Below are positions 1 through 64,000 of a stretch of DNA of 64,000 bases, one piece after another. The stretch lies in contig OX637287.1 in NCBI GenBank assembly GCA_951799445.1, forward strand, positions 49,505,724-49,569,723, in the 5' to 3' direction. Every line of letters begins with the position of its first letter. The first letter of the stretch is position 1. The position numbers were made by a program, and so were the translations under genes. Under the pieces are notes generated by a model. It was not told the origin of the DNA and searched no databases. It saw nothing but the letters and a program-made list of their open reading frames with translations. The stretch comes from Pseudisothecium myosuroides (taxonomy: Eukaryota; Streptophyta; Bryopsida; Hypnales; Lembophyllaceae).

Positions 1-279
1 GCATTCTACGAAAATTTGAAATTTAGAGAGTAGGACTAGTTGTTCAAGGCGATAATGTTTGTTTAAATCACGATGCCTGCGACGTCTTTTTAGTGTCCCT
101 GTGTGTGAGTACCCCGTATATGCCGTTGAATTTTCGAGCGTTGTGTTAGTGTTGCTGAGTTTTTTAGGGACTGCCTACTCACAATTCGGCGAAATTTAGA
201 AACAAGGATGACTTATTGAAGTCGCTAAATTATTTCGTGTGATTTCTTTCTTAATGTGAAGAAATCAAGAAAGGTGGAG

Positions 280-1459
280 ATGATGTTGGAGCCGGTGGTC
301 GAAGAGAGCGAATGGATTCAGTGTACAGCATGCAACCGATGGCGCCTTCTGCCTCCTGGAGTGAGCGCTGACGGCCTACCAGAACAATGGTTCATAACCT
401 TAACTGTGCAACCATTCTTCGAGGGTCGACTATTCCCTAATTTATTGTTGTGTTGGACGTTGGCTTGAGGATTAACTTAGATTCATGCTTGTTGCCCGGG
501 AAGACTAGATCAGATTCTGAGTTTTCGTTGCATGCACTCCGCAAGGGCCTATCTTTTTCTAATAGGGCGAAGTCTTGCTTTAGGTTTTGTCACACGGAGC
601 CTTTTAATAGAAACTGCGACGTCCCTGAAGTGGCTGAAACTCTTCCCGATTCTGTCATTGCCGGTCCCAAGAAGTCTTCGGAAGCGAACACAGGTAATTC
701 AGCACAACTCTAATCTTCCTTGCCACTTTTGTTGAGTACTGTATCACCTTCGGTACGCCAACTTGAACTGCACTCTTTGCTTTCTGTATTGACTGTACGT
801 AGGGTGAGAGACTTAACCCCTGTTTATGGTCCCATTTCAAAGCCCGCGTGAGTATGGACGGAATTCTAATCGGTATCCGTGCACCAATTCTTGGTACATG
901 TACTGATCGCCTCATATTTGTGATTGATTTAGAAGTGATTACTTCATTTTCTCCCTGAGGTTGTCGAATTTTTTTTACAGATTATGAAACTCCAAAGTCG
1001 TGCGTCGAAATATTGGTTTACAAAAGAAAAAGAACTGCGGTTATCAGAAACCGCCTTGAATTCAGAGACTGTTCCGTGCAGATCGCACACCACGGCCCTC
1101 TGGACAATGGTAGGACATTTTCCGCAAAGGAAACTAAGTTCCTTCAAAGGAGCATTGAGAGTTACTTCCCAAAGAAAACCGTGTTGATTCAAAAGAACAT
1201 CAAGGATTTATTCCTGAAGAAAAGAAAGCTCGTTCAAGTGAGTATGAAGGATTACTTTCCGCAGAATACCAAGTTCGTTCAAAAGAGAATCAAGGATTTC
1301 TTCCCAAAAATTAAGTACTTCGAAGCCATGAAGAATCTGAGACAAAGTAGCGTGAACTGCGTCAACAGAGATGTCACGGAGGGAAATTCCAGGACAGTAA
1401 TTATGAATATCACGGCAGGGTTTCGTAGACCTCGTGGAAGAGCAAGGAAGCTCAGATGA
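280..1459 (+). CDS. CW-type zinc-finger protein with four tandem PIP boxes
   Basis: Three exons give a 232-aa protein: 280-389, 584-693 and 981-1459, with GT-AG introns and matching phases. A Trp codon is split across intron 1 and an Asp codon across intron 2. Residues 12-52 form a complete CW zinc finger: W12, C15, C18, W21-R22, W37, C39, C48 and a final D-V-P-E. CW domains read methylated histone H3 lysine 4 (family knowledge). From residue 129 come four 15-residue repeats, each starting with a PCNA-interacting (PIP) box of form Q-x-x-I/M-x-x-aromatic-F: QRSIESYF (129-136), QKNIKDLF (144-151, Leu replaces the aromatic), QVSMKDYF (159-166), QKRIKDFF (174-181). Several are followed by P-K-K-type basic residues. 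The C-terminus is basic and ends in RGRARKLR. The ATG at 280 is the first in the open frame (an in-frame stop lies at 226-228), but a further 5' exon cannot be excluded. The fusion suggests a chromatin reader tied to the replication clamp (inference). Confidence 0.8.
1145..1303 (+). repeat. 45-bp tandem repeats encoding PIP boxes
   Basis: Four in-frame units start at 1145, 1190, 1235 and 1280, exactly 45 nt apart. Each encodes 15 residues and opens with the glutamine of a PIP box. The units have diverged at the DNA level while keeping Gln, the hydrophobic position 4 and the final Phe, as expected if the motif is under selection. Confidence 0.85.
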
Positions 1460-1538
1460 GTTTCAGAGCAGGGAGGAGATTTGAGATCCATGGGTTTCAA
1501 GGTAATTTTGATTTGGAATTTGGTGGTATTGTTATGGA

Positions 1539-1544
1539 AATAAA
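1539..1544 (+). promoter_or_regulatory. Possible polyadenylation signal of the CW-PIP gene
   Basis: AATAAA lies 80 bp after the stop codon of the CW-PIP gene, in a T-rich stretch. Position and motif fit a 3' end. Plant signals are loose, so this is only suggestive. Confidence 0.35.
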
Positions 1545-1628
1545 GTTATAGCTATGGAATTTTGGAAGTTCTAAATGACCAATGTGAGCATTTTTTCTCA
1601 TTATTCTATATGAGAATAGTGTAGGTAG

Positions 1629-1977
1629 TTATGGGATCTTTCCAGTTCTGGCCATAGCCTCAATGACAATACCAAGGAGCACTAACATTGACCTTGGTAC
1701 CAAGGACATTGATGAGAGGTATGACCTTTTATTTTGTGAGGTTTGGAGCACAAGTCTAATAGTGTTTGACATGTGGACTGAGTCAAACGATTCCATGGCA
1801 TAAAGCATAGCCTCAGAGGTGTCCTCGATCAGAATTGAAGGAGGTACAGGCACAGGATTCAATGTTGTAAAGAAGAAGACCACACTGTGGACCGGAGCAA
1901 CACTTGACTGCACAAATTTATGGTCATAGGTGTACATGTTCACCTTGAGCTAGGGAAGCAGCTCCTCCTACATTTCA
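1629..1977 (-). pseudogene. Unidentified gene remnant, copy 1
   Basis: The minus strand keeps a 104-residue open stretch (containing NMYTYDHKFVQSS and NPVPVPPSI) that looks like real protein but that I cannot assign. Just upstream, copy 1 reads P-stop-L-K where the second copy (16256-16536) reads P-W-L-N. The two copies therefore decayed independently from one coding exon. It marks the left edge of the large duplicated block, which begins near 1709. Confidence 0.4.
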
Positions 1978-2015
1978 ATATAGTTTAAGTGATTGCCCCC
2001 TAGTTGCTTAGCACA

Positions 2016-2018
2016 TGA
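2016..2018. other. Unoccupied TGA target of the CACTA element (paralogous empty site)
   Basis: Copy 1 reads cacatgacacaattg here with a single TGA. Copy 2 reads cacatga, then the 23.4-kb element, then tgacacaattg. This is the pre-insertion sequence and fixes the element's ends and its 3-bp target duplication. Confidence 0.9.
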
Positions 2019-2032
2019 CACAATTGATGGAG

Positions 2033-3112
2033 CTAGAGTCGAACATCGGACGATGGTGCGGCAGAGGCGACGTCCAGCTGCTTCTTCACATCCGGCATCA
2101 TCTTCTCTACCAACGCCCGAGCGATGGCTACAATGTCGGGGCCGGCTTTGGCAACAGATCCGCAGTTGAAGGGAGGCTGGGGATCGTACTCGATCAGCAA
2201 CTGCACCACCTTCGCAGTGGTTTCGTCGGAGAGTAGCGCAGCTAGTTTCAAACCCATGTCAATTCCTGCCGACACTCCTGCTGCCGTGATAATCTTACCC
2301 TGCAATCCATCAATTTATTAGCCATTTTCATTGATCTATCAATATAAGATTATTTGCTCCAGTGACAGCGTAAGATTAACATGCTTTGCATTCTATTGTG
2401 GCATGGACAAAAGTTGCCAGCGTACCGATTGTACAATACGAGAGCTGACGGGGATGGCACCCAAGTTGGACAGCAAGTTTAAAAACATCCAGTGCGTGGT
2501 AGCTTCCTTTCCTTGCAGAATGCCTGCGGCGCCCAAGAGCATGGATCCCGTACACACCGAGGTTGTGTACAAGCTTGTCTCATGCGCCTTCAAGCATCCA
2601 AACAAGGCAAACCGATCAGTCGCGGATCTCTTAGGCAATAAGTTCAGGAATACACGAAGCATAATTATGTGGAATGGCGTCAGGGAACAGCATCACAAAG
2701 TGAAGCTTGTCGCATGAAACGCTCGTACCTTGCGAATCCAGTCGAGGATGGGCTTGTCAGCCATAAGAGCCTCGGTGCCCTCACCTCCGGGCACGACAAT
2801 GATGTCGGGGCTGGGCACTTCGTCGAAAGTGGCGGTGGCCTGGAAAGAGAGCATGCTCCCGCCGTCTGCGGTGAAAAGGCCCTTTCTATGGCTTACAAAC
2901 ACCACCTTCACGTTGGGAAGGACGTGCAGTGGCTCGTATGGTCCTACGAAGTCGAGCGCTGTCACTTTGTCGAAAAGAGGGATGGCCACCTGCAAAATGC
3001 GTGGGGAGCCCGCTGCCTCCATTTTGTCGGTGAAGTAAGCACTTCCGTTTGGGGATCGAGTACCTGCTGAGAGCGAATGCACAAGATCAGAAACACGAGA
3101 ACACAAATCCAT
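2033..3112 (-). CDS. DJ-1/PfpI family protein (isonitrile hydratase-like), copy 1
   Basis: Three minus-strand exons, 3112-2729, 2587-2426 and 2299-2033, join in phase 0 with GT-AG introns to give 270 aa. The glutamine-amidotransferase-like DJ-1/PfpI fold is clear: ALDFVGPYE with the conserved acidic residue E60, DIIVVPGGEGTEAL (about 103-116), the nucleophile elbow SVCTGS with C140, and GVSAGIDMGL near the C-terminal third. The order and wording best match the isonitrile hydratase-like branch (GATase1_PfpI type), which hydrates isonitriles to formamides in bacteria; the plant substrate is unknown. An alternative start is the Met at 3022 (MEAAGSPRILQV), since the first 30 residues are not typical of the family and could be a leader or misassigned UTR. 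The paralogue at 40256-41336 differs by only a few residues, so both are probably functional. Confidence 0.85.
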
Positions 3113-3954
3113 CGTGAAAGAAAATAAGAAATCCTAATGCCGGAAAAAACACAATAGCACGACATGTTTACATTTACAGGCAATCGGATGCAGGATGGCA
3201 AAGCAAGCGACCGTCTAACGCCAGGCAGGTATTGTACCATCTCACAGCCATCAAACATTTACTAAAGGACACATGTAAGTAGAATGTAATAGATCACAAA
3301 CACGGAGCAAGCAGCATAAATCTCTCCACAATCAGCTCGTGTGCAAACGTCACAGACTCAAAGACAGGAGGGAGCCATGGCTGGCTCCGAATGTGCACCT
3401 TGTGCGCAGAGGAATGTGCAAGTGCGAAATGAGAATTCACCGACGCATGCAAGAGCTGGATAAACTGATCCGATGAATTCCTTGTCACTGGGCCATCGTT
3501 AAATATTGGCAAGGTGGCAGTTTGACTTGAGCAGCAAGCGTCCTCAGAAAACCAACTTTTATTTGTTAGTACAACTCGACGCACAATGATCAAACTTGCG
3601 CCCCAAGGCAGAGCCTACTGACTAATGGATACAGTGCTCCTGTTCAGATTTATACAGTGAAGACGGACTGCAATGAACACTTGAAAGATCAGATTCTATG
3701 CGCAGGAGTGGAATCGACGAACTCATCCCGCCTTTGCAATCGTAAAGAAGGAGGCTGTTCCGTCGATGAACAACAGGTAGTCAACCTAATATACAGGAGT
3801 GAGAGTATAGGTTCAGTCTACCCGGCAAACACAAATACTTCCATCTTTTGACAGTTTGGAATGAGATCTCAACCCTATACAGTAAGGTAGGGTTGGGATT
3901 CATCGTCCAGACAGACAGATTGGGATTGTGTACCCAATTTTGCTGTCTTTCATG
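3113..3954. other. 5' flank of DJ-1 copy 1
   Basis: This is the upstream sequence of the minus-strand DJ-1 gene and should hold its promoter. It is conserved almost base for base with 41337-42209. I see no other gene or clear core-promoter motif. Confidence 0.5.
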
Positions 3955-4424
3955 CTAAGGTAGATGCACCCAATCCCACCCAACACCCAATTCCATCCTC
4001 ATGTACCAATAGTGTGCATTCTAAAAAGGAAATGTGCACCACTGGTACATGAGGGAGGAATTCTTAAAGGGACAAGAATGGGTGAGCCTACCTTGAGGTA
4101 GAAGGCTCGAGAACAGTTCGGGCATTTAGAACCGCCCACCCCATAAATGTACATAGTTTGTACATGTTTTTTTTTCATAGCCTTCATTGATGTACCAACA
4201 GTGTACATTTCAGGGGTTGGCGGTTTTAGAGCCCTAGGGTAGTTCAACTTCAAAGTTTCATAACTAATTCAAAAATGATCCAAAAAATACGAAACGACTT
4301 GGATTAGATGCCAACTCCTCTTGTCTTCGAAGGAAAATTCACTGAAAAATATTTTGAGAAGTTTCACCTGCCTAAAATTCAGTTCCAGTGCTTAGATGGT
4401 TGGTTTATGGACCTTCTACCTTAA
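3955..4424. mobile_element. TTAA-flanked MITE, GGTAGA family
   Basis: The insert begins after CTAA with GGTAGATGCACCC and ends with the complement of GGTAGAAGGTCCAT, followed by TTAA at 4421-4424. The paralogous site at 42210-42213 has only one CTAA and no insert, so the whole stretch is an insertion duplicating a TTAA-like tetranucleotide. It has no coding capacity. A relative lies at 14075-14466. Confidence 0.7.
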
Positions 4425-7400
4425 ATGTTGTAAGAAATGCACTTCGTAGTGAATTGGGGTTGAAATGTCACCATCTAACACTATCTAACTCTAGATGGAC
4501 ACCATTGTTGACACTAAGTGTTTAATGGATGACACAAAAAATTTCTATGTAGGACAAAAGTGAAGATGTTCACCTTTGGAATTTTGTGTGAACAGGGTAG
4601 GTCTTGCACGGTGGTTTGACCTCCAATGAATGCTTTTGGATTTCTTTGAGCAAATGATTCATGAATGCAGTATGAAAAAGTCAGGTAGGTCTTGCATGGT
4701 AGTTTGACCTCTAACAAATGCTCGTGGGTTTCTAAAACAATTTGACAAATATATCAAGAACTATAAATTGATGTGGAATTAGAATTTGAAAATATTGAAA
4801 ATGCATCAAAAGAGACACCAAATAAGTATTTGAACATAATTAACATAAAGAAAATTGTGTCTAATTGTGACATGTACTTGAAGGCAATCCATACACATTC
4901 TTACCTAAAATATAACCACTTTTCTTGATAGCCTAGGGTGGATTTTGTATGAAACTATTTTTAGCAATTTGAAAATTAGTTTTAATAATTTATTTCATAT
5001 TGTGTCAAAAAATGCATGAAGAGAATTTGGAATCTTCTTTGATCTCTAAGAAGATCCAAATGAATGTAGGTAGTTTTCTAATAGAAAACACACTCAAATT
5101 CTAGTTCATATGATATAAAGTGAAGTTATTTTTGTATTGGATATTATGAGCAAATGAAAAAGAATTTTGTTGCATTTTAGTATGTATTCAATTTTACCTC
5201 CTATCAATAAAAATTTTCAAATTTTTAACCCTTAAAGGACGGGCTGGTGACTTTGAAAATCATCCCTTTGGATACCATGTAATTCATTGGCTTAAAAAAA
5301 TACAATAACACGCATTGGAAGTCAATCTGCTTTAAAAGACCTCCTCTTTTCACATCAAAATTCCAAGGGTGAATCAAGTTGTACTTCTATTCTACATAGA
5401 AGGATTCTTTGTCATTCATCGGAGAAAAAACATTTGCAGCAATTTCAAAGATTACGCGAATTTGAATTCGATGTTGATTTTTATAAATTCTTACGGTTTA
5501 ACTTCAAAATTTCACATAATTTCAAATCTTTACAAAAATATCTTGAGCTTCTTATGTTTTATAATAGAGTGATTTCATTCATACATAGAGGTCTACAAAT
5601 ATAAAGATTATGCTTTCATTCATATAATGTGGAAAAACAAAGCTTATTAAGTGGGTGATTGCAAGAAACACTTGTACTATTTTCCGTCACACGTTCAATG
5701 CGGAAGTTGTTTTGTGCCATAAGTATTGCAAAAATGATTGAATGAACATGACATTCAAATGCAAGCTTCCTATAGCAATAGAAAATACAGTTGAATAATT
5801 TCAATTTTTTTTAAACTAATTTAATAGGCAAAATATAATTTTGAATATATGTCACACATGCGGTTTTGGTGGTTTTTAGTACTATTGAGTACCTTTTTTG
5901 CAGAGTTACATCATCAAATTTGTTAGGCTAGCTCTTCTAATAGAAATACACCTTGCTAGGAGAGGAATTTCCAAAAACATTTTCTAAGTGTGTTTTATAA
6001 TGGCTTAAAGTGTGCTATATTCAGGTTGAATTTCTGTTGAATTAAAAATGGTTTCTTAGTTCTAACTTTGATCTTCCTACTTTGCTCTTAATTGACAACT
6101 ATAGCCATTTTTAAAATAAATTTTTCATACTCATTTTTTAATTTTCAAAAATAAAAACATGAAAGTCTCATTTTCTAAGGTAAATTGTAGCATGTGGCTC
6201 AAATTAGTACTCCAAGGTACACAAAAAGACTCAATAGTACTACTGGGGCTCGTAATACCTTCTATTTGCCAAAGTAAATTGTTTTTTAATGGCAAATTAA
6301 GTGTTTCCATCCATTTTTGTCATCCAATGATGAACATCACATGTTGTCAGAAGTGTAAATTTAAAATCCAATTGACCATTCAAATTTTATGTTCCATGCC
6401 TTCAATAGTACTGATCACAAGGCCTAAATTGTGGGAGATTGTTTAATAGCATGATAAAAAAAATTAAATTTCTTTTAAAAATGAAAAATATCATTATTTA
6501 CAAATGATTTGAAACTTTGCTATATCAAAAATCTGACATGGTCGGGAGGCTACCATGTCAATAATATTCTTAAAATTATTTTTAATATTTTATATTATTT
6601 TTAATTTTTTTGAAAAATTGAAAAAAATTATTATTATTTTTATTGTTTTATTATCATTTTATTAATATTTTGACTAGCAGTGCACTTATTCACAGCGTTG
6701 AAACAACCCTCCTATGACCTCAAATCTCTTCTAATGAAATAAAGATGCTCAATCCATTGATATTACCTTTGTAGTAGATTTTGACCACTTTTTGCTTCTT
6801 AAGATGTATTGTACATTTAAGAGGTCGTTGCAAGAGTGGTATTGGTTATTTGTCACAAGGGGAGTGTCGAAGCTTTCATTTGCAATAACTTTTGAAGCAT
6901 GACTTTTGTGAACTTGAATTTTTTTATTGGAGATGTTTGTCTTGAGTTTAATCAAATCTCATATTTTTCAAAAAAATTTAAAAATCATTTAATATTTAAT
7001 AATAAATTAAATTAATATGTCATGTTTTGAGTTTTAGGGTTTTTGAGTACTATGGAGTCCCCAAATTTAATGATCTAGAGCTGAAATTTCTAAGGTCTAT
7101 TCCCATAATAAGAAGTCATGTTTCTACTTAACGGAGTTTCGAAATAATTTTTTTTTATGTCTTCTATATTCATGCAAATAGGAATCCCTTGCATGCGCAA
7201 TTTTGAACATTGAAAATGGTTTCAAGATTATTCTTTTGGTGAAATGTCTTTACCAAGAAGTCTTCCCAAATGACCAAATTCAATTTCTTCAAAAATTGTT
7301 TTTCCTATTTTTAACAAATTAAAACGTCAAAATATCTATTTTCTAGCACTTCTGCACTTTTTTAGTTCTCCTACTTAGAGAATTTTTTTGTGCTTTTCCT

Positions 7401-8545
7401 TTATAGGGTACTTTCTTCTTACAAGTGTATGCAATGATCATATTTTTAATATTTTTATAATTGGTACTCTCAAAAAAAGAGGTGAAAATAGCCAAAGTGG
7501 AACAAAAATGGACACTCTTTCTTGCAATAACCCTGTGCAATAAAAATGATTTTTTTGAATTTGAGCCAAATTTAAGAGATAAAGTTTATTAAGTTTAGTT
7601 TCTATTCCAATTGAAAAAATGAATTTTTTTAAGATTTACTATTATGTTATTGCAATTTGAACTTTAAACCTATATTATGGTTCAAACAACGTTTTAGTGA
7701 ATGCTTTTGTATTATGTCCATGGAAAAAAATTGAGGACCTTATTATTTAGGGGCTGTTGCAAGAAACATTTACATTACATGAGATTTCAAGCTTAAACAA
7801 GATCGTAAGTTTTGAGATAACAGGGAACAATGGCAAAAAAAAAAAAAACTCAACAATTTGCAAGGCCTGAATTGCATAGGATAGTTTAATGACATGATAG
7901 AAAAAACTTAATTTTTTAAAAAAATTAGAAAAAGCACATTATTTACAAATGATTGGGAACTTTGCTACATTTAATAATTTGACATAGTCAAGACACTACC
8001 ATGTTAGATAATATTATTTAATTAAAAAAAATTATAAATTAATTTTATAATTTTAAAATAATTTAAAATAATTCGATATTTTGACCAACAGTGTATTGGT
8101 TTACAACCCTAAAATAGGCCTCCTATGGCCTCATTTTTCTTTTAAAAATGTTTTTGTCTCAAAAAATGTTGTTTTGGTCTATTATATTACCACTGTTATA
8201 AGTAGGTACTACTAGTATTGTGCACAAGCAGTGTAATATAAGTCATGAAAATGAATTAAAAAATGATTTAAAATCATTAAAAAATCATTAAAAATCATTA
8301 ATTTTAAAAATGAAATTAAAAATGAAATTAAAAAATAATTAAAACTATAATAAAAAACCAATAATAACCATGAAGATAATAAATAAAAAAATAAAAACAA
8401 ATTAAACAAATTATTGAATTACTATGCAATATTACTAATTACTGCGGACTACTACAAAGCTTGGGAGACCATAAATTAGAAGAAAATGGATACTTGAACA
8501 TTTTGTTTTTTAATAAATTATAAAAAATTATATAAATGAATTTAT
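4425..8545. repeat. AT-rich non-coding part of duplicated block, copy 1
   Basis: No gene is visible. Inverted arms at about 4526-4660 and 5280-5430 form a foldback element also present in copy 2 (about 42300-43200). From 5650 the copies part company. Units near 6409 and 7850 (and 45520, 46310 in copy 2) begin with a similar 'caaggcctgaattg' stretch, indicating an older internal repeat of about 1.4 kb. Sequence near 5650-7450 also resembles 38580-39260 inside the CACTA element. Confidence 0.5.
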
Positions 8546-8974
8546 AAATAGTCATTTTTTATTTTTTTATTTTTTACTTCTTGAAACACATGGACCAATT
8601 CCATTGATAGAGGAAAAAGAACACAAAACCAAAGGACATCGTCCTTGGCGGAAATTTTTACATTTTTTAAGACAATATCAAAGTAACTTCAAACTCAAAA
8701 CAAACCAACATGGCAAGAGAAAACAAACCCAGATTCACAATAGAACAGTAGGCGAAGCTTGCTATTGAACCCTGGAGAACCACAGAGGATCCTTGCCACC
8801 TTGATTAAAAGATCCCATCTTGGGAAGAGCTAGCCTCCAGCTCATTGAAAGATGGGATCTCTCACCAAAAAAATCAGAATGGAGCCATATGTTGTCAAAT
8901 CACCGAAGAAAGGTGCCTTCCTTATCAAGATATAGTCCACATAGCTTTGTGGTTTTAAAAAATAGCCATTTTTT
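8546..8974 (-). mobile_element. Retroposed (LINE/SINE-like) fragment with target duplication
   Basis: This roughly 410-bp, higher-complexity insert is absent from copy 2 (around 47000). Read on the minus strand it ends in an A-rich tail (8558-8575). It is flanked by near-identical 15-bp repeats, 8546-8560 and 8960-8974 (AAATAG-T/C-CATTTTTT). An A-tail plus a long target duplication fits target-primed retroposition. I cannot name the parent element. Confidence 0.55.
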
Positions 8975-10787
8975 TACAGTTTAGTGCACTTGAATTGCAT
9001 CAAATACTTTTGAAAGGAATTCTTTTTCATTCCAATCTTTGGATAAAAGAGGCACATTTTGAATCCATGTGCATGAATTATTGTTTAGAAGTTTCAAAAA
9101 TCTTCTTTGTCATTGTATGCAATGTTAGTACATAACCAACTTCTCCATTTTTTGGCTCAAAATTTGTATTTTGGGTCAAAAATAGTATTAGAACCTTCTA
9201 AATTGACAAAAATAGACATTCAATTTGAGGTTGTTTTAAAGTAGTAAACCAATCTTACAAAAGTCCAAAAAAAATACTCAAAGTCTTAAACTGTATTTCA
9301 TTTTATATTTACTACAAATATATAAACTTCATTTCAAATTTTACAAACTTGGAACCTGCACCACAAAAGTTCTACGCAAAAAACCATGTGTCCAAAGCAA
9401 AGGGGACAAAAAAAATCAAGTGTTTCTTACAAGTACTCTTAGAAAAAATAATTATTTAGAATTCAAATTTAGAATTCATATTGAAAATCACCAACCCCAA
9501 TAGGCCAAGAAAACTTAATAGATACAACTCTACAATAGGAGCTAGATTTTTACATTTATCCAAATTAGTGAAAAATTTGGAATTCAGTGTCCTTAAACTA
9601 TCCCCTAGGGAGAGCCAATGGTTGTCCTAATGAGACTTGTTGGGCCCATGAGGGCTACAATTTGATTCTTACAAGTATGTGTCGTGCAAACTCAATTATC
9701 TGATTTGATGGAAAAAACAACTTGCCATTGGCAAGGGTGTTTCCCTTGTAGTTCATGCATGGATTTGATTAGTCTAAGGTATGCACACCTTTAATTGACA
9801 CTAATTACAATTCATCATAGTTACCATTGTTAAATATAAATTATTTTTTATAAACCTTATTGGCTATTAAAAAAAGATTCAAACACACTTTAGCATGCAC
9901 TATTTGGGCACTATGTAAATAAGTTTTGAAATTTTAAATTACTATCTCTAAGTGCACCCAAAACCAACAATAAGCTCTTGTAAATTTTCATGTTTTTTTT
10001 GTGCATCTGGTATAATCATTATGTAGGAAAAAGGTGTTGCTTTTAGATCCAAATGTAGATGCCACATTTTGTGCTATATTGATAATGGATGTAAGATAAC
10101 TACAACTAAATGTACTCCCTTTTAAGAATTGACTCCTAGTATAGATTCTTGCCTAAAATGTACTCACACTATTTGTGAGACTCTAAGGTTGATTTTAGAA
10201 ACACCTACTTTGACCTCTTTGAAAATTTATAGTTTCTTCATTTGGTGTTCAATAAGTGTTTAAGAAAGGAATCTAGAATATTATTTTAAACTTCCAACAA
10301 GATCCAACCAAAATTAGGCAACTTAATAATAAAAACAATTCACAATTACTTATTTGGATGCAATTAAATGTAGTTAGGAGCTTTTCTTTAGGGACAATTC
10401 ATCACTCCTGAAAGCCAATTTTAGCTGAGGGAGCCGATCCATTTCTGATCACCCTTCCATTTCCAATAATCTATAGGCTGCTCTCTTTCCGTGAAGTTGT
10501 AGCTCAGTTCCCATAGTACTAGTGTGGCGCATTATGATTGGTTGCGAGGCTCTCGATACTGCAACCAATCCTTGCTCGATTTTGCAATCAACCTATGGTG
10601 AGAAATAGAAAGGTCTATATATCACCATTATCAAAGAGAATTTTTTACTAAAAAATTCATAGTAAATACGTTTTGCGTAATAAAATTCTGGAATAATATG
10701 TAATCCTTGCAAACTCTATTTTTCTATTTTTGTACATGGGAAAAAATTTGCACTCAAAAAACTTGTGCTCCAAATATGCGTAATTGT
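8975..10787. other. AT-rich non-coding part of duplicated block, copy 1
   Basis: Aligns with 47010-48205 and 49440-50620; no gene is seen. The TTAA at 10286-10289 is the unoccupied counterpart of the TTAA element at 49535-50471. Sequence from about 10440 is missing from copy 2 and has a more mixed base composition but no recognisable gene. Confidence 0.5.
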
Positions 10788-11243
10788 TTAACTCTTAAAC
10801 ATTGAGGCGGACGTGTTGCGTCCGATGAAAGATAGAAAATCTCTTGTGTAGGACAAAAGTGCAACTATTAATCCTTAGAATTTTGTTGTGAAAAGGGGAG
10901 GTCTTCTATAGTAATTTGACTTTGAATGAGTGCTTTTGGTATTTTTTAAGCCAATGATTCACATGGTAATGAAAAGGGAGAGTTTTCAAGGTCACCCCTT
11001 TGTCCTCTTACCTTTAAACACCATGCTATGACCGTGGAAATCATCCCTTTTGGCACTGTATGACATCATCTACTTTGAAAAAACCAAAAATGCTCATTGG
11101 AAGTCAAACTACTATTCATGATCTCCCCTTTCCACACAAAATTCCGAGGATGAATAGTTGCGCTTTTGTCCTACACAGAAGGATTTTTTTGTCATTCGTC
11201 AACCAAAAAATGACCGCGACATTGTTTATGGGTGAAGGGTTAA
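10788..11243. mobile_element. Foldback element flanked by TTAA
   Basis: Long inverted arms, about 10845-10960 and 11060-11215, share the 'tgtaggacaaaagtgcaactatt' type sequence in opposite orientation. The ends read TTAACTCTTAAACA and the complement of TTAACCCTTCACCCATAAACA. The TTAA tetranucleotides lie at 10788-10791 and 11240-11243. The element has no coding capacity and is related to the foldback at about 4526-5430. Confidence 0.5.
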
Positions 11244-11274
11244 GTGGTTGGAAATGGGTCGGCTCCCTCAGTTG

Positions 11275-11900
11275 GCATCCATCCCTCCAAAATACGCCAA
11301 TGCAATGAGGACAAGCAAGCCTCTGCTGTTCCACTAAACCCCCGACAATACCACAGTACCACAATAGTTTACATTACACACTTCGAGCCATCCAACCCTC
11401 CATTGCCACCGTCGCCTGCACCTTGCAATTCCAAACCGCCAAGGCAATCCCTTCTTGCCAACTTGCACACAATTCTCACAACGGTGGAACTCCTGAGAGT
11501 AAACAGAACCGTACGTGGAGACTAACTTATTTTGGAACGAAATTGTCGGTATTGTCTCTGCAGCAGGTTGAGATCCCCTTTTTTCGTCAATCTTCAATTC
11601 TGATGCTGCTGTTTGGATTTGAGAGTGCAAGGTGGTGTTTGGCTTGCGTATGAAGTTCGTAAGGGTATTTTGATGATCAATCCTTCGTTTGTTTTCTCGT
11701 GGTCGTGCTCTACCAACAACTATCATTTTCTCTCGAAGGGCTTCTCCGCAGGGTAGCTGGTGACCTCATGGAGGAAATGAATGTCAGTGGTGGCTTAGAT
11801 GGTTGTATGGTCAGACAAAGGCTTGGTACACATAGACCGCCATCCCCGAGGGCAAAGACTAGGCAAACACTTTGTTCTTTGTTGCTCGGGGGGTGCACTA
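11275..11900 (+). other. Conserved exon-like leader, copy 1
   Basis: Aligns with 50622-51860. Both copies keep an open frame containing KPPR-Q/R-SLLANLH-T/S-ILTTVEL and, further on, an ATGGAGGAAATG start with RVAGDLMEEM around it. It may be the 5' exon or promoter region of an unidentified gene; no family is recognised and copy 1 has no intact downstream gene. Confidence 0.3.
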
Positions 11901-14074
11901 TACAAGATGTTTCTTAGTAACATGCATTCGAGCCCCTATTACATGGGGGCTATGTAGGTAAAAAAATTTAATTTCTATAGTTTCCAATCTAATGGGCATG
12001 CGGTGTGCATTGAAATGTCACGGGATTGAGCAAACCCCGTACCCCATTGGCTCCTTCGTGTAGCACATTGATGACAAGAGCTGTGGTTGTGTAGTTATAG
12101 TTGATGGATGTAACGAGGTTGCTGATTTCAAATAGGATGTTGTTTGACCATTTCAAGTTTGTTGGACTTATTTGGATTTGGGTACAAGCATGCTTGGGGT
12201 ACCCCATAAACGCCGTCACACAATAAAATGCAGTGAAGTTTATTTCTTCAATGTAAATTAGGTTACAATTTTTTTTGTAGAAACTTAATTTTAATACAAA
12301 TTTACTTGCTTCAAGTAGAATACAATATGAAATCATCCAAAAAAATTTGCCTTAATTGATTAAAGTTGTTAATATGATTCCTGAAGCCCCATTCAGGATG
12401 CTGTCATAGTGTTTATTTTTCATTCAGGAATCAAAAAGGAATATAAATATTTAGTAGAAAGTGTTTTCAAATCACTATATTGGTTTATGATGTTTTAATA
12501 ACCAATTGTAGAAATCTATAACTCGATATGGGATATTTTTTTATTTTTTTATTATTTTTCAAATCATCCTAAATATAACAAGGAGGGGCTACGTTTAAAA
12601 GGAATTCAAAATTTGAGATTCTTTTGGATTTCATAATTAAAACATGAAAATTAAATCGTAAAGTAGTGAATATGCAAAAAATCATGGTAAAATTCTTGTA
12701 CATACATATATATTTTCCATTGATATGATATCAGTTGCTAAATCCTAACAAATATGAAAATAAAAAATTAAAGATTTAGTAGGTTTTGATTCATGAAAAT
12801 GATTTGACTATATGTGTTCTAACAATAACCAAAGTTTTTTAAAAATTACTCTAATTTTTATTTGTAAAATAGGCTAATCGAAAATTATTTCATTCTTGTT
12901 CCTTGGTTCCTAACTAGGGTACCCCAAGCGTGCTTGTACCCATTTACAAGTGGTTGTGGGTGGATGGAATTGTGGATGCTACTTGGTTTGAAACATCGTT
13001 GCCAAAGATGGGCTTTGGAGTGATCTTTGTTTGGAAGTCTCAAGTGTGGATTCCTTCAGTTTTGTAATTTTTCTGGGTGAGATTCTTTTGATGATATAGT
13101 TAATGGGACTCTTCCATGGAGTGTGAGTTGTGTCATTATTCTTGGGGAACTCAAGTGTTGAGCCTAATGTTTGGTAGTCTTTCCCATTTACTTATAGTTT
13201 TATTTGTAGGTGATCTTGTGCAATTTCTGACCATTATACTTAGAATAGTCTAAGGTTGTGAGATTGAATTTGTCAGGAATTTGTTCGCAACAGAGTGTGT
13301 TTGCAATATTGGACACTAGTATGAATTACTTGTGACTTAGAATAGTGGTGCAAGCAACTCACTTCCTTTGACTTTTGGCAGCACCCATAGTAATGTGACT
13401 AAGTTACCACAAATTTTTGGATTTGAGTCACTGCGTGTTCTTTTCCATGAGCCATCACCTTTGAGTTCTATTTTTGGACTTCAAGACTAAGATTGTTTTT
13501 TTTTGGATGTGGAATTTGGGGCGGAGATATATCACGGGGTGCACAACTTTCTCGTTGCTTATGTTCAAAAGATTTTTGGAGTTGATGGAAAGCTTGTAGC
13601 TGGTCATACTTATGGTCGATAAGTATAAGTTGCATGTTAATGACCGTGTATCATCTTGTGGTTCGATTCTGTTGCTGTCATTGTTTAGAATTATCGACAC
13701 ACGTTTGAGTTGACGTCCATGCTGCTAGGCTCGTTATCGTACTTTTGGGCAGGGATGTGGGACTATGCAAAGATTGCAAAACTTGCATGAGCTTAAACAT
13801 GCACCAATTATAAAAGTGCACTTCTATGAAAACTTTTGGCTACAAATGGCAGTTTGACTACCTCTTTGTATTCTTAATTGATGCTAGCCCATGTCGATGT
13901 TCCTGTATGGATTTGCTGGCCACATCGACTTGTATCATACAGTTTCATTGCATTCAAGTTTTGGAGACTGGGTGTCTTTCAAATTTTGGTGTTACCATAT
14001 TGCTTCATGTTGTATGTTGAACAACTATGTTGCAGTTTCTGTCCTTGCTAAGTTTGCTTTCTTATTCAGCCTAT
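11901..14074. other. Spacer between duplicate blocks; no gene recognised
   Basis: The 11994-12120 stretch is a repeat also found at 62162-62290. The 12900-13750 stretch is less AT-rich and intron- or UTR-like, but no convincing exon could be read on either strand. Confidence 0.4.
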
Positions 14075-14466
14075 TTAAGGTAGAGCCACCCATTCCCGAG
14101 CAATGACCCAATCCCGACCTATAGGTGCACTTATTTTAGAATTTTTCTTTTTTTTCAAGGTTGGAACTGATTAATACATACATGACACATGTCCCAATTT
14201 GTGAAAAAGAAAGTAGGAAATAATGATTAGGGAAAAAGTTCTTGAATGATCGGAATTGGAAGAGTCTAGACATTGGCTATGGATCCGGAGCACTTTTTGC
14301 CTCCCAAAATTCATATTAATTTCAATTCAAGCGATAAAATTACCAAATTCTTTGCAATCCCTGTCATTTCTATCAATGTACCTTTGAAAAACATTTGTTT
14401 TGCCTTCACTACTCCAAATCATGCCGGAATTCCTTACTCGGTTGGTTATGGGTGGCTCTACCTTAA
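14075..14466. mobile_element. TTAA-flanked MITE, GGTAGA family
   Basis: TTAA lies at both edges (14075-14078, 14463-14466). The inverted termini read GGTAGAGCCACCCAT at each end. The right end continues AACCAACC, matching the right end of 3955-4424 (AAACCAACC). It is about 390 bp and codes for nothing. Confidence 0.7.
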
Positions 14467-14559
14467 TGGATGATTTTGAGGGGTTTTCCATGTAAGTTAT
14501 AGACACCTATTATTGCCACAAATTACAATGGAGCAAAATTACTCCAGAGTACAATTTTA

Positions 14560-15018
14560 TTAACCCCTAAGCCCTCCAATGTCCAATTTTTGGATGACAA
14601 ACAAAATTATAAATGTGGAAGTATGTCAAGTGGTTCATTGAGCCAACATTGCATTGACTCTAGTTCAAAATTGGATTTGCAAAAATGAAGACTTAGATTT
14701 AAAGAAGACAAAAATTTCAAAAAATCACCATGTCTAGGAAACCTCATTTCAAATCCATTCCAACAAATTTTACTCAAAAAATGATAATATTTTGTTTGTA
14801 ATCAAACTTAGAAGGAATATTTAAGTTTTCCTTTTAAAATTTGTAAAACAATATTGGTGATAGCATTGGTGAATCTTCATGGATGGAATCTAAAATCAAA
14901 ATCTATAACTTTTATGTATATTGTATATGAATTCCAAAATATTCTTTTAAATAGTACTCTATGATGATTATCTTGAAATTGTGAATTTAGGAGAATGCTT
15001 TGGATGTTTAGGGGTTAA
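14560..15018. mobile_element. TTAA-flanked piggyBac-like MITE
   Basis: TTAA at 14560-14563 and 15015-15018 flanks inverted ends CCCCTAAGCCCTCC and, on the other strand, CCCCTAAACATCC. The 459-bp length and lack of coding make it non-autonomous. The CCCCTAA terminus is shared with the longer elements at 24173, 28630 and 49535. Confidence 0.6.
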
Positions 15019-15302
15019 GCATACAATATTTTCACTAGTCTTCATTCTTATGCTCAATTTTTTTTTTTGAAAAAATATTATCCAGAAAATTCTAGATTGG
15101 TAATTAGAAATATTTTAGCCAATTTTGATCGCCAAGCACAAATTGCATTAGCAGCACAAAATATATATGGAGGGTGGAAAATTTGCATTCAAGTATTAGT
15201 GTATCATGTGAATAGGTTGCACTTTCCAAGCTATGTCAAGACCACATGTGGCCTTGTTGACTCAACTTCCACTTTTTAGAATAGAGGAAGTACAAAACCT
15301 TG

Positions 15303-15455
15303 ATGGGCTATTTCATTAAAATGGCAATATTATTTAAAAATGGCATGAAAACAGTTCAGAACGGCCATTCTAAATCTATAACCGTCCTAGATGGTGAAAA
15401 TGGCGCACCGTCAAAGTGGCACTTGGAATACCGCCATTTTAAGGAAATTGCTCAT
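15303..15455. mobile_element. Short MITE related to 63275-63586
   Basis: The inverted ends read ATGGGCTATTTCATTAAAA and, from the right, ATGAGCAATTTCCTTAAAA. They resemble the ends of the element at 63275-63586. The flanks CTTG and CTTA may be a decayed 4-bp target duplication. Confidence 0.45.
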
Positions 15456-16253
15456 CTTATATTTAGCATGAATGAAAATAATTGAATATTTTAGAATTTG
15501 TGCTTGGATTCATGGATTCCAAACAAACTAGGGAAAGTCACAAGATACAAAATTCACCACTCTACATGCAAGAGGGGGAGAAGTTTACATTTTCATTGCC
15601 CGAGTAAAAAACTTGGAGTTTTTCATTGTAAATCCAACAAGTCGAGGGAAAGTGACCCTTCATTGCCCCAAGTATGTGGGAGAAATGTTAACATATGGCC
15701 CTAATTTTTAGTAATTAAATTTTGCATTTCATTACCTATCCTAGCTAATTTAGAGGTCTTTGATTTCCAATCTGCATTCCAATTTGGAAAATTGGATAAT
15801 TTGTGGTGAAACAAAGGATCTTTTACCTTAAGTACAACAAAATAATGGGGCAATCATTAGAAAAAATCTAGGCCCTGTAGAGGGTCATTTGACTTTTGGT
15901 TGCAATATAAATATAGAGGAAAAAAGAGTTAAATTTAAAAAATGTTTTTTTGAAAAAAACAAAAGATTAATAGAAAAATCGCCAATTTGACATGGTTCAA
16001 CTCGTGATTATTTGGGTTCCTAAATTTTTTTCATTTTTTTTAAAAAGAATTTTTTGGCTGTAATTGCAGTATTGTATGTAGTCAAATGGATCATAGTACG
16101 CTTGAAATTTTTTCTAATGAACTAAAATGGGGGGGCAATTTTCATTGATCGTTCAACAAAAGAAGATGTGGGCTAAGGTCTGCAAAACCCAAAATCGCCT
16201 CCAATCCGATTGCTTCTTCTACTTTTAGGTCTTGTTGCCTCTTGATTCACCCT
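15456..16253. other. Spacer with no recognised gene
   Basis: AT-rich sequence with simple runs. A short hairpin (ccctcatgatgaggg) lies at about 16249-16263, where similarity to the left edge of the duplicated block begins. I see nothing else. Confidence 0.4.
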
Positions 16254-16536
16254 CATGATGAGGGGTATGACCTTTCCTTCTGTGCGGTTTGGAGCACAAG
16301 TCTAATAGTTACTATTTGACATATATGTGGACTGAGTCAAACGATTCCATGGCATAAAACACAGCCTCAGAGGTGTCCTCCATCAGAGTTGAAGGAGGTA
16401 CAGGCACAGGATTCAATGTTGTAAAGAAGAAGACCACAAGCTGCACTGTGGACCGGAGCAGCGCTTGATTGCACAAATTTATGGTCATAGGTGTACATGT
16501 TCACGTTGAGCCAGGGAAGCAGCTCCTCCTACATTT
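16254..16536 (-). pseudogene. Unidentified gene remnant, copy 2
   Basis: Paralogue of 1709-1971. The minus strand reads EELLPWLNVNMYTYDHKFVQ before indels break the frame. It keeps the Trp that is a stop in copy 1, so the ancestral exon was open. The family is not recognised. Confidence 0.4.
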
Positions 16537-16803
16537 CGTTAAGCACTATCCGTCAGACTTCCTTTAGAAAATCAACCGGATTACCAGGCATAACGAACCC
16601 GTAATAGTACTTGGCACTGGTAATAGTGCCTGGCACTATTACCAGTGCCAGGCACTATTACGGACGTGCTTAACGAAGCGGGAGACCCTCACACGCGGGC
16701 CTCCCGTCGTGTGAAGGCCCCGCCCCTCAGGTGCGGGCTCCCGCCCTCGCCTTCGAGGCAGGGCCTTCACACGACGGGAGGCCCTCGTGTGAGGGCCTCC
16801 CAC
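16537..16803. mobile_element. Compound GC-rich hairpin insertion
   Basis: Absent from copy 1 (between 1976 and 1980). It has two parts. First is a 139-bp unit, 16537-16675, with ends CGTTAAGCAC and GTGCTTAACG and an inner 17-bp perfect inverted repeat (16621-16637 with 16644-16660). Second is a GC-rich hairpin with 41-nt arms, 16680-16720 and 16761-16801, matching at 39 of 41 positions. It contrasts strongly with the AT-rich surroundings and encodes no protein. Confidence 0.6.
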
Positions 16804-16850
16804 TATACCATATAGTTTAAGTGATTGCCCCCTAGTTGCTCAGCACATGA

Positions 16851-16868
16851 CACAGGGAGACCGGCAGG
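16851..16868 (+). repeat. Left terminal inverted repeat of the CACTA element
   Basis: CACAGGGAGACCGGCAGG directly follows the TGA at 16848-16850 and is the exact complement of 40221-40238. After 18 bp the two ends diverge, although both continue GC-rich with runs of G or C. Confidence 0.9.
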
Positions 16869-16992
16869 GGGTTACCGTGGGGGGTTAAATGTTTCCAAAA
16901 CTACACTAAAGGGGGGTATTTTCAAATACCCCCCCCCTAAACTGCCATTGTGACTTCACCCCCCCGGGTTTTGGGAAGAACTCAGCTGCCAT

Positions 16993-17220
16993 CGGATGAA
17001 ATATCGACAAACGAATGACACATTTTTGGATGAAATAATTTTTGGATGGATGAAATTATGTTAGATGAATGACATAATATTGGATGATTTTTTAATTGGA
17101 TGAATGAAAGATTGTCATTCGGATGACAAATTTGTGAATGAATGATTTTGGATGAATGATTTTCTGTGGATTGAAATATGGTCTGTGGATGACAGAAATT
17201 TGGATGAATTCTCTTGGATG
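16993..17220 (+). repeat. Left subterminal GGATGA repeats of the CACTA element
   Basis: The motif GGATGA, often inside TGGATGAA or GGATGAATGA, recurs about nine times in this 230-bp stretch. CACTA elements carry short subterminal repeats that bind their accessory protein (TnpA in En/Spm), so these are candidate binding sites. No matching cluster is visible at the right end. Confidence 0.6.
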
Positions 17221-19522
17221 GCTACTTTGCGGCAGATGATCACTGAAGAAATATTTCAGCTACATGGAATCATCATAGCCTAGCAGCAGTGCAACAAAAA
17301 CTCATGGATTACACGTAGTGTTAAGATGGACAGAAGATACCCAAAACCGAATTCAATATTATTGTAATAGTGAAAGATCAAATTGACATCTTGCAGCCTT
17401 CACTGGCATGTTCAACTTCTACCCTACACTAACGGCAACAAGTTGTTGACCTCATCCTCCTGCGTAGTTGTCACCACCAAGAAGGGACTAGTCTTTCAAT
17501 CAAAAGTTTGACGGAGCAGCTTCAAACGCAGGGTTGAAGTGTGTGGCAAGAACAAAGCCAAGATGCATGCCATCAACAGCAACACTCATTATGCCGGCAG
17601 CTTATCCAGCTCCTTCATCAACAGGAAAAAATACCAGTAATGGCACTCTTGAAGGTCTCTTTGTTCCATTCAATATGCACTGGGGAGGTCGTCCTTATCT
17701 GCATCAGAAACAGGCAACACTGTTTCTCAGAGTATTCCTTAACTATATATTATCTGGTAATAACTTATAGTTTTTCTCTAGATGCAGATTCTGGGGCCAC
17801 ATCCAATGACAAGGACCACAAAAGTTGTGTTTGATTTCGAGGCTTACAAAGACAATTCAGCAACTATTGAAGCCGATCAGATTTGGATGCGTTATTCAAC
17901 ACATGCGATGAGGAGCTGCAAGCTGAAGTTGACATTTACAGTGCAACAGAGATTAGCATCAACAAGTTTCAATCTATTTCAAGGACGCAACGAAGACATT
18001 AGAGGAGGACTCCTTATCACCCCAAATTTCAACAGTTGACAAAGCTCATACAACATTGTGATGAAGTCATGCGTATCTGACAAATTCACTACGATGGTCA
18101 AAGTAGTGCAGACACCATTAACCAGACTATACAACACAGTCTGCACAACAATAGGATGTTCCAAAAGAAAGATCACCTTCTCTTCCGGATTCTCTGGGAT
18201 AGATTCTGGAGATAATTTTGGACTCCCAATTGGACCTTGGGCTCTGGGCAGAGCTCCCCAACAAAACCATCTGCGAGACTCACAATGGAAAGCAATTCAA
18301 ACACCAGCTCTTGATCAACATGGAGAACATGCAACAATAATCAGGCTCTCAAAACATCTGCAAATCAGTCTACAACTTGTTACTCAACAACCAAAGAACC
18401 CCTGTTAAAAAATCGACATGAAGAATGAATTAATGACGACCGTCAGCATTGCAAGAAGTGGCTTCAAGTATGAATCTCAGGTCAACTCTCCAAATAGGTA
18501 CACCTTTTAAATACTGCACATATATCTTTGCAACAAAAGAAGGAATGACACCAATTGATGAGTTCAGTGTTCTTATTAATATGCACCTATGAAGTGTTGA
18601 TTCCCAAAATCTCTCTCATGTATGAACCAAAGCAAATGGAAGAGATGATTATCGCCATTTCTAGAGCACTTAACGTACCGTGAAGATAAATGCCATTCCT
18701 CCAGTTCCAAACTCATGAACTAGACTTTCACTTCACTTGGTCGAAGTCACCTCATCTCTACACACAAAAATTCTCATGTTAATTCAATAATTTTGAAGCT
18801 TAAGACCTCAATTAGAAATTTAAATGCCGATATTCAGAATGCAACCAAGTTTCTTTTTTGTGCTCAGTCACCCCCTTCATAACACCATCACACAAAGCAA
18901 TTTCAGTGAAGCTTGCCCATTATTGCAACTACTGCAACAAAATCGAGGAATAAAAATTTGGCTAATTTCTAAAAACAATGTATAGTACTCCAACAAATAA
19001 AACAACCATCACTCCAAACAATGAAACAAACAATCTTAATCAATAGATTTTCATAGGTTCAATGCCAAACAATAGCAATAGAAACCTCTTTGAATCAGAG
19101 CGCTTAAAAAGCAATGCCAAATAACAAAATTGTACCAGGCAGCTGAGCTGCAGAAATCTTAATTGTTAATCACATTCAAACCCTAATGTTCTTTCTCTTG
19201 AAAAAGCGCAGTAATTCTTGCAAACTCAGAAAAGCATATGACGACACAACACCCACCCTTATCCTACCCTCATCACAAAAATCCATGTAATAAGAGAACA
19301 AAAAGTGTCATCAGAAGAGAACACAAATAGATCATTACTTTGACAATAGGGAACATCCCCCAAACATCATATAAAAGATTCCAATGGTCTAAAATAATGT
19401 GACACAATACACATTCCTTCAAACTGAGATACATAATTTCCCAAATTCACCATAGTCAGAGGAAGGTTGCTACCAATGAATGCAAAGAAAACACTCCTTC
19501 AGAACAAATTAAACCTTCTACA
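17221..19522. other. Exon-like but unassigned region inside the CACTA element
   Basis: Base composition is less AT-biased than the neighbouring filler. Protein-like stretches appear in shifting frames (for example 17782-18036 and 18058-18405, plus strand). No single splice model holds them together and I recognise no domain. It may be a decayed captured gene or the far 3' region of the minus-strand gene at 19523-20675. Confidence 0.3.
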
Positions 19523-20675
19523 TCACTCAGGTTGATGCCCACCTGAAGCATGCGCAGGATTTGTTGTAATACTCTGCGTTTGAGTTCCCATCCTGTGCAA
19601 CAATTCACACAAATGTAATGACCATGACATTGACAATTAGCATTACAGTGGAAATCCAAAATGCTTACAATTCTAACCACTTTAAACAAGTTGAAATCAG
19701 AATTCCACCCTATAAGTGATTCTAAAGCTTTCATTCAATTCTAAACTCAAAATCACTATCGGTGACTCCACAAAGCACAATGCCAAGTAACACATACAAA
19801 TTCAATACGAACTAAAAATCACCACACAGTTAAGGAAGGAATAAATAACAAAATGTAAGCCTCAAATAAAAAATCTCAAAAGTCACAGTCATTCTCACCT
19901 TCTTCTCTCCCTGTAGTATTCGGCTAGCAAGTGCATCCTTTCGGCGTCCGTTTTTGACGTGTATCCATCAAATCGTCTTTTTTGAGGGATAAATTTCTTT
20001 AGTTGCTTTATTTCACTAAACAGCCTACCTCTCACTGTATGCACATTTGCATTTAATTCCTCCATGACCAATCTTTCATCGTCACTTTCTACATCTATAT
20101 CCATAGGAACACACGTTGAAGGACTCACATGATTTGGCTCCTCCATTACTTCATTCTCCTTCTCATTTTCCTTCTCTTCACGTATTTTTCTGTTTTTTCT
20201 TTTCCTCAACTGATTCAATTTCTCCACTAAATGTGTTACAATATCATCCACCTCCCATGTCATACTAACACCTCCAAAAATTAACGGCTCCATCAAATCA
20301 CTTCCACCAATCTTCATAAAACATATTCTTCTCAACCAGTCTCGTTTAGTTTCCCCATTTTCTTGGGGACAATGTTCCTTAGCATATTCAAGCCACTCAT
20401 TTGCTTTTCTCATATTCCTATTGTACTTGAACCATTCCGAGGTATAATGGTCACGCAAAAACATTCGCCCATATTTTTTACCTTGCACCCTGTGAATCAA
20501 GGGAGGTGGCCTGAAAAGCTGATCATACTCAGGTATAATTCTTTCCCCAAGATCACGTGGCACAGCTTGTGACTGAAAGACTACAACTTCTGACATTCTT
20601 TGAGTCGAAGGGACGAAAGGTAATACACGGTTCACTCTTGTTTCTCTAAAAAGACCTTCACCTGCATAGTCCGCT
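19523..20675 (-). CDS. Unidentified spliced gene carried by the CACTA element
   Basis: Two exons are supported: 20675-19899 and 19592-19523. The donor follows AGAAG at 19899 and the acceptor CAG precedes 19592. Joined in phase they extend the long frame by RMGTQTQSITTNPAHASG and stop at 19523-19525. The main exon opens upstream of its first Met at an acceptor near 20676, so at least one 5' exon is missing from this model; a good donor (ACT then GTAAGTACC) lies near 21078. The roughly 280-residue product has no domain I recognise. It contains an aromatic- and basic-rich N-terminal half (WFKYNRNMRKANEWLEYAKE), a Lys/Glu-rich charged stretch, an acidic MDIDVESDDE segment and a basic C-terminus. 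It could be the element's accessory DNA-binding protein (the TnpA role) or a captured host gene; the sequence does not decide. Confidence 0.55.
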
Positions 20676-23600
20676 CTAACAATTTAATATCCATCCTTTC
20701 AAAACTTACAAGAAATGAGATTTTAAGACCCTACATATTATAATTAAACCATGCATTCAAAATAGAGAGAAAAAAACACAAATTACCTACTCATGAATTA
20801 CTACAAAATATTAAGCGCAATTTAAAATTTTTGCTTCATTCACAATTTACATCAAAAAAACATTAAAGCTGATGGATAGGATTTGGATTCAATTCCATAC
20901 CAGTGATGTCCACAGCTTTTATTCCTTAATCTCGAATTTGTAAGCACTTGAACTGCAAGATCATAATTTTGAATGATTAAAACAATATGGACACCATGAG
21001 TTACAATAAATGGCCATAAAAAAAGATATGAAAAACTTAAATAAAAACACAAGTCCAGAATGAGTGAAGGTACTTACAGTAATTACGAATTCAAACACTT
21101 GCAATAACAGACGACCAGAAAGAGAAGACGGCGAAGACAGTGACAGAAGGCGGTGAAGAGGTTTGCGACAAGCTGAAGGCGGTGAAGGCTCCAGGAGAAG
21201 TTCGCGACGGGGTCGAGGCGGTGACGACGAAGCAAAGCCGTCTGCAGAGGAGGATTTCTAATGCAATCGAGGAAGGCACGTGTATGGTTAGAAAACGACT
21301 TCCTTTTTTAAGGAACGCTCCACTAAAGGCGAACTTTGGTAGATTATGTGAAACTCAGGGAACTGCAGGGAACAAACGCCGGGAACGACTGCTCGTTTTG
21401 TTTTAGGGTTCGATGCTCTGGAATCGCTTTTGTGTATTCTCTTCATCTTCTGATGAATTCGTCTTGGAGGCTATTGGCTATCCTGAATCTCCACCCCGGC
21501 GTTGCCCATCCTGCTCAGACAAAAAAAAGCACATTCAATAAATTGATTGAAATTAAAATGAGGTTTAACTTGATGATGAGCGACACTGCCTACGAGAAAA
21601 AGGCTAGCAACTTTCCTTGACAAAGTGAATTCGATGCAAGGGAAACGCTCTGTTAGCATATATATGTCTGATACTTTTTAGGATCGTCGACTGTGTCAAC
21701 ATACACCTGCAAAACCATGACAACCATAGTATTCTATATTTACAACTTCGCTTACATCTTAAATTACTCACATACATTTGAGATGATCTTTGCCAGTTAA
21801 AGTTTGCTCAGCAATGCAACTAATATTACTGAAACTTGGATGCAACTTGTTGCAAACCTTTGATAAAAGAACTCCCAGATTTAAAGTAAACCGAGTCAAA
21901 CCCATAGCCGACTCAAAGGAGACTATATTGAGGACTTCTTTCCTTCCTACATAAAAGAATCAAAATTGCAATTAGATAAACATAGCAAATGTGCTCGACC
22001 CAAGATTGAAGACATACTTGATTGAATATCGCCCATACTTTTTGTAATTCCAACTTCAATGCTCCAGGCAAACTGAAAAAATTGCTCAAATTCAAAGCAT
22101 TACAACTGGGATGTATGCTCAATACATTAATCTTCTAGTATGACCTGGGACTTGATTTATATGCATTCAACTATATCAACACACCATGAATTGATGCTTC
22201 TGCAGTTCAATGATTACAAAGGTACTCATAGCAATTAGCTCTTTCCCAAATCCAAATGAATGCAGATACAATTTTATTCTCACCAGACGCATGAATCCGC
22301 TAATCCTCACATCGATCGCCATCCACAAAGAAATAGAAACCCTCGAGCCAAGCAAAGAGAAACCCAAAATAGTAAACAACAACTCATACATCAATTAGGA
22401 CGTCTTCATTCTCCTCTACCGGCAACTTCTTCCACCTTTGTGATGGGCGTCCTAACCAACAGCAAAGACCTACGAGATTATTGACAACATAAAGAAACAC
22501 CCAGTGTACCTGCTCAAGAATCAAATTCAAGCCCAGAAATCTGAAATTCAAACCAGAGAACGTTCAGTTACATCATCCACGAACAGAACGCAGAAAACCC
22601 ACGACTCAAGCGATAATGATGACCCTGGAATAAAAACAATACTCTCGCACTAGAAATCAATAGCTTTGGCTTCCCCTATTTGTTTCGAAAGTTCAACCTA
22701 GTCATGTCCTCACAAGAGACTGTTTTGTAAAAGCAACTGAAAAGCCCTCAAACCAACTAAGGAATCATGAACCCCAAAGCTTAGGAAACACTCAGAATTG
22801 TACGACCTATTCGAACTGCAAATTTTCACAAGTTTTTTTTTAGGGCAACTCAAGTACTGTCGAGCAATTATTCAAGATTTGGGAAGAAGAGACTCACTAC
22901 TGCTATCGTTGTTCTCTGATGCCGTATTAGTAGAAGATTGCCATAGCTCCTACATTCTAATCGTCATAACGCAGATACCTACACCCGATCACCACATGTT
23001 CAATTAAAAGTGGCACAAACTTGCAGAGCTCCTGCTGTTCTACAAATTCATGGACAAGTCCGGAGTCTAATGCAATGCTACCTTCAAACTAGAGGATTAA
23101 CAACAGTTCTAAGAGCTTGTCATTGAGCCTACATGGTGCAATCCAAACCCTAAATGGCGACAAGATGAGTCTACAAGACTGGAGCAACATGAAATTCAAA
23201 ACCTAAACTTTGAGATCTGTCTTCAGGAGCATTCACAGGTCTATTCTGAATGAAATAGTTTGGTACCAGGGTGATCACGATACCAGGGGCATATAATACG
23301 TGCCATTTGGAACTATGAAATTGAGGTTGTAAGCTTAAGGTAACAGGCTTTGAAACCGCTCATCAAATTAGGGCTGCTCCGCCTTTTTCATGTATTCGAT
23401 TCAATTGTAATATTTGTAGCTCATTTTCCGGACAAAGAGAAATAGATGAAGAATCTAACACAAGTGGTTTCATATTTTTTAAAGCATTATTGAATTACTT
23501 ATGAATTTCCAAACAAGTTCTGTTGTAGGTACCTATTTATGGCCCTAGTTTTTCCATAAACTTGTTCCCTTGCAACTTCTAAAGAAAGATGGTGAAAGCA

Positions 23601-24172
23601 AAGGGAATTCTAGCAATTGATAATGTTGTTTTCTTCATTTCATGCAATGACTGTAGAGGTAAATTTTAAGAACCACTTCATGTCCATTTCACAACTACTT
23701 ATAGGGGCGTTATCAACGTTTTGAATTTTGAATTCCAATAATAAATTGAAAAATACTAAATTAAAAATTACTACGTACTAAATTGTTAAGAATTTAATTA
23801 GTGAATTGAAAATTGACAGTTCCAATGGTTGTATTCTTGTAATAAGCAATCTACACCCTATGGTTCTATTTTTCCCAAACAATATTGAAAATTGAGTTTA
23901 ATAAATGAATTCAAAGTTTATTTAAGAGTAAAGGATCCATAACTATCTACAAACAAAAATAACTCTTAGCTTTCATCTCATTAATTGAAATGGAACAATT
24001 CAAAGCTCTATACATATATAATAATTTAGAAAACCAATTTCAAATTTCTTTTCATAAAAATTTATAAATTGATGATTTTTTTTGACGGATTGATAAGGCT
24101 GGAAAAAAAACCTTACATATTATACAATAACTTCTGAACCATGTAGTCAAATGTTCTGGAAATAGTTGGGCC
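20676..24172. other. CACTA interior: probable 5' region of the minus-strand gene, then filler
   Basis: 20680-21300 holds the likely upstream intron and a GC-richer first exon or promoter of the minus-strand gene, with repeated 'ggcggtga' words at 21150-21230. 21400-23400 is of mixed composition without a readable gene. AT-rich filler starts at about 23400. Confidence 0.35.
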
Positions 24173-24995
24173 TTAACCCCTAAAGGACCAAGTTCTTTTT
24201 TCTGCCAAAAAACATTCAAAACTGCCATATCTATAGCAAAGAGTAAAAAAAATTGAAATTTGTTTTTTTTTCATATCTAACCGTAGGATCTTACACCTAC
24301 CTAGTATGAGAATGTGTGGAAAAAATTTCTAAATTTTTGATTGCGCAGATTGCAAGATATCTGCATTTAAAGTGAAAAACAGCAAATTTTTAAGCACATT
24401 GCCGAACCAGATTTTTTTACTTTGAACATTTTTAACTTAAAATTTTTGCACTACAGAGTTTTGAGCTTTAAATCTTTAAAGTGGAGAATTGAATTTAGAG
24501 TCTAGGGAATACAAATATTCAAAAAAACTTAATTATCATTCTTAAAAAAATTGTTAAGTACAAGTAGGTACGAGATAGAAGGAAAATCTGAAATATTCAT
24601 ATACTTTAGATGGAATTAAAATGCACTACTCCCAATGGTGAGATTTTTGTAACAAGTAAATCAAACCATGCAAAAAAAAAAAATGGATATTTGAAAAATT
24701 GCATTCAGAAGTAAATCCTACAAGTTATTTTTTCCAAAAAGATGCTCTAATTGCCCGAAAAACAAGAATGTCCATAACTTTCTCTTAACATATCCAAATG
24801 AAATGAATCAAAGCTTTCTAAATAGACAAAAATATAATCTATGAGAAAAAAAATATTTTAAAAAAAAATTCAAATTTTTGTCCAAATTTTTGAGTGATTA
24901 TTTCACAGGAAAAAAATTAAAATTTCATTCGTAGTGAGCTGCCCAAAATTGCTATTGGTTGCCAAAAAAACAAAGCTAGGTCTTTTAGGGGTTAA
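24173..24995 (+). mobile_element. TTAA-flanked piggyBac-like MITE (A)
   Basis: TTAA at 24173-24176 and 24992-24995 flanks inverted ends CCCCTAAAGGACC and, from the right, CCCCTAAAAGACC. The 823-bp body is shared with 28630-29575 and 49535-50471. No transposase is encoded. TTAA target choice plus a CCC-starting terminus matches the piggyBac superfamily pattern; assignment rests on ends only. Confidence 0.7.
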
Positions 24996-27900
24996 ATTGG
25001 TTTGGATCTATTTCATTGTTAAATCCCTTTTCAAATATCACCTTCAAATAGCAATTGTAGATGCATTCTAATAACACATTTTTGTTGATGGATCATATCA
25101 ATTATAAATTTTCGATCATCACTTCTATTGCTCTAGTATCAAAACTTTAAATAATGCACATTCCAATGGCAAGGCTTATACATGGCCTCAACACTTCATA
25201 CATAGGGCCTTCTTGACATGACATTCAATAATGCAGTATTTGTTTTTATTTGGTCAACAACTTGGTACATACCTATTGTATGAAAAACATCCTATCAATA
25301 CGCTTATGAAGATACACATGAAACACTTATGAAAGTATAATACATTAGCTCCTAAAATATTACAAACACAAAACACATATGACCATCCAATTCAACCAAC
25401 AAGCAGTGTGCAAAAGAAACAAGATTGTTTGACTTCATAGTCTATTGACATTGTTGTATCTATATAGTTCTTTTCAATATTTTAGATAAAAATACCATTA
25501 ATAAATTATAGTAATAATAATAATAATAAAAATAATAATAATGATAGATTTGACTTTTTTTAATATATAATTTTGTATGTGACTCTCTAGGGCCGGCAAG
25601 TCTTGTTTATTCTATTCATTGTGGAGCCCCATAAGATACAAAGTGTCCTTTAGAACAGACAACTTGAGGAAAATCATCACAAAGTATTATTTTGAAGAAT
25701 ATTTATATGTACATCTGAACTACACTGAATAGTAAATTTAGATTGCCCCACACTAATTTCTCGACATTCTACACTATATCAATATGTTTATTAACTTCAG
25801 AAGGATGCAATAAAATAAGAACTATGTGTATAACATGGGCTGGTGCATTCGTTCATGGCAACAAAAGGAGAGATTGGCATGTACATCCATCTGGACAAGC
25901 ATTAGTCATGAGGTAACTCCTCTAGGATAAAGCAACGTAATTGTTAAGGCAACCAATTTCACTATTTAGTGTAGTGAATTTGTTTCCTTTGTTTCTTTAC
26001 TTCATTTGATACAATGAGCTATAAGAAGTTATGAGTCCCTTGGTCGCTTTAATTTTAGGTACCTTTGGAAAGCTCTTTCACAAAGATGGATGCACAAACT
26101 TCGTTTCATGGCATTTGGACTTGCAGTGTGCAAGTTATGAGTTTTTGAATTTTATTTTTAAAAATAAAAAATTGATTTAAATTATTTTTAATTTAGGAAA
26201 CATCATATTTTTCATATTGCATATCCAAATACCACAAAACAAAGGCCTTGTAATCTTTCATGCATCAAGTTTTTTATGCATCTAAAGAATGCAACTTCTC
26301 CCACTGCAACAAAGCCCATTCATTCTTCCGTACTTAACCCCTGAGAACCATCTTACTATTTTTAGCAACACAACAATTTCTGACAATTAGATGTGACTAG
26401 AAATTTGCATAATTTAGGCCGAAACTTTAGTAGACATTATGGATGAGGAATATCTTTAATATAAACTCAACTTTATGACATTTGGAAATATGAGTCAAAA
26501 GGTATGGCCTATTGTGTTACTTTTTTTTGTAACTCGGCAGTCTGAGCAGATAAAAAAAAATCACTTTCTTCAAAAACAAAAATTTGATACTGGTTGTCTA
26601 GTTTTATATATATGTGGATAGCTTTGATCATTCCATTTCAATCAATTAATCAAAAGTTATAAGAAGTATTAGTTTTTGGATAGTTTTGGATTTTCTACTT
26701 TAAAATAAAATTTGAAGTCATTTATTTCAATAAATTTTCAATATTTTTGGAAAAAAACAAGAACTCAGGAATTACATTCTTAATTACAACATTACAACCA
26801 TTAAGATTGGCATTTTTCAATTCCGTAACTCAATTCTTAATAGTTTAGTGTCTTGAGTCATTCGCTACTTCTTTCTACTTCCTATTTTTTTCCTATATGT
26901 TGTACACTTCCAAATGATCTAAAACTTTTCAAGCATATATACAGCAAACTTGACTTGAAGAATGACTCCAAAGAGTAACCACCATTATACAAAAGTAACC
27001 TTGTGAAGTACAGCTGCCCGCTTTTTTGCAGCGATCCAAAAAAGAATTTTTTCAATCCAAGCGCTAATATCTTGCAATCCACATGTTGGAAAATTCTGAA
27101 ATTTTTCCCACATCTTTTCAAACTAATGTAATATAAGACCCTATAGTTAAATGTGTCCAAAATTTTTTTTCAAAAATTTGGTACTTGTGTTCAAAATGGC
27201 AATTTTTTATTTAATGTTCTAGGAGAAGACATAGTGAAAGAACTAGAGGGATTAAAGTTTTCTATTTGTATCTTTTAGTATATTTCTTGAAACTATTACT
27301 CTAAAATACCTTTGAAAAAGAAAACTATTTTGTCTAGTATACATGGAATTAATTGTTGAAAATGCATACTGATAAAACATTTTCCACTTTTTTTGAATCT
27401 TTCTAATTATTTTGTACTTTGAATCACTCTAGATTAAACCTTGTATTTTTAAAATAGCTAGAAACAAAAGTTTTATAATACTTCCCACACTCAAATTTTG
27501 AAAATTAAAAAAGGAACAATTACATCAACTTGTTACTCTACAAAATCCTAGTTTACTAAACATTTTCAACCTATGTAGAATTTGCCATTTAAAATTTGAA
27601 AATAATCCATTGTGTCCTCTTAGTCCTTGAAGGGTTCAAGAAAGAGTTTGAGATTTTTTTATTATACCGTAGATGAATTTTTTAAACCCCTAAAGGACCA
27701 ATTGAAGGCCTTTTTTCTGCCAACAAGCACTCAAAATTGTCACTTCTGTACCAAACTAAGAGTGGAAAAAACCAATAATTGTTTTTTTGGGAACATCTAA
27801 CAATAGGATATTATACCTAACTAGTTTGAAGATGTGTGGATAAATTTTCTAAAAATTTTATCACCCAAATTGGAAGAAATCTACGTTTAAAGTGAAGGAA

Positions 27901-28629
27901 ACACATTTTTTTGCACACTGCGGGACTAAATTATTTGATTTTGAATCTTCTAAACTTCAATTCCAGGCTTTATTAAGTTTTGAACTTTAAATATTTCTAG
28001 TGTACAATTGAGTTGAAAAACATATTCCAAAAATATTCCAAAAAAATGAAGTTTCATTCTTAAAGGAAATTGTTAAATAGAAGTACGTATGAGATAAAAG
28101 GCAAATGCAATTATTAATTTCTCTAAGATGAAATTAAAATGCACTAATTCCAAAAATGAGACTATTTTAGACTGCTAGCAAGCAAAGTAAACCATGTGGA
28201 ATTTATTTTCCTAAATAATTGTAAAAATTGCATTCATAAAGGAATACTTCAAGGGGTTTTTTCCGAAAAATTGCTCTAACTGCCCAAAAAACAATATTGT
28301 TCATAACTATCTTATAACAAAATCCAAATGGAATGAATCAAACCTTTCTATGTAGAAAAAAATATAATCTACAACAAAAAAATATCTAAGGGAAAAAAAT
28401 CCAATTTTTTAAATCTTTGTTTTCCGCCCAATTTTGAGCTCATTTGGCCATAACTTTTGTTCCCAAGCACAAATTTTTGGAATTTCTGTTCAAAAAATTG
28501 TTTGACCATGTCTAATTAGCTTGCTAGAACAATATCGTTGTTGAGATGATTGTATTTCAATTCCATCTTAGAGAAATTAATGATTTCATTTTTCATTCCA
28601 TCTTGGATCTACTTCTACCTAACAATTCT
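24996..28629. repeat. Filler with decayed TTAA elements
   Basis: About 26334-27640 (left end TTAACCCCTGAGAACC) and about 27682-28490 (left end TTTAAACCCCTAAAGGACC) are degenerate members of the same family in opposite orientations. An (AAT)n tract lies near 25510-25545. There is no gene. Confidence 0.5.
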
Positions 28630-29915
28630 TTAACCCCTAAAGGCCCAAGGCTTTTTTTTTGCCAAAAAACATTCAAAATTGCCATTTCTATAGCAAGGAG
28701 TGAAAATATCTGAAAAATGTTTTTCTTGCACATCTAATCGTAGGATCTTACACTTAACTAGTATGAGAATGTATGGAAAAAATTTCATAATTTTTGACCT
28801 CTCAAATTGCGAGATATCTGCGTTTAAAGTGAAAAAACAAGTATTTCAGCACATTGCGGGACTAGATTTTTTGACTTTAAACATTTTTAACTTAAAATTT
28901 TTGCACTAAAGAGTTTTGAGCTTTAAATCTTTATAGTGGAGAATTGAATTGAGAGTCTAGGGGAAAAAAAATATTCAAAAAACTTAATTATCATTCCTAA
29001 AAAATTTATTAAGTAGAAGTAGGTACGAGATAGAAGGAAAATCTAAAATATTAATATATTTTAGATGCAATTAAAATACACTAATCCCAATGGTGAAATT
29101 GTTCTAGCAAGTAAACTAAACCATGAGAATTTATTTTTCTTGAAAAATTGCAAAAATAGCATTTAGAAATGAATCCTACAAGTTATTTTTTTCAAGTAGA
29201 TGCTCTAACTGCCCAAAAACCAAGAATGTCCATAACTTTCTCATAACAAATCCAAATGAAATGAATCAAAGCTTTCCAAGTAGACAAAAATATACTCTAC
29301 AAGAAGAAAAATATTTTAAAAAATTCAAATGTTTGCCAAATTTTTCTTGCTGCCCGGACTGCCCAGACTGCCCAGTTACGAAAAAAAGTAACATATTTGG
29401 CCATAACTTTTGACTCCTATTTTCAAATGTCTTGAAACTTAGTGCATATGAAAGATATTCCTTGCGCCCACCTTCTATTAAAATTTCAGCATAGAATATG
29501 GAAATCTCTAGTCAGACGTAACTGCCCAAAATTTCTATACAACCAAAAAACTTAAGCCGGTCCTTTAGGAGTTAATGAATGGAAATCTAAAGTTTTTCAG
29601 GTAAATTTTTTATTTTCAATTCCAACCCAATTGTACAACATATAAAATCAAAAATTCAAAATGTATAGTGTAAGAATTTTAAGCTATGAAGATTCAAAGC
29701 CTTGAAAAATTTATTCAATCTAAGTGTAAAAAATTCAACTGTCTTTACTTCACATGCAATGATCTTGCAATCCACCTACTCAAAGTTTCTAAAATTTCTT
29801 CCACACAATTTTATACTATCCTGGTGCAAGATCCTATGGTTAGATATGCAAGTGAAAAAATTTATGAAGGTTTGGATTTACTGAGTGGTTTTTGAAGAAG
29901 AGAAGGCCTTAGGAG
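28490..29915 (-). mobile_element. Reversed TTAA element split by a nested copy
   Basis: The flanks 28490-28629 and 29576-29915 read as one reversed family member, ending in a decayed CCCCTAAAGGCC-type terminus near 29915. The break point corresponds to the single TTAA in the intact relative at about 50100-50105. Element B sits there. Confidence 0.5.
28630..29575 (+). mobile_element. TTAA-flanked piggyBac-like MITE (B), nested
   Basis: TTAA lies at 28630-28633 and 29572-29575. Ends are CCCCTAAAGGCCC on the left and CTCCTAAAGGACC read from the right. The 946-bp insert sits inside an older reversed relative and duplicates that relative's TTAA. It has no coding capacity. Confidence 0.7.
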
Positions 29916-30345
29916 TTTAGAAAGTTAAAAGAAAGTAAATCCTTTAGTTTTTTAATAGTCATGCAAATGATGGTTGATATGCAAATGAATTGATGATTGT
30001 ATAGAAGCTTTCAGAAAATTCTATGCAAAATACCCAAAAAAATTTGTCCATTTACTTTTAGAAAATTGAAAGAATTGTAGTGAAGTTTCCTTTTACTTTT
30101 TAACAAAGTAAAATATCTATAAAGTAAAAGTTTTCTTTGAATTTTAGACCTAAATATATAAAAAGAGTTGCAAGAAACATTGAAAATATTGTTTACCTTT
30201 TCTACCTTCATTCTGTTTATATTACTGAAAGTTTTGGAGGTAGAATCTTGTGATTCAGTGATTTCATTTATATCTTGTAATTATTAGATCTCATTCAATA
30301 GAAGAGCACAAGAAAGTAGGTGAGAAGATAATTATACTTGAAGAG

Positions 30346-33300
30346 ATGGATACTCCTATTCCAAAATGGAAGATACAATGTGATTGTGACCTGTGCGTAA
30401 CTCCTGAAACTCCTAATGGAAAAATAATTCATAAAGAGACAGCTAGAAGACATGATAAAAGGAGAAGACTCAATTTGAATGAAGCTGTTGGAGTTGCAGA
30501 AGAACAAGGTGTTGCAGTTGTTGTAGAGCAAGGTGTTGGGGTTGATGTAGAGCAAGGTGTTGAGGTTGATGTAGAGCAAAGTGTTGGGGTTGATGTAGAG
30601 CAAGGTGTTGGGGTTGATGTAGAGCATGGTGTTGGGATTGATGTACAACATGAAGGAGAAAGAGAAGAAGAAGAAGAAGAAGAGATGGTTCCGGTGGAAG
30701 TTGAGGAAGCTCATGTAATGGAAGAAGAGGATGACGATCAGGTGGAGGAAGATGAGGGTGTTCCTCCCGAGGAAGAAGATGACATTTCTATGGAGCGAGA
30801 GGATGCATTTTCGATTGAGCAAGAAGATGCAATTTTGTTGGAAGAAGAGGATTTGGCTCTGCAGGAAGAAGAGGATACAATTCGAGTAGAAGAAGGCGTT
30901 GCATCTCCAACTGATGAAGGGACCCAGTACAATACATTAAAACAATTAATGCAATCAAAAGTAGTGGAAATCCAAAGGTTGTGTGATTCTAATGGATGCT
31001 CTCAAGCTATGCAAGAGTCTCTACTACATATGATGTTTAGTGGATTGGGGCATAATAACGAGACTGTGCAACCTTGGGAGCGCACATTTGGAGATGTTTT
31101 CAGGAACATGCCAAATACATGGAAAGGAGAATTGCCAGGGGGGACAATTCCATCAACTTGGAAAAAATTGATGAGTGTCTACAAAAAAGAAGGCATGATC
31201 GAACCGCAACGTTGGAGGTTATGTGTAGGCACTAATGACTTTGTTCATGAACCTTTCATCTTGCCACCTAGTATTGATGACAGTTGCACTAGAATGAGCG
31301 ATAAATTGTGCAATTGTCATCCGCCGAATCGAGTCATGAACCGTGATTGTCCCCGATGCTCTGATAAATGTACAATGTGTACAAATCGATTGAGAAAAGA
31401 TATGATGACATTCGACTACTTGCCAATGATTGTAATGTTTCGTCTTTTGATGAGTGCAAGGGCACTTTGTGAGAAAATGCTTACTATGTGGCGACAAAAA
31501 TCAAGCTGGATTGGAAAAAACCAAACCGAAGCGCCCAGTCATGTCAAAGAATTTTGGCATGGACAGAAATTGAGGATGTACCAAGAATTTTGGAACCCAG
31601 CGTCTGAGTGGGAACTACCCATCCTATGTTTGACTCCGGGATGCAAGATTGCTTATCCAGCATTCCCTGAGAAGTGCCAAAATTTGATACGTGGATGGGA
31701 TGAAGCATCTCAAACATATGGATTTAATTGTGATTTGTGTAAGCGGTGGATATTTGGACGGAAGGTATTGGTGCGTGGAGATCCTCGGAACATTGCTTTA
31801 TCTGTCCATTGGGATGGATTTAGCATCAGTGAAGGCAATAAAGAGCGGAGTACATGGGCTGTGAATGTTGGTGTACTGAATGCAAGCACGTCGGATCCCA
31901 TCATGCTTCTACCAGTGTTATTTATACCAACTGTACCCGGAGCTCAAGCAACAACAGCAAGTTTAGCATTGGAAAAGATGGTGAAGAAATCTGCAACAAT
32001 GTTCTTGCGGCCTTTCATTGAGGAATTGGAGGAGATGTTTTGTAGTGGGTTCAAAGTGAAATACAACTATCCATCCAATCTTATAAGCCCGCTTCTACCA
32101 GAAGCTGAAGTAGATGGAGATATCATCCGTGCTATGCTCATGCTTGTAACTGGGGATCATCCAGCCAATTGCAAGATGAGTAAACTCAAGCAATCAGGAA
32201 AGGCACCGTGTCGCCGCTGCAAAGTGCATACTCAACTGGTAGAACGTGAATATATTGCATCCGGATCTGGTGAAACTCGAAGAAGGAGTGAATACGTGTA
32301 TGGACAAAATCTTCGACAAATTTTAGGAAATACCCAACAACGAACATCCAGGGAATTATATGAAAACCTTTGTAAATGGTGGGAAAAACCAGAAGGTCCC
32401 CAACGTCAAGAGTTTGGAAAGAATGCAGGCATTTCCGGGGAATCTCCGCTTTGGAGGTTTTATCACCTCTATAGATTTGACATGTCAGTGGACATTGTCT
32501 ATGATGTCATGCACACAGCATGCTTGCAATTATTCAAGAATTACACCGTTGAATTGTTCAAAGAGATTTCGCGAGGACAGTGCACAAAAGATGTTGAAAG
32601 CATTTGTGTTGTTGTTGAAAAAGCACGCCCGCGTGAAATGAAAGTTGGACGGTGGCCTTATAAGCCCATTGAAACCCATACTCGCTACGTGGCCGAAGAT
32701 TTGAAGTTATTCGTGATGTGGGTCCTACCCTTTGTGTTGCGTATATGTGGACATAGAATTAAATCTGAATTTAGGAAAATTGGGCTTCTGCTCAATGACA
32801 TTGCACATTACCTTTTCAATTATACAAGGGATAGTGGTTGGAATAGAGAGCAAATTGAAATGGCCTTGAATTTGTTTAAACACTGGCGTGTAATATCGGA
32901 AGATGCATTTGGTCCAAATTCGAGTCCCTTGGAGCACGTAGCGGGCGCTGGCCATCTTCTGCAAGATATCAAGCGTTTTGGACATTCGGATGTTTATTGG
33001 TGTTTTCCTCATGAGCGAGAGGTGCAGAAGTATTTGGACATCAAGACAAACCACAGAGGGGTGGAAAAGACATTCATTGTATTTTATGCACGCAAACTAT
33101 TTCAAGAAGTGCATGTACAAATTGGTCAGGAAGTTGACGGCTTATACGTGCATCAAAGAGCCTTGAGCAAAATCCATAATCATCTTGTATTTCCCCAAGG
33201 CCATCCAGGTGTTGATATCTACAATCGTACAACATGCGACGATCAACATGAACAATGTGTTATGTATTGTACATCTATTGGAGAAGCAAATGAACTGAAT

Positions 33301-33900
33301 CAATTGTTAAAAAAGGCACCGGAGAGTGTTTGTGCACAGATGTTGAAGAAGAAGGGCATCCTCATAGGCCGATTGAACAGTGCAAACTTAAAGCTTGCTG
33401 AGCCTTTTGTGGAAAAGTATATAAAGTCATACTATCAATGGAGAGATAGAGAAATTTTTGTGGATACAAATACTAAGAGGATTATGTTTAAGGGGGTAGT
33501 CTATGGAATTGGTGATGATGTGGTTGTCAGTAGGGATGATGATCCCCAAGGGACACCATGGAAGGCTAGAATCAAAGAATTCATTTGTCACCGTACTGAT
33601 GAAGAAGTTAGTGTGCACTTTGCAGCTAATTATTACAAGTTGCAACAGAGTTGGAGTGGAACAACACATCGATATGAGGACGATATTGATGAATTGACTG
33701 GCATGAATGTGGTAGAAACTAATGCCTTCTATCCATTTGACGAGACAAGCATTAAACCATTGCGGTTGATACAACATAAGTTTATGAGAGTTGACATCAA
33801 CAGAAACCGCGCTATAGCATATGAAATGTGTAGGGCTAAAAGGAGAAATACGTTGGCATTAAGTTTATTTAGGAATACATTAGAGACAAGAACAATGTAG
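30346..33900 (+). CDS. CACTA transposase (tnp2-type), full length
   Basis: One uninterrupted 1184-codon frame from ATG 30346 to TAG. The N-terminus has a Cys cluster (C12, C14, C17), then an acidic repetitive segment (about 45-185) built partly from 8-residue EQGVGVDV repeats. A Cys/His-rich stretch (about 325-350) contains CPRCSDKCTMC. The tnp2 core follows: HWDGF with D490, FIEELEEMF about 70-85 residues later, TGDHP with D604, and CRRC (C622, C625), in the order known for TnpD/tnp2 proteins. These enzymes cut and join CACTA element ends in the nucleus. The acidic residues D490 and D604 are candidates for the catalytic DDE triad; the third was not assigned. The gene lies on the element's left-to-right strand with no need for introns, and nothing in it is broken, so the element may be autonomous. 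Confidence 0.85.
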   Translation: MDTPIPKWKIQCDCDLCVTPETPNGKIIHKETARRHDKRRRLNLNEAVGVAEEQGVAVVVEQGVGVDVEQGVEVDVEQSVGVDVEQGVGVDVEHGVGIDVQHEGEREEEEEEEMVPVEVEEAHVMEEEDDDQVEEDEGVPPEEEDDISMEREDAFSIEQEDAILLEEEDLALQEEEDTIRVEEGVASPTDEGTQYNTLKQLMQSKVVEIQRLCDSNGCSQAMQESLLHMMFSGLGHNNETVQPWERTFGDVFRNMPNTWKGELPGGTIPSTWKKLMSVYKKEGMIEPQRWRLCVGTNDFVHEPFILPPSIDDSCTRMSDKLCNCHPPNRVMNRDCPRCSDKCTMCTNRLRKDMMTFDYLPMIVMFRLLMSARALCEKMLTMWRQKSSWIGKNQTEAPSHVKEFWHGQKLRMYQEFWNPASEWELPILCLTPGCKIAYPAFPEKCQNLIRGWDEASQTYGFNCDLCKRWIFGRKVLVRGDPRNIALSVHWDGFSISEGNKERSTWAVNVGVLNASTSDPIMLLPVLFIPTVPGAQATTASLALEKMVKKSATMFLRPFIEELEEMFCSGFKVKYNYPSNLISPLLPEAEVDGDIIRAMLMLVTGDHPANCKMSKLKQSGKAPCRRCKVHTQLVEREYIASGSGETRRRSEYVYGQNLRQILGNTQQRTSRELYENLCKWWEKPEGPQRQEFGKNAGISGESPLWRFYHLYRFDMSVDIVYDVMHTACLQLFKNYTVELFKEISRGQCTKDVESICVVVEKARPREMKVGRWPYKPIETHTRYVAEDLKLFVMWVLPFVLRICGHRIKSEFRKIGLLLNDIAHYLFNYTRDSGWNREQIEMALNLFKHWRVISEDAFGPNSSPLEHVAGAGHLLQDIKRFGHSDVYWCFPHEREVQKYLDIKTNHRGVEKTFIVFYARKLFQEVHVQIGQEVDGLYVHQRALSKIHNHLVFPQGHPGVDIYNRTTCDDQHEQCVMYCTSIGEANELNQLLKKAPESVCAQMLKKKGILIGRLNSANLKLAEPFVEKYIKSYYQWRDREIFVDTNTKRIMFKGVVYGIGDDVVVSRDDDPQGTPWKARIKEFICHRTDEEVSVHFAANYYKLQQSWSGTTHRYEDDIDELTGMNVVETNAFYPFDETSIKPLRLIQHKFMRVDINRNRAIAYEMCRAKRRNTLALSLFRNTLETRTM
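30523..30654 (+). repeat. 24-bp coding minisatellite in the transposase
   Basis: In-frame units of about 24 nt (gagcaaggtgttggggttgatgta and variants) encode EQGVGVDV repeats, about five and a half copies. They feed into a Glu/Asp-rich tract. The period keeps the frame, so copy number could vary without inactivating the protein. Confidence 0.75.
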
Positions 33901-34095
33901 ATGCTTTTCAAAAATTAGAAAATAGAGTGAATCTTTTTGTATAGATTGCTACAAAGTAGCCCTTCTTTTCAATTATTGTAATTCAGAGGACAATTGTCAC
34001 GTGATGTAATACAGAATGTTTTTCAAAGTATAAAGTTTTTGATGGATTCAAGAATACAATGTCATGCATTGCAAAATCTTTTCTTAATGTACAAT

Positions 34096-34926
34096 AGGGG
34101 GACGAAAGTATTGTCGCCCCCTTTTGTTTCCACAGAAACGCCCCCATTTTCAAACACTATTTTTCATAATTTTATACAATTCTGGTGTCATTGCATTTTT
34201 GTACACTCTTGATTATGCATACCACATTTCAACCTTGAAAGAGCTGAGAACTCCATTTCTGGTGACTTTTTAAAGTCAATTTTCATGATTTTACATAATA
34301 TGTTGTTGAATGATGAATTTTTTAATTCAATAGTGGAGATACACATGAAACATTCATACGCACATCTTTCCTTCAACAAGCATCTCCAAAAAAGTTTTAC
34401 AATTCCCCCTGTAAAGAACTCAATATAAGGTGTCATATGGTTGAACTTTGTGAAATAAATATCTTTATATTTTCAATAGATTTTTATAATTAATCCTCAC
34501 ATTGTAACTAATTTTGTAAATTTTAGCATGATGGTACAATTGCCTTACCAAAATCTAATTATAATAAAAATATATGTATAACTTAAAATTAAGACATTGT
34601 CAGTCCAACACTGAATTCTTCAGAGAGGAAATTATTATTTTTTTTGAAGATGCTTGTTGAAGGAAAGATGTGCCTATGGATGTCTCCTATAGATCTCCAT
34701 GTAATGTTTTTTTAAATCATCAACAATGATTTCCATTGAATCATCATATAAACCATGAAAATTGACTTTAAAAATTCACCAAAAATGGAGTTTTGCTTTT
34801 TCAAAGTTGAAATTTGGTATGCACGATCAAGATTGCATAGGAATGCAATGATGCAAGAATTGCATAAAAATTATGAAAAATAGTGTTTGAAAGCAGAAAG
34901 GGGTAACAATACTTTTGTCCCCCCAG
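34096..34926. mobile_element. hAT-like foldback element with 8-bp target duplication
   Basis: TGTACAAT is duplicated at 34088-34095 and 34927-34934. The ends read AGGGGGACGAAAGTATTG and, from the right, CTGGGGGGACAAAAGTATTG. Inverted arms extend for nearly 300 nt (about 34096-34395 with 34640-34926). An 8-bp duplication points to the hAT superfamily. There is no gene inside, and it begins 195 bp after the transposase stop. Confidence 0.65.
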
Positions 34927-36050
34927 TGTACAATTCAATTCCTAAATAATTAAATAGCATTGTTTGGCAACATAGAGTTCTTGTTCATGTATCTACAACC
35001 TGTATTTTCATTTTTTTTATGAAATTTTCACACAACATGTGGTCAAGGAGAACCTTGAAGGCACAACAATTTTCAGAACTTTTGATTCTTTTCATAAAAA
35101 ATTATTGTATAATTTGTAGTTTTTTTAGAAATGTAGACAGCATAGCTAGCTTAGTGAAAATAACTTTTTTTTTTAAGTAAGAATTTGAAATAGATTTTTT
35201 ATATGTAAAACATTTTGAATCATTCCAGATTGATTTTTCAGATGAAAGTACGATGAGTTTTAGTGTGCGTGCAATTATAGAATCTCTACTCTCAAATAAA
35301 ATTTGAAGTCCTTTATTTAACTCAATTTTCAATATTGTTGGGAGAAAATTGAAGCATAAGATGAATATTGTTTATAACAACATTATAACCATTGATCATA
35401 ATATTTAGTAGTATGTGTTGATGTTGCCTTGGTTCTGCATTCATGGTGCGCCTCTACATCCTCCACCTGTCTAATTCATCAGTAGCTATTGATGCACTGT
35501 TGGAGTGTAGAATATACCACACCATCACTGTAGAGCTACTAAATGCTATGATTGGGATTGAAAATTTTCAATTATAATACAATTTTTGTTTAAATTCAGC
35601 ATTTTATATCATTATATACTTCTTAGTACTTATAATGTTTTTCAAACATGAATTTGAAAATGAATTGCTAAAACTTTGAAAATATATTTCTAATTTATTT
35701 CTTAATCATATGATTTTTAATTTGTAGGTACAAAGTTTGAAAGATGAAATCTAACCAAAAAAAGAAGTTCAAAATACTTCTTTTTGATATCCAATCATCA
35801 TTAACTTGCAGTTGCTACAATTTTTTATTTTGAAATTGTAGGAGGGGTGCTCTAACAAATTAACTACATTGAATAGGGGTATTAAAGGAATCCATACTAA
35901 TTAATTGACATTTCACACTATGTAAATATCTACCTTTTCTATACATCAGTAGTTATTGAAGTGTCCGGGTGGTGTACATGTTTCAGACATTTACAATTTT
36001 CCAAGATAAGTCCCTTTAATTTTTTGGTCCCCTTAATATCCTATTCAGTG

Positions 36051-36051
<1 letters not shown>

Positions 36052-36103
<52 letters not shown>
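36052..36103. repeat. TA dinucleotide microsatellite
   Basis: About 26 uninterrupted TA units, followed by a short acacac and a gtgtgt tract. Confidence 0.9.
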
Positions 36104-36111
<8 letters not shown>

Positions 36112-37551
36112 AATGTGTGTGTGTGTGAAAGAATGCAAGGGATTAACAGTTGAAGTGACATGTAGTTAGAAGCCTTTTTCTATAATTCAAAAACCAACTA
36201 GAATGAAATGTTTCCTGAAAAAGCTAATTTAGTGTCTATTTTCTTAGTACTTGATGAATGCAAGTTGAAGACTTGTAAAGCATATTTAATGTACAATATA
36301 ATGGTGAAATATTTGTAATAATCTTCTTAAATTCTATAACTTATTTGTATGTTATTCAATTAAAACAAAGACTTTCGAACAATTAGAAAATGAATTGATT
36401 GTTGGAAACTCTTGTTATATTCAAAAATGTATTGGGGAGATATGAAGTTTGATTAAATTGTAATGCCGCAACTTTAAATTTAATTTTGAAAATTTTCTAA
36501 AAGCTACTTCTTGTAACTTTGTAGATTTTTCAAAAGCTTGCAACATCCTGTTGTTTTGTATATCCTAATGTGCTTTAAAAAAAATTGTATTCCATGACAT
36601 TAAGCTCTAGAATGATTGTTATAAGTTTTCATGCACTTCAAAAATTGTTGGAAGTAATTTTTGAAAACAGATTTATAAAAAAATTAGAAATGCTCCTCGA
36701 TAAGTAAAACCTTCATATGAAATGATTGTTTAAAAACCTTGAGACACTTTTTTATCTATTAATAATTTCATAGATCTTATTGGAGACAATAAAGTTTTTG
36801 TAGAAATGTATTCATTTCAAGATTTTTTGATAAGAGGAATTAGAATTCTTTTTAATTTTTAGGTAAGAATTTCACAAATTTTTGAAATTCTATGAATTGA
36901 AGTACTACAAACAAAAACATACAATACATAGGTACGCAACTTCCGTATTATAAGGCCCTGATTATAATCACTTATAATATATTTTAGTCCAAACTTAAGG
37001 GATATAATTTGTTTTCATGTTAAAAACTTTTGTAGACCTTTTAACAAGGATCTCCAACATGTAATTATATATATGAAATTAATATTATTGGAAACAATAA
37101 TAGCATTAAAAACCTCATTATATAAGATTTTTTAATACATGTATCATGAGACAAGCTACCCAACTTTTCGGGTATTTAAATAAAAACTTAATTGTGATGG
37201 GAGGAAACTTCTTATATGGATTTTTAAAAAATATTAAAGAATAGGCCTTTTTCAATTTCTGTGATTTTAGAGATGATTGCCCATGGGTATGTAATTCCCA
37301 TATTATATGGCCCTGCTAATAATCACTTATAATGCATTTTAGTCTAATTTCAAGGGATTCAATTTATTTTAATGTACAATATTTTTTTAGTCTTTACAAC
37401 AAAGAGGACAAAAATTTAATCATATATGATTTGAATATTTTTAGAGAACAATAAAAGCATTAAAAACCTAGTTATATGACTTTTTGTAATATGTGTATCA
37501 TGGAACAAGGTACCCACGTTTTTAGACTTTTTAATAAAAATTTAAGATTTG

Positions 37552-37609
<58 letters not shown>
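37552..37609. repeat. TA dinucleotide microsatellite
   Basis: About 28 uninterrupted TA units within the right part of the CACTA element. Confidence 0.9.
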
Positions 37610-37611
<2 letters not shown>

Positions 37612-38003
37612 CTTTGTGAATGAATTTTAATTTTAAATGGAGAGAACTTCTAGTATGGATTTTTAAAAATTATGCATAAATGTTTTAATTCTATATGGTC
37701 TGATAATCTTCTTTTTTAAATTATAAAAAATACAACATTTTCTATATATCATTTTTTAAAAATTGGTCTTCACCTTACTTCTTTGTCCTTTTAATTTGAG
37801 ATAATTTTGATGAAAGTCATCTCTTAAGACATTTGAATGCCAATGACCCCTGTGTACAATATTAGAAGAGTTGCATCCCAAGCAGTTGCCATATGATGCT
37901 TTAATAAATGGTTTCAAATGTCAAATGTCACAAACTCTTGACAAGTTGACAAATTGCATTGCAATAAGTTTTTGTAAAGTACAATTCAATGGTTTTAGTA
38001 CTA

Positions 38004-38207
38004 CAATAGAACCTCTCTTAGTGCATAGTGTTGGGACTATGCATTAAGAGAGGTTTATGCATTTGGAGAGGTTCTGTACTATTCACTACCTAACGTGGCT
38101 TCTAACTACAAGGCCTCCAAGCACTGTTGAGCAATAAAGACTTCAAAGTACAATCTCTCATAGTGCATATTATGCACTAACAGAGTATGCACTAAGAGAG
38201 GTTCTAC
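38004..38207. mobile_element. Emigrant-like (pogo/mariner) MITE
   Basis: The inverted ends read CAATAGAACCTCTCTTAGTG and, from the right, GTAGAACCTCTCTTAGTGCA, inside TA dinucleotides at 38002-38003 and 38208-38209. The AGAACCTCT core resembles the termini of plant Emigrant/Lemi pogo-like elements. Further inverted copies of the same motif lie inside. It is non-coding, about 204 bp. Confidence 0.6.
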
Positions 38208-38332
38208 TACATATACAAATATTTATAAAATTCTAAGAGAAATTGCAATGTGAATTTTTGAAGGAGCTAATACGTGTTTCTATTTTTTCAGTACTTTACA
38301 AATGCAATGTCATTTATTGGAAGAGTATATAT

Positions 38333-39260
38333 AACCCCTAAAGGAATATTTGTCTCCTTGTGAGAGAAATTGGATTTTGGATAAGTTCCTATGGTCAAAA
38401 AAATTTCATGACTTCTCTAAAATTAGAATTTCCTCTTAGTTTATATTTTTGTTAGCATGGAAACCTTTGATTCATTCCATTTGGATAAGAGATTCCAAAA
38501 TTGTAAAGCATGTTGTTTTCTGGGGGATCCTAGCAACTTCTTGAGAAATAATGTACTGGATATCCTTTTCAACTCGATTTTTGTAATTATGGGTGATTGC
38601 AAGAAACACTTGTATTATTTTGCGTCACACCCGGCATGCTAATTTGTTTTTTGGGCATAACTTCTGCAATCTGGATCCACATGACTTAAGATTTATAGGG
38701 AAGGTGCTCATGACCATTATACACCTTGTCTAATTTTTTTTGCAATTTCCAAAAATAATTTACCGTCCAAAGTAGTCCCCCAATTTCATGTCATACTTAC
38801 CAGTTTGGGGGGTTTAGTATTATTTAGTACCCCCAAAAACTAATTTGGAACTGAAATTTTGAGGGAATGGTCTTCCAGTAGACTTGTAGCTATGCATGGA
38901 AGGAATTATAAAAATAGTTAATTTTGTATTGTGTGGACGTCCACAAAGAGAGCTTCTTTCTTCTTACATTTTAGAATATGTAAAATATTATTTTGGTGGT
39001 TCTTTTGGTGAATGACCATCTCCATAGAGTTATCACAAATGGCCTTTTTAAATTTTTTTAATTTAATTTTTTCCCTATTTTAAACTAATTAAAGCATTAA
39101 AGTGTCTATTTTCTTGAGATTTGGCACTTTTCTAGTTTTCCCACCTAGAGAATTTTTCTGTGCTTTTTTTTTCCTGGATATCTTCATCTTAAAGGTATAT
39201 ACATTGGCCATACTTTTAAAAAAATTAAATATTATTTTTCTAATTTTAAAGTACTCCAAA
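38333..39260. repeat. Fragments of TTAA element and of the block repeat
   Basis: 38333-38585 matches the left part of the 49535 element (TAACCCCTAAAGG then an 'attggattttgg' stretch). 38590-39260 resembles 5650-7450 of the duplicated block. The CACTA element thus contains repeat families that also occur outside it. Confidence 0.5.
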
Positions 39261-40220
39261 TAAAAAAGCATAAGTACTATGAAAACGCAACAAGTGGCAG
39301 ATGATTCTTGGAATCATCCTTATGCAAAAACAAATATTGCATGTGGTTTTGGTTCTTACTTAAAACAATTGCACAATTGGAACTTTTTTATCTTAAAAAT
39401 TTAATCAAGCTCTTAGTGACAAAAAACTTTTTTTACAAGTAAATTTGTTTGGAGATGTCTTTGTAAGTGTAATGAGAATTCTTTTTATAAATTTTTGGTA
39501 AGAAATATATGAATTATAAAATTGTAAAATTTGTAAGAACTTTGAAATTCAATATCTTCTATGCACAAAGGAGTGTGAAGGTTTTTTGTGGTGTGAGAGG
39601 TTGCGTTCTTCTCCCCCAAAAGGATTAATTAATTAATTTTTTTTTTAATTAATTGAAACTTTGAAGTTCAATAACTGCAACACTACAGTGTGAGAGGTTG
39701 TGTTCTTGGTACAAACTGGAAGTTGTATCCACAAAGGAGTGCAAGGGTTTTAATTTGTGGTGATTGAAAATACAATGGAAAATTTATGGTTTTTTCAAAA
39801 TAATAAATAATTTTATTCAATTTGTTAATTTAAAAAAATCCATAACTTTCACACAGTATGTCCAAACACAACTAAACTGGCCCCAATAGCAATTCAATGG
39901 AGGAGGAAGGATTGCAAAGGCTTTGTTTCATGGCGTTTGGACATGCGGTGTTGGAGTGTTGAGTTTTCCAAAATATCATAATTTCCAGAATATAATTGCA
40001 ATGAATTTTGTAATTCATAAAAGACCTTTGGAATTCAGAGTATTTATCCTCCCCGTAGAATGCAAGCCACCTCTCAGAAGCGCTGGCCGCGTTTCTCGTT
40101 CCGCCTGCGAGAGGCACCCCCGCCGGTATTCAAAAGACAGCATTTCGAATACCCCCCCTGGTCCCACACAGAGGGGGGGTAAGAAAACCGCACTCTCTGC
40201 GAGACCGGGGGGGGTGACGG
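39261..40220. other. Right interior of the CACTA element
   Basis: No gene is seen. The last 200 bp turn GC-rich with runs of C and G (40110-40215), mirroring the GC-rich runs after the left terminus. Confidence 0.4.
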
Positions 40221-40238
40221 CCTGCCGGTCTCCCTGTG
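40221..40238 (-). repeat. Right terminal inverted repeat of the CACTA element
   Basis: Exact complement of the left terminus. It is followed at once by the second TGA (40239-40241) and then by sequence continuous with copy 1 at 2016 onward. Confidence 0.9.
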
Positions 40239-40255
40239 TGACACAATTGATGGAG

Positions 40256-41336
40256 CTAGAGTCGAACATCGGGCGATGGTGCGGCAGAGGTGGCGTCCAG
40301 CTGCTTCTTCACATCCGGCATCATCTTCTCTACCAACGCCCGAGCGATGGCTACAATGTCGGGGCCGGCTTTGGCAACAGATCCGCAGTTGAAGGGAGGC
40401 TGGGGATCGTACTCGATCAGCAACTGCACCACCTTCGCAGTGGTTTCGTCGGAGAGTAGCGCAGCTAGTTTCAAACCCATGTCAATTCCTGCCGACACTC
40501 CTGCTGCCGTGATAATCTTACCCTGCAATCCATCAATGTATTAACCATTTTCATTGATCTATCAATATAAGATTATTTGCTCCAGTGACAGCGTAAGATT
40601 AACATGCTTTGCATTCTATTGTGGCATGGACAAAAGTTGCCAGCGTACCGATTGTACGATACGAGAGCTGACGGGGATGGCACCCAAGTTGGACAGCAAG
40701 TTTAAAAACATCCAGTGCGTGGTAGCTTCCTTTCCTTGCAGAATGCCTGCGGCGCCCAAGAGCATGGATCCCGTACACACCGAGGTTGTGTACAAGCTTG
40801 TCTCATGCGCCTTCAAGCATCCAAACAAGGTAAAACCGATCAGTCGCGGATCTTTTAGGCAATAAGTTCAGGAATATACGAAGCATAATTATGTGGAATG
40901 GCGTCAGGGAACAGCATCACAAAGTGAAGCTTGTCGCATGAAACGCTCGTACCTTGCGAATCCAGTCGAGGATGGGCTTGTCAGCCATAAGAGCCTCGGT
41001 GCCCTCACCTCCGGGCACGACAATGATGTCGGGGCTGGGCACTTCGTCGAAAGTGGCGGTGGCCTGGAAAGAGAGCACGCCCCCGCCGTCTGCGGTGAAA
41101 AGGCCCTTTCTATGGCTTACAAACACCACCTTCACGTTGGGAAGGGCGTGCAGTGGCTCGTATGGTCCTACGAAGTCGAGTGCTGTCACTTTGTCGAAAA
41201 GAGGGATGGCCACCTGCAAAATGCGTGGGGAGCCCGCTGCCTCCATTTTGTCGGTGAAGTAAGCACTTCCGTTTTGGGATCGAGTACCTGCTGAGAGCGA
41301 ATGCACAAGATCAGAAACACGAGAACACAAATCCAT
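40256..41336 (-). CDS. DJ-1/PfpI family protein (isonitrile hydratase-like), copy 2
   Basis: Exons 41336-40953, 40810-40649 and 40522-40256 have the same lengths and phases as copy 1 and give 270 aa. The PGGEGTEAL loop, nucleophile elbow SVCTGS (C140), acidic E60 and GVSAGID motif are all intact. Differences from copy 1 are few (SQNGS for SPNGS, HALP for HVLP, GGGVLS for GGSMLS, a changed C-terminal DATSAAPSPDVRL). Here the frame also opens at an ATG five codons upstream (41351). The CACTA element's right end lies only 18 bp from the stop codon, so its 3' UTR and polyadenylation must now come from transposon sequence. The role is as for copy 1. Confidence 0.85.
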
Positions 41337-43892
41337 CGTGAAAGAAAACAAGAAATCCTAATGCCAGAAAAAACACAATAGCAAGACATGTTTACATTAT
41401 TTTACAGGCAATCGGATGCAGGATGGCAAAGCAAGCGACCGTCTAATGCCAGGCAGGTACGTATTGTACCATCTCACAGCCATCAAACATCAACTAAAGC
41501 ACACGTCTAAGTAGAATGTAATAGATCACCAACACGAAGCAAGCAGCATAAATCTCTCCACAATCAGCTCGTGCGCAAACATCACAGATTCAAAGACAGG
41601 AGGGAGCCATGGCTGGCTCCGAATGAGCACCTTGTGCGCAGAGGAATGTGCAAGTGCGAAATGAGAATTCACCGACGCATGCAAGAGCTGGATAAACTGA
41701 TCCGATGAATTCCTTGTCACTGGGCCATCGTTATATATTGGCAAGGTGGGAGTTTGACTTGAGCAGCAAGCGTCCTCAGAAAACCAAATTTTACTTTGTT
41801 AGTACAACTCGTCGTACAATGATCAAACTTGCGCCCCAAGGCAGAGCCTACTGACTAATGGACACAGTGCTTCTGTTCAGATATATACAGTGAAGACGGA
41901 CTGGACTGGACAAAGTTGCAATGAAGACGTGAAGATCAGATTCTATGCGCAGGAGTGGAATCGACGAACTCATCCCGCCTTAGCAATCGTAAAGAAGGAG
42001 GCTGTTCCGTCGACGAACAACAGGTACTCATCCTAATACACAAAAGGGGTGAGAGTAAAGGTTCAGTCTACCCGGCAAACACAAATACTTCCATCTTTTG
42101 ACAGTTTGGAAATAGATCTCAACCCTATACAGTAAGGTAGGGTAGGGTTGGGATCCATCGTCCAGACAGACAGATTGGGATTGTGTACCCAATTTTGCTC
42201 TCTTGCATGCTAAATGTTGTAAGAAATGCACTTCATAGTGAATTGGGGTTGAAAAGTCACCATTTGACTCTCGAAGGACATCATTGTTGACACTAAGGCA
42301 GTGTCCAATGGATGACAAAGAATTTTTCTATGGAGGACAAAAGTGGAGATGTTCACCTTTAGAATTTTGTGTGAAAAGGGTAGGTCTTGCATCATGGTTT
42401 GACCTCCAATGAGTGCTTTGTGATTTCTTTGAGCAAATGTTTAATATGGTATGAAAAAGCCAAGTAGTTCTTGCATGGTAGTTTGACCTCTAATGAGTGC
42501 TCTTGGGTTTCTAGAACAATTTGACAAATATATCATGAACTATTAATTGATGTGGAATTAGAATTTGAAAATATTGAAAATGCATCAAAAGAGACACCAT
42601 ATAAGCATCTGAACATAATTACCAGAAGGAAAATTGCGTCTAATTGTGACATGTACTTGAAAGCAACCCATACACATTCTTGCCTAAAATATAACCTCTT
42701 TTCTTGATAGCCTAGGGTGGATTTTGGATGAAACTATTTTTAGCAATTTGAAAATTAGTTTTAATAATTTATTTCATATTGTGTCTAAAAATGCATGAAG
42801 AGAATTTGGAATCCTCTTTGATCTTTTAAAAGATCCAAATGAACTTAGGTAGTTTTCTAATAGAAAATACATTCAAATTCTTGTTCATATGATATAAGGT
42901 AAAGTTATTTTTGTATTGGATATTATGAGCAAATGAAAAAGAATTTTGTTGCATTTAGTTTGTATTCAATTTTACCTCCTATCAATAAATTTTTTCAAAT
43001 TTTTAACCCTTAAAGGACGGGCTAGTGACTTTGAAAATCATCCCTTTGGATACCTTGTAATTCATTGGCTTAAAAAATGCAATACCAATCATTGGAAGTC
43101 AAACTATTGTAGAAGACCTTCCTCTTTTCACATCAAAATTCTAAAGATGAAGAGTTGCACACTTGCACTTCTATTCTACATAGAAGAATTCTTTGTCATT
43201 CATTAGACAAAGTACGTTTGCGGCAATTTCAAAGGTTACGCCAATTTGAATTTGATGTAATTTTAATAAATTCTTACGGCCTAATTTCAAATTTCACATA
43301 ATTTCAAATCTTTACAAAAATATCTTGAGCTTCATATAATAGAATGATTTCATTCGTACGTAGAGGTCTACAAATATAAAGATAAATTTTTTATTTATAT
43401 AATATGGAAAAACAAAGCTTATTAAGCGAAGGATATTAAAGATTGGTTACATGTTTATAACTTTTGTCTTTTCAAGTTAACTAATTTATAATAACTTTAA
43501 GATTGAAGTATCAAAAAATGTTATTCCCTTAATGTGGTCATGTGATGCTTATGACATTACCAATATGACCTCAAAATTATCTTTGCATAATGTCTTCAAC
43601 TATATACACACATGATGATATACACACATGATGCAATAGGCAATTCATGTAATATTTTGGAACCCTTAGTAAATGATTTTGAATCTTTCTCAATTTTTGT
43701 TTTAGTAGTAACTAGAGAAGGATTTGTCAATGGTAGTATCTAATATATAAAAGACTAGAAGTGGTCATCTAGTAGTGATTTGGCTCAAAAAGAAAAACCT
43801 TATTTTTTGAATAAAATTCAAAGAATTATCTATTTGTCAAGATAACCCATGATCGAGAAAATAGGCTTTCATTCAGTGGATTATGAATGTTT
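41337..43892. other. Duplicated-block non-coding sequence, copy 2
   Basis: 41337-42213 is the DJ-1 5' flank, very close to copy 1. 42210-42213 is the unoccupied CTAA site of the 3955-4424 element. 42300-43210 is the foldback repeat. After about 43440 the sequence departs from copy 1. No gene is seen. Confidence 0.5.
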
Positions 43893-44822
43893 TTAACATG
43901 TAAACAACCATTATCCCTTTGAGGGACAAATTGGATTTTAGGCAAGTATCTACTGTCTCATTTTTTATCATGATTTTTTGAAACTTTATTTATAGATAGA
44001 AAAATTGATTAACTTTGGAAGAATATTAAAAGAATTCAATTGGTGCCTAGAAACAAAAATTATGTGTAAATTAGCTCTAAACAATTGAGACTGGGCAACA
44101 AAAAAAAATTCAAAAATTTTAATGTTAATTTTGTTTTTTCATAGATTATATATACTTTTAATACAGAAAAAAGCTTTGATTCATTTCATTTGGATAATTG
44201 ATGTGAAAGTTATGGATAATCTTGTTTTTCAGACAATTAGAGCATTTTCCTAAAAAAACTAACTTATGGGATTCATTTCTAAATGCAATTTTACAATTTA
44301 AAAAAAGAAGAAGTTCTAGATGGTTTAACTTGCTTTCTAAAACAATCTCACCATTGAAATTAGTGCATTTTAATCCCATCTTAGAAATAGTAATTATTTA
44401 GATTTTCCTTTTATCCCCGCTTTTATCTCATACCTACTTCTACTTAACAATTTTTTTTTAAATGAAAATTAATTTTTAAATTTTTTTCCCTAGACTCTCA
44501 ACTCAATTCTCCACCATAAAGATTTAAACCTTAAAAATTTGTAGTGCAAAAAATTTAAGTTAAGGAGGTTGAAAGTCAAATAATCTAGTCCCGTAATGTG
44601 CAAAAAAAACTTGCTTTCTTCACTTTAAATGCAAATATCTAGCAATTTGTGAGGTCAAAATTTTTCACAAGTTTATTCCACACATTCTCATACTAGGTAG
44701 GTGGAAGATCCCATGGTTAGATGTGCAAAAAAATAATTTTCAAATTATTAACTCTTTGCAATAGAAATGACAGTTTTTAGTGCTTTGGGGCAAAAAAAAG
44801 GCCTTGGTCCTGTAGGGGTTAA
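43893..44822 (-). mobile_element. TTAA-flanked piggyBac-like MITE (E)
   Basis: TTAA lies at 43893-43896 and 44819-44822. The right end read inward is CCCCTACAGGACCAAGGCC; the left end is decayed. The body matches the family in the orientation of 49535-50471. About 930 bp, non-coding. Confidence 0.6.
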
Positions 44823-47800
44823 GAGCTTATTTGATAACTATATAAAACAGGTATTCAAAGTACATCCAAATAAGTTGAAAAAACAAATTCATCAATTCCT
44901 TAGAAATGTGAATAGTCTAGTCACTTTATACTTTGTCATTTTTATGTAAGGTTTGGAACCAAGCCATATTGAATGGAAATAAATGGAAAACTTGAAAAAA
45001 TGAAAATCAAATGAAAGAGATTTTTTTCAAATCGCATTTTATTTTGCTTGAAAAACTCTAGATCAATATTTCCTCTTTTACCAGGATTACTTTTGGATTA
45101 AACTTTCTTCAAGTCTCAACTCTTGACTTAAAAAATTTCTTAAAATTACAAAAAATTCTCCAAAAAACAAAAATATCAAAAAATTTATGGAATTCAATTG
45201 TCTTCAAGTAAAAACTAACATGTAAATATAATCTTGACTCTATCGATGTATATCAATCTAGCCCTGCAATGATGTTGCAAATGTTTTGTATCTCATGGAT
45301 GACTATGGAGATGCTTGCAAGGCGAATAATTAGTTTTCTATTTAATTTTTGGGAGCTTTTCAAACTTATTTGTAATTGTTGGTTTTGAAAACTCCTTCAT
45401 TGTGGTATTATTGACTATTCTTTCATTAGATGAGCTATAAGGTCTAAACAATGACCCACAAGTTTTTGGAGGGCAAAATAGTAGCCACAAAAAAAATCTA
45501 AAAGAAAAAAAATTCAGCAAATTGCAAGGCATGAATTGCACAAGATTGATTAATGACATGATAAAAATTAATTAATTTTTTTTAATAATGGAAAAATCCA
45601 TTATCTACAAATGATTGGAAATGGCTTTACTTCATCGAAAATCTGATGTGGTCAGGACACTATCACGTCAAATAGTATTATTTAGTTATTATTATTATTA
45701 TTACTATTATTTTAAAATAAAATAAATTTAATTTTTGATTTTTGATTTTTTGAAATTTTATTATTATTATTTATTATTCTAACTAGCAGTGCACTAGTTC
45801 ATAGCTTAGAGAATAACTTTGAAACACCCCTCCCATGGACTCAAATTTCTTCTAATAAGATAAAGATGTTTAATCCATTGATATTGCCATTTAGTAAGTT
45901 TTGACCACTTTTAGCTCCTTATGATGAAGATTTAAGCTATGAAAATGATCTTTCAAAATTTTGAGCCAAACTTAAGATACAAAGTTTGTTAAGTTTAACA
46001 TCTATTCCAATGGAAAAATAAAAATTCTTAAAATTTACTATTTTATTATTGCAATTTGAACTTCAAACCCATAATTATGGTCTAGCACTTGATTTCAAAT
46101 TTAGAATGCCACCATATCTTTGGTTCAATTGATGTTTGGGTGTAGACTTTTATACTTATATCCATGGGAAAAAATTGAAGTCCTTACTATTTAGGGTTGT
46201 TGCAAGAAACACTTATATTAGATGAGATTTCAAACCTGAACAAGACTACAAATTTTCAGACAATGGGGAGCAATAACAAAACAAAAACAAAACAAAAATT
46301 CAGCAAATTGCAAGGCCTGAATTGCATAGGACAATTTAATAACATGATTATTTTTTTTCAAAAAAAATAAATTCCATTATTTACAAATGATTAGAAACTT
46401 TGCCAAATCAAAAATTTGGCATGGTTGGGACACTGCTACATCAGATAATATTATTTATTTTATATTTTTATTTTATAAATAATTTTTAAATTTTAAATTA
46501 ATTTTAAATTGTTTAATATTTTGATCAGGACTACAATGGTTCACAGCTTGGTGAATAGCCCTAAAATAGCTCTTCCATAGCCTCATCTATCTTCTAATGA
46601 CATTTTTGTCTCAAAAATGTTGTTTTGGGCCATAATACTACCATTGCTTTGAAAAACTACAAGTACTAATCACAAGCAGTATAATATAAGTCATGATAAT
46701 GAATTGAAAAATTATTTAAAATCATTAAAAAAATTGGAGTTATTAAAAATCATTAAAAATCGTTAAAAATCATTACAAATTTTCTTAAAACCTTAAAAAC
46801 CTTAAAAATGAAATTTAAAAATAACTAAAAATAAAAAAGAACTAAAAAAACCCATTAAAAATATTAAAAACTAATTAAAAATCAATCAATTAATTAAATA
46901 CTATGCACTACTTTAAATTGTTGTGGACTAAAACAAAGCTTGGAAGGTCAAAACTTAGAAGAAAATGGGTACTTGAACAGTATAATTTTTAATAATTTAA
47001 AAAAATCATAAAAACCATTTTTCTACACTTTGGCACATTTGAATTGCACCGAATATTTCTGAAACGAATTTTTTTTCCATTCTAATCTTTGCATAAAGGA
47101 TGCACACTTTGAATCCATGTGCAAGAATTATAGTTTAGAATTTTCAGAAATCCTCTTTGTCACTGCGTATTATATTAGTATATGACCAACTTTTCTAATT
47201 TTTGGCTCAAAATTCCTATTTTTGGGTCAAAAATAGTATTAAAACCCTCCAAATTAGCAAAAATAAACATTCAATTTGAGGTTGTTTAAAAATAGTAAAT
47301 TAATTTAAAAAATAAAATAAAATTACTGAACATCTATGACTATCATGTGAACCTTCATTTCAAATTTCACACACTTGGAACCTACACCACAAAAGTTCTA
47401 GGCAAGAAACCAAGTGTCCAAAGCGAAGGGGATAAAAAAAACCAAGTGTTTTTTACAACCATCCTTAGCACAAATAATCCATATTGAAAATCACCAATTC
47501 AAATAGGCTAAGAAAATTTAATAGATACAAAATTAACAATTCTACAATAGGAGCTAGATTTTTACATTTATTTAAATTAGTGATAATTTTGGAATTAAAT
47601 GTCTTTGATTAAACTAACCCCAAAAGATAGCCAACAATGGTTGTGCTAATTAGATTTGTTGGGCCCATAAGGTCTACAATTTGATTCTTATAGGTATGTG
47701 CAATGTAAATTCAATCATCTGATTTGATAAAACAAACAACAACTTGCCATTGGTGGAGGTGTTTCTCTTGTAGTAAATGCCTAGGCTTGATTAGCCCAAG

Positions 47801-49534
47801 GTATAATCTTCACCTATAATTGGTGCTAATTATAATTCATCATAGTTACCATTGTTAAATAAAAATTATTATTTATAAACCTTATTGGCAACTAAATTCA
47901 AATACATTTTAGCATGCACTATTTGGACATTGTATGAATAGGTTTTGAAATTTAAAGTACTATCTCTAAGGGGACCAAAAACCAACAATAAGCTTTTGTA
48001 AACTTTCATGTTTTCTTTATGTATGTCTTGCATAATGAATATGTAGAAAAAAAGTATGGCTTTTAGATCCAAATGTAGATGTTACATTTTGAGCAATGTT
48101 GATAATAGAAGTAAGGTTGCTACACCTAATGTTGACCCTTTTCTAAAACCGATCCCTATAGATTCTTGCCTAAAATGTACTTCTTCTATTCATGAGAGTT
48201 TAGGGTGAACATTTTGTAGTCATTTTGTAGTCATTCTTGTCGGTGCAGTCATTGTGGACAAGTCATTTATACCCCTCTTTTCTTGTAGTGAATGAAGGGT
48301 AGAAGAAAATACTCAAGTTTGGGTTTATTTATTTTTCACAATAGCATTGCCAAAAAGAACAAAAAATGCAACTTCCTCAACATTGGAATTAGCACCTACG
48401 ATATTTAGTGAGTTTTGTATTACAATACTCCCAATAATCCTTCACAACTTGCAAAATTCTTTCTTTTCTATTTTTTTCTTTGATACTACCGTAGTCATTC
48501 TCAAGGTAGCAAAAGTTAAGTTAATGTTTGTCTGTCTTGAAGGTAGCATATTGCACTAAATTCCATAATCTAGTTATGGGATCACTGGGATCACTGGTAT
48601 TGCCCTAATCACAGATTAGTGGGAGTTATGCAGGGGCCACCTAACCTCATTCCAAGGGTGTATTATTCAGTGTTTTTTTTTTGGCACTGTAGATCAACAG
48701 TGAAGCCTTATGTGCCCTCCCAGGAAAGGTGTATATTTGGAGGGAGGGGGGCACAGTGGCTCACGGGCCTGACAATTTGGTGACAAATCGCCAGAAAAAA
48801 AACCCCTGGTATTGTTGTAATCAACTCACCCTGATGGATACATTTGAGCCAATCTGATCAAGTTGCCAACTCATGTGTATTTCACCAGTTCATATGATAA
48901 CTCATGGGGTCCAGGTGCCATGGCAACTAATTGAGGAATTAGCCTATAAAACATGAGGCAGTATGACCATAATCTTGGACAGCTAATTGTTGATGAACTC
49001 ATTGGAATATTTTAGATGCATGTTCAATTTCAGGGTTTTCTAGTGGTTTGTCAAATTTCAGATCATACATTCATGATTCAGACTATTTTTTTCCAAATGC
49101 AGCTTAGGGGATTTTAGGCGTATGTGTAGACCATATCTTCCCTAGACTCTACCCTATATCCTAACTGCATTCTCACTACCTAAATCTTAAACATGCACCC
49201 TAAACCTTGAATCTTCAACCCTATACATGTCTAAACCCTAAACCCTATATAAATTTCTGTATTTATAATTATTATAGCATACAACTAATTACAGTGAATT
49301 TTTGTTTAAAATGAAAGGTAGGGTATTTGAAATTAGCATACTTTAGGAATTTAGGTAATTATAAATTCTAAGAATTTATCTACATAGCCCTTATGTGATA
49401 AAGGCTTGAACGCACATGATCTTCAAACCCACCAAGTAGTGCCCCACCAGGCCTATTTTGAGCTCTTTGAAAATTCATAGTTTATTCATCCCGTGTCCAA
49501 TAAGTGTCTAAGAGAGGAATCTAGAATATCATTT
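44823..49534. other. Duplicated-block non-coding sequence with a 1.2-kb insert, copy 2
   Basis: 45510-48205 aligns with 6400-10205. 48205-49440 is present only in this copy; it contains two adjacent telomere-type CCTAAAC units near 49233-49250 and no recognisable gene. Confidence 0.45.
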
Positions 49535-50471
49535 TTAACCCCTAAAGGCCCATTGTCCCCTCGGGGGACAAATGGGATTTCGGGCAGGTACCTACGGGCT
49601 GAAATTTTGTCCTGATTTTTTGAAACTTTTTTTGAAGATAGAAAAACTGATAAGCTTTGTGGGAATATAATTTTTTCCACAATCGGTGCCCGGGAACAAT
49701 AGTTATGACCAAATAAGCTCAAAACAAGGGACGGCGGGCAGCCCGGGCAGCAGAAAAAAAATGGACAAAAATTTGAATTTTTTTTTTTAATATTTTTTTT
49801 CTGATAGATTATATTTTTGCCTATCTGGAAAGCTTTGATTCATGTCGTTTGATTAAGTTATGAGAAAGTTATGGATATTCTTGTTTTTCGGGCAGTTAGA
49901 GCATCTTCTTGAAAAAAATAACTTGTAGGATTCATTTCTGAATGCAATTTTTCAAATTTTTCAATTTTTTTTTTTGCATGGTCTGATTTACTTGCTAGAA
50001 CAATCTCACCATTGGGATTAGTGTATTTTAATTCCATCTAAAATATATGAGTATTTTAGATTTTCCTTCTATCTTGGACCTACTTCTACTTAACAATTTT
50101 TTTAAGAATGATAATTAAGTTTTTTTGAATTTTTTTTTTCCTAGACTCTCAACTCAATTCTCTACAATAAAGATTTAAAGCTCAAAACGCCGTAGTGCAA
50201 AAATTTTAAGTTAAAAATGTTTAAAGCCAAAAAATCTAGCCCCGCAATGTGCTGAAAAACTTGTTTTTTTCACTTTAAACGCAGATATCTTGCAATCTGT
50301 GCAGTCAAAAATTCTGAAATTTTTTCCATACATTCTCATACTAGTTATGTGTAAGATCCTACGGTTAGATGTTCAAAAAAACATTTTAAATTTTTTTTTA
50401 TACTTTGCTATAGAAATGGCAGTTTTCAGTGTTTTTTGGCAGAAAAAAGGCCTTGGGCCTTTGGGGGTTAA
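49535..50471 (-). mobile_element. TTAA-flanked piggyBac-like MITE (D) with proven empty site
   Basis: TTAA lies at 49535-49538 and 50468-50471. Ends are CCCCTAAAGGCCCA on the left and CCCCCAAAGGCCCAAGGCC read from the right. The paralogous position 10286-10289 has a single TTAA in otherwise matching sequence, so the insertion duplicated exactly TTAA. 937 bp, non-coding. Confidence 0.8.
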
Positions 50472-50733
50472 CTTTCACCAAGATCCAACCAAAAATGAGG
50501 CAATTTAATAATAGAAACAATGTATGATTACTTATTAGGACGTGTTTAGATGTAATTACAAGATTTTTCCATCACTCCTGATAGCCAATTTCAACTACAA
50601 TAGTTTGAAGCAATCCTTCCAAAACTACACCAATGTACTGAAGATACACAAGCCTCTATTGTATTGTTCCAATAAACCCTTGATGGTACTACGGTACTGT
50701 ACAGTACAGTAGTTTACATTACGTACTTCGAGG

Positions 50734-51309
50734 CAGGGCTTCTTTTTTTGGCTTTCTGGTGCTAGATTGCACCCAAAAAATTTAATTTGAGTAAAAAATG
50801 GCTAAAAAACGTGAAGTTTTTGCTAAAAAACTTTGAATTAAAAGAAAAATCTTGGATGAAATTGCCAAATTGTGGATGAAAATAGAATTATAGACATGTG
50901 ACATGTGCCGGCTAATGTGATATTTTCTATCCTATTTGTGGATGAATGCTCAAATTTGGAGCACCACATCAGGAAAAATCTTCCAATTGCAACAGTACTA
51001 ATGCAGTATTGTTTCAATGGTTTCAATTGTTATGTAGTATAATATTGAAAGCTTACTATTGCTGTACTACCTCAGTACTGTAACAATATAGTTTCAATAA
51101 TGATACACTTTACTCTTGAAACTATACTGTTTCAGTACTAATGTAATACTGCAATTGTAAGCTTTCAATATTATACTGCATAACAATTGAAACCATTGAA
51201 ACAATACTGCATTAGTACTGTTGCAATAGGGGGGTACTTTCCTGATGGCACTATAACATTTTATATCACCAGTTTGGCACTTCATAAAAAATGAAAAAAA
51301 AAAGCCCTG
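50734..51309. mobile_element. hAT-type MITE with large hairpin
   Basis: CTTCGAGG is duplicated at 50726-50733 and 51310-51317. The ends are CAGGGCTTCTTTTTTT and, from the right, CAGGGCTTTTTTTTTT. CAGGG termini with an 8-bp duplication are typical of hAT. Copy 1 has a single cttcgag at 11381-11387 and no insert. Inside are 71-nt inverted arms, 50986-51056 and 51157-51227, and three TGGATGAA words. Confidence 0.8.
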
Positions 51310-51317
51310 CTTCGAGG

Positions 51318-51860
51318 TTCCGATGCTTCTCTCCAGCGATGGCGAGTTCCTTGAGCCATCAAACCCTGGATTTCCACCGTCGCCTGCGCCTTTGCCATTC
51401 CAAACCGCCAAGGCGATCCCTCCTTGCCAACTTGCACTCAATTCTCACGACGGTGGAGCTCGTGAGAGTAAGCGCAGCGGAGACTAACTGACTTCGGAAT
51501 GAAGTTGTCGGCATCGTCTTCGCAACTCGGTGAGATCCCCTTTTATTCGTCGATCTTCAATTCTGATGCTGCTGTTTGGATTTGGAGAGTGCAACGCTGT
51601 GTTTAGTTTGCGCAGGAAGTTCGTTAGGGTTACGGTGATCGATCCTTCGTTTGTTTTCTCGTGGTCGTGTTCTACCGACAATTTTCATTTTCTCTCGAAG
51701 GGTTTCCGCAGGGTAGCTGGTGACCTAATGGAGGAAATGATTTCAGAGATGGATGTTAGTGGTGCTCAGATGACTATCTGAGCACACGAAGTCTTGCCTC
51801 ACGCAGACCGTCATCCCGAGTGCAGAGGCTAGGGAAACCTTTGTTCTCTGTTCACAACGT
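51318..51860 (+). other. Conserved exon-like leader, copy 2
   Basis: An open stretch from ATG 51340 reads MASSLSHQTLDFHRRLRLCH and continues through KPPRRSLLANLHSILTTVEL to a possible donor near 51462 (GTGAGAG). Further on, RRVAGDLMEEMISEMDVSG surrounds an ATGGAGGAAATG at 51728. The paralogue at 11380-11900 keeps both stretches. It might be the promoter and leader of the downstream receptor locus or an exon of an unknown gene. Confidence 0.3.
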
Positions 51861-54304
51861 TGAAAAGAGTCGATTGAAGCTGCAATTTAGGATAATTAGA
51901 ATTGCAGCGTACTGCAGGTGTCGTCTGCGCTGTCTTGGGATTTGACTAAATTGTGAATTACAGTGGAGCGATTGCTCCTTTTACTGATAAGATGGTGTCG
52001 GTTCTAGCGAATTGAAGTCGTGTGCCGTTCTGCGTTAGGGTTTGAAGAGAGTCCTGGTGGTCCATGACCGTGGTGAAGAGGGGTCTGGCAACTAAGTGGG
52101 GAAACCAATTCCTTTGCTAGAATGTTGGGTCTTCTTTCTAGTTGCTGATGATTCCTCTTGGCTGGGTGTCCAGTTACGTTTCACCTGAGTAGCAGCCATG
52201 AATGAAGTAATTAATGGCTGAGTTACGAACCCGTGACTGAGAGCATGTGGTTAAGTTCAGGGCATGAATGGACCATTCTCCATAGTGGCTGCGTCGCCGA
52301 TTCAAATAGGGTCTAGAGTTGTTTAGCTGCGTGTGTATTCGTCCCTATTTGCTAACTCTGAGCACACGGATTAGTTGCCAAGGACTGCATCAGATACAAA
52401 GACCTGATGCATAGGATGAACCTAGCAGTTGTTTTGATGAGGTTACAGTTTGACGCCACTAGATTAGCTTCTCTGGAACGGTACTGTGTCGAAATGACTG
52501 GGTCTTTGGCCGTGATTTGGCCTATGGGAAATGGGTGAAGTGAGCGAGCTGAATGTTTGTTTTCCCGTCCCTTTCGCAGACAGGCCACAAGGGGAAACAA
52601 GCCACAAGGGTCAGCCAAGGCACAAAAGGGCAGTTTGCAGAGTGTTTTTCAGCTCCAGTGGTGGGTGGGTGGTTTGGGGATCAGATGAAAGAACTCTTGT
52701 GGTGGGTCTGATGTACCTCCCAGGCTCGTTTCGGGAACATGTATCTTGTTGGTCACACCAAAGCACCATTTTGTTAGGCTGAGTATTGACGAGATGTACA
52801 GTTTTGGACCATGATCCCGGGACCGCACATGAAGACAGTACATGTGTGCTTGATCTCTCCAATTGTGACAGCCCGAACTTAAGAAGCTCTACCTTTGAAG
52901 TTGCTCGATTGAAGGAGCCGTACGTTAGTAGTTTATTGCAAGGTAGGCGGCCCTTTCCATCTTTCTTGTAGATGTATACCCAATATGCTGCATTCCTCAT
53001 AATCAAGCTCTGATTGTCGGACTGGCGCTTGGGTAGAGCTACTAATTTTCTCTGGTTGAGGCCACTCTGCGACATGTGTATCCGATGTTTTTGTCATGTC
53101 ATCTCCTAGGGAGGGCAAATTTATTGTGGTGTGCTTTTACCTTTTGTTGTGTTTTGTTCTGATATAGCAGACGATTTGATTTATGAACATGAAGGTTCTC
53201 TATTAGGAAACTTCTGTGCTGTTGTGCTCATATGTGTGTTCCCTCACTTTCATGCCAGGATCCATATTGCTACCCATCACAATATGAAGGTGTTAGGTGT
53301 GAATCCGATTGGGTTGCTGGTCTCCATTTTTGGAAGGTGAACTCCCTATTAAACTCCCATGGATATAGTCGTTAATTTTCTCTCATTCCGTTCTATTTAG
53401 GATGTCACTCTTGTGGCAATTTAGTAGTTGTTGTGGTATATTCTTTTTAAAAAAAATCATTTCTTGGATACGTACAACAGCTTGAGTTCAACAGCATTCA
53501 ATGGTATTGTACTTACAGACGTGACTCTCTCTTCTATTGCAGGGCTCACATTGCTATCCATGACAATGTCGTGTGGTTGTTAGTCGTGTGTACGATGGGG
53601 ATGGTCATCTCCACTTTCGGATGGTGAAGTTTTTTTCTAAACTCCCTTTGTAATGGAGATTGTTGCATGTTTTCCTTTGATTTCATATTCTTGTTATGGA
53701 TAGTATTGTTTTAGGATTGGGAAAAGTGTGCATACTTGATATCTTGGTCCCACCAAGCAAGATGCTCTCGCCGGGGTCTTCTAAACACAAGTGTCACGTT
53801 TTATCCATTCAACCCGAAGACAGTATACTCTGATGGATTTGGGGACATATTACATCTCAAGGTTGTGTTATTGAAAAGGAGCTTTGCATGATTTGATGAA
53901 ATCGGCAAGTTGTAGAGAAGTAATGAAGACTATGATTCCATCAATCTCTGTCTTCATTTTCATGTGGGTCTGTCAGGTTGTTCTATCGGAGCTTTTACCG
54001 AAGACAAGATCAGCTATCTCGAGCGGCCCATGCTGTAGGTGACTTGCCCTATGATGGTTCCGATTGCTGTATTTTTGTTGATGCCGACAAGAAGTCTCTG
54101 TGTGAGCAGTTCGTGATTTCCTGATTTCATGCGAGTATGTAAAGGTTTTAAGTTGAGGCACAATAGTAGGAAGAAGTAGAATTTGAAGAATATTATTTGA
54201 ATTTGTGTAGCTGAACATCTTGACAAAAATGTGATGATGATTGCGGTTGTAGGTCTACAGTGAAGAGAGGGATGATGAACCGCGAAGTTGTTTAGAAGGT
54301 GACA
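51861..54304. other. Region upstream of the TNL pair; no gene recognised
   Basis: Mixed composition, higher GC than the filler. Two diverged repeats, about 53262-53400 and 53545-53690, share 'cattgctayccatsacaat...gatggtsaa' type sequence. An open minus-strand stretch (52611-53075) has no recognisable domain and I do not call it. Confidence 0.35.
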
Positions 54305-54307
54305 GCT

Positions 54308-57300
54308 TGCATAGGTGATGTACTCCAACTTGTAAGACGGAAGAGGGAATGGCATTTGCATGCAGTAGGTGTTGTTAGTGCTTATGGCCTTTTTGGACCT
54401 TGTTGTTTTCCGGAAGTGGCAATTTTGGACATTCCTAGTATCTGTGAACTTGCTTTTTGTTGCATAAGTCTTCATTTCAGTGTTGAAATTAAGTGACTTT
54501 ATCTGGTATTGAAAGATTTTATCTCGACTCAGATTGACTGAAGGCATGAGGAATGATCCTATCTTGGAACCCAAGCACAAGATATTTTTGAGCCATAGTG
54601 GAGCTCAAAAGGAGTTTGCGGAACACTTGTGTAAAGCCTTGGAGGATTGGTTGCACTATCCTTTCTTTGATAGACGTCATGAGAGCTTACCAAAGGGTGA
54701 ACAATTTCCAGAGTTGATTGTTCGAGCTACGGAACAATGTGAAATGTTGATTGTGGTTGTGTCGGATGAGTATTTTATGTCCAAATGACCCATGATTGAA
54801 TTGAGTGCTTTTGTAAGAGCTCATAAGTTGCACCATGAGTCCAAGAGTTCCTCCAATGGGCCCAAGATATTACCCCTCTTTTATGGGCTCTCTGTATGTG
54901 ATTTGGAGGATGCATCTAGGCGAAAGAAGTGGTTTCAAAAGTGGGAGACCTTGGCAAAGGCTGATCCAAAATAACAAATTCTAGTGCGTGAATGGAAGTA
55001 TGCATTGAATATTCTAGGGTCCTTCAATGGCATCCCATATGATACAAATTTGAAGGAGATTGTTGCTTACGAAGAGAAGATTGTTTCGTATGTTTGCAAG
55101 TCCATTGTTGTGGATAGAAAGTGGGATGATTCCCATGTGCAAGGGAAATCAAGTATTCATAAGGTAATGTGCATTAAGCGCAAGTGTTGTTTTCTTACTT
55201 TCCAATCTAGCTTGGCCTTAGGATATGAGATTGTGGGCTTGATGTAGACTTTTTGAATTGAACAAGGTTATAGTTTTATCCCATTGGAAAAAATCTAATG
55301 AAGCACTTGGGATTTTTGTATCTTGATTGTTAGATGTTAAGGGATTCCAATTGATAGGCTTGTTGTTTGGGATTGTTTTGTAGGTCATTGATGAGAAGAT
55401 TGAAAGAATTGGAGTTTCAAGAAAATACCAAGTGAAAGTGGTTGGCATATATGGAGTTGGTGGTGTTGGCAAGACCACAACTTGCAAGACAATGTGCAAT
55501 GCATTGTCTAGCAAGTATGAAGGGAGGGTTTGCCATCTTGATTTTCCTAGTGTTCCTTTGAGTGATTCCAAAGAGTTGTTTCAGCAAGTATTAAGGGACT
55601 TGACAACAAAAAGCTTGGAGGTCATTCAACAATTGAATGAAGGAGAGGTGAGATTTTTGGATTTGATGTTTAACCTTTGTTTGTAGGCAATTGTAGTTAT
55701 TGAAGCAAATAACCTTGAAGAACAAGTCTTGGAGAGTTGTTACTATTTGCAATGTCTCTTTCTATCCTTTGAACTTCCGATTGTTCATTGTGCTTATGGA
55801 AATTGATGTATCTTGCACAATTATACAAGATAGTGTTAAGATGATTTTCTACTTCTCTCTAGAATTCTTGTGATTGAAACATTTGGTGTTCAGTTTTAGT
55901 GACTTATAGATTATGTGTTGAATGTGTTTATAGTGCAAGAACATTTTGCGTAACAGTCTTTTTCAGCACAAACGTTTTTGGCAACCGATAATATTTCTGA
56001 CCACCATCGATCAATCCAACTAGCAAAGATGTTTTTGGAAGCTCCATATCACGTGGATAGTTTGGTGGTTGTGACGGCTCGTTCTCGAAGTGTTCTTGAG
56101 CTCTTGGCGGTAGGTGGGGATACATGTTTTGAAATGCCAGATCTTGTCGAGATAGATGCGGTGAATTTGTTTTTGCACCATGCAGCTGTTGGCAAAGAGT
56201 TTTTTGATGATGAAGAGAAGCAGAGTATAATGACTTGTGTTAGAAGGTGTTATTTCTCCAAGGGTAATGGAGAAGGGCATCACTATTATCCATTGGCCTT
56301 GCAAGCTTTGGGATTGCAATTGGGTTGCCATGGAGAGAATCCTTGTGATTGGGTGAAGAATTTGCCACAAGGGAGGACTTTTAGTTACTTACCCGGTGGA
56401 AATCCTGTGTTTGACATTCTAAGGAGTAGTTTTGACATGCTATCGCCAAGGGACCAAACTTTGTTCATGGACTTGGGCTGCTTTTCTTTCTTGTATGGGT
56501 ATCCTTCACATTTAGATATTGAATGGTTGCACGATGTTTTCCAGCAAGATGAAGAAGAGTTAACATCTCGGGTACGAGTATGATTTTCAACTTTTATAAT
56601 TTTCACATGTGAATTTTTTTTTCTTTCCTTGAGTAATAATTTCCCTATTCTCATAAGGTTGTGGTCACACCAAGGTTGTTGAGTTTTGACTTCCCATTTG
56701 GTTTATGTTGGTTTTCTTGACAACTTATTTCTTTTCTCAATGATGGGCTTGACGCCTGGCTTGATGCCCGGCTTGATGTGTGTGTGGATTGATGAAGAAG
56801 TGGTAATATAGGCCAAGTATATATGTGAGGTCTTACATGGTTATTTTGGTGGTGTTGAAATGGCAGTTGTAGTACTTGAAGCAAAAAGGGTTGTTGCAGG
56901 ATGTGGATTTGAGATCTCAAAGATTTAGCATGCATGATCTATATTTGGAGTTTGCAAGACTTGAAGCGGATGGATCTTTCATTGACACAACCAACTTGAG
57001 GAAGCGGATGTGGGTGTACTTGGAAATTGGTGACCTCATAGAGCTTGACAGTAAACCCAAGGGTGAATTTTGGCACAAGTTGACACGGCTTCGTATTAAA
57101 CAAAGCTCTTTGGCCCCCAAGAAGCATGGTGGAGGTCTTGGTCGGGTTGGTGTTATGGAAGGTATGAAATGGGATTATTTTTCCAATGTTGAGGTATTGC
57201 AGCTCTTTGGGTTGCATTTGGGACATGGAGCTTTGAATTTGGAGGGCTTGATGCGCTTAAGGGTTTTGGTACTAGAGGATGTAAGTGAGATTGATAGAGT

Positions 57301-57890
57301 CGAGGGCCTAAAAAAATTGAACCACCTCACTTATTTCTATTGGAGATCTTATATGCCACATTTTGGTGGTGTGGTTGCCCATATCGTGGGGCAACTACCT
57401 TTGTCTCTAAGAAGATTGAAGATTTTCGGACGGGATGTGGTGTTAGGGTCAGATCTTCTTGCACAATGCCACAATTTATACGATATTGATCTTCATTATG
57501 TGGAAGCTCCTGTATTGGATTTGAGCAATTGTGGGTCCTTGCATACTGTGTTACTTACCTCTATTCGGAAGTTGCAAACCTTGTTGGGACTTGGTATTAG
57601 TCACTCATCCAACCTACACTATCTTTGCGTTATTGGATGTTATGATTTGGTTTATAATCCAGAATTAGATCATCTTATCAACTTGAAGAAATCAGAGATA
57701 GATGCGTTCATACAATGTGAGGTGCCTATTGTGCTTGCTCTCACTAAATTGGAATCTTTGAGTTTCTCTAGCAAGCCCACTCATGGCAGCAAGTGGGCTT
57801 ATGCTAGCAAAGGACCTGTGCGTGCAAAGAATTACATTCCTCACCAGCTTTGAGAGCTTCAGTGGGATTTGAGCCAATCAAAGGAGGGAC
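54308..57890 (+). repeat. Tandem duplication unit 1 of the TNL locus
   Basis: Aligns with 57891-61387. Unit 1 ends at gagggac (57884-57890), where unit 2 continues into the final LRR region at 61388. The next base starts the upstream sequence again (tgcataggtgatg, as at 54308). The junction therefore joins an LRR-coding site to the gene's own 5' flank. Confidence 0.8.
54546..57853 (+). pseudogene. TIR-NBS-LRR immune receptor, copy 1 (disrupted)
   Basis: The exon plan is 54546-55163 (TIR), 55384-55647 (P-loop), about 55934-56571 (rest of the NB-ARC) and 56873-57853 (MHD plus LRR). TIR motifs are visible (KHKIFLSHSGAQKEF, PKGEQFPELI). The P-loop GVGGVGKTT (55453 on), a kinase-2-like FLATDNI, RNBS-B-like VVVTARSRS and the MHD triad (56930-56938) are intact. 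Lesions: the conserved Trp of SKW is TGA at 54786-54788, a TAA follows 'ADPK' at about 54972-54974, a 1-nt frame slip occurs near 55975, and the final LRR exon is missing because of the tandem-duplication junction. Such receptors detect pathogens and signal through TIR NADase activity (family knowledge). As read, this copy can make only a truncated TIR of about 80 residues from its start codon. Confidence 0.8.
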
Positions 57891-60800
57891 TGCATAGGTG
57901 ATGTACTCTAACTTGTAAGACGGAAGAGGGAATGACATTTGCATGCACTAGGTGTTGTTAGTGCTTATGGCCTTTTTGGACCTTGTTGATTTTTGGAAGT
58001 GGCAATTTTGGACATTCCTAGTACCTGTGAACTTGCCTTTTGTTGTCTTCATTTTAGTGTTGAATTAAGTGACTTTATCTGGTATTGAAAGGTTTTATCT
58101 TGACTCAGATCAAGTGAAGGCATGGGGAATGATCCTATCTTGGAACCCAAGCACAAGATACTTTTGAGCCATAGTGGAGTTCAAAAGGAGTTTGTGAAAC
58201 ACTTGTGTAAAGCCTTGGAGGATTGGTTGCACTATCCTTTCCTTGATAGACGCCATGATGGTTTACCAAAGGGTGAACAATTTCCAGACTTGATTGTTCA
58301 AGATGTGGAACAATGTGAAATAATGATTGTGGTAGTGTCGGATGAGTATTTTATGTCCAAATGGCCCATGATGGAATTGGGTGCTTTTGTGAGAGCTCAT
58401 AAGTTTTTACATGAGTCCGAGAGTTCCTCCAATGGGCCCAAGATATTACCCCTCTTTTATAAAATCTTCGTGCAAGATTTGGAATATGCATCTAGGCGAA
58501 AGAAGTGAGTGATTGGAAGTATGGATTGGATGTTCTAGGGTCCTTTAATGGCATCCCATATAATACAAATTTGAAGGAGATGGTTGCTTATGAAGAAGAG
58601 ATTGTTTCGTATGTTTGCAAGTCCATTGTTGCAGATAGAAAGTGGGATGATTCCCATGTGCAAGGGAAATCAAGTACTCACAAGGTAATGTCTATGGTTG
58701 TCAAGAATTGTTTCTTGAATTTCCAATCTAGCTTGACTTTAGGATATGAGATTGTGGGCTTGATGTAGACCTTTTTGAATTGAACAAGGTTATAGTTTTA
58801 TCCCATTGGAAAGAACCTAATGAAGCACTTGGGATTTTTGTATCTTGATTGTTAGATGCTAAGAAATTCCATTTGATAGGCTTGTTGTTTGGGATTGCTT
58901 CTTAGGTCATTGATGAGAAGATTGGAGGTATTGGAGTTTCACGAAAATACAAAGTGAAAGTGGTTGGCATGTATGGAGTTGGTGTTGGCAAGACTACAAC
59001 TACAAGACAATGTGCAATGCTTTGTCTAGCAAGTATGAAGGGAGGGTTTGCCATCTTGAATTTCCCAGTGTTCCTTTGCATGATTCCAAAGAGTTGTTTC
59101 AACAAGTATTGAGAGACTTGACAACAAAAAGCGTGAAGGTCATTCAACAGTTGAATGAAGGAGAGCTAAGATTTTTGGATTTGATGTTTAAGGTTTGTTT
59201 GTAAGCGATTGTAGTTATTGAAGCCAATAACCTTGAAGAACAAGTCTTGGAGATCTGATAGAATCAATTTCCTTGTGCTCATTTGTAGCCTTGTGTTACT
59301 GTTTGCAATGTTTTTTCTATCCTCCATTCAACAATCGGATGTTCATTGTGCTTACGGAAATTGATGTATCTTGCACAGTTATTCAAGATAGTATTAAGAG
59401 GATTTTCTACTTATCTAGAATTCATGCGATTGAAACATTTGGTGTTTAGCTTTAGTGACTTATAGATTATGTGTTGAATGTGTTTATAATCCAAGAGCAT
59501 TTTTGCGTAACAGTTTTTTTGGCACAAAACGTTTTTGGCAATCAATAATATTTTTGACCACCACCAATCAATCCAACAAGCCAAGATGTTTTTGGAAGCT
59601 CCATATCACATGGATAGTTTTGGTGGTTGTGACGGCTCGCTCTCCAAGTGTTCTTGAGCTCTTGGGGATAGGTGGGGATACATGTTTCGAAATGCCAGAT
59701 ATTGTGGAGATAGATGTGGTGAATTTGTTTTTGCACCATGCAACTGTTGACAAAGAGTTTTTGATGATGAAGAGAAGCAGAATATGATGACTTGTGTTAG
59801 AAGGTGTTATTTCTCCAAGGATAATGGAAAAGATCATCCCTATCATCCATTGGCCTTGCAAGCTTCGGGATTGCAATTGGGTTGCCATGGAGAGAATCCT
59901 TGTGATTGGGTGAAGAATTTGCCATGAGGGAGGACTTTTAGTTACTTATCCGGTGGAAATCCTGTGTTTGACATTCTAAGGAGTAGTTTTGACATACTAT
60001 CGCCAAGGGACCAAACTTTGTTCATGGACTTGGGCTGCTTTTCTTTCTTGTATGGGTATCCTTCACATTTAGATATTGAATGGTTGCACGATGTATTCCA
60101 GCAAGATGAAGAAGAGTTAACATCTTAGGAATGATTATGAATTTCAACTTTTAAAATTTTCACATGTAAAGTTTTTTTTTCCTTGAGCAATAATTCGGTT
60201 TATGTTGGTTTTCTTGACAACTTAGTTCAATTCCCAATGATGGGCTTGACGGGTGTGTGAATTGATGAAGAAGTGGTAATATAGGCCAAGTATATATGTG
60301 AGGTCTTACATGGTTATTTTGGTGCTGTTGGAATGGCAGTTGCAGTACTTGAAGCAAAAAGGGTTGTTGCAGGATGTGGATTTGAGATCTAGGACAATGA
60401 GCATGCGCGATCTATATTTGGAGTTTGCAAGACTTGAAGCGACTGGATCTTTCATTGACACAACCAACTTGAGGAAGTGGATGTGGGTGTATGTGGAAAA
60501 TGGTGGCCTCACAAAGCTTGATAGTAAACCCAAGGGTGGATGTTGGCACAAGTTGATCCAACTTCGTATTAAACAAAGCTCTTTGGCCCCCAAGAAGCAT
60601 GGTGGAGGTCTTGGTCGGGTTGGTGTTATGGAAGGTATGAAATGGGATTATTTTTCCAATGTTGAGGTATTGCAGCTCTTTGGGTTGCATTTGGGACATG
60701 GAGCTTTGAATTTGGAGGGCTTGATGCGCTTAAGGGTTTTGGTACTAGAGGATGTAAGTGAGATTGATAGAGTCGAGGGCCTAAAAAAATTGAACCACCT

Positions 60801-61387
60801 TACTTATTTCAATTGGAGTTCCGATGTGTTACAATCTACTGGTGTTGTGGGTATCCATATTGTAGGGCAACTTCCTTTGTCCCTAAGAAAATTGGAAATT
60901 CAAGGACCGGATGTAGTGTTGGGGTTGGATCTACTTGCACAATGCCACAATTTTTTTATATTTAGGGCTTTCTTTTGTAGAAGCTCATGCATTGGATCTA
61001 AGCAATTGTGGGTCCTTCCATAGTGTGTCACTTTACTCAGTTTAGAAGTTGCAAACCTTGTTGGGACTTGGTGTTAGTCACTCATCCAACCTACAATATC
61101 TTTGTGTTATTGGATGTTATGATTTGGTTGATATTCTGGGGATAGATCATCTTATCAACTTGAAGAAATTAGAGATAGATGCGTTCCCAAAGTGTAAGGT
61201 GCCTAATCTGTTTGCTCTCACTAAATTAGATTGCTTGGGGTTTCTTTAGCAAGCCTACTCATCGTAGCAAGAGGCCTCATTTCAGCAAGTGGACTTATGC
61301 TAGCAAAGGACCCGTGCGTGCAAAAGAATTACATTCCTCACTAGCTTCAAGAGCTTGGGTGGCATTTGAGCGAATCAAAAGAGGGAC
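57891..61387 (+). repeat. Tandem duplication unit 2 of the TNL locus
   Basis: Second unit, slightly shorter than unit 1 through deletions (for example about 50 bp at the end of the TIR exon near 58508). It retains the original 3' continuation into the last LRR coding region. Confidence 0.8.
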
Positions 61388-61749
61388 CGAATCTAAATGG
61401 ATTTAACCAATTAGAAGTTTTGAACTTGAGTTGGAGCAATGAATTGACATCCTTTCCAGAATTGGGAGACTTGCCTGCATTGCAACGCCTTGATCTTGGG
61501 TCTTGCAAATGTTTGTTGCAGTTGCCTAACTTGGGTACGTCAAGGAAGTTCAAAGAACTTGTGCTTAATGGATGTTCTTTCTTGGAGCTTCATGAGGAAG
61601 ATATTCAAATGCTTTCTGAGTTGCCTTCATTGCAGCTGGTGCCCTTTTTAGGAATGAGTGAGAATGAGAAGGTTAGGTTGGACCTTGCTCGATGGAAGGT
61701 GCTCGTGTATTCTTGGAGTGGCTTTGCTTTATTTTCTTGGGAGCTTTGA
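58122..61749 (+). pseudogene. TIR-NBS-LRR immune receptor, copy 2 (disrupted)
   Basis: The TIR exon (58122-58684) is open for 128 codons and keeps SKWPMMEL with the candidate catalytic Glu85, then a deletion causes a stop and frameshift at 58506. The P-loop exon (58906-59165) has lost one Gly codon (GVGVGKTT) and then a single base, and its donor GT is CT at 59166. The NB-ARC exon carries several single-base indels (near 59621 and 59758) and a TGA replacing Gln near 59925. MHD is MRD (60403-60411). The LRR exon (60346 on) shifts frame near 60955. The terminal LRR segment (61366-61749: LEVLNLSWSNELTSFPELGDLPALQ...) survives only here. This is a more decayed copy than its neighbour. Confidence 0.8.
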
Positions 61750-63274
61750 AGGAGGATGAATGGGAGGAGCGAGATTTGGGCACACCTCCAATTAAGATTG
61801 GAAAGCGAGGCACTTGGGAGTAACATATGATGGACAATAGGGAACAAAGATATAGATTGAAAGCATGTTGGCCACACTGCATTGCAAGTCTGCTGAATGT
61901 AATTGGTTATGATTTTGTCAATTGTAGTAAGTTGGCCCAAAATAATGCCTAGTAAGGTGTTGATTGGCTCCTTCTTTGAAAAGTGTCTTCACTGTGTTTT
62001 TGACACTAGCAAGTTGGTGACATGATTTAGTAGGAGATGGTGGTATCTTTGTGACCAACTTGGATCCCAAAAAGTGGTGATGGATTATTTTTCAAGCAAC
62101 TATTGATTCAAGTGACGACCAAGATGTAGCTTGTTTTTTTAGCAAGAGGAAATTGACTTGGTGAATGGGCATGGGGTGTGCATTGAGGTGTCATGGGGTT
62201 GAACAAATCCCACACCACATTGTCTCCTTGGTGTGGCACTTTGATGACAAGCTCTGGTTGTGTAGTTAAAGATGATGGACGTGACAAGGTTTGTGGAAAA
62301 TTGATTAGAGAGCACAAAGCAGACAATCAAGTCACTCCTACTAATATATGGTTTTGCATTGTGGTAAATAATGTGGATTATTGGCAATAAATAGATTTTT
62401 TAGGATAACAACACTAACCTGGCTCTAAATAAGGATTTGAGCATGGTTTCTATTAAGAAGTTGTTGAAGTATGAGTTGGATCTTGTTGGTAGTTGCAAGG
62501 GAATTCTAAACTGCATTTTTTGGACTATGTTTGAACTAACTATGAATTTTCAAAGCATCAAAAGCCTAGATGTCCCTAAAATCAACCCTAGTAGATCCTC
62601 ACATATGGAGGCTATTCATTTTAAGGCAAGAATCTTGATGGAATGATTTTACAAATAGGTCACAATTAGGTGTTGTTACCTTACATTGAGATGGGGCTAC
62701 CGAACTCATTGGTCTTTATTGCAAGGTTTAGAATCTTTTTAATCAACTGATCTTCCAAATCACTGCATGTGCTTTGCATTTGTTGATCATTTGGCAGTAT
62801 GGCTTTTACTTAGCTTGTTGTGTTGGGGTTATTTTTTGAAATGGTTGTGGCTTGGAATGTGTGTTGTAGCAAATCTATTGTTTTGATTACAACCTTAGCA
62901 GTTTTGGATGTGACGCTTCTTCTTAGGTGTCATGAGATTGTGTGTGTTTCATTATTGAGTAATTGTGAGTCTTTCATTTTTGACAATGATTGAGGTTTCT
63001 GAGGAATGTTATCAATGATTATATACTATTGTTTTTACACTTTGATGCACCTAAACTTCAAATTTTAGGTTTCTCTAATCTTTCCAAAAAGTGAAGTTTT
63101 GTCATTCTAGATTTTTAGAGAAAAACATGTATATTCTATAACTTGTGTGTTTTAGTCCATGTGTCAAAAAATGGGTTCAAAATATACATTAAAAACTTAA
63201 CCAAGAAAAGCGTCACATTGATCTTTAAAAAATAATAATGTATAAGATGGTGTTGAATGAAAGAAAACACTAAA
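61750..63274. other. Region downstream of the TNL pair
   Basis: 62162-62290 is a repeat shared with 11994-12120 (ggtgtgcattga...ttgatgacaagctctggttgtg). 62530-62640 is an inverted match to the 10140-10210 repeat. No gene is seen. Confidence 0.45.
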
Positions 63275-63586
63275 ATGGTCAATTTCGTTAAAATGGTGGC
63301 ATTCCGTTAATTTGGCACTTTTAGCAGTTTAGAGCGTCCGCTCTGAACTGTTTCTTCTGTCCCAAAATCTACACTAGTACTAGATTTTTGAAATCTATAA
63401 CCATCCTAGATTTTTCAAACTGCTTGGTCTATTATCTATGTCAGTCCTAGATTTCTGAAATCTAAAAGTGACCTAGATGTTAGCAATGTACACTTGTCCT
63501 AGACTTTATAGGGCTAAAGAAGGAATTGAATCCGCCATTATGGAAAAATGGCGGATTTCATATGCCATTTTAACGAAATTGACCAT
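63275..63586. mobile_element. MITE with 22-bp perfect inverted ends and TAAA target duplication
   Basis: The first 22 bases (starting ATGGTCAATTTCGTTAAA) are repeated exactly, inverted, at the right end (63565-63586). TAAA flanks both sides (63271-63274, 63587-63590). The interior has repeated 'ctagatttttgaaatct' words. 312 bp, non-coding; the superfamily is unclear. Confidence 0.65.
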
Positions 63587-64000
63587 TAAACCATAGTTAG
63601 AACTTTTATAAGAAATTGAAAATTGTTAATCCTAATGGTATTTAAGAATGTTCTAGCAAATAATTGGTATCCTTAATTTTTGTTTTAATTTGAATTTTTT
63701 TAAAATTGAGTGCAAGCGACAACTTTATATGCTTTTCCTACCTTCATTGCCCCCAAAATAGAACTCCTCATAACTTTCACCTCATTATGTGGGTTTAAAT
63801 TGTTCAAATGTTTTTGAGTAGGTATCAATCTATGACAATCCAACAAAATTTATAGAATATTTTTTTTGTAGCCTGCTATCATTGATATAAAAAAACCTTC
63901 TAACTTTTGGAATAATTTATCAAAATGACGTGAAATAAAGCTTCACATGTAGATTAGGATGATTAGCATCCATCCAAAACATTTTCCTATAAAATTCCAA
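63587..64000. other. AT-rich end of window
   Basis: I see no gene or clear repeat here. Confidence 0.4.

Follow-up and report, generated by a model that had tools for sequence, protein, structure and literature searches.

A moss gene that joins a CW domain to an array of PIP-like boxes and may encode a tether of PCNA to H3K4-methylated chromatin

A gene close to one edge of the window, by which we mean the whole 64,000-nucleotide stretch of Pseudisothecium myosuroides DNA analysed here, raises the question of whether a single small plant protein could hold the PCNA sliding clamp beside nucleosomes methylated at H3K4. The initial annotation of the locus had described a CW domain followed by evenly spaced PIP-like boxes, and this observation is confirmed at the level of sequence. 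In the reading that we favour, and to which we assign a probability of about 0.55, the product would be a small, non-enzymatic adaptor that connects PCNA with H3K4-methylated chromatin, and its array of boxes would have arisen from a single box.

Splicing of three plus-strand exons (280-389, 584-693 and 981-1459) yields a single open frame for a predicted protein of 232 amino acids, which starts with the ATG at 280 and ends with the stop codon at 1457-1459. Exon 1 contains the ATG and codes for the N-terminal two thirds of the CW domain (W12, C15, C18, W21 and W37), exon 2 contains the end of the domain (C39, C48 and E55) and the start of a linker, and exon 3 supplies the basic linker, the PIP array, the C-terminal tail and the stop. 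An AATAAA on the same strand at 1539-1544, 80 bases past the stop, may act as the poly(A) signal. The junctions proposed in the initial annotation, 389/584 and 693/981, both stood up to a sequence check, the two introns being of the GT-AG type and in phase. Intron 1 (plus strand, 390-583) reads GTTCAT...CTTTAG and intron 2 (plus strand, 694-980, 287 bases) reads CAG/GTAATT...TTTTTTTTACAG; the fraction of T is 0.36 in both, against 0.20-0.25 in the exons. When 4 donors were combined with 5 acceptors for intron 1, 7 pairs kept the frame and 6 of them remained open to the stop. Among these six, the CW pattern was produced by 390-583 only, with W-F-C united across the splice, and the first junction is thus supported by homology. 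For intron 2 the acceptor at 980 is a good one; in-frame alternatives lie at 959 and 1067, and the array is retained with all three. Judged against the splice consensus, the first donor, GTTCAT, looks weak. A stronger-looking, consensus-like donor, GTGAGC, is present at 361 inside the CW-coding exon 1, and its use would give a form that carries the PIP array without an intact CW domain, a possible regulated isoform.

The remainder of the window contains several repeated segments. A DJ-1/PfpI-type gene on the minus strand is duplicated together with its flank (2016-3958 and 40239-42213, 95.7% identity), and the homology extends at 88.8% between 4422-5651 and 42211-43426; comparison of the window with itself places the CW-PIP gene outside this duplication, and tblastn found no second copy of the gene in the window (other matches E 1.4 or worse). 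A tandem duplication (54308-57890 and 57891-61387, 88-91% identical in four aligned pieces) contains a TIR match at 58104-58505 and an LRR match at 61345-61746, with no family assigned at 56873-57850, and probably represents two plant genes of the resistance type. The 1212-codon open frame at 30262-33897, which matches Transposase_21 (tnp2; E 0.00029) below the threshold, is perhaps a CACTA-type element. The TIR, LRR and weak tnp2 matches point to a plant source. Self-comparison also detected five copies, 73-88% identical and in both orientations, of a repeat some 700-900 bases long (24173-24891, 27685-28410, 28630-29345, 43890-44822 and 49532-50471). Rfam gave no match within the window.

The CW domain is well defined in the spliced protein. 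Residues 11-52 match Pfam zf-CW with an E value of 1.9e-13 and 50.6 bits (cut-off 27.5) over profile positions 1-45, whereas unspliced exon 1, read through in its own frame, reaches 35.6 bits and covers positions 1-28 only; the splice therefore completes the domain. All four cysteines (C15, C18, C39 and C48) and all three tryptophans (W12, W21 and W37) ascribed to it earlier are present, in line with a score above the Pfam cut-off, four Cys and at least two Trp as marks of a CW protein, the Cys/Trp rule being that given in the available passages of PMC11937836. A Pfam scan of the window protein at E up to 1 found no PHD finger, the reader domain detected being zf-CW.

Among PDB sequences, the best CW matches are the animal proteins MORC3 (1.5e-10) and MORC4 (2e-8), and those to ZCWPW1 (0.0033), ASHH2 (0.0082 to 0.011) and MORC2 (0.037 to 0.056) are weaker. 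W12 and W21, nine residues apart, align with the pocket tryptophans W410/W419 of MORC3 and W426/W435 of MORC4 (for MORC4, see the pocket passages of PMC7596504), and E55 aligns with Glu453, as placed by counting from W410, which completes the MORC3 pocket (PMC9043364, in the passages available). Both pocket tryptophans and the completing glutamate of a MORC3-type reader are accordingly found in the sequence. In the CW loop, C-T-A-C, the alanine is that of MORC3, at a position where ASHH2 has Asp870 (PMC9043364). Because the domain is nearest to those of MORC3 and MORC4 and has both pocket tryptophans and the equivalent of Glu453, H3K4me2/3 is a likelier predicted ligand than H3K4me1, the mark preferred by ASHH2. 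The CW domain of MORC4 is described as binding H3K4me3 with a Kd of about 0.1 μM (PMC7596504). MORC3 and MORC4 differ from the present protein in possessing a GHKL ATPase, which the gene model lacks, and it is a PIP array that follows the CW domain here. The pocket residues point to histone binding, as the motif in the array points to PCNA binding.

The four PIP-like motifs start at residues 129, 144, 159 and 174, exactly 15 residues apart as first described. With a strict PIP box defined as Q-x-x-h-x-x-a-a, the consensus given in passages of PMC6116012 and PMC3491057, three of the four conform to the canonical sequence, namely box 1 (QRSIESYF, residues 129-136, 1145-1168), box 3 (QVSMKDYF, residues 159-166, 1235-1258) and box 4 (QKRIKDFF, residues 174-181, 1280-1303). 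Box 2 (QKNIKDLF, residues 144-151, 1190-1213, like the others on the plus strand) is off by one position, as the initial annotation had said of one of the four, with a non-aromatic Leu at position 7. At the DNA level, TRF reports a 45-nt repeat at 1188-1305 with a score of 131, and the copies of an 88-nt reference in a repeat search are 65-74% identical. In 200,000 shuffles of the 159-residue exon-3 part, no strict box appeared in 198,154, one in 1,841, two in 5 and three in none; the array copies being tandem duplicates, these shuffles are no test of four independent events, and they indicate that the motif is real but say nothing of selection on each copy. The six frames of the window hold 14 strict matches in 127,996 codons, namely the three array boxes and 11 others. 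Two of these 11, QSKILKFF and QKNILNFF, lie 24 codons apart at 50302-50397 in one 97-codon open frame that overlaps repeated DNA; this pair is probably due to chance or to the repeat, and it shows that strict boxes can fall close together outside the array.

A PIP degron of the CRL4-Cdt2 type, which calls for Thr-Asp in positions 5-6 of the box together with a basic +4 residue, was rejected: by eye, the four boxes have ES, KD, KD and KD at positions 5-6 and T, R, T and K at +4. A PDB sequence search with the array, covering chains of at least 20 residues, returned no PCNA ligand, a result of little weight given that length limit, and its weak matches to RpoN (E 1 and 8.3) were discarded. The Pfam matches to Cas_APE2256 (E 0.077 in the window protein and 0.093 in the homologue P0001) and LPD1 (E 0.058 in P0001), both below the cut-off, were discarded as well.

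Protein searches returned three homologues, P0001, P0002 and P0003, all of which are fragments covering exon 3. A first search (97 candidates) gave P0001 (80% identity over 59% of the query) and P0002 (79% over 50%), a second, alignment-based search (1651 candidates) added the 75-residue P0003 (E 3.6e-3, 44% over 44%), and the two matches of a third (10 candidates) were both already known. One alignment-based scan each of a viral collection (78 pattern-matching stretches) and a prokaryotic genome collection (132 such stretches) found none encoding a relative. Exon 3 with boxes 1 and 4 is kept in both close homologues. Counting the window protein, P0001 and P0002, boxes 1 and 4 are strict in 3/3 (box 4 being identical in all), box 3 in 2/3 and box 2 in 0/3. 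P0001 has the same strict boxes as the window protein (1, 3 and 4), and P0002 has strict boxes 1 and 4 only, its box 2 lacking the Gln and both aromatic residues and its box 3 lacking the Gln. The initial annotation had named loss of the motifs in orthologues as evidence that would count against it; one homologue shows such loss, of boxes 2 and 3, but boxes 1 and 4 are not affected. Its picture of four equivalent motifs goes too far, with box 2 off-consensus in all three array proteins, box 3 without its Gln in P0002 and a single box in P0003.

The distant P0003 carries one box, QRSIESFF. Its left flank scores 19 (BLOSUM) against that of box 1 and 6 against each other box, and its right flank scores 34 against that of box 4, versus -5, -13 and -9 for the others. 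Because the flanks of this single box match box 1 on the left and box 4 on the right, the array probably grew from one ancestral box by tandem duplication of a 45-nt unit within exon 3; the reverse, in which deletion left P0003 with one box, is possible. Strict boxes thus form a natural series of one in the P0003 fragment, two in P0002 and three in both P0001 and the window protein.

The loss of boxes 2 and 3 in P0002 and the one box of P0003 would also be expected of a relaxed tandem repeat, in which function rests with one box and chance has preserved the remaining, drifting duplicates. The copies have indeed diverged, with a pooled pS of 0.46 and pN of 0.33, synonymous change not being clearly higher. 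The preservation of boxes 1 and 4 in every array protein, and of box 3 in two of the three, argues against drift, as does the slower change of the anchors: pN between copies is 0.16 at the four anchors, 0.37 at the other box positions and 0.42 in the linkers, the corresponding pS values, from few sites, being 0.53, 0.20 and 0.53, so that at the other box positions pS falls below pN. Sets of four positions as conserved as the anchors number 25/1365 over the three proteins and 50/1365 in the window protein alone, about 2-4% of position sets in tests made after the motif was seen, and this conservation offers modest support for selection on the boxes. We consider drift of all copies but one somewhat unlikely.

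The spacing of the boxes bears on how many could act together. Neighbouring boxes are separated by 7 residues, with a maximum stretch of about 29 Å, boxes 1 and 3 by 22 residues (about 83 Å) and boxes 1 and 4 by 37 residues (about 137 Å). The binding pockets of adjacent PCNA subunits are some 50-60 Å apart. As 29 Å is too short for this distance, bridging of subunits within a single ring would require boxes at least two apart, and the best-kept boxes, 1 and 4, form a pair far enough apart to do so by the same geometry. A figure legend in PMC6116012 contains a comparable argument, in which six residues are judged unable to span 36 Å. Binding of box 2 to PCNA is expected to be weak. According to the available passages of PMC3491057, a near-PIP may hardly bind PCNA, and an ING1 peptide without the second aromatic residue is weaker than a p21 peptide by 4-5 orders of magnitude; box 2 is without the first aromatic, and the ING1 case is an analogy. 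We therefore picture the protein, from its sequence, as a putative bivalent to trivalent PCNA tether rather than a tetravalent one. The earlier proposal of a multivalent PCNA tether on H3K4-methylated chromatin is retained as far as the CW domain, the boxes and their spacing are concerned, and is not supported in its version with four equal motifs.

The array lies in a basic segment, its net charge being +11, that of the tail +9 and that of the CW part -7. The basic tail, RRPRGRARKLR (plus strand, 1424-1456), is AT-hook-like. The core of an AT-hook is RGRP, whereas the window protein has RGRA; RGRP is found in P0001 only, Pfam gave no AT-hook match (E up to 1 for the window protein, E up to 0.1 for P0001), and this assignment was rejected. 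A structure prediction for exon 3 from a 3-row alignment gave a mean pLDDT of 37, with low-confidence helices over the array; so low a value is in keeping with disorder, for which an alignment of 3 rows is weak evidence. Basic flanks add to PIP binding (PMC3491057, in the passages available).

In the favoured adaptor reading, a small protein, probably nuclear and without an enzyme domain, would use its MORC3-type CW domain to hold H3 methylated at K4, with me2/me3 likelier than me1. The basic linker would lead into a disordered C-terminal half, whose PIP boxes would dock into the pockets on the front face of PCNA. The working boxes would be 1 and 4, and often 3, and one molecule could occupy two subunits of the ring or hold one by rapid rebinding. 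PCNA, or nascent chromatin loaded with it, would in this way be kept beside H3K4-methylated nucleosomes.

The same features could serve a competitor of PCNA clients, in which the array fills the PCNA pockets and excludes other partners in a p21-like manner, the CW domain serving only to bring the brake to active genes. Such a role would suit a protein in which Pfam found no effector domain and which carries several boxes within a short segment that is basic and probably disordered. Box 2, degenerate in 3/3 proteins, box 3, degenerate in 1/3, and the existence of the single-box P0003 speak against it, and sequence does not separate competition from tethering. We regard a competitor as unlikely.

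Since the gene start lies 279 bases from the edge of the window, further 5' exons beyond base 1 are possible, and the three exons might be the end of a longer MORC-like gene with its GHKL ATPase upstream of base 1. The CW domain is nearest to those of MORC3 and MORC4, in which it comes after the ATPase (PMC7596504, in the passages available). A possible acceptor ends at 261; its pyrimidine fraction is 0.67, and those of the 3' sites accepted for the two introns are 0.60 and 0.73. The exon-1 frame is open from 229. On the other side stand the plausible ATG at 280 and the in-frame stop at 226. The two longest upstream plus-strand frames, 27-146 and 56-196, gave no Pfam match at E up to 1, the frame 229-465 gave zf-CW and a rejected C2-set match below the cut-off (E 0.027), and a GHKL ATPase was found neither in the 232-residue gene model nor in the upstream frames scanned with Pfam within the window. 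Moreover, we know of no plant MORC with a CW domain. That the exons belong to such a longer gene is in our view quite doubtful; both this reading and the relaxed repeat are compatible with PCNA tethering, and the confidences given to these readings overlap. That exons 1-2 with the CW domain and exon 3 with the array belong to two genes is very improbable, for although the homologues found span exon 3 only, the intervening 287-base intron is in phase, GT-AG and free of AATAAA throughout 694-980, and exon 3 has no in-frame ATG ahead of box 3. The predicted linkage of CW domain and PIP boxes is based on one gene model.

A chromatin reader and a PIP motif in one protein are already known from ING1b and ATXR5/6, which are closer architectural precedents than MSH6, the likeness to the present protein being one of layout only. 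ATXR5 and ATXR6 carry a PIP motif, and we know of no PIP array in either; to our knowledge, TLS polymerases have neither an even PIP array nor a histone reader. MSH6, with which the initial annotation had drawn an analogy, has a PIP box. The comparison is apt on the reader side, since MSH6, like PDS5C, is recruited through contacts between Tudor domains and H3K4me1 (PMC13361950, in the passages available). In p33ING1b, an H3K4me3 reader and a PIP-like box are likewise found together (PMC3491057, PMC6896041), but the reader is a PHD finger, and the single PIP is off-consensus and very weak for PCNA as a peptide (PMC3491057). Interaction with PCNA has also been reported for the plant PHD chromatin proteins ATXR5 and ATXR6 (PMC6986063; Raynaud 2006, by its title); these differ in that their reader is a PHD finger and a SET methyltransferase domain is present. 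TLS polymerases similarly have two or more elements for PCNA contact in their flexible parts, but pair the PIP box with a ubiquitin-binding domain (passages of PMC6116012).

Plant CW domains occur in ZIFI1 (At3g62900) and ASHH2/SDG8 (PMC11937836, PMC13361950); unlike the small adaptor proposed here, ZIFI1 has 1,403 residues and ASHH2 is an H3K36 methyltransferase that prefers H3K4me1. PMC11937836 has 0 mentions of PCNA, and PMC13361950, a review of plant H3K4 readers whose available passages name the CW domains of ASHH2/SDG8 and SDG725, has 0 mentions of PIP or PCNA. The moss literature found with zf-CW concerns VAL, PWWP, ASHH-type and other genes, the VAL family combining B3 with zf-CW (PMC6599366). 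In the open-access literature, no paper with both a CW domain and a PIP box was found (for the spelling 'PIP-box', among papers that also name H3K4, PCNA and plant). Some papers mention both PCNA and a CW-type zinc finger, PMC9925317 on MORC2 being an example; among the matches listed, none was relevant by title or start of abstract, and for PIP arrays none of the matches listed was on point by title.

A wider reading, possible rather than probable and offered tentatively, is that the gene represents a plant adaptor family in which an H3K4me2/3-binding CW domain and an expanded PIP array would retain PCNA at active genes avidly and in a manner that depends on chromatin state, the tether to the clamp being set by valency and not by motif strength. 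If this is true, the sliding clamp would be connected directly, and without an enzyme, to a mark of active chromatin. How plant repair is steered to H3K4-methylated genes is a live question, and a reader whose clamp motifs vary in number would offer another route beside the Tudor-based recruitment of MSH6 and PDS5C. The natural series of one-, two- and three-box proteins makes the value of valency testable.
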